64,000 nt of DNA, from the NCBI GenBank assembly GCA_033439265.1, contig JAVTVX010000024.1:17654501-17718500 (forward strand), read 5' to 3'. Positions within the stretch are counted from its first letter, which is position 1; each line of letters begins with the position of its first letter. The position numbers and the translations under genes are program-made. This document shows, one piece after another, positions 1-64,000 of the stretch. Source of the DNA: Dillenia suffruticosa. Taxonomy: Eukaryota > Streptophyta > Magnoliopsida > Dilleniales > Dilleniaceae. The notes under the pieces were generated by a model, which made no database searches, had not been told where the DNA came from, and was given only the letters and a program-made list of their open reading frames with translations.

Positions 1-559
1 TTATCACAAACTCAAGTGGTCTATCACTACCCTATCAATTGAGTCAAACCAAAGTTATGTATATTAGTTATTTCATTCTCTCTCTCTTGTATACATAAAT
101 TTTTCAAATTGAACCTTAGAAAAATTATTATTTTATTTGTCAATGATAACAATTTAAATCCATTTGAATTTGAATTAGAAGTCAACATTTGTTTCTTATA
201 TCTGTACTAACATTCTTTGAAGCAAAAGCGTTTGAAATTTTTATATAATAGAATTTGCTAATCCAAAAATCATTTTAAAAATTTGCATTGAGCAATTTCA
301 TTTAATGAGAATAGCTATGAGGAACTAATAACGGGCAAAAACATTTATTCAACAACAACACTAAAAGCTTGGACTCTGAAGAAGGTGAAGAGTATTTATA
401 TACAATGTTCAAACTCACATACCGCTCAACGACACCTTCAATAGAAATATAAATGTCAAAGCAATAGTGGGATTAAGGTAGTTGCGCACTTAAATGATCA
501 CAGTAATTGCTCTTCAAAAATAATAATAATAACTTACTGCTTAATCAATATACTATGTT
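1..559. other. AT-rich non-coding DNA, nothing recognised
   Basis: I see no gene, repeat boundary or RNA-like structure here. Base composition is strongly AT-rich and all frames are closed by frequent stops. Confidence 0.5.
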
Positions 560-1065
560 TTTAAAGAAACACTCTCCATTTTTCACTCTATTTTCCTCTA
601 CTGAGTATAAATCTGATATAAGCACATCGAAAGTCACATTTGAGGATCAAAACCTTTCTATTTGTATCATTTATTCTTTTTGTACAAAATTTTTGAAAAC
701 TAGTGAGATATTCACAGTTTTGGATTTAAAAAGAGAAAGTATCAAATTGAGGAAGATTGAAGGGTTAGTGTTTGAGGATAAACACTGTAATGATCTAACT
801 TGAGCTATAATTAAGTTTATATCCTTGTGGTAATTAGTGAAAAATTCGGAAGAAATCCTAAGAGTAGATCTACATTGAGTTTGATGGAGTTATTATAAAA
901 ATTCTATATTTTCATCTTTATTTTCCTCGGTAACTTTTCTATTCTACTTTGTTTTAACCAACACTCAACAAATTTCTATTTAAATCCATAACTAGTGTCA
1001 AAATAATTCAAATAAACCTATTCACCCTATTAGGGTTCTTTCAATGGAACTATTGTTTGTTTAAT
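560..1065 (+). mobile_element. Possible copia LTR remnant (SIRE/Maximus-like)
   Basis: The order of short phrases resembles the 3' part of a SIRE/Maximus-type Ty1/copia LTR. A GAGGATAAACACTGTAA-type stretch is followed by GAAAAATTCGGAAGAAATCC. The segment then ends in an 'attcaccctattagggttctttcaatgg'-like phrase, which is typical of the junction between such an LTR and the internal region. No partner LTR and no coding region lie nearby, so it would be a solo or truncated fossil. The resemblance is from memory of the family and is weak. The 98-codon open frame at 507-803 runs through it and looks like chance. Confidence 0.28.
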
Positions 1066-2210
1066 AGTGTTTTCTTAATCTCAATCTATAACTTTTTGTT
1101 CTCTCAATAGTCACAAGAAGAAATATAGAAACTAGTTTTTATTTTATCTAATATGAGCCCCAATGTGAAGTAAACTATGAATCAAAAGTAATAATTGCAC
1201 AATGAATAATTAGAAGAAGAAATATAGAAATACTTAGAAGATAAGTTCAACTCTATCTAATATAAACTACCAACCAAACAAATCATGAACCAAAAATTAC
1301 AAATATTACACATAAATAATAATCCCACTTTCAAAGGTGAAAATTGTTTACATGGATAGCTTTGAGGGCTTCTCAATTTTTTGTTAAGATTTACATCTTG
1401 CAAATTCATTGAACAACTTCTCAATAAAATTCTATATTCTGACAGCCATGTAGGTTCTAACATTATCTCTACAAGTTTTCACTTAACAACAATAACTCTA
1501 GAGTCACTACTAGAACTTACCACAAAATTGAGTTAGATGTTAAATTTCAAATTTTATGGAGAACTAACGATAATTATTAACATCACATGGCTTGTTGGAG
1601 ATGAAGTTTCTCTAATACCTATAGACTGTCAAATAACTAAGGTTTCATATTCACCTCCTGTGTATCATGTAGCCATAAGGTTAAACCATACAAATAGAAG
1701 AATAAATACATCAAAATATATAAATAAAACAAAGAAATCAAGAAAGAAATTTGCTAAGAAGCAATTTAAAATGTATTAATACAAACTCACATTTGTTAGT
1801 GTATATTAATGGAGATTTTTTCTAACCAATCAAAATAATTTATATCTACAGAAAGATAAAAAATCTTGTACTCCTCAACTATTCACATAGCAAATATAAA
1901 TTACCCTCCCTAATAGAGATGTGTGGAAAATTACTCTCTCCATTGACGTGTAAAATCTGTTTTCTTTGTTGCACAACCCCTCGTTACAAAAAATGTGTTG
2001 AAATATATAAACAAAAAAATATCACAGTATTAAGCCATTACTAACTATCCTCTCCATTGTGGACTCTGATGAGTCACTCCACTCTTTGGTATGCTCACAT
2101 TAGTTACACTATTTTTTAGGATAAATTATTAGTATCAGGTGATCACGTTGGATTCGATTAAATTTGATTCAAACCAAATTGAGTTCTTAAATGATAAAAC
2201 TCTTATGATA
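1066..2210. other. AT-rich non-coding DNA, nothing recognised
   Basis: No conserved coding similarity is visible on either strand. The two short open frames here (1257-1463 on the minus strand, 1537-1779 on the plus strand) have biased composition and no recognisable domain. Confidence 0.5.
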
Positions 2211-2305
2211 CCTTTTTTTTTTATACGCATAACTCGAACTCAAAATCTCATTTAAGAGATATCAGTATCCAATTATTGGACCAACTAAACGAGATGTTGG
2301 TCCAT
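2211..2305 (-). repeat. tRNA-like fragment with A tail, SINE candidate
   Basis: Read on the minus strand, the segment has an A-box-like word (AGTTGGTCCAATAATTGG, 2287-2270). About 30 bases later comes a B-box-like word (GAGTTCGAGTT, 2241-2231). A run of ten or more A follows (2221-2211). Order and spacing match a Pol III tRNA-type promoter followed by an A tail, which is the plan of a short plant SINE. I could not fix target-site duplications, and the body is very short. It could instead be a degenerate tRNA-derived piece of another element. Confidence 0.38.
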
Positions 2306-2498
2306 GAGTCACCCTTTAATCCTAAGATAATATCCTATATTCATAACAAACAAATATCTTTCCAAAATTTTCACAAAATATTCACTTTTTTTTACTCATA
2401 GAAACCTAATTATTTTCATTTATGGAATTTATTAATTTTCATTTAGAAATTTTTTAGAGTAATTAATTGTAATAAAAATTTAAAAAGCAATTTAAAAG

Positions 2499-2918
2499 TG
2501 TTATAAATTTTATAGAATTTGGATGTTTATATTCATTATGGATAAAAATAACTATTTGAATGAATGATTATACTCAAGAAGAATCATTGATTTTTGGGTA
2601 ACTCTTTAATGTTATGATGACTTTTAGCTTTTGGGATCATAAGTGATCATTGATTTTTGGGTTACCACATTAATGCATATATCTATTCACGTTTTTTCCA
2701 AATGCCTATAAATAGACTCCCTTATAACCTCATTTGTATAACAAGAAGAGAAATAAAATCTTATTCTCTCTTGTCTCTCTATATACATTGTGCCTAACGT
2801 TTTTTTTTTTGAGTTAGATTTTCATTTTTGTACTATTTTGGATTCTACTTTGAGCACATCAAATTTTGAAATCCAAAACCAAAGTTCTATAATATGTTAT
2901 TAATATGAAATTCTAACA
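2499..2918 (+). repeat. 5' LTR of the copia element
   Basis: The repeat begins TGTTATAAATTTTATAGAAT and ends TTCTAACA, giving the usual TG...CA ends. Its first 150 bases and its segment around 2805-2890 (ending in a CCAAAGTTCTATAA-like phrase) both recur in the same order at 8039-8296. Confidence 0.75.
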
Positions 2919-3302
2919 AACTGAGGTGAATTCAAAAGAAAAACATTTCCTGTAAGTATGATTTATTATTATATTTACTATTTTGTACTTAATATAGAGA
3001 TAATTTACAATTAATTTTATATGATATCTCTATTTATATATGTTTGTTTCGATGTATTTCAAAGATTGACATTGAAATCATGCATTAGGGTTTATCCATT
3101 GAATTCTTCATTTTTGAAAATTTTGATGAGTCTATTAACATTGAAAAGGTGCCAAGAGATTGCAGTCATGGATTGAATTAGTTGCTATGAGGAATTACAT
3201 TGACTCATCTATAATTGTGTTAGTGGGTCCTATAAGTATTATTGAAATTAGAGTTGAAAAGTTCATTCCCTTATAAGAGTAGTGGAATGGTCATACTAGC
3301 TT

Positions 3303-3303
<1 letters not shown>

Positions 3304-3335
<32 letters not shown>
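3304..3335 (+). repeat. A32 homopolymer
   Basis: An uninterrupted run of 32 A sits upstream of the copia gag region. It could be an expanded tract or the tail of an inserted retroposon, but no matching head was found upstream. Confidence 0.7.
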
Positions 3336-3336
<1 letters not shown>

Positions 3337-6218
3337 AAACAAACAACTAGAAAAGAACATTCTGCTTCTTGCTTTGTAAGGCTACCCTTGTCTTACTTTG
3401 ACAATGACATTGAATTAGTTGGAATAGACTTAAAAGTTATCCATGCAAATTAAAATAAGTATGCAGGGGTTAGAGTTTCTAGTATACTGATTTACATTAT
3501 TTTATTTTTAATCTTTTTTGTAAACTAACGTACTAATATTCTATTCGTGTTTTGTAAAAATTGACTATTTGTCATTATAATTCTAGTTTTGTTTCTTTTA
3601 TATTGATGAATGTCTTCATGTGGAGAGAAAATTACTGATTTTAATATGTTAGAAAAAAAAACATTCACCATTTTATATCTCAAATATGCTTCTCTAATAA
3701 CAATATCGAGAAAAGAGATTTAAAAAATATTCTGAACTGATTTTTTTTGCGCTTGTGGTTGAATAAAATAATAAGTTACTAATGAAAAAAATAACGAATC
3801 TGGTCTAACTGGTTCTAATCCATTTCTTGAAGTGAATGTGATAACTTATAACAATTCTAAACATGGATAAGAACATGGGACGGTCGTGGTCACGGATGTG
3901 GCCATAAGCGTTGTTGTGGGAATGGCGTGGTTGCGGTTGAAATGTTTATTATAATAACCTTTGAGATCATGCTAATTTATTGAACCATCAAAAGTGAAAA
4001 AAATCATGATGACAAACAAGGAAGAAAGAATTATTCCTATAAAAGGCAATGTATGTCTCGTTAACAGCGTTATAACACATGCAATTTTTAAAAAAATAAG
4101 AATTATTATTCTCACATGAAAATGGAAGAAATAATTGTCAATATCATATGTAGTAGTACAAAATTAATTAAAGGCCGTAGTAAAACAAATATATTTATCT
4201 ATGAAGGAACAAAATTACTTCTAAATAATGCACTATACTCTATTAATTTTTGAAGAAATTTGCTAAATTTTAAATATATTCGATAAAATGGATATCATAT
4301 CGAGACAATATATAACATAAATATTGAATATTTGTATATTATAACTACATTTTTGGGAAGAAATGCACATTAAAGAAATTTTCTTCTCTTTTTTCTGACC
4401 TATATTACACTAAAATTAGTACAACTGAAATGTACCATTTAGTAAATCAAAAGTTTACTAATCAAAATACATTCTTATTATGGCATGATCGATTGGATTA
4501 TCATGAATTTGTAATGATATGACGAATTATTGAAAATTTCACTTGACATCTATTCAAAAACATGAATATTTTTCAATCTCATGAATTTTCATGTGTTGTA
4601 TGTTATCCTGACAAATTGATAATAGAACTATCATCAAGCAAAATTGGGATTAAATCCCTTAAATTTTTTAATCGAATAAAAGGTAATATATGTAGACCAA
4701 TTCATTCGTCATATGGACTACTTAGATATTTTATAGTTTTAATAGATATGTTTGCAAGATGGTGACGTGTGCTCAAATATCAACCTGAAACCGGCATTTT
4801 TGAGATTGTTTGCTCAAATAATTTGATTACGGATATAATTTTCTAATTATACTATGATTATTGATGATGTTGGAGAATTTACATCAACAACATTTAATAT
4901 GATTATTGTATGTTTGTTGGAATAAAAGTTGAATATCATGTTACTCATGTTCATACCTAGAATGGTATGATAGAGTCATTTATTAAATGTCTCTAATTAA
5001 TTACATAATCATTACGTATGAAAACCACATTCCCTATATATGCTTAGGGACATGTAATTTTATGACTCGATTTGCTGATTATTATTTTAATGAAACAAAT
5101 TTTCCAACTTTAAAGGAAAACAATGCAAGGAAAGAAAAGTTGAAAAACTAGATTACATGGAATAATCCATAAAGTTGGAAATGCAGATTATCTGGAGCAA
5201 TCCATCCTTACTCCATTTTGATACTTAGACAAAATATTATGAACCAAAAATTCAACGAATAATTCATTTGCAATAGATTGCAAATCACCTACAAGATCAT
5301 TTTTTTTGTTCAAAACGAATAACTAAATCTCAAATTCTTGCTAACAATGCCCATTATTAGAATTAATGGTCCCAAAAGATCTTTAATAATAAAAGAATTT
5401 AAACCACACCTGAAGCATGGGAGACCAATCGGTCTTAAAGATAAGAACCCTTGAAAGAAGATGGGAGCAAATGATCAAATAAATAATATAGAAGAAAAAT
5501 ATATGAATGATTCAATCCAAGAAATATCTAAAGGCAATTTTTCCAAAAAAAAAAAGATGAAATACCTGAAAGAAATGTGAAAAATCAAGAAATATCAATA
5601 AATAATATTTTCACAATGAGAACATGGGATTGAAAACATACAATTATTAATGGTACATTTGCATATGATATAGCAGTTGTTGTTCTTAGTGAAAATAAGG
5701 ATTTTGAACCTACATCTATAAAGAAATATAAATCAAGAAATGATTGGCCTAAATGGGAGGATAAAATTCATGCTGAACTAAAGTCTCTCTCAAAATGTGT
5801 GGTTTTTGAACCCATAGTCAAAGCGCTTGAAGATGTTAAACCGATAGATTACAAATGAATATTTGTGTGAAAACCTAATAAGAAAAATAAGATTGTGCGG
5901 TATAAAGTATGACTTATAGCGCAAGATTTTTAACAAAAGACCTGATATTGACTATAAAGAGACTTTTCCCTACGAAGAATACAATTACATTTCGCTACCT
6001 TATTGGTTTGGTAGTACATAAAAAACTTCATATGTAGTTAATGGATGTGATCACTATATATTTATATGAACACTTGATAGTGAAACATATATAAAAGTTA
6101 CAGAAAAACTAAAAATGTCTGAAGTATATAATTCAAACTTTTTGGGGTTGTTTTCTATTAGATTACAAAGAAATTTGTGTGGTCTAAAACAATTTAGGTG
6201 TATGAGGTATAATCGTCT

Positions 6219-6850
6219 CACTAAAAGTTGTTTGACATTTTTATTTTTAAAAACTATTTTTTATATTTTTATTTATAAATAAATTGTTTAATAAAACATT
6301 TTTACAAACTCTATTTTTAATAAAATTATCACAAAGGGTATACATATAAAATATTTTTTTTCTTACCATCGATTGGTTAAACTTTATATACTTACATATT
6401 AAAATAAAAAGATAAATACTAATAATTAAAATAGAATCCAAAGATTAAGTCACATTTTTACAAGCTTGGTATAATCGGATAAGAGAGAAAGAATACCTAA
6501 AGAGGAAAAGATGATGGATGAGAGATGATTTTTGTAAAGGAAAGAGAAAGAGCCCAAATCTATAAAAGATGAGGGCTGGTTGTGGTAGATGAACACATTA
6601 ATGATACAAACATTTTGAAATTGCATATCATTCGAATAAGAATATAAATTGAATAAAAAAATATGGTTCCGGAAAAAATAACGTATAAAAAAGGGGAGAG
6701 TAAAAAGTTTCTGTCAAGAGTTTCTCTTTTAAAACTATATTTTTATTTTTCTTATAAAAAAATATTTTTAAGGATAATAAATTTTGTTTAGTAGGATTTT
6801 TTCTTATAAAGAGAAGAAAAATTGAAAAAAAGTTCTGCAAAATAGGCGCT
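6219..6850. mobile_element. Unidentified segment inserted in the copia polymerase region
   Basis: Copia-like protein sequence stops near 6218 (phrase 'YNRLTK') and resumes near 6851 ('EYLLNESYVNN'). In typical copia elements these phrases are adjacent, so about 630 bases of very AT-rich DNA are extra. I see no clear terminal inverted repeat, and no open frame of meaning. It may be a small non-autonomous DNA transposon. Confidence 0.5.
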
Positions 6851-8038
6851 GAATATTTATTAAACGAAAGTTATGTAAATAATCATATTTGTGTATGTGT
6901 TTTTAATAAAGAAATCTGAACATGTATCTATAATAATTACTGTATATATTGATGATTTAACTATCATTAGAACTCTTAAAAAGTTTTCAAATATCATAAA
7001 CTATTTAAATAAAGAATTTAAAAATAAAGATCTTGAAAAAAATAAAATTTTGTCTCATCTTGCGGTTTGAATATTAAAAGATAGAATTTTTATCTATCAA
7101 TCAATTTACACTAAAAAACTGTTGGAATGATTTAATATTGACAAATCATATCTATTAACCAATCCAATGGTAGTGCGTACACCCAATGTGCAAAAGGATT
7201 CTTTTCGACCTCGAGAGGATAACAAGGAAATTCTTGGTCCTAATACCATAGATAAGTGTAATTGGTACATTGACGTATCTTGTTAATAGTATTCGATCCG
7301 ATATAATTTTTCCTATAAACATGTTGCAAAATATAGCTCCACTCCAACAAAAAATATTAGACTAGAATTAAACATATTCGATATTGTCTCCAAGCTATAG
7401 TCGAAATGGGTTTATTTTATCCAAATAGATTAAATGCACAATTAATTAAATATGCAAATACTGAATCTTTATCTAATCCACATAAAACTTGATCTCAAAC
7501 GGATTATGTATTTACATATAATGGCACTACCATATCTTAGAAATCTATGAAACAAACAATGACTGCTATATCATCGAATTATGCTGAGATATCAAGTCGT
7601 GAATGTGTGTTGATAGATCAATAGTTAATCACATTCAAATATCATCTGGTTTAACTAGTATTAAGAAAATTTTCATAATATTATATAAAGACAATGCTGT
7701 ATGCATATCCCAATTAAAAGGATGGATATATTGAGAGTAACAGAACAAAACATATATCTCTTAAATTATTTTTCACATATGATTTCATAAAAAGTGAAGA
7801 TATTAATATTCATAAAATTCAATTAAATGAAAATCCTGCAAATTTGTTTGCAAAGATATTACCCACCATAATACTTAAGAAAATGATTCATAAAATTAAG
7901 ATGCGGCATCTTAAAGACATTATATGATATTTTCATTAGGGAAAGTATAATATGAACGGTTCTATGTTTGTCCCACTGAATTTTTTAGTAAGATTTTAAT
8001 GAAATATATTAATTATACATTGGACATCTAACTAGAAG

Positions 8039-8296
8039 TGTTATAAATTCTATGAAATTTGGATGGATGTCCATATTTATCAAGGATATAAATGACCATT
8101 TGAATAGATGACCATATTTAAGAATGACGATCAACTTTTGGGTAATTCTTTAATATGAAGATGACTTTTGGCCTCTGGGATAATGTATGATATATGGTGT
8201 TTAAGTTTTTATTTTGAGTTAAATTTTTATCTGTCTTATTTTGGTTTTTACTTTGAACACATCAAATTTTGAGCTCAAAAGCCAAAGTTTTATAAA
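8039..8296 (+). repeat. 3' LTR of the copia element, shorter copy
   Basis: It starts TGTTATAAATTCTATGAAAT and follows the 5' LTR, but lacks a middle stretch that the 5' copy has. Similarity stops near 8296, so the final bases of the LTR and the flanking duplication cannot be placed. Confidence 0.7.
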
Positions 8297-9749
8297 AAAA
8301 AAGTCATTATTGCGATTTTGGTTATTGTTTTATAATCTATACTATATATATATATATATATAATTAAATTTTTGTCATAAATAATGACATTTATTATAAG
8401 TTTTTTCAAAATCATATAAAAAACTATAAGAGAATCTGATTTTCTCTTTTTTTCATAAATACTAACATTTATTAAGAGTTTTTTCAATATAAATCAGATA
8501 AAAAACCGTAAGAAAACTCGATTTTTTTTCATATAAAAAACTATAAAAAAAACCTTTTTCTTTTTTGTAAAGTTGTTAAATATTAGATTTCTTATTTATT
8601 TGACATTAAAAATTTTTCCCTTAGAACTTTTGTTTACCTATATTTAATTACATTAGCCATGACCTTTTCTTTGTTTTTTTCTCTTTATTTTCTTTTTGAT
8701 TGATTATTATTCTTTTCATCTTTGAGCTCTTTTTCTTTACAATATTTATTAGTCATTCCTGCGACTAAATTCCGTACAGAACAATTACTTTACAGTAATA
8801 TTAATTTTTAAACCATATATATAGATTTTAAAAATTAAAAGACTACTTTCACTTAAACCAGCTTTTAAAACAATATCGATAAACATTTAAATTTTTAAAT
8901 TTCTTATTAAGTATATAATTAGTATTTAAATTTCATATAGTTGAAAAATTAATAAATATTACTTTAAACATTTGATATTTAAGTTATTTTTTATATTTAG
9001 TACATTTCATTTACCTCTATTTAATTTGTGATCTTTTATTTACTTTTTTATTTTTGACATATATATCGCACTTCCTTAATAAATAAGGACACATTCCATT
9101 TAAATATACAATTAACATTTAATTTCTGAATTATTTACAAATGTTTAAATTATTATTTTAACTGTTATTCCCTCTTTCTTTTTAACATAAATTTCAAAAT
9201 CCCTAAAAAAATTAGTTAGTATAAAAATCAATTTTCTTGTATTGAGTTTATACAAATTATCTAATCTCAATCTAATCTCTTCAATTCAATTCTTCTTTCA
9301 TTTTCTTGCTCAACATCTCTCTTTCAAAAATTATAATTCCAATTGTTATTTTCTCTTTCTTTTGTAAATATAAAAATCAAAATTTACATATAAACAAAGA
9401 GATTTTTTATTTTTACCTTTAATTTAAATCACATATGACCTTACACCTCTCCTTATATTCATATGGCACATGTGTTTCTCTATTTCTCTCTATAAATATG
9501 TTTGCTTGTCATTTGTAATTTATAACTTTGTGTTCCAATAGTTATTATCATCTCTTTTAATCTCTTTTATTCTTAGTCATTTTTATTCTTTCACTTTTTT
9601 AACTGTCATTAGATTTTCACTTTCCATTTCTCACATTTTTCACTCAAATTACATTTCCTTTTTTCTTTATTTCTCCTCACTTTCTTTATTTCTTCTCAAC
9701 AAAACCTATCGAATAACTACAAGCGTACTATACATTAGGTATAAAAATT

Positions 9750-9784
<35 letters not shown>

Positions 9785-10220
9785 CTTCTTTCAACTATTT
9801 ATTCTTCTCTATCTCTCTAACTTGATAGAAATATAATAAAAAATTATATATGACTATATATTAAATTTCTCCATTATCTATCTAGTCATATACTTTTATG
9901 ATGTACACTATAAATAGAGAATAGAAAAAAAATAGTAATTTATATCCTTTTTCATTCGACTTAAATATTAAAATAATTAAGTTGTTTGTTTAGTTATGCA
10001 TTTTATATGCACATCATAAATAACAAAAATAATTTTGATTATATTTTGTTGTCAAATTTATGCCATGACGAAAAAGATTCAAGAATAAAAGTTAGAGTTG
10101 CTTGAAAGTGGGAAGTCACTCATGCATAAGGAAGACATATAAGCACTAAATTTATTATTATCGATAAAAATGTATTTTATTGTAATTATTGTTACATCTA
10201 TTATATTACCCTAACATTAC
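8297..10220. other. AT-rich non-coding DNA with TA microsatellites
   Basis: There is no recognisable gene or element boundary. The stretch contains (TA)n tracts at about 8341-8362 and 9754-9780, and many T-rich runs. It may be the decayed upstream part of the Helitron, but nothing proves it. Confidence 0.5.
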
Positions 10221-10239
10221 AGATATGTACTCAAAGGAG

Positions 10240-10662
10240 ATAAAAATTAGATCACATATTTGTTATTTCTTATGATCGGGAGTTACTATTAAGATATGAA
10301 CCACATATAAATATCGAGTGATGTAATTATTCTTGTGCAATCAAATATCTCTTCAAATATATTAGTAAAGGATCAAATAGAGGAACAACAATAATTCAAG
10401 ATAATATTATGATTAACAATAGCACAATAAAGAAGTAATTGAGATTGATGAGACCAAGACTTATTTGGATTATCGATATTTATCAACTTATGAAGCATGT
10501 TAGAGAAGTTTTGAATTTGATATCCATTATAGAGACCCAACAATAATACAACAAACCTTTCATCTACCAAAATGAGCAAACTCTCATTCCAAGAGATTTT
10601 GAGAAAACTTTTAAATAAAGAAGGAATTGATAGAACGATATTCACAGAATGGATGCATATAA
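10240..10662 (+). pseudogene. Helitron RepHel/PIF1-like gene, upstream part, broken
   Basis: Translated pieces match the linker between the replication initiator and helicase parts of plant Helitron proteins. In order these are 'SYDRELLLRYEPHINIE', 'CAIKYLFKYISKGSNRG', 'KTYLDYRYLSTYEAC', 'SFEFDIHYRDPTIIQQ', 'FHLPNEQT' and, from about 10618, 'GIDRTIFTEWMHI'. The pieces lie in different frames and are separated by stops and shifts, so the gene is dead. The last codons run straight into the CACTA terminus at 10663. The gene resumes at 21805. No helicase motif lies in this part. An antisense open frame at 10373-10645 is a shadow. Confidence 0.78.
10660..10662 (+). other. Left target-site duplication (TAA)
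   Basis: The three bases before the CACTACAAAAG terminus are TAA. The three bases after the right terminus are TGA (21805-21807). CACTA elements make 3-bp duplications, so these agree if one base has since changed. Confidence 0.6.
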
Positions 10663-10844
10663 CACTACAAAAGAAATGGCTTATGGAGACTGACGAAAAC
10701 CGTGAGGAAAATGTGATAAAACCACCAATAAAGTCTTCTCCAACGGATAGAGGTTTAGTTGGTTATACACGGGTCGGAATAGACCTATCCCGACGCTTGT
10801 TATGACAGTTGGAGAATGTTCAATATCAGACGGTTAGAAAAGTG

Positions 10845-12110
10845 TCAATAAAAATCAATCTTATATCATCAATTGTAAAGAATTAGTAAAAGTTACTACT
10901 TTTATCGTCAACTTATACATGATTAGTAAAAGTTACTACTTTTATAGTTATCTTGTAAAGGGTGAGTAAAAGTTACTACCTTTATCATCGCTCAATATAA
11001 CCATTAAGAATTGTTACAACTATTTATTGTCCACAATCACATAACACGTATGTTAGGAAATGTTATTACTTTTATTGTCAGTAAATATAAATGTTAGTAA
11101 ATATTACTACAATACCGTCATATCTTACCATATAGAAAATGTTAATACTTTATCATCACTCAGTATAACCGTTAATAATTATTATGTTATTTATTGTCGG
11201 AAAATATAGAACCAGATATGTTAGAAAATGTTACAATTTTTTTTGTCAGTTATGATAAGTATTGGTAAAAATCAACTTTTATCATCAATTTAAAAGCGTT
11301 AGTAAAACTTATTACCTTTATCGTCGCCTACTACAGAAATGTTACTACATGTTACTACTTTTATCATCCCTAACTATTGCCGTTAAGAATTGTTACTACA
11401 TGTTACTACTTTTATTGTCAGATATTACAAATATTAGTAAATATTACTACAGATATCATCGCTTATCACGTGTATAAGAAATGTTATTACTAGAAATGTT
11501 ATTACTAGAAATGTTACTATTGTCACTTACCACGTGTATAGGAAATATTACTACTGGAAATATTATTATTGGTACCATAACCGTTAAGAATTGTTATACT
11601 ATTTATTGTCGATAAGTGAGTCACCATAACCGTTAAAAATTGTTATGCTATTTATTGTCAGTAAATACAAAGTTATATGTTAGGAAATATTACAAAATTT
11701 TTGTTTGTCGGCTATGATAAATGTTAGTAAATATTATTACTTTTATGGTCGGTTATCACAAACATTAGTAAATATTGCTATTTTTATTGTTATTAGGATA
11801 TGTTACTAATTGTAAATCACCTAATTGTTAAGAATTGTTAGTGTTATATATTGTCGACTATTAATAAATATTACTACTTTTATTGTTGGATAGATGGGTG
11901 TTACAAAATTACCATTTTATCATCGCTTATACAAGTATTAGGAAATATTACTACTTTTTATCGTCTTCATTACTATCATTTTATTGTAGACATTTATCAT
12001 CGGTTACATTAATTACCTCAAGTATTAGTATAAATTACTGTCATGTATCATCGATTACTACACTTTCTTAGGAAATTAAGAAATGCATTCCCTTTTATCA
12101 TGTTAGGAAA
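10845..12110 (+). repeat. Left subterminal repeat array of the 11.1-kb CACTA
   Basis: Degenerate tandem units alternate between two forms. One is like TTAGTAAAAGTTACTACTTT followed by TATCGTC. The other is like ACCGTTAAGAATTGTTA followed by TATTTATTGTC. The first unit is itself nearly palindromic (AGTAAAAGT...ACTACTTTTA). More than a dozen copies can be counted by eye. Subterminal arrays of this kind bind the element's own DNA-binding protein in En/Spm. Confidence 0.75.
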
Positions 12111-12239
12111 TATAACAGAAATATTTACTGGATACAATTTTTTTAAAGTGGTATAGATTTGATTGCTATAAGAATAGAAAATAAAGAAATTATAAAATCA
12201 TATAAATAGAGAATGTTGATACATTGATTTCTAAGCAAA

Positions 12240-12720
12240 TGACATACACATATAAGAACCAAAAAAAGAAAAGAGAAAAGAGAAAAGATTGCAATTGCTA
12301 CAATTGCATGTCTTCTAAGATGTTACCATCATAATTGAAAGGTATCTTTATCCACAATCCTTCCTTCGTGTCAATCTATTCATATAAAACTATAGTGAAA
12401 TTAATATAATGACATTGTAAAGAATGACTGTAAATAAAAATATTACCTTTTGAAGTCAAGTATGATGATGATGGTAGTGATGATGATGATTGAATTTTAT
12501 GTGCATTTCGAGCATAGTAGTGAGTGAGTGGAGTAAAGTAGTGATATGGATGTTAGTGAGGTAGTGAGTGACTAAGTGGAGTCAATGGTAGTGATGATGA
12601 TAGTTAGGTTTTATGTGTACTCCTGTTAGTGAGTGAGAGATTTAGATGGGTTAGGGAATGAGAGATTTCGAGGGAAGAAAAAGATTTGATGGTGAAGTTT
12701 CCTGCGTATGATTTATATAA
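12240..12720. other. GA/GT-rich stretch with TGATGATGA repeats inside the CACTA
   Basis: Bases around 12460-12700 are purine- and GT-rich. They hold several degenerate copies of 'GTAGTGAGTGAGT' and 'GATGATGATGG'. On the minus strand this would be a CT-rich leader-like region, but no open frame follows. No function can be assigned. Confidence 0.35.
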
Positions 12721-13299
12721 TATATCATATTCACAAATAAATTTTCAAAACTTTTTCAAAACCCGCTCATTTTTTTCTCTTTTTCCTGCCTCTTTTTTTA
12801 TTCCATTTTTTTATTACCGCGTGCATTGTTTTTAATTCTTCACATTTTTTTATACTTGTAAATTTTTAATCAATGCCACATGTCTTTCCACTTAAAAAAA
12901 CCACTTACTTATTTTGACTACTTATTAACTTGTTATTACTAGATATTAAGGTTCAATAATGTGTTTCAATTAACATATCATATGTTTATATTTCAAGTGA
13001 CATATCATAAGTGTGAAACAAATGTTGAAAATAAATTTTCAAAAGCGTCATTTTTCATTAGAAAATTTTTTTTGTGGGATACGTTATTCTTTTTGACTGT
13101 CTTTTTATTTTAATCGTCTTATTTTTCAGATTTTAATAATTGTTTTACCCCTCTGTCTTCTTTTCTCCTATGTTTCAAATGTTTCATATGTGTTATTTTT
13201 CCCATTAGCTTGTGATTTTTAAGACTTGTTACGATTACATACAAATGCAACATATATGTTTTATATAAATTTTATACAATTATTGCATTACCATTGTCT

Positions 13300-13560
13300 T
13301 ACCACCTGTTACCTATTATAGATTACTTGTTACTATGTCCTTATTATACAAATTTTATACAATTATTGTCTTACCAAGATTATTTGTTATCATTTCTTAT
13401 CATCACTTGTTATCACTCGTTACCATAATAAAGAATAAAAAGTATTTGTTACTATTTGTAAATTACTTGTTACCATGCCAATTTTATACAATTATAGCAG
13501 GTGTTGGAGCAATTGTATCAATTTGCGCAATTGTATAACTGTGCTATAAATGATAAAAGT
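13300..13560 (+). repeat. Degenerate 'TTGTTACCATTTGTTATC' repeats
   Basis: Short words such as TTACTTGTTACCATG and CACTTGTTATCAC recur with varying spacing. The same vocabulary reappears at 15840-16260. The tract is poor in G on this strand, and the open frames crossing it are by-products of the repeat. Confidence 0.5.
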
Positions 13561-13614
13561 ACTTATTATCACTTGTTATCATGCTATATCACTATACATA
13601 TCACTACACATATG

Positions 13615-13745
13615 GATCATCCTTGCTTCGTGCATACGCGTGCATACACTTGCCCCCGTGGTTGAGTCGCATAGGCATTCGAAGCGCAACCGCGCAGGCA
13701 TGATTAGGCGCTCGCCCATGTGAGTACTGGGCCAACATATTATGG
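13615..13745. repeat. GC-rich island 1 inside the CACTA
   Basis: About 130 bases of GC-rich DNA in an AT-rich setting, with words GTGCATACGCGTGCATAC, CTTGCCCCCGTGG and CCGCGCAGGCATG. Similar words are found in islands near 17.3, 18.7, 59.3 and 63.7 kb. There is no credible protein. Confidence 0.6.
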
Positions 13746-14084
13746 TGAAAAAGATTATCTAGATTGGATGTATTGATGACATATCCACATTGAAAACAAC
13801 AAAGGATTGAAAACCATATGTTGAAGTATTTAATTTAACACAAAGATCTTACTGCATTAACTCACAAATATATTCATCATTTCCTCTTTATAACTTGTCT
13901 ATTGTATTAAATACAAGTCAAATGTTGTGTATTAAATACAAATCAAATGTTTTCCACAAGTTTATATTGAAATAAATATTCGAAGTAAGACAAAAGAGAA
14001 ATTGTTTTTGGCATTTTTGCGCGAAAAAAATTTGATTAAATTGGAGTTGAACTGAAATTACTGTAGTTAAAAAAGTATTCCTAA

Positions 14085-14215
14085 AATTACTACTTTTATC
14101 ATCGTTTCAAAAGTATTGATAAAAATTACTATCTTTTATTATCGGTTACTATATATATGTGTGTGTGTGTGTTAGTAAATGTTACTATCTTTTATCATTA
14201 TCGTTAGTTACCACA
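14085..14215 (+). repeat. Internal copies of the CACTA subterminal unit
   Basis: Three or four copies of the ATTACTACTTTTATCATCG-type unit occur in the same orientation as the left array, with a (TG)n run at about 14158-14171. They lie 2 kb inside the main array, suggesting a local rearrangement or an older element end. Confidence 0.6.
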
Positions 14216-15839
14216 ACCGCGTATGATTTATATAATACATCATTTTCTCAAACAAATTTTTAAAATCTTTTCAAAAGCCGCTCATTTTTACTTTTACTTT
14301 TTTTCCCTACCTCATTTTTCATTGCCCATTTTTTCTTTTACGCTTTTTTTTCCCGCCTCATTTTTCATTACCCGCTTCTTAATTCCTCACATCTTTTAAT
14401 CAATACGGCCATTACGTTTTAGTTGAAAAAATCACTTACTATGTAATTTTTATTACTTACTTTGCTATTGCTATATTTACTACATAGCGCATACCTACAC
14501 TGTGCTATGCTGTGCTAATTATGTCCATTTGATTAATCACATGAGTATCAAGTTATTAATATTATTAATTTAAATAGTATAAAATTATTAATATTATTAA
14601 TTTAAATAATATAATGATATGAAATTAGTAATTTATATAATATAGTGTTATAGTTTTGAAAATTCATTAATAATTTGAAATTATAATGTTATAATTTGAA
14701 ATTATGATGATAGTGTAATTAATTATATTGGTATAATGAATGAAGAGCACTTGTATATGTTGTTTTATTCACAAGGTTTTTATCTAAATAATACTAAATT
14801 CTCATCCCTATTTATAATCACAAAAAATCACAAAGGTGAATAAATAAAAAATTCAAACTCTCACATTTTCACACTTCACACAACTTCCACTCACACAATT
14901 TTCACACATGTACCACTTCCAACCCCACCTCAACTATAATATTATTTAAAATTAATAATAATCTTATAATATAATATTGCTCAATATTATTTAAATTAAT
15001 AGATAGTTACTAATAAACCTATAATATAATAGTACTCAACATTATTAAAATTACTAGATAATTAATTAAGTTATGTAACGATAATTATATCATTTAAATT
15101 AATATGGATAATACAAGATTCGATGGTTGAATGGTAAATTACAATGCCTCCCTACAATAATCTAATTTATAGTAATACATATAATAATTTATAGTAATGC
15201 ATATAGTAAGTAATGTATTACATAGTAATGTAAGATTAATATTACTATATTATTGGACAATGATGCGATCTCAAAAGCAATGCCAATGGTACGAACCAAT
15301 CCCAAAAAAAAAAGTTTACATCACCAATTAATCATTTAACTATCATTTTCACAAACAAATCAACAAATTTTCAAAATCACTTTAGCGCACTTTTTTCACA
15401 TTTTTTCAAAGTTTAGTTTTTTCCGTTTCTTTTTTTCATTACATACCTGTATTATTTTTAATTTCTCGTATTTTTTTCATACTTACTTAATACCCGTGAC
15501 GTGTCATTCCCATATCTTTGCCATATGTGTTATTTATTTAAGTTATTCGAATGAGTTGTTATCTTGTTATTTTATTGTTACTACATGTCATACATATACT
15601 TATTATCTTGTTTGCAATAATATTCACTTAATTTTTCATCATTAAATTAAAACCTCAAAACCTAATTAAAAAACTTAATTTTTGATTAAATTGACTCTAA
15701 AAGTAGAAAATTATTTTTGGCATAAAAAAAAGAGATATTATTTCAATTGTTTAAATGAATTAAATGTGTTGATTTTAATATTGATATTGTTAGCAATTTA
15801 GTATACTCTAACAATAATATTTTCACCCACTAAACTTTT

Positions 15840-16260
15840 ATTAATTGTTTAGCTTATCATTTGTTACCTTGTTACCATTTATTACCATTTGTTATTATAG
15901 GTCATGTTACCATGTCTTACATAATAGAAAATAAAATATTTGTTACCATTTGTTAAAAATCACTTGTTATTGTTATCATTTGTTATCATGTTATATTATA
16001 TAAATTTAATACAATTATTGTCTTACCATTTATTACATTGTTATTATTTGTTTAAAATCACTTGTTACCATGCTATATTATATAAAATTTATACAATTAT
16101 TAGTTTACCACTTGTTTCCGGGTGTTGGAGCAATCATTTACCTTGTTATCATTTTTTATTTGTTATATATCAATTGTTATCACTTGTTACATGTAAATAG
16201 GAAATGCAATTGTTATGTTGTTACCATTTGCTTGTTACCGCTTGTTACTATGCCATATCA
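15840..16260 (+). repeat. Second tract of 'TTGTTACCATTTG' degenerate repeats
   Basis: Same vocabulary as 13300-13560: TTTGTTACC, CACTTGTTA and ATATTATATAAATTTA recur. A phrase close to GGTGTTGGAGCAATT occurs at about 16119-16135 and at 13501-13515. Shared order suggests the two tracts are diverged duplicates. Confidence 0.5.
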
Positions 16261-16510
16261 CTTGATACCATGAATGAAAATAGATTGATCAAAAATATAA
16301 AAATAAAGAAGATAAATGTGTAAAGAAAATTATATTTCATACATATATTGATTTACGATAAATCAATACATAATTGTTAAAACCAACGGGGAGAAATAAA
16401 TGATAAATTAGAAAAAGGAAATAAATGAAATAAAGAGAAAATTGTGAACAGAAAAATGAAATAGACCTAAAATACAAAATAAAAAAATAAATAATTAAAA
16501 TAAATAGGGG

Positions 16511-16559
16511 AAGATTTTTTTGGTGGTGCCAAATTGATTAAGTTGGCACCCTAAATCTT
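16511..16559. repeat. Imperfect hairpin
   Basis: GGTGCCAA (16525-16532) pairs with TTGGCACC (16543-16550) around a 10-base loop. The outer arms AAGATTT and AAATCTT extend the stem after a short bulge. It lies about 40 bases upstream of two E2F-type words. Confidence 0.5.
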
Positions 16560-16587
16560 ATCTAAATAAAGAAGGGAATAAATACTC

Positions 16588-16607
16588 GCGCCAAACTTTT
16601 TCGCGCC
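16588..16607. promoter_or_regulatory. Paired E2F-type motifs
   Basis: GCGCCAAA (16588-16595) and TTTCGCGCC (16599-16607) both fit the E2F consensus TTTSSCGC, in opposite orientation and a few bases apart. Binding is not shown. Similar words occur at 14019-14026, 14349-14356, 20608-20615, 51479-51486, 57569-57576 and 59776-59783. Confidence 0.4.
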
Positions 16608-16689
16608 AATTTTGTTGACTCCAAGAAATAACACCAAACAGGAGGAGGAAGAGAGGAGGAAGACATAGCTGTTTTTTTTAATTGATGAT

Positions 16690-17285
16690 ATACGAGGTTT
16701 TGAATTTTCCTTTACATATTATATATTATATAGTACAAATATAAATTGCATATATATAATATAGTATAATACAATATAATATAATATAGTAATAATGTAG
16801 TAATATAATATTATAATATAATAGTAATATTCATATATATATATATATACATTAGTAATAAAGTAAAAATATAATGAATATTGTAATCTAATATTATATA
16901 GTGTAATTTCCCTTTCATATTATATATTACATATATATATATAGTAGTAATATATAGTAATATATTATAGTAATATAGTAATATAATAGTAACTATTAGG
17001 ACACTAACTATTACATATTATATATATTACCTATATAAAAATGTAATGTATAGTAATATAGTAATAATATATAGTAAAAATTTAATGTAATATGATAATG
17101 TAATATTAACTATTTCTTATTTTATATTACATATATATATATTATATATATATATATATAATATAATATAGTAATAATGTATAGAAATATAGTTGTGTAA
17201 AAGTAATATACTAAATTATATATTATATTATATTATATTATAAATAATACAATAGTAATATATTAGAAATATATTATTACATATT
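16690..17285. repeat. TA-rich low-complexity tract
   Basis: Degenerate 'ATATAGTAATATAATA' words and pure (TA)n runs (for example about 16826-16850 and 17128-17165) fill the stretch. The same 'TAGTAATATAGTAATA' vocabulary returns at 19730-20120. Nothing else is visible. Confidence 0.65.
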
Positions 17286-17289
17286 ATAT

Positions 17290-17505
17290 ATTACACATAC
17301 ATATCCTTCGGTACCCGCACGCCTCATGCAGGCATGCACCGTGCATGCTACATGCCTTCCTACGCCCCGCACAAGCGCAATGCGCACGGGCATGCGTGGT
17401 TGGGTGGCGTGCGCTCCTGCGGCCCAGCTACAACACAAGCGCAATGTGCGCGGGCATGCATGGTTGGACCGCACGTGCCCCCGCGACTAAGCCGCATGCC
17501 TTCTT
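17290..17505. repeat. GC-rich island 2 inside the CACTA
   Basis: An abrupt change from pure TA tracts to GC-rich DNA packed with GCATGC and GCGCAATG words. The phrase 'ACAAGCGCAATG(C/T)GC(A/G)CGGGCATGC' occurs twice about 60 bases apart, so part of the island is a tandem duplication. Open frames on both strands of up to 84 codons follow from high GC and are not supported as genes. Confidence 0.65.
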
Positions 17506-17532
17506 TTTATTTTACAAAAAATGCTAAAAAAA

Positions 17533-17604
17533 TGGTAGAACATAGGTTTGAACATGTGATAATCATGCCACCAACCAAGTTGTTCTAACCATTGTACCAC
17601 AATG
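17533..17604 (-). repeat. tRNA-like segment, SINE-head candidate
   Basis: On the minus strand an A-box-like word (TGGTACAATGGTT, 17600-17588) is followed 30-40 bases later by a B-box-like word (TGTTCAAACCT, 17554-17544). The segment ends CTACCA near 17533, like the 3' end of a tRNA. The arms do not pair well, so a functional tRNA is unlikely. A tRNA-derived SINE head or captured tRNA relic fits better. Confidence 0.35.
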
Positions 17605-17765
17605 TATTGTTGTGCCTTCTTTTTTTCTTGTTTCCTTTCTTTTTCACTCTCCCTTTTTTTTTATCTCACTCTCCTTTTTTTTTTTTATCTCACTCTCACT
17701 TTTTTTCTTATCTTACTCGTACTTCTTTTTTTTCCTTCACTTGAGTTTATGTTTTTTTTTCCTAT
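17605..17765 (+). repeat. Pyrimidine-rich tract
   Basis: T and C make up almost all bases, with repeated 'TTTTTATCTCACTCTCC' words. A similar tract follows the next GC-rich island (18765-18925), so island plus pyrimidine tract appears to be a unit present twice, about 1.15 kb apart. Confidence 0.6.
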
Positions 17766-17999
17766 TCTCTTTAAATTTGATTTGATATATTCAAACTATC
17801 TATTATTATTATTTATTTGAATTATGTTTTGTTGAATAAATGAATGAATTATGAGTTACTAGGTAAAAATTTCTTATGATTAAATATATAGATTTTTAAA
17901 ATTATTAATATATTATAATTTAAATTATTAATATATTAGTAATGTTGAAGTGTAAATAAAAATAAAGAAATTATGAAATCTGTTGTACCCCAGCACCAT

Positions 18000-18540
18000 T
18001 ATCCTGAAATTACACTCTACTGTATTACACTATCGTAAACTTACTACTTATTACTTACCACCTGGTATAACTTACAACCTAGTTATCAATTATCACTTAT
18101 CACCTATTTACTACTTACAATTTAATTATTGCTTAATACTTACTAGCTAGTTATCACTATCATCTAATTATTACTTATCACCCAGTTATCATTTATCCCA
18201 AATTTACTAGTTACCATCAATGTTTACCACCAACTTACGACGCTTGCCATTTCCTGCCACTCATCTCTTTCAAACCATACAATCTCTTATCATTCTCAAA
18301 ATTATCACAACATCTCTATCAATCTCAAAATTATCATAATTTACCCCTTACCATCTTACCATATCTTATTACTATCAAAATTATCACAACTTATCACCTT
18401 ACTACATCCTTACCAATTTTTTTTTTTTACTACCTCCTATCACAAATTATCACTTTCCTATTACAATCTTTTATTCTATTACAATCATATTACAACTTAT
18501 CACATTCACTTCTATCATAACTTAACTATTTTTAATATTT
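18000..18540 (+). repeat. G-poor degenerate 'CTTATCACC/TTACTACTTA' tract
   Basis: About 540 bases with very few G on the + strand. Words such as ACTTATCACC, TATTTACTACTTAC and ATTATCACAA recur without fixed period. The strand asymmetry is marked compared with flanking DNA. Confidence 0.55.
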
Positions 18541-18694
18541 ACAATATATGCACACTTTTTTTTCTTTTTTTTTTTTTGGAGCATTTGGATTTCTATGATT
18601 GAATTGAATAGAAATAAAATGGTATATGTGGTTGTTAATTTAAAACCATTGTAAGAGAGAAATGATATAATATAATTCAATATTTATAACTATC

Positions 18695-18765
18695 ATGTGT
18701 AACGCGCATGCATGCGCTCTTGCCTAGGTGGTATAGCCGCACAGGCGTGCACATACTCTCATCAG
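18695..18765. repeat. GC-rich island 3 inside the CACTA
   Basis: A short GC-rich patch beginning AACGCGCATGCATGCGC and containing GTGGTATAGCCGCACAGGC. The latter phrase resembles GTGGTTGAGTCGCATAGGC in island 1, so the islands are related in more than composition. Confidence 0.55.
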
Positions 18766-18925
18766 GCCTTTTTTTTTTCTTTCCTTTCTATCACTCTCCT
18801 TTTTTTCTCCATTTTCTTATCTCACTATATCTTTCTTCTTTTTCTCTTATCTCACCCTCGCTCTATTTTTTTCCTTTTCTTTTTTTCTCTATTCTAATCT
18901 AACCTTTTTCTTAACAAATTTTTTT
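18765..18925 (+). repeat. Pyrimidine-rich tract, second copy
   Basis: It is T/C-rich with TTTCCTTTCTATCACTCTCC and 'TTATCTCAC' words matching 17605-17765. It follows GC-rich island 3 as its partner follows island 2. Short open frames here are compositional. Confidence 0.55.
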
Positions 18926-19229
18926 TCTTAATAAACATTACAAATTATAAATTACAAATTATAACTTACAACCTTTTTTGCTTACTTTGTTACCATGCCA
19001 TATTATACAAACTTTATACAAAAAAGATAGAATATTCACTATATCATATCATGTGACTAAAACAATTGTTAAAGTCTGAACCATTAATATTAAAAAAGAA
19101 GGCGATAAAAAATAATAACGCATCCCACAAAAATTTGTAATGAAAAACATTTGGAATGGTTTAGATTTTCTAATGAAAAATAATGCAAAAAATTTATTTT
19201 TAACATTTATTTCGTGGTCACTTAAAACA

Positions 19230-20460
19230 TAACTGTGAACCTTATGTCCACTATTGGAGTAATAAAATTTACAAAAATTTTGGCTAAAATAATATAATCT
19301 AACATTACTATATAATACAGCTATAAATTATAACAAATTATAAGTAGTTTCATAATATAAATTTATAAATTTATTATAATTATGATTATTAATATTAATT
19401 TAAATAATATAATTATTGTCATTGTAATAATTATTATTATTACATTAGTATAATATAATATTACTATATTATACAACTTAATTATCATATTTTTTAATTA
19501 TAAAATCTAAAATATAAATTTTTATATGAATTAAATGTGTAATTAATATTATTAATTTAAATAATATAATGCATCATCGCACATCTCCACCACATTCCTT
19601 ATTTATAAAAATTTTGAATTATAAATTAGTATGATAAGATAATTAATATTATTATTTTAAATAATACAATCATATATGAAATTTTTATGTAAATATAAAA
19701 TTATGTAACAATGTAGTAATAATAATCTAAAATATATAATATAATGTAGTAATAGAGTAGTAATATTTACTAGTAGTAATATACTAATATAGTAATAATA
19801 AGATAAGATTATGCTTGAGCTGTCATGACCAGATTAAATATATAGTATAATATAGTAATATAGTAGTAATATTTACTAGTAATAGTACTTACTAAGTAGT
19901 AGTATTTATATAGTACATACTAATATTTACTAGTAGTAATATAGTAATATAGTAATAATAAGAGAAGATTATGCATGAATCGGTTGAGCCGTTTATAGTA
20001 TAATATAGTAATATAGTAGCAATATTTACTAGTAGTAGTAGTAGTTACTAGTAGTGGTGGTCCTTATATAGTAGTAATATTTACTAATTATAATATAATA
20101 ATTTAGTAGTAATAAGATAAAATTATATATGCGCGGTTACCACGCGGTTGATTATTTTAAATTTTAATATTATTATTTTTAATTAATATAATTTAAATTA
20201 TTAATATTAGTAATTTAAATAATGTAATGATATTAAATTGCTAATTTATATAATATAGAGTTATAATTTATTTTTTATTATTAGATAGTATAGATGATAA
20301 TAATACATTATGAATATTATATAATTTTATATAAATTTCTAAAGATATTAACATTAATATTAATTTATTATATTAATTTATTTTAATTCATATTTACGAT
20401 CTATAATTTTAACGACAACTTCATAATAAAATCTATTGACAATTCCATAATAAAATCTCT
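19230..20460. repeat. AT-rich module with family member near 59 kb
   Basis: Phrases in the order 'TTTAAATAATGTAATGATAT', 'ATTATATAATTTTATATAA', 'ATTAATATTAATTTATT' and 'TTTTAATTCATA' (about 20210-20395) recur in the same order at 59590-59685. Both copies follow a GC-rich or CG-containing patch. A block of TAGTAATATTTACTAGTAG words lies at 19740-20120, including two close copies of AAGA(T/G)AAGATTATGC (19800 and 19960). Confidence 0.5.
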
Positions 20461-20739
20461 AATTTTTGCGTGCTAGAAAAAATTTTTCTATCCCCATCAA
20501 ATTTAATCAAATTTCGCAGTAAAAATAATTTTTCAAATCAAATCCAATTTAATCAAATTTTCCTTTTTTGTGCCAATTTTTCAGTTTACTCCAATTTAAT
20601 CAAATTTTTTCGCGCTCAAAACAATTTCTTTTTTATTTTGCTCCGTGTTACTTTTCTAACTGACGAAACTGACAACAAAAGAATAATATTTCGTAACGCT
20701 TGTGTGTAACTGATGATACAAGGAGTAACTTATACTAAT

Positions 20740-21000
20740 GACCGATGATCAAAGGAAGTAAATTTATTGACACATATGGTATCTGATGATAAAAGATAGT
20801 AACATTTACTAATATAATAACATTTACCATAGTAACCCATAATGAAAGATAGTAACATTTTTAACAGGTAATAATCGACGATAAAAGATAGTAATATTTA
20901 CTAACATATATGATTACTGTCAATAAATAACATAACATTTTCTATCGTATATAGTAACTAATAGTAACTTTTACTAACACTATTCTAACCGTCAATATAC
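20740..21000 (-). repeat. Right subterminal repeat array of the 11.1-kb CACTA
   Basis: Units such as GATGATAAAAGATAGTAACA followed by TTTACTAA are the reverse complement of the left-array unit. Five or six copies are visible. Opposite orientation at the two ends is the expected layout for a CACTA element. Confidence 0.72.
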
Positions 21001-21300
21001 ATCCTATACTTACCATACCTCATTACACTCACTATACCTTACATATAATACACTTTCCATACCTTACCATACTTTACCGCAAGTTACCATATCCTACATA
21101 TCCTACACTTACTATATATTTCATTTCCTACACTTATCATACCTTACCGCTATTTATCATATCCTACATATTCTACACTACCTTTTTACACTTACCATAT
21201 CTTACCATAACTTACCGCAACTTATCATCTTAATATCTTATCACATTTATAACCTTCCACCTTTGTATCTTATTGTTTCTTTACCCCCTCTCACTCACAA
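20985..21300 (+). repeat. G-poor 'CTTACCATA/CCTACA' tract
   Basis: Degenerate repeats of TACCATACCTTACC, CATATCCTACA and similar words run for about 300 bases with almost no G. Vocabulary overlaps with 18000-18540. Confidence 0.55.
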
Positions 21301-21459
21301 AAACAACCTTGATACTAATTAATTAACACACTCAATATAACTTTATATATAACTCTATATAAATAGTGGATAATAACTATCAATATAACTTTAAGTTACT
21401 ATTTACTAAGTCACTTACTAAGTTACCAAGTTACTAAAGAAAACTACATATATTTACCC

Positions 21460-21600
21460 TTCACAAATTATAGCTGTAAGCATACAGCATTGCCTATACA
21501 GACACCTTTCAAATCATCATTAGAAAACCTAAATTTAGTGATCACAAGTTATAGCCGTAAGGATAGGAGTACGTACATACAGACGTGCTTATATCCATAA
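21460..21600 (+). repeat. Diverged tandem pair near the right CACTA end
   Basis: 'CACAAATTATAGCTGTAAG' and 'CACAAGTTATAGCCGTAAG' begin two units about 75 bases apart, each followed by a '(C/A)ATACAGAC'-like phrase. An inverted pair ATGGTTGAAAATC (from about 21643) and GATTTCAACCAT (to about 21719) lies between them and the terminus. Confidence 0.5.
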
Positions 21601-21804
21601 GTATAGAGTATTATTTATACAAATGCTATGCTATCTTTAGTCATGGTTGAAAATCTTTTCTCGATGACCATTTTAAAAGCGTAGTAAAATATATACTATT
21701 TCTAACGATTTCAACCATAGTCGTCTATATAGATTTAAAAAATTATAAGTAAAACTTATCGATAATAAATATTGCTATCGAGATAATGCTTCAATTTTAT
21801 AGTG

Positions 21805-23730
21805 TGAACATGATTGATCCTGAAACTAGTCAACGGACTTATGCCCAATTCCCTTCAAAATATGTTTGCTATGAAAGAGATAACCATGAAAACAAGGAAA
21901 ATATATTGCGAGAATTGTTTATGTTCATCCAGCTATAGAAGAAAGGTATTACTTCAGGGTCTTATTTAATATTCTTAAAGTTCTTAAAAGTTTTACCGAA
22001 TTAAAAACTATTGTTAGTGTTGAATATCCAACACTCAAGCAAGTATGCTATGCATTGGAATTAATTAGTGACAATAAAAAGTGGAATGATGCTATAAACG
22101 AAATAAGATTGTGGGCTCTTGGGCTAGAGTTAAGGAAACTATTTGTTACAATTCTTGTTCATTGTAAATCAATGACCATCTTCAATTTTGGAAATGCAAT
22201 TGGAAGATTATTCAATTTTCCAGAACTAATCCTTAAATGGCTTGCAATTGAAGAATTATTGCTTGTTGGAGATAAAGAATATCTTAGAGCAAAATGGAAG
22301 ATCCATTATAGACATCACAACCTTTCCTCAACCAGATGTTAGCTTTATGAGTAAATTGGATAATAGATTGATACATGAAGAGCTAAACTATAATTTAGAA
22401 AATTTGAAAGAAGAACATATTCGATCTTCTACTTTACTCAATCAAGATCAAAAAAAGATCTATGATGACTGAAGTCCCTCATCAAAAGGGAGGCCTATTT
22501 TTTGTATATGGACAAGGAGGAATAAGCAAGACCTTTTTATACAGCACAATTATTGCAAAATTATGATCAGAAGGATTAATTGTTCTTGTTGTTGCTTCTT
22601 CAGGTATGTAATTATATATATAATAAAAATTTCATTTGTTAAGCATTTAAATTGTAAGATATTCTAACAAAAATTATTCAAAATTTAAATTTTGTAGGAA
22701 TTGCTTTATTACTTTTGCCTGGGGGTAGGACTACACATAATCGATTTGACATTCCTATAAAAATTATTGAAAATAGTACATGTGGAATAAAGTAGAACAC
22801 AAATCTTGTGGAACTCATGCAAGAAGCCCTCATGCATGAAGCCTCACTAATCATTTGAGATGAAATTCCAATGATGCAAAAAATATTTATTCAAAGCTTT
22901 GGATAAAACATTGAGAGATATTATTGAGTACAACCATCCTGATGCATCTGAAGAACCTTTCGGTATAAAAACAGTTCTCTTGGGTAGTGACTTTCGCCAG
23001 ATATTACCACTTATCCCCAAAGGTAAAAGACAAGATATTGTTAATTCTTGTATCAATAGATTTTACTTGAGAGATTTCTATCAATTGTTCTTGGTTACAA
23101 AAAGCATGAGAGTGAATGAATTGAATAGCAATGACAAGTTAATCAAAGGAAAAACCACTTTAATAAATGGATATTAGATATTGGTGATAGAAAAGTAAAA
23201 GTTATTAATAGAGAAGGGAATGATCTTCCAACGTGGATAAAAATTCCTGATAATTTTCTTATCAAGCAATGAAGTTCTCCTATTAAGATAATAGTACAAG
23301 CAACATATCCTCATTTTAGATCAAAGTAATATAATGAAGAATATTTGAATGAAAGAGTTATTTTAACACCACTTAATGAAGTTGCAGAACATCTAAATTA
23401 CTTCATGTTTGATATTTTGATTAATTCAGCAAGAACATATAAAAGCTCAGATTAGATATGTAAGTCATCTTCAAATTACTTTGAGCAAAAAGGAATATAC
23501 CCAATAGAATTCCTTAATAGTTTGACCTTTTATGGATTTCCAAGACATGAGCTAAATTTTAAGGAAGTGATGCCTGTTACGTTACTAAGAAATGTAAATC
23601 CATTTCTTGGGTATGTATAATGGAACAAGAGTTATCATTACATAGTTGTGACAATAGATAGTAGAAAGCTAAAATAATAAAAGAAAGTAGAGCTGGAAAT
23701 AAATTTTTGATCCCCAAAATTGTAGTCACA
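21805..23730 (+). pseudogene. Helitron PIF1-like helicase, downstream part, broken
   Basis: It continues the gene left at 10662 with 'NMIDPETSQRTYAQFPSKY', then regions typical of plant Helitron proteins: 'RSIIDITTFPQPD', 'LDNRLIHEELNYNLE' and 'LNQDQKKIYDD'. The Walker A site reads GQGGISKT (22510-22533) where GxGGTGKT is usual. The Walker B region reads LII-stop-DEIP (near 22848), one codon away from the usual IIWDE. The 'GSDFRQILPLIPKGKRQDI' motif is well kept (about 22987-23040). Further pieces, 'ILDIGDRKVKVINREG', 'ERVILTPLNEVAEHLNYF' and 'EFLNSLTFYGFPRHEL', lead to about 23730, where an LTR retrotransposon cuts the gene. Several stops and shifts make it non-functional. Confidence 0.85.
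22604..22697 (+). other. GT-AG intron in the helicase gene
   Basis: The 94-base insert starts GTATGTAATT and ends TTTTGTAG. Joining its flanks gives '[15 protein letters not shown]', the expected helicase sequence after Walker A. The insert is much more AT-rich than the exons. Confidence 0.75.
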
Positions 23731-26700
23731 TGTTAGGCTCCGACTCTCAATCGAAGGCCGTGAACAGCCGCCTGTTATCCCATATGCTGTCCATCACACG
23801 ACACACATACTGAGACAATGCAAGGCTAACAATTTCACTTGTTTAAAATCTGTTTTTCCTAAAAATATAATTTTCCAAGTAAAAAAAAAAATTAAAATGC
23901 AACACTTTGCCTCAATGCATTTCAATGTATTAAGATACAATAATTTCAAGAGTTTCAACTTATATTTTTTTTTCATAACATAATTACAATCATCCCATAA
24001 AATGTACATGGTCATTATATAGACCTCAAGCATACATCATCAATTTTCATTTTGGAAGAATGGTTGGTACCATACTTAAAACTCGACATCTCCAAAATAT
24101 ATGTCTAGTGTATCGAAAATCTCTCGACACGTCTCCCTGCCAAGTTTGTCATCATACAAAAGTGAGGGATGAGTATTAAGGAAAATATTCAATGAGTGAG
24201 GAAATCGACATTATGTTATTTGCAGAATGTGTGAGCATGGAGTGTCAAATCACATTTTTAAAACAAGATGATATTATAAATCGAGTATGACAATTCTATA
24301 AATTAAGTGATCATGTATCATATATCATAATATCAACATATGCATCCTTTTACATTTCGAAAATCATTTGGAGCCTATTAATAAAATATTCCTGGTAAAA
24401 GTCTACCGTGATACATGATAGACGCATTGGGTTTTTTGTTTTTATATGCAAGTATAAAAACATTTAACTCTCTACCCCAATGCCACAGGTCTTACCAAGT
24501 GCTAGATATTGGAAATGCGCATTTCCTCCCCTTACTGTTCAACCGAATATCCCATGTCTACGCGCATATATATATATATAATCAATCATGTATAGAATCC
24601 CGCCCGATGTTAGACAATGGCGTCACACATGTCCTTCCCGATTTGGTTCAATCGGCTACGACTATCCATATGATGTTTGGGGATATCTCCTGCAGAAACG
24701 TATCCGAACACACATGGGGTGCCTTTACAAACGCCCTTCGTAACTACGGTAGTCCACTAGGGATATCATTACATTATCTCATTATAAGTAGGCATTCGGT
24801 CCACACATTTCATTAAACCATTTCAAATCAGCGTATTAAATCAATAGAAGCATATAAATCATATCGAGTTTTCAAAAAGTGGCACAATTTCATTTCAACA
24901 CAATTTATGGATGAATATCATTTGAATTAATCATTTGAGACATTCCAATGATCACAAAGAGAAGTATTTATAAAATGTAGACCAAATCTCATACTTTCAT
25001 ACATGTCATAAAAGATGTCATTTTGAAAAACTATAAAATATGTATTTTTACTCAATCAAAAACATAACGTCGAAGTCTCACTCAATGTATATGGAAGGGT
25101 ATGTCACTCCCTAAAATGTACCACAATGTGTAAGAAATGTGTTCCACTCGTTCGGTCACCAAGTGTATCTCTATAATGGCAACACATAATATGTCATAAA
25201 ATTAAAAACCATCATGTTAAATTATATTTTTATTTAATCCTTCATCTAAGATCAAGACTTATAGTGTCATAGGTAGGTTTCAAATGTGTACATACGCTGT
25301 CCCCTTTTCATCACCAACCCAGTAACTTCAAACGCTCATTTCCAAAGGCACACTATTCAGCCCGGAAGCTTCAAGATTCATCATGTTTAAGGTTTCAATT
25401 TCCTTTTCATATTGTACATTCCTAAATCCTTAAAATGCGTATTTTCTCATGCATGTATTTTCGGTCTCAATATTTCTCATATTTTTTGACAAGACAATAC
25501 CACTTTAAACCATTACTCTCATATTCTATTTCTTTGTTTACTCAAAACAATCCGCAAAATTCCAAAAGTTAGTATTGCTCAAAATCTCACCTTCTTTATG
25601 CACAAAATAGTCCACATTTAAATTATACATTGCATAATTCATCCTTTAAAATTTTGCATGATTACACATCAATTGAATTCATCACTCATTCATAAGATTT
25701 CACCTTCTAAACTCATTACACATACACATACTCGTAAAATTTCTTATATTCTCGGCTACTCACCAAACTAATACACATTTTATCACATTACCTAAGCACA
25801 CGTATACTAACTATCCATGCACACACACCTTTATCTCATCATTTCAATCAACAATCATACACATATATTTATCACTTTTGTATTAGAATTTTGCATACAT
25901 TACTCATGTTTCATTTGTGTTCCACTAAGACTCTAAATTATAGAATCATGCTAAAATATCATATTAAAACATTCACACAAGGTTCTCAAATTTCAGAAAA
26001 GTGTATAATTCTTTTACCTCAGATTTTAATACTTTAAGTCCAACTTAGACCTCTCTGCAAAAGTTCTCTCTCTCCTCCTTGCTCTTAACTCTTGGCCTCC
26101 TTTTGTTTACCAAGCTAGATGTCTCCTTTTTGACTCCAAAGTTAGATATGTTGTGTTAGGGTTTGAGGGGAATGAATCTACACAAACATTTCCAGATGGC
26201 ATTTGAAGAAATCAAATCTTTCTCCAATGAGGTTGCTCTTAGTTTAGAGAGAAAAACAGAGAGCTTTTGCTTCTTTGGCTTTGAACATCTCAAGAGCTTA
26301 GAAGTAAAAGCTAAGTGTTTAACTTTGTTAAATTTTGCTCCATTAAATCCTAGCCTTTAAACATTCTCAAGATCAATTCTATGCCCTATGATTACTTTGT
26401 CACAAGCAAGTGTTCACTCTCTCTCAATAAGAAACACTCACGGTTTTGCTATTTTCTCATACTACAAACTCACTTTCTCACACTACCACTCTAGTCTTTA
26501 TTAATTGTATGTCTCCCACCAACCAAGATTCAAAGGCTTACAATTTTGATCCAATTCCAAGTCAAATCCTCACCATTAGTGTGTTTTCAAAAAAACTCAC
26601 ACTTTCACTCAATGAATAGTATTCTTGTCTCCCACTAACTCAATCCAAGGGGCTAAATTAATTCATCTCACTTCAAACTCAATTTTCACCTTTGGATTAA

Positions 26701-27430
26701 CTTCTCAAAGGCCAAACAATTTCTTCTTTCCATCACCTTATGCAGCCACCTCACCTATCCCACTCTCTACACCCTTGTTTGGTCACGGTTTGGGGAAGAG
26801 CATTTGCCAAATTACTTCTATTTCAATCATTGATCATCTCAAGGGTTATTTCTCACCATTGGATCATTTTGCATCAAACCAAGAATCATTTTCTCTCACT
26901 TCATTTATCCAATAGTTAATATCTAGTCACAAACCATTCAAAAATCCTAATCATCTACTCATACTACAACTTCATTAATTGTTTATTTCTCTCAATTTTC
27001 TTTTCTTTTAAATTCTTATTAATTTCAAATGACATATAAAAATTTATATTTGACCCCAAAAAAATTTCAAAATTTCACATTAGACCCCAAAACCTCGCAT
27101 TAGGCCTAAGCGTCAAAACGTAGTTGTTTAGCCTTATCGAGCCACATTTGACCTGGTTAAGGTTTACCGGTGATTTAGTTTTATGAAGTAAGATTTACTC
27201 AAATTTAAGATTTTTATACTTTTTAGAGTCGTCCTCATCATTATTGGACTATCAGTGGTCATTTTTAAAAATTTTTGAATTTTCGACGATTAGGTCGAAA
27301 TTTTCGGGAACGATTTTAGCAAAAAAATTTCTTGGTAGATTTTTTATATAGAAATATGAGTAATATCATATATAAAATGAAGGGGAGTACAATTATGAGT
27401 ATACCGAAGTATCAGTGTTATATTTTTCTA
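23731..27430 (-). repeat. Left (3') LTR of the chromovirus
   Basis: It begins TGTTAGGCTCCGACTCTCAA, closely matching the start of the right repeat (TGTCACGCCCCGACTCTCAA). Alignment holds to 26861 against 40333. The inner end is placed between the last integrase/chromodomain codons (near 27450) and about 27400, so it is uncertain by some tens of bases. Open frames inside it (for example 24415-24816) are not conserved in the other LTR and are not genes. Confidence 0.8.
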
Positions 27431-27449
27431 AACCCCTAAAAATAAGTTT

Positions 27450-29177
27450 CGTTCTCGAAACTTAAAAAAACTATACAAAAAAAGCTGGGGGTATTGTCTC
27501 CTCATGACCTTGTTGGACTCCCAGATCTCCTCCTCGATTTGGTCACTCCTCCATAATACTCAGATTAAAGAAACTTTCTTACTTTGCAGCTTTCTAGTCT
27601 GCCGATCAATAAAAGTCACTGGATAAACTGGTAGACTCAAGTCCTCACACAACTCAACTGGTGGAGGCTCTAGGATATGTGATGGATCAGGCAGGTATTT
27701 TCTAAGTACTAAGATGTGGAAGATATCGTGTATGCGTGAAAGCTCATCTGGCAACTCTAGCCTGTATGTCACATTTCTGACCCTCTCAAGGACACGGAAA
27801 GACCCAATATATCTGGGGCTCAACTCAAATGGTCGCCGCCTCCTATTGGCATAAACCTTCTGTCGGTCCTGGGCAGTCTTCATCCGCTCACGGATGATTT
27901 TTACTTTTTCTTTAATCTCCTCAACAATCTCAACACTACTGAGTTGTCTCTCTCTTACCATATTCCAACACAAAGGAGTACGACATTTCCTCCCATAAAA
28001 TATCTCATACGGAGACATCCCAATGCTTATCTGATATCTATTATTATATGAAACTCTACCAATGGGAGATGCCAATCCTAGCTACTCCGAAAATCCATAA
28101 CACATGCTCTCAGCATGTCTTTTAGGGTTTGGATGGTCCTCTTTGACTGACCATCAGTCTTGGGGTGGTATGCTGTGCTGAAACTCAGTCTAGTACCCAA
28201 TGCCTCCTATAATTTGGGTCAAAATCTAGTTGTAAATCCGGAGTCTCTGTTTGACACTATTGACATAGGTACCCCAGGAAGTCTGACAATAATGGAGGTG
28301 TGCCAACACCTCTAAGGGATAATCACCACGAATAGGAATGAAGTGTGCGGACTTGGTGTGTCTATTGACGATCACCCATTTAGCATCATGTCGTGCCGAA
28401 ATCCGCGGTAGCCCTTTCACGAAATCCATCGTAATGTGTTCCCACTTTCACTCGGGAATGGGAAGGGGCTATAAAGTGCCGGTGGGTCGCTGATACTCGG
28501 CCTTCACCTGCTAACAAATTAGGCATCGGATAACAAAATCTGCGATCTCTCTCTTCATACCAGACCATCAATAACTATCTTGGATAGTCTGATACATTTT
28601 CGTACCGCCCGAATGCATAGCATAAGTGAAAGAATGAGCCTCCTTAAGAATAACTCTCTGAAGATTGCTATCGGCGGGAATGCAAACCCGCTCTCGGTCT
28701 ACCACTAGTCCATCATCATGGACTCTAAAATCTCCGCAATTATCTCTACGAATCCTATCAAGAATGCCTCGGAGTACCTTATCTGATCCTTAGAGCTCCC
28801 TAATATGGTCGAGCAAAGTTGACCTTACCTTAAATCGGGCTATTAGTGCTCCATGATCATCATTAGCCAAACTGACTCTTAATACATAGAGTCTCACTAA
28901 ATAAGAGAGATAAGCATTCTTTGTCGTCTGAGGAGAAGATGATGACTTTTGGCTCAAGGCATTTGCTACAACATTTGCTTTTTCCGGATGATAATTGATG
29001 ATAAGGTTGTAATTCTTCAATAACTCCAACCATCTCCTCTATCTGAGGTTCAATTTCTGCTGGATGAACAAATACTTAAGACTTTTATGATCTGTGAATA
29101 CCCTGCAGGTCACCCCGTATAAATAATGTCGTCATATCTTCAAAGCAAAGACTACGGCTGCCAACTCGAGATGGTGT
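27450..29177 (-). pseudogene. Chromovirus RNase H end, integrase and chromodomain-like tail, broken
   Basis: From right to left: RNase H end ('ELLKNYNLIINYHPEKANVV'), integrase zinc-finger area, the integrase core ('MDFVKGLPR', 'WVIVNRHTKSAHFIPIRGDY') and the C-terminal region ('NRYQISIGMSPYEIFYGRKC', 'LPDELSRIHDIFHILVLRKY'). The end resembles the chromodomain linker of Tekay-type elements. It is a fossil with several breaks. Confidence 0.85.
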
Positions 29178-31000
29178 AACAATTCAGAGAGCAAGTGATC
29201 ATAGTTTTAAAACTTTAAAAGAAAATATAAGTATCCCATCAAACTCGATAATCTCATCAAAATTCAATGCATCAAGATTCAATACCCTCACAAGGATTTC
29301 ACTCTATACACTCAAAGTGTTTAAGGGAATTTATCAATAACTCTCAAAATCAAAACATAGTATGCTATTACCATAAGTTTGCTATTACCATAAGTTTGCT
29401 TATTTATCAAATCTCCACCACTACTTATATGAATTCAAAACAAAAATCCAGGGGTCTTTGTATGGGTTGTAACGTGGCTTGGGTAAAGGAAGGGTAAAAG
29501 GATAAATGTATCGTGTAATAAATATATCAAAGAAACATGTCAAGAACATATCCCCTATATCCCATATCATGAAATACAATCAAGCCAAAAGAAAGATATT
29601 GATCATTATCATTTCTCAATCAAACTTTTTACGTTTTCTCTTCAAATTTCCCAATTTCAAATTTTGGGAATTTCTTCTTCTTTTTTTTTTCTTTTCTTTT
29701 CCCTTCTTTTTTTCCCTTTTTTTTTCTCCCTTTTTTTTTCCTCCCCTTTTTTTGTTGAATAAGGAAACTAAATAAGGATCAATGAAAATGTTGCGCATAT
29801 ACAATCCAACGCAATTGTATAATCGACTTCCCAAAATAAATCCCATAATAGAAGTAACTCATTCCCTTTGCAAATAACCACTCAATATATGCTCAAATCA
29901 CATGCTTCTTTAATATAAGGACCAAAAAGAAGATAAAGCGTAAAAAGAAGGTTATGTGTTAATTAATGAGGTTAACGCAAAGAAATGGGTATAAGTTCAA
30001 AGGGTTTCACTAAGAGAAAAATTATGCACAGGAAGGTTTGTTTTCGAGAGCTAAAATGGGTAAACCTAAATGCCCCCATCATATTAATGTATGAACTCAT
30101 TGATGTGGTCTCAAAAAGCATAGCAAAGCAAGTTATAGAATAAACACACTAAGATTGATGCACACTCATGAAGAAAGATTAGAGCAAATTTGATGACATG
30201 CTCTTAAGGCTCAAATTCTCACAAAAATTGTGCAATGTTGTATCAAATCTATCACATTTTCAAATGACTCAATCATCAAGATCAATGGGACACTTTAAAA
30301 CAATTTTATCCAAAAATAACTAATCACACTTGTCTCTTTCATGCATTTCAAACTCAAATCAACAATGTATACTAACTCAAAATCATTATCCGACAAAATC
30401 CAGAGAGTACGAAGTTTCAAAGAAAAATAGAAGAAATGACATTGGCATAAAAATCCTCCCCCACACCTAAATACTACATTGTGCTCAATGTATGCAAAAG
30501 ACGAGAATTTGAGACACAATACTAAAGAAATTCACAGTTAGCACAATTGAAAACTAATCTCAAAAAATGAAAGATGTTAGGCAAGAAAAAAGGACAATGA
30601 AAAGGAAGAAGAAAAACGAGAGTACTCCCCTAAGGTGATGCCGGGCACTGTGGAGAATGCGAGGTCTCCTTTATGAGTCTTTCGGTTTGGGTAGTCGCAA
30701 CTAGCACATTTTTCCAAAAAATTTATTGGGTTGTGGAAACCGCGTGATCACGCCCTAATGCCAAGACTGCTTCTGTCCGAAAGCTAACTGTCACTCTATT
30801 TGTGTCTTGGCTTGAGAAAATTGCTGAACACATGCAAAAAATTAAAAGAAGGGATAAATAACACTAAGAAAATATTTAAAATTGAAAAAAAAATGAAATA
30901 ACTAAAAATTAAATCAAACTCTAAAAAAAATTTTGGGTTGCCTCCCAACAAGCGCAAGTGTTTAACGTCGTTATGCTCGACGGTTTTCACTTGTTTCTCT

Positions 31001-32240
31001 TCAAGGAGGCTTCAACTTTACTTTGTGAGGCGCATATGACTTTCTTTCCATATCTAATTGTGCATTCAATTCAAAATCAATATCACATTTTTCTTCACAA
31101 ATTTCCTGCACAATTAAATAAAATATATCAGCAGAACAAAGTAATTGACACTCATTTGGGTACTTCATAGGATCGAAAATAATAAATTTCACAATCTTGC
31201 CATCGAACTCGACGGAGAGGGTACCCTCATCCACATCTATTTTGGTCTTTACTGTCTTCATGAATGGTTGTCCTAATAGAAGTGGAGCTGAATTTGTGAT
31301 AGTGTCTCTTTCCATTTTCAAGATGTAAAAATCAATTGGAAAAATTAATTCGTTAACCTGCACCAAAACATCTTCAACAATCCCCTCTGGATCAGCACAT
31401 TTTTCAGGTAGAATTCCTTTGTTGATATCACATACATTCTTACCCATCTCATCACCTCTTATTTTCCCTACTTCCTTCTCGTATTCTTCCATCTTGGATT
31501 CCTCAAACTTAATTGAACTTTCATCGATGGCCTTATCCTCTTCTTCTTCATCCTTCATTTCATCTACCTTCTTGGACGATGGTGGGGTTGATCGCAACAC
31601 CATTGCACTATCATTCTCCTTAGGGTTTACTACCGTTTGTGAAGGTAATTTCCTTGAAATTCGAACCTCCAAATTGCTAACCGAAGTGGCTAGCTGAGTG
31701 ATTTGATTTCCCAAATTTTGAATACTAACTCTCGTTTCCTATTGAAATTGTTGAGTATTAGTCGCGAGAGCCTTAACTATATCCTCTAAAGACATACCAG
31801 AATTTGAGGGTTATGCAGGTGCGGGTGTTGTTCTGTTGAAGTGTTGCCATCTCGTGTGTCCTCCTTGGTGTCCATAGCTCAAGTTTGGCTGATCCCTCCA
31901 TTCAGGATTATAATAATGGGAGAAAAGATCATACGTACATTGAGGTTGGTCAGGGAATCCTCCTACCATATTTACTTGTTGAATGAAATCTTCTTGTAGG
32001 GATGGACACATATCTGTCGGATGTCTGGGAACTGAGCATATGCCACAAACTTTGGTTGCACGTATTTGCCTTGCAGCTATCTGACGAACCAAAGCAGTCA
32101 ATTCAGAAATTTGATTTTCAAAATTCGAGTGACTTACCTCATGAGCTGGGTTCTCGATGCACAAGGGATGTTGGTTCAAAATTGATGCAGCTAACTCCAT
32201 CTTTTCCTCTCCAAAAATCAATAAACAAGTGAAAAGCACA
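31001..32240 (-). pseudogene. gag zinc-knuckle and protease of the nested gypsy element
   Basis: The right part (31811-32239) carries a zinc-knuckle motif with 'GHPTDMCP'-like wording ('CGICSVPRHPTDMCPSLQED') and 'VNMVGGFPDQPQ', typical of Athila/Tat-group gag. The left part (31001-31714) has an acidic coiled region and then a protease-type stretch ('SAPLLLGQPFMKTVKTKIDV', 'GTLSVEFDGKIVKFIIFDPM'). Both are on the minus strand and nearly adjacent. Open frames are long for a fossil, suggesting a younger or less decayed copy, with one or two breaks. Confidence 0.75.
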
Positions 32241-32260
32241 AACTAAGAAATTAAAATAGT

Positions 32261-32278
32261 TCCCTGGCAACGGTGCCA
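32261..32278 (-). promoter_or_regulatory. Primer binding site, tRNA-Asp type
   Basis: On the minus strand it reads TGGCACCGTTGCCAGGGA, close to TGGCGCCGTTGCCGGGGA, the complement of the 3' end of plant tRNA-Asp used by Athila/Tat-group gypsy elements. Confidence 0.7.
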
Positions 32279-32283
32279 AAATT

Positions 32284-33663
32284 TGGTCGGGTTGTCGAAG
32301 CTCTCAAATTAATACTGATTTCCCCAATGCAACAAACTGTAGCAATAGTGGTTATCAGGTCGAATCCCAAGGGAACTATGTTAACTTAACTCCTTAGTAA
32401 ATGTCAAAATAAAATGGGGGGTTTATAAAATAAATTCCTAAATCAAAATTAAATAACTAAAATTAAAAGACAAATCAAATATACAAAAATACTAAAATTT
32501 AAAGAAGAAATTCAATTCACCAAATTCCGATTCAAGCGTTCATATATTCGATTGTCTTATTGATCATTGGTTGAAAATATTATTCTTGCAATTCAAGCAT
32601 TTAACCTTAGATCTATTAGGATAGCCATAATAAATCTTGTGTTTTCCTAAAATAATTGACCAAACCCAGCATCCAGTCAAAACTTATCATTAATCGACTG
32701 GGCACGATAGCGTTCCATATCAAATAATGACAGCATTAAGTTCTGTGAAAACAGTTAAACCAAAAGACAAATAACCAGGATAGCCGTACAATTATTAGAT
32801 TTTGTTTCATCGATTCCTTAGTTAAAATGAATATCGGCAAACGACCCATAAACATATATAACCTATTTGCTACTCGTACCATTCATTCATGACAATTACG
32901 GATCACTAAAATCCTGGATGCAGTAGAAAAATTGATATTGAATTAAATTGTCAGATTAACCAATACCAATCCTTCATAAAAATAAACCAAGAATCAACGA
33001 ATACTTGAATTAAAAATACAAGAAATTAAATAAAACACATAACCTCACAATGAAAAACAATCGATTAAAATTCCCCTTGAATCAGAATAAAGAAACTAGC
33101 CACTCATGGTGGTAAGTGTCAACAAAAAAATTAAAGAAAACTAAATGTTCCTAAGAAAGAAATAAAAACCTAATGGAGAATGACTTCTCTCTCTTCCAGA
33201 AAATTGCAGCCGCCTCCCTTGGAGTAATTTTTGTTTCTCTGCAGCAGCCCTCTCTTCTTGTGTAAAGAGAATTTTTTGTTGTCCTGTTGTGTGTTGCACC
33301 TTTGTATTTAAATAAGAAAGGGCAGCCAGCCCTCTTTGGAGAAAATAGGAAACTTTCCTTCCTTCTAGTCTTCCAATTTGATTAGGACTCTTCCTCTTCA
33401 TAGAAAATAGGAAAGAAGACATTTTCTCGTAAAGAATAATGCAACTTTCCTTCCTTCTAATCTTTCAAATCAATTAGGAATCTTTCCATTATAAACTTTA
33501 CTCCCAATTAGCTCCAAAATTTCCTTGTTAAGCCCAATTTGCTCCAAGCCTTCAAATTCAACCTCCTAAAAATAAAATTCAATAAAACCAACTATCAGGG
33601 TATTAAACAATTCAAATTCAAATCATGATAACAAAAATAAATACAATAAATTGCATGTTATCA
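32284..33663 (-). repeat. LTR-like right end of the nested gypsy element
   Basis: The segment lies between the tRNA-Asp-type primer site and the junction with chromovirus sequence, and ends CATGTTATCA on the + strand. Length is about 1.4 kb. No clear second copy was found at 29178-30600, so calling it an LTR rests on position. Confidence 0.55.
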
Positions 33664-33664
33664 T

Positions 33665-34700
33665 GTGTCGGATAGTTCAACTCGTGTTTCTTCAACTGTC
33701 GAGAAGCATATGCAATAGCCCGACTATCATGCATCAGTACACAACTCAATCCCTATCGGCTAGTATTACTGTATACCACATACTTCTGACTACTAGTGGG
33801 AGAGGCCAATATCGGTGCACATGTCAATCGTTGATTGAGCTCTTGAAAGCTCGCCTCAAAATGATCATTCCAATAGAATTTAATATCCTTCTGCGTCAAC
33901 TTAGATAGTGGAGCAGCGATTCGAGAGAATCCCTCTACAAACTACCGATAATAACTTGAAAAACTAAGGAAACTCCGGATCTTAGTCACGATTTGCGGCT
34001 GCTCCCATCTCAATATAGCTTCGACTTTCTGCGGATCAACGAAAATACATTCCGCAGAGACTATGTGCCCCAGAAAATGAATCTGCCGTAGCCAAAATTC
34101 ACACTTGGTGAATTTGACATATAACTGTCTCTCACGAAGGATCTCTAAAACAACTCGAAGGTGCTGAGCATGCTCCTCATCACTCTGCGAGTATACTTGG
34201 ATATCATCAATTAACACGATGACAAATCGATCCAAATAATCGTGAAAGACCCGATTCATCAAGCCCATGAATGGGGCTGGTGCATTGGTCAGCCCAAATG
34301 GTATGACCAAGAACTCAAAATGTCCGTATCGCATGCGAAATACGATCTTGGGCTCATCCTCGACCCTAATCCGCAATTGGTGATAATCCGATCGGAGATC
34401 TATCTTTAAGAAAACCCTTACACCTTGAAACTGATCAAATAAATCATCAATACGAGGCAACGGATATCAGTTCTTGACAATGATTTTGTTTAATTGTCGA
34501 TAATCTACACAAAGTCGGAGGGTACCGTCTTTCTTTTTCACAAATAACACCGGAGCACCCCAAGATGAAGTGCTCAGATAGATAAATCCCTTATCCAGCA
34601 ATTCCTGCAACTAAATCTTGAGCTTTCTCAACTCGGTTGGTACCATTCTATATGGTGGAATAGAGATAGGAGTAGTCCATGGAGTGAAATCAATCTCAAA
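33665..34700 (-). pseudogene. Chromovirus reverse transcriptase and start of RNase H, broken
   Basis: An open segment at 33942-34460 carries '[10 protein letters not shown]'-type sequence, '[14 protein letters not shown]', '[11 protein letters not shown]', the catalytic-region phrase '[10 protein letters not shown]' and 'FLGHIVS'. RNase H begins at about 33830 with a 'VVYSN' phrase and is cut by the inserted element at 33663. The rest of the domain is at about 28900-29190. Confidence 0.88.
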
Positions 34701-34884
34701 ATCAAATTCCCGAACTGATGGTAATCCGGGTAGCTTCTCGGGGAATACGTCAGGAAACTCCTGTACTACGGGACCTCATCAAGCCTCGTACCCTCTATGA
34801 CGGTATCTATCACGTGGGCCAGATATACCTTGCATTCTTATCGTATCATCCATCTGGCCTCCATCACTAACACTATACAACGGG

Positions 34885-35080
34885 GTAATTTTATCTCTCG
34901 CCTGCAAATATCAGTGGTGACCCTTCAGACCTTCGGAACTCTATTTCCTTGGTAAAATAGTTCATGGAAGCCCTATGAGTACTCAGCCAATCCATCCTTA
35001 GGATAGCATCGAAATCTGTCAAGTCAGTAGAATCAAGTCTGCTTCTAACACTGTCTCCCCAATCATGACATCGCACTCTC
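34885..35080 (-). pseudogene. Chromovirus aspartic protease region, broken
   Basis: The phrase 'DFDAILRMDWLSTHRASMNY' is the conserved segment after the active site in chromovirus proteases. It lies between gag and reverse transcriptase as expected. Confidence 0.7.
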
Positions 35081-35769
35081 TATATACGGAATCCCTGATC
35101 AATTGTTCACAAAGATAAGTGATAACCATTAGTTCCTCATCTAGTGGCGATAATGGCCTTCCGACTGTTGAGCGAAAGAAGCTCTCACATAAGAATAATT
35201 CGACCCGGTGTTTACAAGAACACGGGCGTTGACTCTGAATATTTTCATGGAACCTATATGCGAGAAATTGAAAGAGGAATTAATTTAGGATGGACAAAAA
35301 ATATATGTATATATATATATATATCAAAATAGTTAAACTTTTAGGGTTTTAACTAGTCATGACTGTACATAATCATCATAGTATACATGATTTCAAAAAA
35401 AAGAGTATATAAAAACTCCTAAATAGGGGAATCTGTAAGAGGATTACTCACGATCACATCTACGTTCACCTAAGCATCCTCTTGCGTCACAGCATACACA
35501 TGGACCTGTGCCCTCTGCTATTGTCGTGAAGGACCAAGTACACTGTTGCTCTCGACTGTCATCCGTGGAGCAATATGACTCGAATGTGCAGGTACTCCTT
35601 GTTATCCTACGCATTGACCACTCAGATGACTTGAAGTCATTTGACCTCTAAGTCCTAAATTAGGGCATGAACTCTTGATATGTCCTAGCTTCCTATACTG
35701 AAAGCACATGATAGGTACCCTCCAAGCTCCCGAAAGATGGTGCCTACTACATCTACGGTAAGGAGGGTA

Positions 35770-36705
35770 CCGCTAAACTGTGGTCTGACTTGTGGCATTG
35801 GGGGCTGGTGCTCCAAACCCCTGGGGACGTGGTCCCTGCCCAAAGTGTACTGATTTAAAGTGAGAGGGGCCTCTATGAAAACCAGAAATCCTACCCCTCT
35901 TTGAGCTCTGACTCACATGGATCCCAGCCCTCTTCTTCCTCTGATCTCTACTTTCCCTCTGGCAACCCTCAGCACGGAAAATCTCATCCACATGGTAGGC
36001 TGAATCGACTATGTCTACAAGAGAGAAGTTGGGTGTGATCGTCATATACCTCTACAAGAGAGAAGTTGGGTGTGATCGTCATATACCTCCTAATGTTCAA
36101 GTTGAGGTCATCCTCAAACTTGAATTTCAAATGTTTTAATGTCGCTAAGTCGGGGACAAAAGCTACTAATCTCCTCAATTATGTCTCGTACTCCGAAATT
36201 GACCTAGTCCCCGTTGAAAGTGGAGGAACTCTATTCTCTTGCGGTTTTGTTAAAACTCTAAGAAGTACCTACGGTCAAACTCCCTCAAGAAGTCCTCCCA
36301 CCGTAGTGGCTAAGTAGCATCATCATAGATAACCTCCCACCAAGTGAGGGCATCCCCATCTAACAACCTCTCCGCTTCCCGCAGCCTGTACTCCTCACTC
36401 AACCCCAAGTTCGTCAAGATCTGACGAGTTCGGTTGATTCAGTGCTTAGCCATAGTGGCATCACCGAGTCCCGCGAAGTCCGTGCATCCCAACAGCCGAG
36501 CTTCCTTGACTAGCTGAGTAAGCTCATGGATGCGCCTAAGTGTGGATGATTTGGTGTCACTCGGACTAGATACTGAAAAAGGATAGGCCACCGGTGGAGG
36601 ATCCGGTGCCACAGGAGCAGGCACTACCGTAGGTGTCAGCGCGGTTATCGGTGGTAGTGGGGGTGACATATGAACCCCGTGTGTGCTGTACCACTTATAC
36701 ACCTA
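35770..36705 (-). pseudogene. Chromovirus gag region, broken
   Basis: A proline-rich start ('PPLPPITALTPTVVPAPVAP') leads to capsid-type sequence ('LREAERLLDGDALTWWEVI', near 36350). An arginine- and glycine-rich segment follows ('RKKRAGIHVSQSSKRGRISG'). A zinc-knuckle-like stretch follows at about 35640-35720. Order and wording fit gypsy chromovirus gag. It is a fossil. Confidence 0.75.
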
Positions 36706-37173
36706 CCTCAAATCATCAAGTGGTGGCGGTGGAATCGCGACTGTAGTAGCCGGCTGAGCAGGCACTGGAGTAGGTGCACGTGATGAGGACGTATTCTCGG
36801 GCACCCTAGGTGGCTCAGGGGGTGCAAGTCTAGTGCACCTCCTAGTTGTCATAGTTCTGCTAAGAATTATTTTTCATTAGGCATGATTCAAGAATTAGGG
36901 TTAGTTACGAAGTAACTAACCCCCTAAAATGAATGAAAGTAACTAACCCCCTAAAATGAATGAAATTATCTGTTTAAAAACCGATGGAAATTATATGGTA
37001 GGTTAGATACGAATCGTATCTAACCCCCTAAAAATAAAGGAATTCATATGTCTAAGACCATGTACAGGGATTTCATGACTGTAAAAAAACTCTCATATAC
37101 ATTGAAAACTTTTGAAAATGTACTTGGAAATATTTTCAAAACTCTTTTCATAAAACATAACTCTCAATCTAGA

Positions 37174-37185
37174 GCTTTGATACCA
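37174..37185 (-). promoter_or_regulatory. Primer binding site, tRNA-Met type
   Basis: On the minus strand TGGTATCAAAGC lies 6 bases from the LTR edge. It differs by one base from TGGTATCAGAGC, the usual complement of initiator tRNA-Met in plant retrotransposons. It fixes the transcription direction as minus. Confidence 0.75.
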
Positions 37186-37191
37186 ATCAAT

Positions 37192-40100
37192 TGTCACGCC
37201 CCGACTCTCAATCGAAGGCCGTGAACAGCTACCTGTTACCCTGTAAGCTATCCATCACACGACACACATACTGAGACAACGCAAGGCTAATATCTTCACC
37301 TGTTTAAAATCTATTTTTTCTAAAAATATAATTTTTCAAATAAAAAAAAAATTTCAATGCAACATGTTACCTCAATGCATTTCAATGTATTAAGATACAA
37401 TAATTTCGAGAGTTTCAATTTACATTTTTTTTCATAACATAATTACAATCATCCCATAAAATGTACACGATCATTTATGGACCTCAAGTATATATCATCA
37501 ATTTTCATCCGGGAAGAATGATTAGTACCATGCACAAAACTCTCCATCTCCAAAATATATGTCAAGTGTGTCGAAAATCTCTCGACACATCTCCCTGCCA
37601 TGTTTGTCATCATACAAAAGTGAATGGTGAGTATTAAGGAAAATACTCAGTGAGTGAGTGGATCGACATTATGTTATCAATAGAATATGTGAGCACAGAG
37701 TGTTAAAACACATTTTTAAAACATGATGATATGATAAATCGAGTATGGCATTTCTATAAATCAAGTGATCATATATCATAAATCATAATATCAACATATG
37801 CATCCATTTACATTTCAAAAATCATTTAGAGCCTACCAATAAAATATCCTCGACAATGGTGTACCGCGACCAATGACATGCACATTAGGGTTTTTTTTTT
37901 TTTATATGTAAGTATAAAAACATTTAGCTCTCTACCCCAATATTGGTCACGGGTCTCACCAATTGCTAGATAGTGGAAATGCTCACTTCCTTCCCTTATG
38001 GTTCAACCAGCTAGCCCGTGTCTACGCGCATATATTTATATATATAATCAATTATGTATAAAATCTTGCCTGGTGCTAGATAGTGGCGTCACAAATGTCC
38101 CCCCGATTTGGTTCAACCGGCTACGATTATACATATGATGTTTGTGAATACTTTCTACATAAGCATATCATGATACACATGGGGTGTTTCTACAAATGCC
38201 CTTTGTAGTTACGGTAGTCCACTAGGTACATCATCACATCATCTGATCATAAGTAGACATCTGAGCCATACATTTCATTAAACCATTTTAAATCAGCGTG
38301 CCAATACAATGGAAGAATATTAATCATATCGAGTTTTCAAAGAGTAGCACAATGTCATTTCAACACAATTTATGAATGCATATCATTTGAATTAATCATT
38401 TGAGACACTCCAATGATTACAAAGAGTAGTATTTATAAAATATAGACCAAATCTCATACTTCACACATTTATAAAAATATGCCATTTTGAAAAGTTATAA
38501 AATATGTATTTTTGCTCAATAAAAAACATAACGTCAAAGTCCTACTCACTGTATATGAGAGGGTATGTCACTCTCTAAAATGCACCATAATGTGTAAGAA
38601 ATGTGTTCCCCTTGTTCGGTCACCAAGTGTGTCTCTACAATGGCAACACATAATATGTCATAAAATTAAAAATCACTATATTAAATTGTATTTTTATTTA
38701 ATCCTTTGTCTAAGATCAAAACATAGGGCATCTTTGTAGGCTTTCAATGTGTACATACGTTGTCCCTTTTTCATTACCAACTTGGAAACTTCAAACGTTC
38801 ATTTCCAAAGGTACACAATTCAGCCCGCAAGTTTCAAGATTCTTCATGTTTAAGGTTTCAATTTCCTTTTCATATTGTGCATTCCAAAATCCTTAAAATT
38901 CGCATTTTCTCATGCATGCATTTTCGGTCTCAATGTTTCCCATACATTTCTAACAAAACAATGCCACTTTAAACCACCAAAACCATCACTCTCATATTGT
39001 TTCTCTTTATATACTCAAAACAGTCTGCAAAATTCTAGAAGTTAATATTGCTCAAAATCCCATATCCTTTATGCACAAAATAGTCCACATTTAAATTGTA
39101 CATTTGTATAATTCGTCATTTAAAATTTTGCATGATCACACATTAATTGAATTCATCACTCCTTCATAAGATATCACCTTCTAAACTCATTACACATATA
39201 CATGCTCGTACGTATTCCTTACATTCTCGGCTACTCACCAAACTAAAATATATTTTATCACATCACCTTAGTACGCGTATACTAACTATACAAGCACACA
39301 CACCTTTATCACATTATTTTAATCAACAACCATATACATATATTCATCACTTTTGCATTAGAATTCTGTATACATTCCTCTTGTTTCATTTGGGTTCCAC
39401 TTAAGCTTTAAGTTATAGAATTATGTTAAAACATCATATTAAAACATTCGCACAAGGTTCTCAAATTTCAGCAAAGTGCATAATTCTTTTACCTCAGATT
39501 TTGATGCTGCAAGCCCAACCGAGACCTCTCTGCAAAAGATTTCTCTCTCCTCCTTGCTCATAGCCCTTGGCCTCCTCTTGTTCACCAGGCTAGGTATCTT
39601 CTTTTTGGTTCCAAACTTAGATATATTGTGTTAGGGTTTGAGGGGGATAAATCTACACAAACATTTCCGGATGGCATTTGAAGAAATCAAATCTTTCTCC
39701 AATGGGGTTGCTCTCAGTCTAGAAAGAAAAATAGAGAGCTTTTGCTTCTTTGGCTTTGAACATCTCAAGAGCTTAGAAGTAAAAGCTAAGTGTTTAGTTT
39801 TGTTAAATTTTGCTCCATTAAATCCTAACCCTTAAACATTCTCAAGATCAATTCTATACTGTAGGATTACTTGGTCACAAGCAAGTATTCACTCTCTTTG
39901 AACAAGAAGCACTCACAGTTTTGCTTTTTTTAACTAGAAACTCACTTTCTCACACTACCACTTTAGTCTTCATTAATTGTATGTCTTCTACCAACCAGGA
40001 TTCAAATGCTCACAATTTTGATCCAATTCCAAGTCAAATCCTCACCATTGGTATGTTTTCAAGAATACCCACAGTTTTACTCAATAAATAGTATTTTTTG

Positions 40101-40333
40101 TCTCCCACTAACTCAATTCCAGGGTCCAAATTAATTTATCTCACTTCAAACTCAATTTTTACCCTTTGATTAACTTCTCAAAGGCCAAACAATTTCTTCT
40201 CTCCATCACCTCATCCAGCTACCTCACCTATCCCATTCTCTACACCCTTGTTTGGTCACGGTTTGGGGAAGAGCATTTGCCAAATTATTTCTAGTTCAAC
40301 CATTGATCATCTCAAGGGTTATTTCTCACCATT
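37192..40333 (-). repeat. Right (5') LTR of the chromovirus, interrupted
   Basis: It matches 23731-26861 over its whole visible length, with about 12 % differences in a 150-base hand alignment, mostly C/T and G/A. It stops abruptly at the phrase CTCACCATT where the CACTA terminus begins. The remaining roughly 560 bases of this LTR were not found in the rest of the window. Confidence 0.85.
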
Positions 40334-40990
40334 CACTACAAAAAAACCCATTTTAGCGACGGATTTAGGAACAAAAAATTCAGAAAAATTCGTCGCTAAA
40401 ATTTTTAGTGACGGATTTTGCAACGAAAATATTTTCGTCACTAATGACGCATCGCAAAAATTTAGCGACAAAAAAATTTTTATCGCTAATTTAGCGACAA
40501 ATATTTTTGTCGCTAAAATCCGTCGGTAATTTAGTTACAAAATATTTTTCATCACTAATTTAGCAACAAAATATATTTTGTCGCCAAAATCCGTCGCCAC
40601 TTTAGCGACGAAATATACAATTCATCACCAATTTAGCGACAAAATATTTTGTCACTAAAATTTGTCGTCAATTTGGCTACAAACAGTATTTGTCGCTAAA
40701 ATTTAGCGACGAAATTTTTCGTCGCTAACATTCGTTGCTAAATTTAGCGATGGAATTCTTTTTCTTTGCTAAAATTTGCGACGAAAATCTTCTTCCGTCG
40801 CTAAATTTAGCAACGGTTTTATATGTCGTCGCTAAATTTAAGAACGGATATATTTTTTTAGCGACGGATGTAATTTTGTTCACTAATTTTAACGACGGAT
40901 TTCATTTTAGCGGATTTTTTCCAATTTAGCGACGGATATTTTTTTTCGTCACTAAATATTTAGGTGCAGAGATTTTCTTGGCTAAATTTA
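40334..40990. repeat. Left terminus and subterminal array of the TNP2 CACTA
   Basis: After the 13-base terminus the array holds more than fifteen copies of TTTAGCGACGAAA or its reverse TTCGTCGCTAAA in both orientations, often back to back so that the pair forms a hairpin. This is the subterminal signal seen in many dicot CACTA elements. Open frames in the array are by-products. Confidence 0.8.
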
Positions 40991-41448
40991 GCTACAAATT
41001 TAGCAACAGATTTAAAATTTAAGAAAAATTAAATTTTGTTATTTTTTCATATTTTGGCCTATTAATTAAAAAAATGTTATCCTGTTCAATAACTCATCAA
41101 TATTTATCCAATCCGATATTATTTGGAATCCAACCAATAACTCATCAATATCCAATTCAACTAATAAACCATACCAAAAAAAAAAAAAATCATTCCAACC
41201 AAAATATATATGGAATTCCAAAATGAAAATGTCAATAACATCCGATAATAAATGTCAATGGATAATTAATAGTTTCATAAATTATATGTAACATAAATAT
41301 AAATATAGTCAATTATCAAATGTCCAGAAAATAATAATAATAATAATAATATTAGTATTGTCCAAAACAACCACCTACCACCCACCATAAGTCCTGATCT
41401 TCATTATGTATAACCGTCAATCATTATCTGTCTTCATTTTGTCTTCAT

Positions 41449-41621
41449 TTCATCAGTATGTCTTCATTTCATCAGTAGGAGGGGTCATAGTAAGAGGCAA
41501 AGAGGGGTCAGTCACTGGTCTTCATTATCGGGGTCGGGGTCATCAGCAGGAGGCAAAGAAGGGTCAGTCATTGGTCTTCATTATCGGGGTCGTGGTCATC
41601 AGCAGGAGGCAAAGAAGGGGG
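41449..41621 (-). repeat. 56-bp minisatellite, about three copies
   Basis: Two near-identical units start at 41511 and 41567, and a diverged partial unit precedes them. Each holds GTCTTCATTATCGGGGTCG then CAGGAGGCAAAGAAG. On the minus strand the unit can encode 'PPADDHDPDNEDQ', like the acidic proline-containing tail of TNPA-type proteins, so it may have grown from coding sequence. Confidence 0.7.
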
Positions 41622-42006
41622 AACCTGACTAGGGAAGAAACTGACTTGCATCCAATTTGAGGTACTGCAAAATAAGTCGTTGTGTTACCTCATGTGATTG
41701 TCTGATTTCTTTGATTTCTTCATCTTTTTTTGCAAGTTGTGCTTTGATTTCTTCGTCTTTCAATACAAGTTGCGTTTTGAGGTTATGTACTTCTTTATCT
41801 AGTTGCATTTCTTTTCTTGAAGCCATCGCGGTAGAAGATGGACCTGGTGTGTACATTCTGCTCAATGATCACATCCAAAGTATTCTTCCCCTTTTTATCC
41901 CACCAGATGCCTCTAACCACAAAGCCATACTATCAACAGATGGCTCAGATAAGGCATCATGATCAGCACTACTCGAATTAGTCAGCAAAAGTTTATTATA
42001 TTTTTC

Positions 42007-44240
42007 CTGTATTATTAAGACAAAAATCAAAATAAAATAAAATAAAAATACAATAAAACTATAAGAAAAAACAATTAGAAGGTCATGAATTAAACTAATT
42101 GATCACGTATGATAGAAGAATTAAAAGCTGTCATATTGCATTAATGCCATCGCTTGAAAAGAACCTATCACAAAGTGATTCAAAAGAAGGTTATGGTTAT
42201 GGGCAGAGCTACTATACCAAGAGAAAGAGAAAGAGAACTCAAAAGTCAAACATGTCAAAACAAGGTTTTTGCCGGGGAAATTGCATTCTATTTTTCTAAC
42301 ATGGAGGTGTCCCAAATATAATATAAACAATATATATATATATATGGCTAGAGAGAATAATTTAGAAAGCTAAATTAAGCTAAATTGTGCTTGATATTAT
42401 AAGTACTTAACTCATGCTATAATCATAGACAAAACTCATGCCATAACTTGGAATTTTTTCTTGTAGTGGTAAAATATAAAAAAACTTAAAATTTATCTCT
42501 TTTAAAAAGGAAATATGTCAATTACAATGTAACAAAAGTCTTATCATACATAAAAATATATTCAATTAAAAGAATAATTTGCACTGGGCTGGTAGCTATG
42601 CTACGAAATAAAATTACATTCAAAGGTGGAAAATCTAAGCTTTCTTGCTTGACTCATAACACCTTAGACTAAGTTGACAATTGCTCTTTGCAACCAGATA
42701 AAATAACCGCCATAGCTACTTGACAATAACACTAAGTTTTATTGAAAAAATTTTCTAAAATGGTTTTGGTTCTGATCCAAATTTGCTTTGATATGATTTT
42801 TTTAGTTTTAATGATTTTTACCCATTTTTACTATTCTTTCATTGGTTTGATTTCAATACTTATTCTTTCATGGTGTTAAAATTGGACAAAAATCATTTTC
42901 ATGAATTGTGGTTCGGTGCTCCAAAACGAAAATTTGAGTATGTCTAATTAAATAAATCCCAAAGTTAATGTTGCATATATACGATGGTTCACCATACCAC
43001 TGTCAATTCAAAGCAATAAATCATTAAAAAAATAAAAAAATAAGTCAGCAATTTCTTTTGATATCCTATGGATGCCAAGTATAATATAAACAATTCTGAG
43101 TGTTATCTTGCTATCTTTTCATTAGAGACGCTTATGCCCGCCGCCAAAGAAAATTTCTGAATTGGTGTGTCTCAGTGATGAGTTTGTTCTCTCAAGAAGT
43201 TACTGTTCTATTTTTGTACACCAAAGCTTTGAAACATAGACCCCCCACCTATATATTATTGTCAATCTAAGATTATTATGCATCACTTTTTTATCTTCAC
43301 CGGCTACAAAATTGGTAAATAAACAATCAAGAGAGAGAGGGAGAGTCCTTTGATATGCACAAGAAAATTAGACAATATCAAGGATAAAGTGAAAGAGATT
43401 ATGTTCCAGTTTCATTTGATTGATTTGGGAGTTTATAATGATTCATACATGTATTTTTCAAGTGAGCTAGGGATTGACAAAATTGTTCCAAACCATATGA
43501 ACAGGGACTTCTCTAGCTAATTTAGAGTGTCAATTATATGAAAGGAAGTACATCATTAAAGCTAAGAAACACTTAAAACAAAGAATCATATTCTATAGTT
43601 CGATATGAGTAATAAATGTATTAGCAGGATCAAAAGTTTATATATAATTCATGAAATGGCAACATGTTAATGTTCTGGATTCACCAAAGCTAATGAATTG
43701 AACCAAACTTTCATGAGAAAAACCCCAACAAAATATGTCATTTTCTTTGGTCATTTTGACAAAGGGAAGACCCAAAAATCAATCTATCCATCTACACTAC
43801 TGATGCATTAACCTATGGAAAACAGAAAGAACTTTGAGAGAAAAATGATGGGGACCCAAACTTATAATTATCACTCCCTAGGTCCATACGTGGAAAGATC
43901 TACCACTACAACATGATCATACCTCCTAGATTAGCCTATAAAATTTCTCATTACCATTACCAATGGGAATCCACCAGTCAACACCCGAAATGTCATTTCC
44001 TCCTTTTCTCTGATAAGATTCTTGGATGCAAAATCGAAAAGCAATTACTTTGAGTAATAAAATTCAAAATTATAATGTATGCTTGGGGAGGGAAGACCAT
44101 TTAGATTATATCATATTGTATTAAAAAAGGGAGGAAAAAATAGATGCATGTATATTTATCGGAAAGATAAAGAAGGAGAAATCTAGGCCTATGGAATTGC
44201 AATTTTAATTGTCAAAGTTTAAATTACATACTGATATTAC
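42007..44240 (-). other. Long intron of the TNPA-like gene
   Basis: The 2.2-kb gap between the fourth and fifth exons starts GTAATATCAG and ends AATAATACAG on the minus strand. Content is AT-rich without recognisable coding. It contains an isolated CACTA-type right terminus at 42454-42468, so part of it may be inserted DNA. Confidence 0.6.
42454..42468 (+). other. Orphan CACTA-type right terminus
   Basis: TTTTTTCTTGTAGTG is the standard right end of plant CACTA elements. The next three bases are GTA, which do not match the ATT beside the terminus at 40334. No left partner CACTACAAGAAAA lies nearby. It may be the remnant of a second small CACTA element or a chance match. Confidence 0.4.
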
Positions 44241-45599
44241 TTTTGCTCTCTCCCCACTCCAAGTGTTGTCCTTCTTTTGAAATGTTTGCTCAAAAGTGTC
44301 GATATATGATGGCTCAAATCCCTTTTCCTTGGCCTAAAAAAATTATAAAAAAAATCATTTAAAATTAACAAAAATAATGAAATAGTAAAAAAATAATTAA
44401 ATGAATTAAATAAAAATATAAGTGTTTGAAATAGTTACCAATCTTTTTCTATGTTCATCGACATTGATTGACCCCCCCGCGTAAGTGGCAGACGCTTGCC
44501 TGGAATTACAAGATCTGTTCCTTTTATTCTGGTCACTTCTTTTTTTGCTGTCGTCGGACTCCCAAATTGCCAACATTCTTACCCAATTTTCCTCCGTGAT
44601 ACAATTTGGTTTCTTCTGATTTGTTTTGGCTTTGTTGATCACATTTCGAATGTGATCACCGACTTTTTTTTTTTTAATTTCTTCTTATCTCAGTCTCTTC
44701 TGATTCATCCCAACTAAACCTCCACTGCAATAAACAAAGAAACAATTATCTTAATTAAGGTATAAACTTTAATTGATGTATCAATTGAAAGATAAAATTT
44801 ACCTTAAATTCTCTCCACCATAATTCCTTTGTTTCATTCTCCGTGCTTGTGTAATTCATTGATATCCCTCCCCAATGATTATTAACAATTTTATTTATAA
44901 TACGCACCACATTTATTGGGTCTGAGAATCTAGATATGAACAATTTATAAATGAACAATGATAAATAAATAAGATAAATTAAAGAACCATATATATAAAT
45001 AAAATAAACAAATTAAGTAAAATTTTAAAATTAAATTCTTACAAATCTCCACAAGCGAATATGATGTTTCGCCTATCCTCTATACTTGTATGCCCCACAT
45101 CATTTGATTGTTGCACAGAAGGTGAAGGTGCAATTAATGGGGCTGAAGCAGAAGGGCAGGGGGAAGGGGACGGCGAAGGGGAAGGAGAAGGGGAAGTGCT
45201 TGATCTTCCTTGTGAAGTTCGAACGTGTCCTCCACGTTTATACTAACAAGCATAAATGTTAAACAAATGACAAAAACAACAATCGCATGTTTTAACAATA
45301 CAGAAGAAAGGGCATGAAGGACTTATCATATTCAAACTTTTGTAGCCGACAAAATATTATCAAGAGTCCAATTACCAAACCGAAATTATCTACAAAAAGA
45401 AAGCAAAGTATTAGGTTTGGGATGCGAACATGGTTTAAAATTAGAGAAATACAAAATTAGTGATTGGCAACGGTTTAAGCATATGTGTAGATAAATAAAT
45501 AAATGATGTATAACAAAGATAATTATATCATAAGGAAGCAAATTGAAATGTATAACATTGAGCATATCTATGTGTATAAAACTAAACTTATCCGGTTTC

Positions 45600-48500
45600 A
45601 AAAATCAAAATTTTCATTGACATTTCCACTTTCATATTCATCTCCATCACCATCCCCGTGCCCGTCCCCATCCTCATCCTCATCCTCATCCTCATCCTCT
45701 GTACGAAAATCTGATTCTTCATCATCATCCCCACAAATTTCATTTGGATCCACATCTATAATTGCTTCACATGGATCTCGTAAAGTTGGAATATCATATT
45801 CCTCCGTTTGAATCGTGTTAGTAACTTCTTCTTGTTGATATGCTATATCAACCCAATACTCTTCAATTTTTTCCATGCTTTTGTTTTGCATACAGCTCAT
45901 CAATCAGTTTTGTCACGTTTCAAATTAGGATATGATACATAATATACTTGAATTCCTTGCTGTGCCAATATAAATTGTTTATATTTCTTATACTTCTTCT
46001 TATGATTTATTTCAACCAAATTATACTTTGGATGCACCTTCATTCCTTTGATGGGGTCAAACCAATTGCACTTAAATAATATCACTCGCAAATCTGCTCC
46101 AAGATACTCTATCTCTATGATTTCATCCAATAAACAATAAAAATCATCTTTTACACTTCCATTATTGGATGACCGAACACATACCCCACTATTCATTGTC
46201 ACTTTTTTAATTCCATATTCTTGGGTATGAAAATTAAACCCATTTATAAAATATGATGGCCAAGTTCGTACATATGAATTTGGACCCCATGATAGATGAT
46301 ATAAGAATCCTTGTTCAACTTGATCATCATTGGCATGAACCTAAAGGAAAGTGACCAAACTATTATAGTTAAGTAATGATTATAAAAACAAAATATGATG
46401 GGAACTTGGTAGATAGGTAACTTACATATGTTTTGAACCATGTTGCAAATTCCTCATCGCACAGACGATCAAACTCCTTGTTAGGTAGTTCCGAAAATAA
46501 GTTTTGAAAAATCCTATCATAAAATACCACTTATATATTATATAAATTTTTGACCCAAACAAAATATGTAAGGACTACTCGCATTTTTTGACCGGTTAAA
46601 ACTATATACTTACTCGAAATATAGTCCCACTTCTGGACAGTTCAATAAAATATATGTATGGGCTACTCGCAATTCTTGACCAGTTAAATATCTTCTCTTA
46701 CATGCCCCATTAGTTCGACCAAAATAATTGAAAATAGAAAATGACGAAGAATTGGGATCGATAGGGCCCTCATCATTTCTTCCTAGTCTTCGCCTCTTGC
46801 ATTGTACGTGGGGCTCAAAATAATATGATGCAAACGTTGTTACTTCCTCCACAATATATGCATTAACAATAGAGGTTTCGACCAATGTTTTATTCTTCAC
46901 TTTTTTCTTCAAATGATATAAAAATATAATAAGAAAAAAAATAAGAAGATTATAAAAGGAAATCTGTAAAGAAGTATTATTTTGAAACAAATAATATAAA
47001 TATTTCACCTCTCAAACGGATACATCCATCGAAATTGGACGGAACCTGCAACTTTTGCCTCATAAGGTAAGTGAACTAAGAGATGTTCCATTGAATCAAA
47101 AAACGATGGAGGAAATATCCTTTCTAAGTTGTATAGAATAATTAGAATATCTCTCTCTAGTTTCTCCATGTGTGATAAGTTCAACACTGTTGAGCAAATG
47201 TCATGGAAAAAAATATTTAACTCTGTAATGGCACCCCAGATAAAATTTGGTAAAAGTTCTTTAAACGCAATTGGAATTAGTCATTCCATAAATATATGAC
47301 AATCGTGACTTCTTAAACCAGTCAACTTGCATTCCTTTAAATCGACACATCTCCCAAGGTTTAAAGCATTTCTATCAGGAAACCGTAACATTTTCAACCA
47401 CTCACAAACACTCCGTCTCTGATCCTTGTTCAATGTATAAACTGCCTTTGGCTTTGGTTCCTTACTACTTGCATCCACATCTAGTGTAGACCGATTACAA
47501 ACAATTCTGATATCTTTTCTTGCACTCAAGTTATCTTTTGTTTTTCCAGGAATATCCATGACTGTATTTATGACATTATCAAAAACATTCTTTTCAACAT
47601 GCATGACATCGAGATTATGACACAGAAGATGGATTTTCCAATACGGTAAATCCCAAAATATACTATGTTTTGTCCATTTATGCGTACTTCCATATCCAAC
47701 AGTGGTATCATGAGGATCTTCAATAGTAGATGGAAAGTTATGCACTTGTTCCCAAATTTGATCACCAGTCAATCTCAAGGGTGGAGGTGTTTTTTCAACC
47801 CTATTTTTTATGAACTCAACTTTATTTCTTCTGAATGAATGATTTAGTGGCAAAAATTGTCTATGACAATCAAAATAGCTCGTTTTCTTACTATATTTTA
47901 ATCTGAATGACTTTGATTTCTGCATACATATCGGACATCCTAAGATCCCAGTTGTACTCCACCTAGATAACATGTCATAAGCTGGAAAATCATTTATCGT
48001 CCAAAGAAGAGCGGCCTTTATTATAAAGTTCTGATCAGAATGGACATCATATGTACAAACACCTTCATCCCATAGTTGTTTTAACTCTGCAATCCGTGGC
48101 TGCATATAAATATCTATTAATTTTTTTTGGATTTTGTGGGCTAGGCACGAGCAATGTTAGAAACATATATGGCGTTTTCATACACATACCAGGCGGAAGA
48201 TTGTATGAAGTTAAGATAATTGGCCAACATGAATACATTTTTCCTGATTTGCCAAATGGAGCAAAACTATCAGCACAAAGACCCAATCTAATGTTTCGAG
48301 GCTCTTTTGCAAACTCAGGATATATTCTATCAAAATGTTTCCATGCCTCTACATTTGAAGGATGACACATAAGACCCTCTTCTGTTTGATGGTTTGCATG
48401 CCACCTCATGTGTTCAGCAGTGGCTTTAGATGCATAAAACCTTTGCAATCGGGGGATTAAGGGAAAATAAAACATTTGCTTGTATGGTTTCCGCTTGTTA

Positions 48501-49338
48501 CGACCCGGCCTCCTACTACTCTTGTATCTACATTGGTTACAAAATTTACAAAATTCTGCATTTTCATCGTCCCTCCAATATAATATACAGCCCTGACTAA
48601 TACATCAATCCTTACCACAGGAAGACCCAAGTCTTTCACCAACTTTTTCATATCGTAAAGATCACTTGGGATGATGTGATCACGAGGCAATACTTCTCGA
48701 ATTACTTGAACAAATTCATTGAAGCATTCCTCAGACACATTATATTCTGTCTTGATATTTAACAGTCTTGTCGTCACTGATAACTTAGTGTGAGTATCAC
48801 AACCTCCCCACAAAGGTTGATCTGCAGCTTTCAACACTTCTCCAAACTGATCAGACAAAAAAGTCTCATTACTTGCATTCTCATCAATACCTATTACTTC
48901 TATCTCCTGCGATGGTTCTGCATCACTAATATACACTTGTTCAAATATTGGAGCAGAACTAGTACTTGCATGGTTCGATTGTAAAACAACTTTATCAACT
49001 GCACCAATTACCATTCTCTGATATGGGTTTAAATGGTCGTAATCATATTCTCCCCTATTGGAAAATTGTCTACTTATTTCATATTCTTCCTCAGATGTAA
49101 ACGGCTCACCATGACAAGTCCAATTATAATAATTCAGAGTAAAACCAAATCTACAAAGATATTCCCTAACTTTATAACACACATGAAACTTACCATTACT
49201 GCACTTCTTATAAGGACACCTTAACTTATTTCCATCTATGAACTCAACTTTACTACTAGCGAAATCCAAAAATTATTCCAACCCAATACGAAACTCATCG
49301 GTCAATCCTCGACGGTCAGGTAAATTCTTATTATACAT
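45600..49338 (-). pseudogene. TNP2-like CACTA transposase gene, damaged
   Basis: The start at 49338 gives 'MYNKNLPDRRGLTDEF', the usual N-terminus. The Transpos_assoc zinc-binding domain follows ('LRCPYKKCSNGKFHV', 'YYNWTCHGE'), then the Transposase_21 core at about 48475-47281 ('RWHANHQTEEGLMCHPSNVE', 'ALLWTINDFPAYDMLSRWST', 'LDVMHVEKNVFDNVI'). A DUF4218-type region lies at about 47280-46620 ('IFPPSFFDSMEHLLVHLPYE') and a DUF4216-type region at 46341-45900. The end is an acidic Asp/Glu/Gly tail. Introns with GT-AG borders lie near 47007, 46607-46513 and 46427-46342. Damage includes a stop in the zinc-binding domain, shifts near 48604 and in a T8 run near 48120, a stop at 47281 and two adjacent TGA codons at 45897-45902. 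It catalyses excision and integration in intact relatives. Confidence 0.85.
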
Positions 49339-49339
49339 C

Positions 49340-50127
49340 TACACTCTATCGTTTTGCATCATCTCTCTACGAATTAAAAAAAAAAAAACAAAAGTTTTGA
49401 GAAGAGGCAAGAGACTTATATGCATGAGATATATTTGAACAAATAGGCAAGCTCTCAATTTATCCTTTTCATTTTTGCAAGAGAGAACTTTTAATGAATT
49501 ATAAAGATAATTATGAACAACCATTGTAAAAATAAATAGAGGTTTTATTTTTAAATCCTAACTTGGTAAGGAAACTAACCCATAGGGGTAAAGAACAGTT
49601 ATGGAGATTATCCCAAAACATATGAGGGTCAATTTCAAAAAAATTGTGCTAATAAATTAAAATAATCAAATATATACTAAGGACTAAGCCAAATGTTTTC
49701 CATCTAATTCACAAAGGTGCTCACACCCAGCCTCTCATATTTAGAAAGACAAACAGTTAACCTACTTCAACATAAAGAGTAATAGACTAAAAATTAAAAC
49801 CCATATTTAGAAGACAAACAGTTAACCTACTTCAACATAGAGAATAATTGAATAAAATTAAACACATAGAGAATAATTGACTAAAATTAAACACGGATAA
49901 AGTGGTACAGGATTAGGTTAGTAAACAGTATCATTACTCAAGTCACTGAAAGGAGGGATTAGTATAAAGTATAGATATTACCTTAAGATTTCCAAGGAAT
50001 AAAGGTGAGCATAATGTACAAGGAAAAATACCAAACTGAAAATTTGTTGACGCAGTTTGAAATGTATTTATGGGTTAAATTAGTTAACAATGTTTTAAAA
50101 ATATACGGTTTTAAAAATCTCATAAAA
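49340..50127. other. Upstream region of the TNP2 gene
   Basis: AT-rich DNA between the TNP2 start and the first tandem duplication. A phrase near 'AGACAAACAGTTAACCTACTTCAACATA' is repeated (49747 and 49813), as is 'CATAGAGAATAATTGA' (49834 and 49865). It would hold the promoter, but no specific signal can be assigned. Confidence 0.45.
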
Positions 50128-50303
50128 ACAAATGATGTTGCTCTTAGAGGCATATTGTCGAACATATTTTATGCATTATTCATACACTTACCTTATTTAC
50201 CACAAATGACTTAATTACCACAAATGACGTTGCTATTAGAGGCATAGAGGCATATTGTCGAACATATTTCATGCGTTATTCATACACTTACCTTAATTAC
50301 CAC
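50128..50303 (+). repeat. Tandem duplication of about 90 bp
   Basis: CAAATGATGTTGCTCTTAGA through TTTACCAC (50128-50203) is repeated from 50221 to 50303 with a few substitutions and an 8-base extra copy of GAGGCATA. Confidence 0.75.
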
Positions 50304-50348
50304 TAAACATTTGATTGGACAAATTGGATTTATTTATATTTCCATCCA

Positions 50349-50640
50349 GACGATGAGGTGGAGAAGAGAAGAGAGGAAGGAAAAAAGACGAACCTGATAG
50401 ATGAGCCGAAGAGAGAAAAGCCTTCATCGAGCTGTTTGGACCTGAAGCTGAGAGATAGAGAGAGGATAAGATGAAGAGAGAAGGCTGTGTATCAGTGAGA
50501 GGCGAACAAAAAAAGGTGAACCTAAATGAGGATGAAACCATCAGAAAAGGAAAGAAAAAAAAAGAGAAAGAAAATGAGGTGGAGAAGAGAAGAGACGAAC
50601 CTGAGAGATAAACCGAACCGAAGAGAGAAAACCTTCGCCG
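50349..50640 (+). repeat. Purine-rich direct repeats
   Basis: GATGAGGTGGAGAAGAGAAG followed by ACGAACCTGA...GCCGAAGAGAGAAAA occurs at about 50351-50425 and again, shortened, at 50573-50635. The whole stretch is GA-rich and may be the transcribed leader of the minus-strand transposase unit or an older duplication. Confidence 0.55.
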
Positions 50641-50885
50641 CTAAGTTAATATGAGATCAGGTGGGAGCTGGTTGTTGCGATCGAGCATATGGCAACGACC
50701 GAAGATGACGATGGTCAGGGATGAAGAACACGATGCGATGGAGAGAAGATGCAAGCGGGCAAGGGTAGTCGCGGCAAGACTTAGGGTAGTCGTGTGTAAA
50801 ATAAACATGAATCTAAGAACAACCCTAGATAGTACAAGTTCTCAACCCTAAGTAAGTCAGTGACGGGTTATGAAAACCGTCGCTA

Positions 50886-51965
50886 AATGAATTCTTCACT
50901 TTATTTCTCAGTTACTACCACTTACTCTTACTCCCCTACTCTTACTCTTAGTTACTCACTTACTCTAAATTTATTTTTACTTCCTAATAGTATTAGTATA
51001 ACAATTAAATATATTAGATTGCATCGTTTAATTTTTAGAATGAGGAAAAAAATTATTTAATTTTTACCTTCAGAAACACTTAGGCAAAGAAAGAAAGAAA
51101 GTAATGTTGCATTGCATTGTTGATATTTTCATATACTCCGTGATCTACTCCAAGAACTGAATATTCTTCCATTGTTGATTTGTTTGAAAGTAATCTTGCA
51201 ATTCAAAAATGAAAGAAATAAATTTAAATAGATAAATTTTCAATTACCCGCACATACGTGCATATCACCCAAGTCTAATTATGGGAGTGGACTATGACTA
51301 TAAAGCAAGAAATCTTATCAATTCCTCTCTCCCTCTCTCGGTTATTTAATTGACGAATTAAATGTTTTTCCATTTTCTAAATCCCAAAAATATTGACCGA
51401 ACCAAAACAACCAAAACAAATGAAACCGATGTTTTTAATATGAGAAGAAATTTTTGGAGCCAATTTTGTTCATTTGCCGCGCCAAAATGAATTTAAACCT
51501 TTCCGCCAAAATTAATTTAAGTAATAACCTTGGTGGTCGCATCTCTCGACTAAATTAAAAATGTAAGAAGTAAGAGGCCGATTAAGTAAATAAAAATTTC
51601 AGGATTTGTTTGGATTAAGTAAGAGGGTTATAAGAGGAAAATGTTCTAATCATAGATCAATCATAATCATGATAAATTTGAGTAATTGTTAGATCAATCA
51701 TAATCATGCTAAATTTGAGTAATTTTGAGTAATTGTTAAAAGAAGATTAGTATTTGAATATTTAAAGTAACCCGTCTCAAACAAAAAAAAAAACAAAAGT
51801 TTTTGAATTATAAAATTTTTGGCCGTGTTGACATATTAAAAATTTTTAAAGGTTTCAAATTTTTTTTTTTAAATTGATAAAAGTAATTAATATGATTATA
51901 AATTTTATATATAATAATGTTAATAAATACAAATGAGTAATTTCATAAAATAAAATAAAAAATGG
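50886..51965. other. AT-rich non-coding DNA with short duplications
   Basis: There is no gene. A 37-bp tandem duplication beginning AGATCAATCATAATCATG lies at about 51653-51725, and an E2F-type word GCGCCAAA at 51479-51486. The boundary between CACTA sequence and the following DNA must lie in or before this stretch. Confidence 0.5.
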
Positions 51966-51969
51966 AGTA

Positions 51970-52460
51970 ATTAGTGCCGTCGCACGGTTGGCATGGCCGT
52001 GTGGAGCGTGCGGTCCCATGCACGGGCGCCCTGGCGCCAGGGCTGGCATGGCCGGGAGCCCGCGCTGCCCTTGCATGCGCGGGCGCCCGGGCTGGCATGG
52101 TCAGGAGCCCGCGCTGCCCTTGCTGCTCACATCCCCAATTCACTGGCCCCTTGCTACTCAAATGCCCCGCAGGGGCACTGCATAAGGCTGGCCTTGGTTG
52201 ATCGGCCAGGTGCATACATGGATGGCCCGCGCGGTGGCATGAGCGGGAGGCCCCTCTGGATTGGCCGTCTGCCGGCACTGGCTTCGTCGGGCGCCTGTGC
52301 CCGCCCCTTTCGCGCATGCCCTTCACGGGTGCTGCATGCTTGCATGCCTCGCCGTGTGCTGCATGCTCGCATGCCACGCCGTGTGCTGCATGCGCGCATG
52401 TGGCAAGCGCGGGTGCCAGCCATCGCATGGCCGGCCACAGGCGGCCCGATTGCGGTGTAG
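51970..52460. repeat. GC-rich island 4
   Basis: About 490 bases of very GC-rich DNA between AT-rich flanks. CTGGCATGGCCGGGAGCCCG (52043-52062) recurs with changes 49 bases later. A 27-bp unit starting GTGCTGCATGC is repeated three times (52329, 52356, 52383). Long open frames on both strands (for example 51993-52460 and 51943-52476) arise because stops are rare at this composition. They show only Ala/Cys/His/Arg bias and are not supported as genes. Confidence 0.7.
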
Positions 52461-52636
52461 GAACCAATTTTTTCATAATATAAACATTAAAAAAATTAAA
52501 AATGAAATAAATAAGAAAAATATTTTACATTTAAAATTTCATATTTGGATGGCAAAATATTATATTAAGATATTATATTAAGGTACATGAAAGATACACG
52601 AAAAAAAAAAAGGAAAAATTTGGAATTATGGAAATT

Positions 52637-54203
52637 GAACTTTGGGTCGAAAATTTTTTGTGCTGGTTGGTTTGGTTGGTTGAGAAGATGATGCAGTTCC
52701 ATGGGTCGCAGAAACAGTCCCACCAGCAGAGGATGGTATTCCCCTTATCACTTCATCGATACGAAAAGGGTTAGGATCATGTCCCGGTCTGGGAGGAGAA
52801 GCAAATGAAGGCCTTGGAGGATGAGGACGAATGACGAATGGGTAGGCGGGGTAGGCAGAGCTCCCTACTGGTTACACGGTTTCGGAGGAAGATGGTCCTG
52901 GTTGCGCGATTCCGAGCTGCAAATGATCTCGTATACAAGTAATAAAATTACTATTCACCCGCAGATCCCCCTCCATATTCATCAAGCGACCTACCATTTT
53001 CATATGATCTTCCTGGTTTTGTTCCTTAAAATGATCATCACGCCGTCTAAATTCATCAAAATTATACCTCAATTCACTCACTTGGGTTTGCATTTGTCTG
53101 ATTTCTTTTCGTGATTCTCCCACTTCACTGTGAACCTCACCGACTTCACTATGAACCTGGCCTAGTTCACTGCAAACACTATCCAATTGCAATTTCATAT
53201 TATTCATGTATTCAAACAATTCTTCCCACCTTCTTTTTTCATTTTCATTGTCTTCGTTTACATTGTTATTTACATCATCATTTACATCGTCATGATCTTC
53301 TTCCCCTCCTTCCGCTCGTGGTTGTGGCTCTGGCACTGGAATACCTCTTTTTTTTTTAAAATTAATCCAAATACCATTTTGATTTACCCAATAAGTTCTT
53401 CGTAAAGTTTTATGATTTATACTATTTTTATATATATTTAATTGTAAATGATTTTCTTTCTCTAGATTTATTCCATGACTTTTTAAAATACCACTCACCA
53501 TACTATAATACGATAAATTATTATTAGAATCTCTTGAAGATATCATAAAATAAGGAAGTAAAAAGTATAAACCCGGATTTTTTCTTTCAATTATACGTGC
53601 CATTAACCAAAAATCATCCCTCGTAATAGATGTATAATTGTCTGCACGTGGTTTAATAGCATGTATAATGAGAAAGTAAAGAATTCTTTCTTGAAAATTT
53701 AAATCGTTAGCATTTGAACTAAAAAATTCTAAATTATTGTTATGAAAAACTATTTTAGCGTCCATTATTATTTCACTATTTAAATACATATCACACTTTT
53801 CATATTCCGTTCAACAAAGATCAGTCTCTGAACATATCATTTTAGGAGTTTCTGTAATTATTTCACCATCAAAATATGTTTCAAAACTACAGGAAGTAAT
53901 ATTACAATCAATAACTACACAATCATTATCCATTTTTTTCATATTATTATAAAAAATTCTAGCAACATTCTCATATATATTTTTATCTGGATTAACAATC
54001 CAAGATGGACACACTTCTTTTAAAAAACTTCCGTATTCAAAATTTATACTATCCAAAAAATTCCAATCAATTAATCGGCCCGAAGTAATATTCCTATGAG
54101 AAAATACCTTTTGAAATAGATTGTATTTTTTCATTGACGGAAAGTATTTGTTTCCTTCAGAAACCATCGTAATTCTTTTTGCTTTTCTAAACGAGGAGGC
54201 CAT
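52637..54203 (-). pseudogene. Putative plant transposon protein (Transposase_32-like), broken
   Basis: A minus-strand frame from 54203 to about 52637 (about 520 codons) resembles the 'putative plant transposon protein' family. An N-terminal part ('RNITSGRLIDWNFLDSINF', 'SWIVNPDKNIYENVARIFYN') leads to a helical region ('DLNFQERILYFLIIHAIKPR', 'LYFLLPYFMISSRD'). A coiled coil with a repeated 'EVHSEVGE' unit follows at about 53090-53230. The tail is Pro/Ser-rich ('IRPHPPRPSFASPPRPG') and may be read beyond the first end. The frame is interrupted about twice. The biochemical role of the family is unknown to me, and no terminal repeats were found around it, so the parent element is unclassified. 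Confidence 0.6.
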
Positions 54204-54399
54204 TGTCGATTGTCGAGTTGGTGAGTTTGGAGAGGCACTGAAGAGGCGGTTTGAAGGAGAGGGTAGGAAGGAGCGGTGAAGGAAGCTTGCAGTGGCAAGA
54301 GGACAGTTTGTTTGTGAGTGAGTAAAGTGGCCAGAGGACTGAAGTTTGTTGGAGACCGAGTGTGGCGAGAGGAATGGGATGAGAGAGAGTTAAGTAAAT

Positions 54400-54625
54400 A
54401 GCACTACTGTTAAAAGAAGTGTGTTAGCTCGGGTAGCTGGATAGAGTGCAGGTAGCTAGATATAGTGCAATAGTGTACCGGAGAAGAGTGCAAAATTATC
54501 GGGTAGCTGGATAGAGTGTAGTAGTAGTGTAAAGTAGTATAGCTGGAGAGTACAGAAATAGCTGGAGTGAGCAGTGTAGCTGGAGAGTGTAGAAATAGCT
54601 GGAGTGCAGTGAGCTCAGTGAGGCT
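54400..54625 (+). repeat. Degenerate 'GTAGCTGGA(T/G)AGAGTG' repeats
   Basis: The words GGGTAGCTGGATAGAGTG and GTAGCTGGAGAGTGTAGAAA occur about seven times in 200 bases, just upstream of the minus-strand gene that starts at 54203. They may be leader or promoter repeats of that element. Confidence 0.6.
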
Positions 54626-54774
54626 GTGGGAGTTGCAGTTGATTGTTTTCTTGTGGGTCGTCGCAGTGCAGTGTAGTATTTGTGCAGGGCATTGGAAGGT
54701 AGTGCAGGTGGGTGGCTGGGTGGCGTGGACTGAGTGGAGTACAGAGTGCGAGGAGGAGGAGTCCTGTCGTGGCA

Positions 54775-54900
54775 GCGTTCAAATTTTGAAAGTTGAAATT
54801 TGCTGTTCCCGTAAATACGATGACCAACTCAAATTCAAACTTCGTCCTGTCGTTGCAACAGTAGCGTTCAAATTTTGAAAGTTGAAATTTCCTATTCGCG
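54775..54900 (+). repeat. Direct repeat pair with inner palindrome
   Basis: GCGTTCAAATTTTGAAAGTT followed by GAAATTT occurs at 54775-54801 and 54863-54889. The word TTCAAATTTTGAA inside is a palindrome. A related TTGAAACTTCAAATTTCAAA is found near 54980. Confidence 0.65.
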
Positions 54901-54999
54901 TAAATGCCATTTTACCAAGTTAAAAAATTAAAACTTGTCAGTGTTCATTTGAAGAAGTTATGTCGGTTTGTCACGAGGCAAGTTGAAACTTCAAATTTC

Positions 55000-56972
55000 A
55001 AATAGCGCGGCAAAAATTCTATTTTTTTTTTTCTGTTTTCTTGTTATTTTTTTCTTCATTCTATCCATATATTTATTAATGTATTCTTTATCTCCATAAA
55101 AAACAAATTTGTAAAGTAATTAATTTTTTTATAAACTTTTGTTAAATTATCTTTTGCTTCTAGTATTTATTATTTCTTCAATTATTTATTTTTGTTTAGC
55201 TACATAGACAAACAAATTTTTTTTTTGCTACAAACAAATCGTGTGAAACTCAAACTTATAATTATTTTTTAATTTTCTTCAAATTTTTATTATTACAAAA
55301 AAAATATAATGAAATCTTTTGTAGGAAAAAAAGATCGATGTTAATGAGACAAAAAAAACTTTATTGTAATATTAAAAAATTTAGAGGACTAAAAGATTAA
55401 AAAATATATGATTATTAAAAATAAAAAACATCAGCCTTTTTTCTAAAAATTTGTTGACAAAGAAATATTTAAAATTTTTTTTGTTTCTATTTATTTATTT
55501 ATTTATATTTTCTTTCCTTTGGCATGACTTCTATTTATTTGAAAATGATACTGCCTATTTATTTATTTATTTGTGTGGAAGTCATAAGATCAAATTGGTC
55601 TCAATTGGACTATATTTGTCATTCAAATCTGAACTCAGTAGTCATGGTTACCGGTTCCCTTTTTCTTTGCTTCGAGCAGTAGAGAAAAAGAATTTGGGTG
55701 GATTGGGACATGCCATGGGTGACCTTGACAAACTTGACTTCTCCCAAAATACTTGAACTACTATATATTTGTGTGTGAGTGTGAGATCCCAAAATACTTA
55801 CTATACTATATTTGTGTGTGAGTGTGAGAGAGAGAGTGTGTGTACTTGAAGTAATACTCCTACACAATTCCATTATTATTTCATAGATCCATGCACATTG
55901 GAGATGGAGAGAGAGAGGACAATTTGAGATTGGAATCGGAATGTAAATTTTGTAATTAGTGGAATGAAAATTTAAATTCATTACAAATGTAATGTTAAAT
56001 AATTGTAAAATTATATATATTATTTAAATTTATTTAATTAAAATAATTATAGATACAAATAAATTGAATTATAGTAAGTTTTCTTTCAATTCGAATTTCA
56101 ATTCGTTTGATTTGAGTTTAATGCGTTTGATTTGAGTTTATTTGAGTTATTGGCGTGCGTGCGCGTTGAATAAGAGCGGTCGTGTCCACCGTGTTGTTGG
56201 ATGCCGAGCCAAAATCTTCTCTTTGGATCATGAATTATGTTGGGACAGATGAATTATGGCCGGCACAGATGCTGGTCTAGAATTTGCCACGTGAATTTCC
56301 ATGGCCAGTACTGCCATAATAAACACTTGTTTCTCCTTTAATTAATTTTATTATTTTTTTAAGAGAATACATTTATTGCTTATGCACATGCCGGATGAAA
56401 ATCTTACAGCTGATGCTATTCTGAATACTTATTTGAAACAATTAAATGATAATAGTCTAACTTGGTTAGTTGTAATATACTAAATAAAATTGTGAGTGTT
56501 GAATAAGACAGAGGCACTTGTAGATGTAGATGTAGATGGTACACTTGTAGATCATTAGTACCATAACCACTTGTAGCATGGGTGTCGTTAGTACCATACG
56601 AAAAAGAATCTTAGCTTCTAAATTAGGTGTGTCAAATATGGATATGGAGATAACAATTCAAATAAAAGTATTATGCACTCACGATACATTATTGGAGACG
56701 AAGTTCAAAGGCTATTATGGAGAGGAAGTTCAAAGGCTAAATCAAAGTGAGATTCAAATGGTTTGTAATTAGTGGAATAATAATAATTAAATTTATTTAA
56801 AAATTATTTTTAAATTGTTAAATTATATATATTATTAAAATTTTATTTGAATTAAATTTTTTATAAAAAAAAAAACTTTTAAGAATATCCTCACCATGAA
56901 TTTGCGAATGCGGGTGCCTTTTATATATATATATATATAGATATATATAATTAGTATCAATGAAAGCGGGTG

Positions 56973-57011
<39 letters not shown>

Positions 57012-57324
57012 GTATCAATGTTTGAGTAGTTTTCATGATATATTAAACATGAAATATTAAAGGAAAATGTGTTATTGATTCTCCATAAAATTTATCCAAT
57101 AATATACTAACTTTTTTTTTTAATTTAATTTTCACAAATAATTTACATTTTTGTAATTTACTAAACTTAAAAATTAATATAATAAATTTTTGTTAGAATT
57201 CAATCAAACCTACTTGCTTTGAAAGGGTTGTGTTTGGTGGTAATATATAGAGTTCTTCACTTGGTCTAACAACAAATTGGGCAGACATAATTAGTCAAGA
57301 CACTGAGGAAAGAAAATTGGATAG

Positions 57325-57369
<45 letters not shown>

Positions 57370-59320
57370 CAGTTTAATTGATTTTAGAATTTTGTGTTGT
57401 ACATAAATAAATAAATAATTGAAGTTTTTAAAAATATTATAATATCAAATAAATTTATATTTTATTTTTCACCTCCATCCTTTCTTTCTTTTTCTTGGAC
57501 AAAAAAAAAAAAAAAAAAAAAAAACTCAAATTAATCTCCCACTCCCAAAATCTTCACATCTTTTTATGGCGCCAAATGAAAAACTTAAACAACTTCATTT
57601 TCCAATTTTTCTTAACTTCAATCTTCAATCTTCAATCTTCTTAATCCCCTCTTTCAACTCTCTCACACAACAATCTTTCAATCTTTCAATCTATCAAACC
57701 TTTCATCCTATCAATTCAACCAACAAAACTTCATAAAACATTAACATTAATTATTTTTCATATTTAATCTTAATCATATTATATAATATAATATAATCAT
57801 TTACAAATTATAATAAACAGACAAACTACTTTTTATTATTATTAGAATTTTGTTAATATTAGGTATCAAATTATTATTATTTTTTATTAGAAAAATAAGT
57901 TATTTAGGAGGCCATTCTAATTCTAAAAGAATAAGAAAAAAAGATTATAAAATATTTTATGGACGTGGAGAAAAAAATAAGAAAAAAATATTTTATTGTA
58001 ATGTTACAAATTTTTTTATGTAAAAAATATTGATTATTAAGATAAAGAAAAAGATTTAAAAAAAAAAACTTATAAACCCCTTTTTCTAAAATTTCATGAA
58101 AATACAAATTTATTAAAAAATATATTTATTTTTTAATATTCAACTTTCTATTCCTTTTTCTTTTTTTTTTTCTTCCTTGAATCATCTCTCCCAAATCTTC
58201 TCATCCCTCTCTATCTCTGTTTCTCTATCTCCGACAATTTTCCTTTTTATAAGTAAAAATTCTCTCTTCTCAGTCTTCCATCACCTCTAGTCACCTCTCT
58301 CTGTCTTTCAATATCCCTCTCACGAAATTCTCCTCTCTCTCTCTCTTCTCAGTCTTGTCATCGTCATGTCACGGCCGTATCTCCCTCTCACACGAAATCC
58401 TTTAATCAATTCAAAATAAATTTAAAAAACAATTACAAATCACAAATCAAGCTTTTCCTTGAGTGCCAACAAGCATTTTATCCAAACTTTTCATTTTTAC
58501 TTATTTTTACTCAACTTACCTGCCTTTCTATTCATAAAACAATCACAAAATTAAATTAAATTAAATCTAGCAAAATTTATTCTAGTTAGTTAATTAAGAG
58601 AGGTATTAAATTAAATGACATATTTATAAATTATAAAAATTACTAAATTACTATAAAACTACTGGACATTAATTTTGTCGTGAGCCCACTAAATTCTTTA
58701 TTCAATATTAATATTATTAAATGATATTCTTGTCGAAAACCTTTCCTTCTCTCTTTTAAAATATATATCTTTTAAAATATATTTTTTACAGGCCTATATA
58801 ATTATTAACTTAGGGAATTATTATTATAATTAAATTAGTTATTTATATATTATTAATTTAAATTAATAATATTATTAATTAACAATTGAATTGATATTCA
58901 ATTATTAATTTATATAATAGTGTTATGATATTTTGTAATATAAAATTATAATATCTTATACTTTTTTTGATGAATTTTTTTTATAAACTTGAAAGCATTT
59001 TTTATGAATTTTCTTTAAAAAATTTGGAGAAGAAGATGAATTTTATCGAATGAATTTTCTTAAAGAAGCAAACAGGAGAAGAGCACATTTTTTCGGAAGG
59101 AAGGAAGCAATGATTTTTCTTAAAAACAGGAGAAGGAAGAGCAATCAATTGCATCAATTGCTTTAGAAACACATTTTTTATGCATTTTTTATGAATTTTC
59201 TTTTTTATAAAGGACATCGAATTCCATCGAACCAAAGGAGAAGAGCACATCGAATCCCTTTGGAAGCATATTTGAAGAGCAATTTTTGATGAATTTTCTT
59301 AAATAAAGGAGAAAACCAAG
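55000..59320. other. AT-rich non-coding DNA with microsatellites
   Basis: No gene is supported. Contents include a direct repeat of CCAAAATACTT...TTTGTGTGTGAGTGTGAGA (about 55743-55832), a duplicated unit GCGGGTG(C/T)CTTTTATATA...AATTAGTATCAATG (56909-57019), a (TA)n run at 57330-57368 and an A22-24 run near 57501-57523. There are also CT-rich stretches at 58150-58350, an E2F-type word at 57569-57576, and several near-copies of GAATTTTCTTAAA with AGGAGAAGAGCACAT at 58970-59310. Confidence 0.5.
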
Positions 59321-59324
59321 TATT

Positions 59325-59510
59325 GTGCACACAGGCTCCGCGTGGGCGCCAGCAAGGGCGCTTGCCACGCGCATGCCCGGGCTCCTGCAAGGCTTGCGTG
59401 GCATGTGCCATGCGCCCGCCCTGGCCCCCGCTATGGTTTGTGCGGGCACCCATGCAGGCGCTTGCGCACTTGGATGCGGTGCGGTGTGTTTGCGAGTTTG
59501 TTTTGTTTTG
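59325..59510. repeat. GC-rich island 5
   Basis: Sharp GC-rich patch with GGCGCCAGCAAGGGCGCTTG, GCGCATGCCCGGGC and GGCATGTGCCATGCGCCCGC words. It is followed at once by AT-rich DNA related to 20150-20395. Short overlapping frames in it are compositional. Confidence 0.65.
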
Positions 59511-59519
59511 TGTGGGAAT

Positions 59520-61850
59520 TTAAATTATTAATATTTTTTATTTAATTAATATGATTAGAATTTATTATTTTAATTTAAGTTGTTCATATTTATAATTTAA
59601 ACAATGTAACAATATTATATAATTTTATATAATATTGTTAAAAACAATTAATAATATTAATATTAATTTATTTTAATTCATACTTAATTGACATTTACAA
59701 ATATTTAAATAATAACCCAAAAAAATATTTCTCATCCCAAAAATAATTTTCTATTTTACTACGAAATTAATCAAATTTCCCGCCTTCCTTTCTTTGCCGA
59801 TTTAAAAACACATCAAAAACATTTTCTTATTTATTTTATTTTATTTTATTTTCAATACAAATTTGTGCAAATGTATTTAATATGACGTCAGTATTTCAAT
59901 TTTTCAAATTTTTACTGGATATTCAATTTAATACCTATATTTCATACCTACACTATAAACACACCCTAAGACGGTCATGTATTCTAATTTTTTGAAATGT
60001 TTGGCATCTTTTATTCTAATTTTTTTATCATGGCATCTTTTATTCATAGATTTATATAATGGTAGATATAATGGTAGATGACTTCTTGCTAAGTTTCATA
60101 GCAAAAAACCAAATATAAAGTACTATCTTAATTGATTTTAAACATTCAAAATGTAAAATGAAATCTATAATTAAATTTAAACATGTAAATTATAAAAATA
60201 TTAATGGTTGAGATCTGGTTCGAGTTGGTGGTGATGTAGAGAAGTTGTGTACGGTGAGAAATAAAATTTTGATTCACTATAATAATAAGTATTATAACTT
60301 AAAAACTATAATACTATATTATATAAATTAATATAAATCCATAATTTCATATCATTATATTATTTAAATTAATTATATTATTTAAATTAATAATATTAAT
60401 ATGTTTATTGTCTTGTTAATTTTAATTAATCTAATAGAAGTATAAAGTGGTGGTGGTGGTGGTGTGGCAGTGTGTGGTAACTTAGTGGTTAGTAGTTTAA
60501 TATATTGTCTGGTTATTTTTAATTACTCTTTGTTATTTTTAATTACTCTAATAAAAGTATAAAGGTTATGACAAGGTTATGGCAAAGAAGGGAACGTGGT
60601 GTGGTGGTGTGGTGGTAAGTGTGGTGTAAGTAAGTAGTTTGTAAGTAAAAGTAAAAAAATTTTTTCCAGCGCCATTTATACCTCTTTGCAAAAATTTAAT
60701 GCAAAGTTTTTTCAAATATTAAAATATTATTTTTAATTCTTTATTTTCATTCAACACTTCTTATTTTCCTACGTTTGTAAATTTATTTTTACTCAAAAAA
60801 ATCCCAATCAAATAAATTAATTAATGTTTATAATAAATTTGTAATTTGTTTTTAGTCAAAAAAAAGCATGATGGAACATTACTAAACTGAAAAAAAAAGA
60901 GTAATTTTTTCAAAACATATATAAATTTGATTTAACACAACAATATCCCATAACATATATTATATATATGTTATGTTGTTATGTTGTTATGTTAATTTAT
61001 AACATATTAATGTTAATTTTGTTGTGAGGTGATTTTTTCAGTAATGTTTCCATGCTAAATTCATGCTTAACACAAATTCATAAATAGATTAATAAAGCTC
61101 AAATTCATAGAAAAAGTATCAGTTATTAATAAAGTTAATAATACGAATTTATATTTGTAACTACGTGTTAATATAATATATTTAAATATAATATAATAAT
61201 ATATTTGATTAACGATAATTAATAATTTATAATTAATAATAGTGTTTTTTCAAAAAACTTTGAACTCCGTTCTCTTTGCACTCGTTCTCTGCAGAGGCGG
61301 CTAATGTCATATCGATAACATCCAGTCAGTCGAGTAGTGAGTAGTCGAGTCGGCGTGCTTGAGTTCACTGAACCAACTACAAACTCACTTCTTCCTTCTA
61401 TCAAAACCAAAATATCACACAAATCAAAATCAAAATCAAAACTTCCTTCCATCAAAACCAATAAATCACACAACTTTAAACGATGTTTACGGTGGGCTAT
61501 TTATCCTTCAACTACAAATGTGTTCCGGTATTACTACTATTATTACTACTATTATTGATATTATCATGTTAAAATTATTCGACAATATAATTGGGCTAAA
61601 TTTGTATTTGTATTAGAATGGTTAGCTGATGAGATTTGTGAATTCAAACGTCGAGCAAAGGAATAGAGAGGAACAGAGAAAGAAGAATGTCGACCAAAGG
61701 AACAGAGAATAACAGAGAAAGAAGAGCAAAGGAACAGAGAAAAAAGAGAGAAAGAAGACGGCGTAAGCTTTCAATTTAATTTTCAAAATGAATGATTGCA
61801 ATCTATTTAACAATATTTAACAAATTTTATTTTATGTTTAGATTTTTAAT
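59520..61850. other. AT-rich non-coding DNA
   Basis: No gene is supported. 59590-59685 is related to the module near 20.2 kb. A classic E2F-type word TTTCCCGC lies at 59776-59783. Short GTGGTGGT-type runs occur at about 60450-60465 and 60600-60620, and a trinucleotide TTACTACTA run at 61529-61555. A purine-rich tract of GGAACAGAGAAAGAAGAG repeats lies at 61660-61760. Confidence 0.5.
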
Positions 61851-61867
61851 TTTGAGAATGTCAGAGT

Positions 61868-61955
61868 TGAATTCGACGTGGTTATGGACAATGGATCGAA
61901 GACTTGAATTCGACGGATCGACTTGAATTCGACCGATAGACTTGAATTTGATTTA
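61868..61955 (+). repeat. Short tandem repeat of 'GACTTGAATTCGAC'
   Basis: GTTGAATTCGACG, then GACTTGAATTCGACGGATCG, GACTTGAATTCGACCGATAG and GACTTGAATTTGATT give four diverging units of about 20 bases. Confidence 0.65.
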
Positions 61956-63705
61956 TAAAGATATGTAAGTTAAAATATGTTTATATACAATATGTAATTA
62001 CCGTAATTAGTGTGGAATCTAAATAGTATAATATTTATTTATAGGTTTATTCACCTTTTATATTTTCTTTATTTTTAGGGTTTAGTCTGAAAAATTGTTG
62101 AGTGTTGAGTGTTGTTGAGTGACGAGTGTTATTGAGTGTTGAAGAAGCTGAAAAAAGTGTTGGTGTTGAAGGAAGTGAAGAAAAAAATTAAGTAACAAAC
62201 CACTGATTTATACCACTTACAAACTTATATATATACTTGTATAAAAATGCAGAACTTAAAATATTTTTGGAGAAGGAGGAGTGTTTGGAGAAGGAGAAGG
62301 GTTTGGATGAGAAAGGATGGGAGGAGGAGAATGTTAAAGATACTGAAAATGAATTGAAATGAAAGATTTGAAATGAAAGAATGATAAATTGAAATGAAAG
62401 ATCGACGATACTAAAAATGAATTGAAATGAAAGATGAAAGACAAACCAAGTATCTTTCTTCTATGTTAAGGTTAGGTTTTTTTCTGAGCATGAGTTGGTT
62501 CCACTTTGTTTTTCTTAATTTGGAATCCAATTTTTAAAGATATTTTAGTTAATCTAATTTTTCAATTTTTAGTGGAATTACAACCGGGGTACTATGAATT
62601 CTTTCTATTTATTTTTAATTTTACATTAATTGTTTTTATGCCGACTCAATACCATTTTCAATCCAAACTTATTATCAAAGTCATTATCTCTGCATTTTAC
62701 CATCATCATTCCTCACTTCTCATTAGTCAAATATCATTCTTTTTTAATAATTTTTTTCATTTACTTATTATACTTATTTTAGAGCTTAGAGCCGAAAGTA
62801 AGCCCAAAAGAAAGTGGGGCCGAAAGCAAGCCCAAAAGAAAGTGGATATTTCTATCGGAATTGAATTTTGATTATGAAACCGGTGAGTTTCACATTTGTT
62901 ATTTGTTATTTTATTGTTTTTTTATTTGGTATTGGTATTGGTTTTGTTAAGATGGTTTTATTTTATTTTTCAGGATCTCTTTTTGAGAAAAATATATTTT
63001 CTCAAACTTTTATTTTCAGAATATTATATTGAAGATGATGGAAACAATGAGGAAAAAGTTTCACAAAAGACAACTAGAAAAGGAGAAAAGAAAAAAGACG
63101 GAGGAAAAAAGTTTCAAACAAAACAAAGGAGAAAAGAAAAGGAAAAGGAAAGAGGAAAATTGAGAGCATGATGTATTGTAACGTGTCTATGTATAAACAA
63201 TTTTTTCTTCTTGTCTTATCATCTTATAACATATCACAACACTTATCACATACTCAAATCACAATCACAATCACAATGTCTCTATGTATGTATAAACAAA
63301 ATTTTCTTGTCATATCATCTTATAACATATCACAAATTTATCACATACTCAAGCATACTTACACATACTAGTCACCTATAACACATAACACTCTCCCAAA
63401 ATTACAATACTCTCAAGTGACTTACAACTTCTAAAATTACAATTTATAAAATTACAACTTCAGACTATAACCTATAACATAATATCTCAAACAACTTCCA
63501 AAATTAAAAATATGTGCTAAAATTTAAAACTCCACTAAGAATCCAATTATATTTATAAACACATATTTATAACTTCATTAATATTAAAATTACAAATATT
63601 AAAATAATATTAGCATGCTCCTAAATCTAATATTAAAAACTACAGCAATAATAAATTTATTTATATTTATAAATACATATTTATATTTTTTAATATAAAA
63701 ATTAA
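61956..63705. other. AT-rich DNA with many short tandem duplications
   Basis: Duplicated words include GAGTGTTGAGTGTTGTTGAG (62099-62145), GAATTGAAATGAAAGAT (62345-62440), GCCGAAAGTAAGCCCAAAAG (62791 and 62820) and CTTATAACATATCACAA (63220-63340). The last belongs to a G-poor tract to 63480 similar in style to 18000-18540. The open frames here have no recognisable domain. Confidence 0.5.
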
Positions 63706-63707
63706 TA

Positions 63708-64000
63708 TTGCAATGGCGTGGCATGCTTGCCTTGTGGGCGCCCGCTCTGGCATGGCCGGACACCCGCGCAGGCACTTACGAGTGCCCTGCCAAGTGCGGG
63801 CAAGCTTCCCCGCGCAGTGGCATCCGTGGGCGCTCATGCTGGCATGGCCGGGCGCCCTCGCGCGGCTGCTTGCATTCTCACTTGGCCCGCGCAGTAACTT
63901 GTGCGGGTGCCGTGCTTGCATGGCCTGGCGCCTGCGTTAGCACGGCATGCGCGGGGGCTTGCATCGGTGCATGCAGCGCAAGGTGGCATGCTCGGGCGAC
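63708..64000. repeat. GC-rich island 6, cut by the window edge
   Basis: CTGGCATGGCCGG occurs at 63747-63759 and 63839-63851, the same word as in island 4 (52043-52055). GGCGCCCGC and GGCATGC words are dense. The island continues past the last base. Short frames on both strands are compositional. Confidence 0.65.

Follow-up and report, generated by a model that had tools for sequence, protein, structure and literature searches.

The window analysed here, a stretch of 64,000 nucleotides, contains two runs of Helitron-like coding sequence that are separated by about 11 kb. This raises the question of what lies between them, where the intervening sequence begins and ends, and in which order the parts came together. 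Positions 10663–21804 very probably represent a non-autonomous CACTA (En/Spm-type) DNA transposon of 11,142 bp, located within the RepHel gene of a Helitron that predates it. The evidence consists of its termini, the deletion length, the mirrored subterminal repeats and a search that found no transposase remnant; it is drawn from the window itself, the PDB, Pfam and publications. The earlier note had already proposed that a non-autonomous CACTA element invaded the Helitron gene at a later time. This is still the best reading, and the mirrored subterminal repeats, which that note had not used, add support to it.

Helitrons are recognised by a RepHel protein with a PIF1-type helicase; further hallmarks are a 5' TC end, a 3' CTRR end with a hairpin, and insertion in AT. 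The left part of the RepHel gene (10262–10662, + strand) carries frameshifts and stops, its broken frames spanning 10262 to 10661. On its own, this flank matches residues 700–812 of Helraiser (PDB 7lcc_A) with E = 3.5e-14 (query residues 2–122 of 134). The right part (21805–23730, + strand), in which the frames start at 21807, matches residues 872–946 of the same chain with E = 4.1e-5 (query residues 50–124 of 225). It also contains a PIF1 match (PF05970, model positions 115–196 of 223) at 22875–23174 with E = 3.7e-19. The alignments to Helraiser and the PIF1 match all read through the frameshifts and stops of the pseudogene. The last ~0.5 kb (23189–23730) is presumably part of the gene as well, judging by family motifs. 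With Helraiser matches on both sides and PF05970 on one, the assignment of both flanks to a single, decayed Helitron RepHel gene holds on the grounds of protein similarity. Neither the junction peptide nor either of its halves reaches a Pfam cut-off, and among PDB chains nothing matches the isolated PIF1 piece at E ≤ 1e-5. A search beyond the adjoining LTR retrotransposon for the Helitron C-terminus, with a peptide that we take to be typical, finds nothing significant. The locus had previously been described as an insertion inside the Helitron helicase; the insertion site is indeed within the RepHel gene, but the PIF1 match starts ~1 kb farther downstream, so the site precedes the helicase domain.

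When 11,145 bp are removed, the left reading ...IFTEWMHI continues in frame as NMIDPETSQRTYAQFP. Neither of the Helraiser alignments obtained with single flanks reaches the junction, but the alignment of the joined peptide does, and it is gapless at the junction (Helraiser residues 746–845, E = 6.5e-8). Both cut points were shifted by up to 12 bases, giving 625 joins and 49 deletion lengths (11,121–11,169), and each join was aligned to the Helraiser segment and to a consensus that we take to be of the plant Helitron type. With either reference, the highest score falls at 11,145 bp, which is the length of the element plus one triplet (11,142 + 3). The best score at this length is 40 for the Helraiser segment and 95 for the consensus, compared with 38 and 84, respectively, at the next-best length. 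Keeping or removing both triplets lowers the score of the predicted join (31 versus 37 for Helraiser; 80 and 81 versus 91 for the consensus). The claim that deleting the element together with one triplet restores the frame is therefore borne out by the in-frame join, the gapless Helraiser match and the peak at 11,145 bp.

The same scan constrains the length more closely than the position. Against Helraiser, two of the 625 joins score better than the predicted join and seven, including itself, score the same; against the consensus, six score better and four, including itself, are equal. A pair of cut points shifted by ten bases, with the same deletion length, slightly outscores the predicted pair (40 versus 37 and 95 versus 91). 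When 961 joins were scanned separately against a Helraiser segment of greater length, two joins, one of 11,145 and one of 11,121 bp, shared the top score of 40. Protein similarity thus leaves the cut point within the 11,145 bp unfixed, and it is the CACTA termini that fix the exact base.

The element starts with CACTACAAAAG at 10663 and ends with TTTTATAGTG at 21804, both exactly; the longer terminal reads are CACTACAAAAGAAATGG from 10663 and TTCAATTTTATAGTG up to 21804. These termini have the 5'-CACTA...TAGTG-3' form of CACTA (En/Spm) elements, whose other marks include inverted repeats of at least about 10 bp and a target-site duplication of 3 bp. The left terminal inverted repeat, CACTACAAAA, occupies 10663–10672 on the + strand, and the right one, whose reverse complement is CACTATAAAA, occupies 21795–21804 on the − strand. 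The two agree at 9 of 10 bases, and at 11 of 16 over a longer span. The flanking target-site triplets are TAA on the left (10660–10662) and TGA on the right (21805–21807). The frame and the spacing favour a duplication of 3 bp, and the difference between the triplets probably reflects a later mutation. Both ends named in the earlier note are thus found at exactly those positions in the sequence; its statement that the 3-bp flanks agree applies to two of the three bases.

Identity of the inverted repeats alone proves little, and statistics based on terminal inverted repeats only were rejected as non-discriminating. Of 1324 CACTA/TAGTG pairs located 1–25 kb apart in the window, 41 differ at no more than one of 10 bases, and a subset of 10 additionally agrees at two or more of the three flanking bases; the 10663/21804 pair is included in both sets. 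The stricter form CACTA[CT]AA[AG]A is found in the window at two starts (10663 and 40334) and two ends (21804 and 42468). The abundance of such pairs in an AT-rich window lends some colour to the idea that the Helitron pieces are two unrelated decayed copies lying side by side, with CACTA and TAGTG at their borders by chance. This is extremely unlikely: the two pieces correspond to consecutive parts of a single protein, share a reading frame and are spaced as in the family, and CACTA termini stand at both borders. Membership of another superfamily with terminal inverted repeats, such as PIF/Harbinger, which targets TAA or TTA, is hardly credible either. The left triplet TAA resembles that target, but the right triplet is TGA, the subterminal repeats are of the CACTA kind, and the CACTA...TAGTG termini led us to reject a PIF/Harbinger identity.

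Eight units close to the left end served to build a model of the subterminal repeat, which was applied with a threshold of 8 bits or more. All 24 matches in the window are inside 10663–21804, and none is in the other 52,858 bp; eight of the 24, all of them left-hand, are the units used to seed the model. Seventeen matches, all on the + strand, are located at the left (10883–14198, with 14 of the 17 within 10883–11965), and seven, all on the − strand, are located at the right (19756–20978). This is the mirrored arrangement of subterminal repeats by which CACTA elements are recognised. Twenty shuffles of the element yield one match in total. Four of the seven right-hand matches cover the near-palindromic core only, where strand means little, and three (20711, 20783, and 20876) cover most of the repeat unit. 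The 13-base core alone is unspecific to the element, occurring inside and outside it 6 versus 0 times without mismatch, 9 versus 2 times with one mismatch, and 17 versus 12 times with up to two. When the left 2 kb is compared with the reverse-complemented right 2 kb, the best match has E = 7e-23, compared with 2e-7 in the opposite-strand control.

In the right-most ~0.8 kb, nothing resembles the left end at E < 0.05, and the left-end repeats are absent. The left end and this right segment could therefore derive from two CACTA elements fused by nested insertion or deletion, in which case the 11.1 kb would not be a single ordinary transposition unit. Consistent with such a composite, no similarity at E < 0.05 links the terminal ~200 bp on the left to the terminal ~800 bp on the right apart from the ~10-bp ends, no right-hand repeat lies past 20978, and the 3-bp flanks match incompletely. 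Yet the mirrored repeats flank one body, no other CACTA start is present in 10663–10883, the two other TAGTG sites in 20978–21804 fit worse, and the deletion length fits a single insertion plus 3 bp. In addition, the asymmetry of the right end is not disqualifying, because the soybean element Tgmt* is reported to have imperfect ends of 13 bp and subterminal repeats that are likewise asymmetric (PMC2613891). We consider a composite unlikely. The further proposal, that a composite CACTA element pairs the ends of two subterminal-repeat families and thereby shows the use of mismatched ends ~11 kb apart by a transposase, is more doubtful still. A single CACTA element bounded by 10663 and 21804 is the preferred reading. 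As a separate observation, two degenerate copies of a ~45-bp unit, unlike the left-end repeats, are seen by eye at 21465–21600, near the right end.

Autonomous CACTA elements carry a tnp2-type transposase gene. Of the 14 open stretches of at least 80 aa wholly inside the element, 10 were scanned, and none of these matches a Pfam family above cut-off; their best score is to DUF1072 (E = 0.046, below cut-off). In tblastn searches against the element, seven transposon proteins of a second CACTA element in the window find nothing at E < 0.05, nor do three helicase pieces, the best match of the combined search having E = 0.062. No tnp2-type gene is thus detected by Pfam in these 10 of 14 stretches or by tblastn with the seven proteins, and the element is therefore taken as non-autonomous.

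Within the element, some stretches consist of internal repeats, others of tandem arrays, and one is a GC-rich island (17301–17520, peak 68% GC). This island is among the four strongest of 11, the others being 51961–52480, 59301–59520, and 63701–63980 (peaks 68–80% GC in 100-bp windows). The four are rich in GCATGC/GGCATGGC words and lie in AT-rich surroundings; weak similarity (E about 4e-6) links the islands at 51961 and 63701. A scan of the left end for bacterial-type promoters gives 8 sites, compared with a shuffle mean of 11.1, and Rfam gives no match at gathering score in the whole window.

The right part of the Helitron gene adjoins an LTR retrotransposon (23731–40333, − strand), which seems to cut the same gene at 23731. 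Its LTRs of 3.1 kb (23731–26860 and 37192–40333) are 87.1% identical over 3,155 columns, and matches to RVT_1 (reverse transcriptase) and to a Tf2-1-like SH3 domain on the − strand suggest the Ty3 type. If the yearly rate is taken as 1.3e-8 per site, the LTR divergence would correspond very roughly to 5 million years. Similarity of the right LTR ends at 40334, where CACTACAAAAAAACCC starts. This is the end of a second CACTA element (40334–49272, − strand), which is incomplete in the window; its far end and the remainder of the right LTR beyond it were not found there. Like the first element, it has a CACTACAAAA start and subterminal repeats. Unlike the first element, it has a TAGCGAC-type subterminal motif and tnp2, DUF4218, and DUF4216 genes, matched on the − strand beyond 40334 and probably belonging to this end. 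A further CACTA-type end, CACTACAAGAAAAAATTCC, is present at 42468 on the − strand, with a flanking triplet that matches that of the 40334 end at one of three bases. On the other side of the Helitron gene, 2493–2892 and 8033–8295 are direct repeats with ~77–83% identity, perhaps an old LTR pair; the frames between them resemble what we take to be the end of a copia-type polyprotein.

The element's ends, the interruption of a single gene, the length of the deletion and the mirrored repeats are directly observed; beyond them, a history of the locus can be proposed. The Helitron would have been there first, and the 11,142-bp CACTA element would then have inserted into its RepHel gene, upstream of the part that encodes the PIF1 helicase domain, with a target duplication of 3 bp. 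A transposase supplied in trans presumably catalysed this step, recognising the element by its CACTA ends and subterminal repeats. The LTR retrotransposon would have entered the same Helitron gene at 23731, before or after the CACTA element, and the second CACTA element would have entered the LTR retrotransposon at 40334. The types of element point to a plant origin of the window. In accordance with what is expected for plant transposons, no relatives were reported among IMG/VR viral contigs, prokaryote genomes and phages, or among plasmids, for which the queries were the Helitron peptides and, at the DNA level, the left 3.3 kb of the element.

The locus is well-bounded nested-transposon wreckage in a commonplace setting, and the element is another CACTA of familiar type. 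Nesting of transposons is ordinary and no general idea is changed; on wheat chromosome 3B, 30,199 nested insertions involving transposable elements of every kind have been reconstructed (PMC4290129). What is gained concerns an anonymous non-autonomous CACTA element in which no coding sequence is recognised: its ends are placed exactly, its empty site can be predicted, and its insertion is dated relative to the Helitron. Repeat libraries can make use of this in an AT-rich genome, in which CACTA elements of this sort are difficult to annotate.

Among known CACTA elements, Tgmt* of soybean resembles the element in its general description. Tgmt* is likewise large (20.5 kb), located in a gene (in an intron), and provided with imperfect CACTA inverted repeats and asymmetric subterminal repeats, and it has a 3-base duplication of the kind that frame and spacing favour for the 11.1-kb element. 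However, it reportedly codes for both a transposase and a DNA-binding protein, whereas no coding remnant was found in the 11.1-kb element (PMC2613891). Jozin, a CACTA element of Chenopodium, shares the CACTA ends and subterminal units and differs by a transposase ORF and by ends of the CACTAGT type, whereas the 11.1-kb element starts with CACTACAAAAG (PMC8978399). For the interrupted gene, Helraiser (PDB 7lcc_A) provides a homologous protein that spans the junction; in contrast, the gene in the window is a pseudogene, cut by the CACTA element and seemingly by the LTR retrotransposon.
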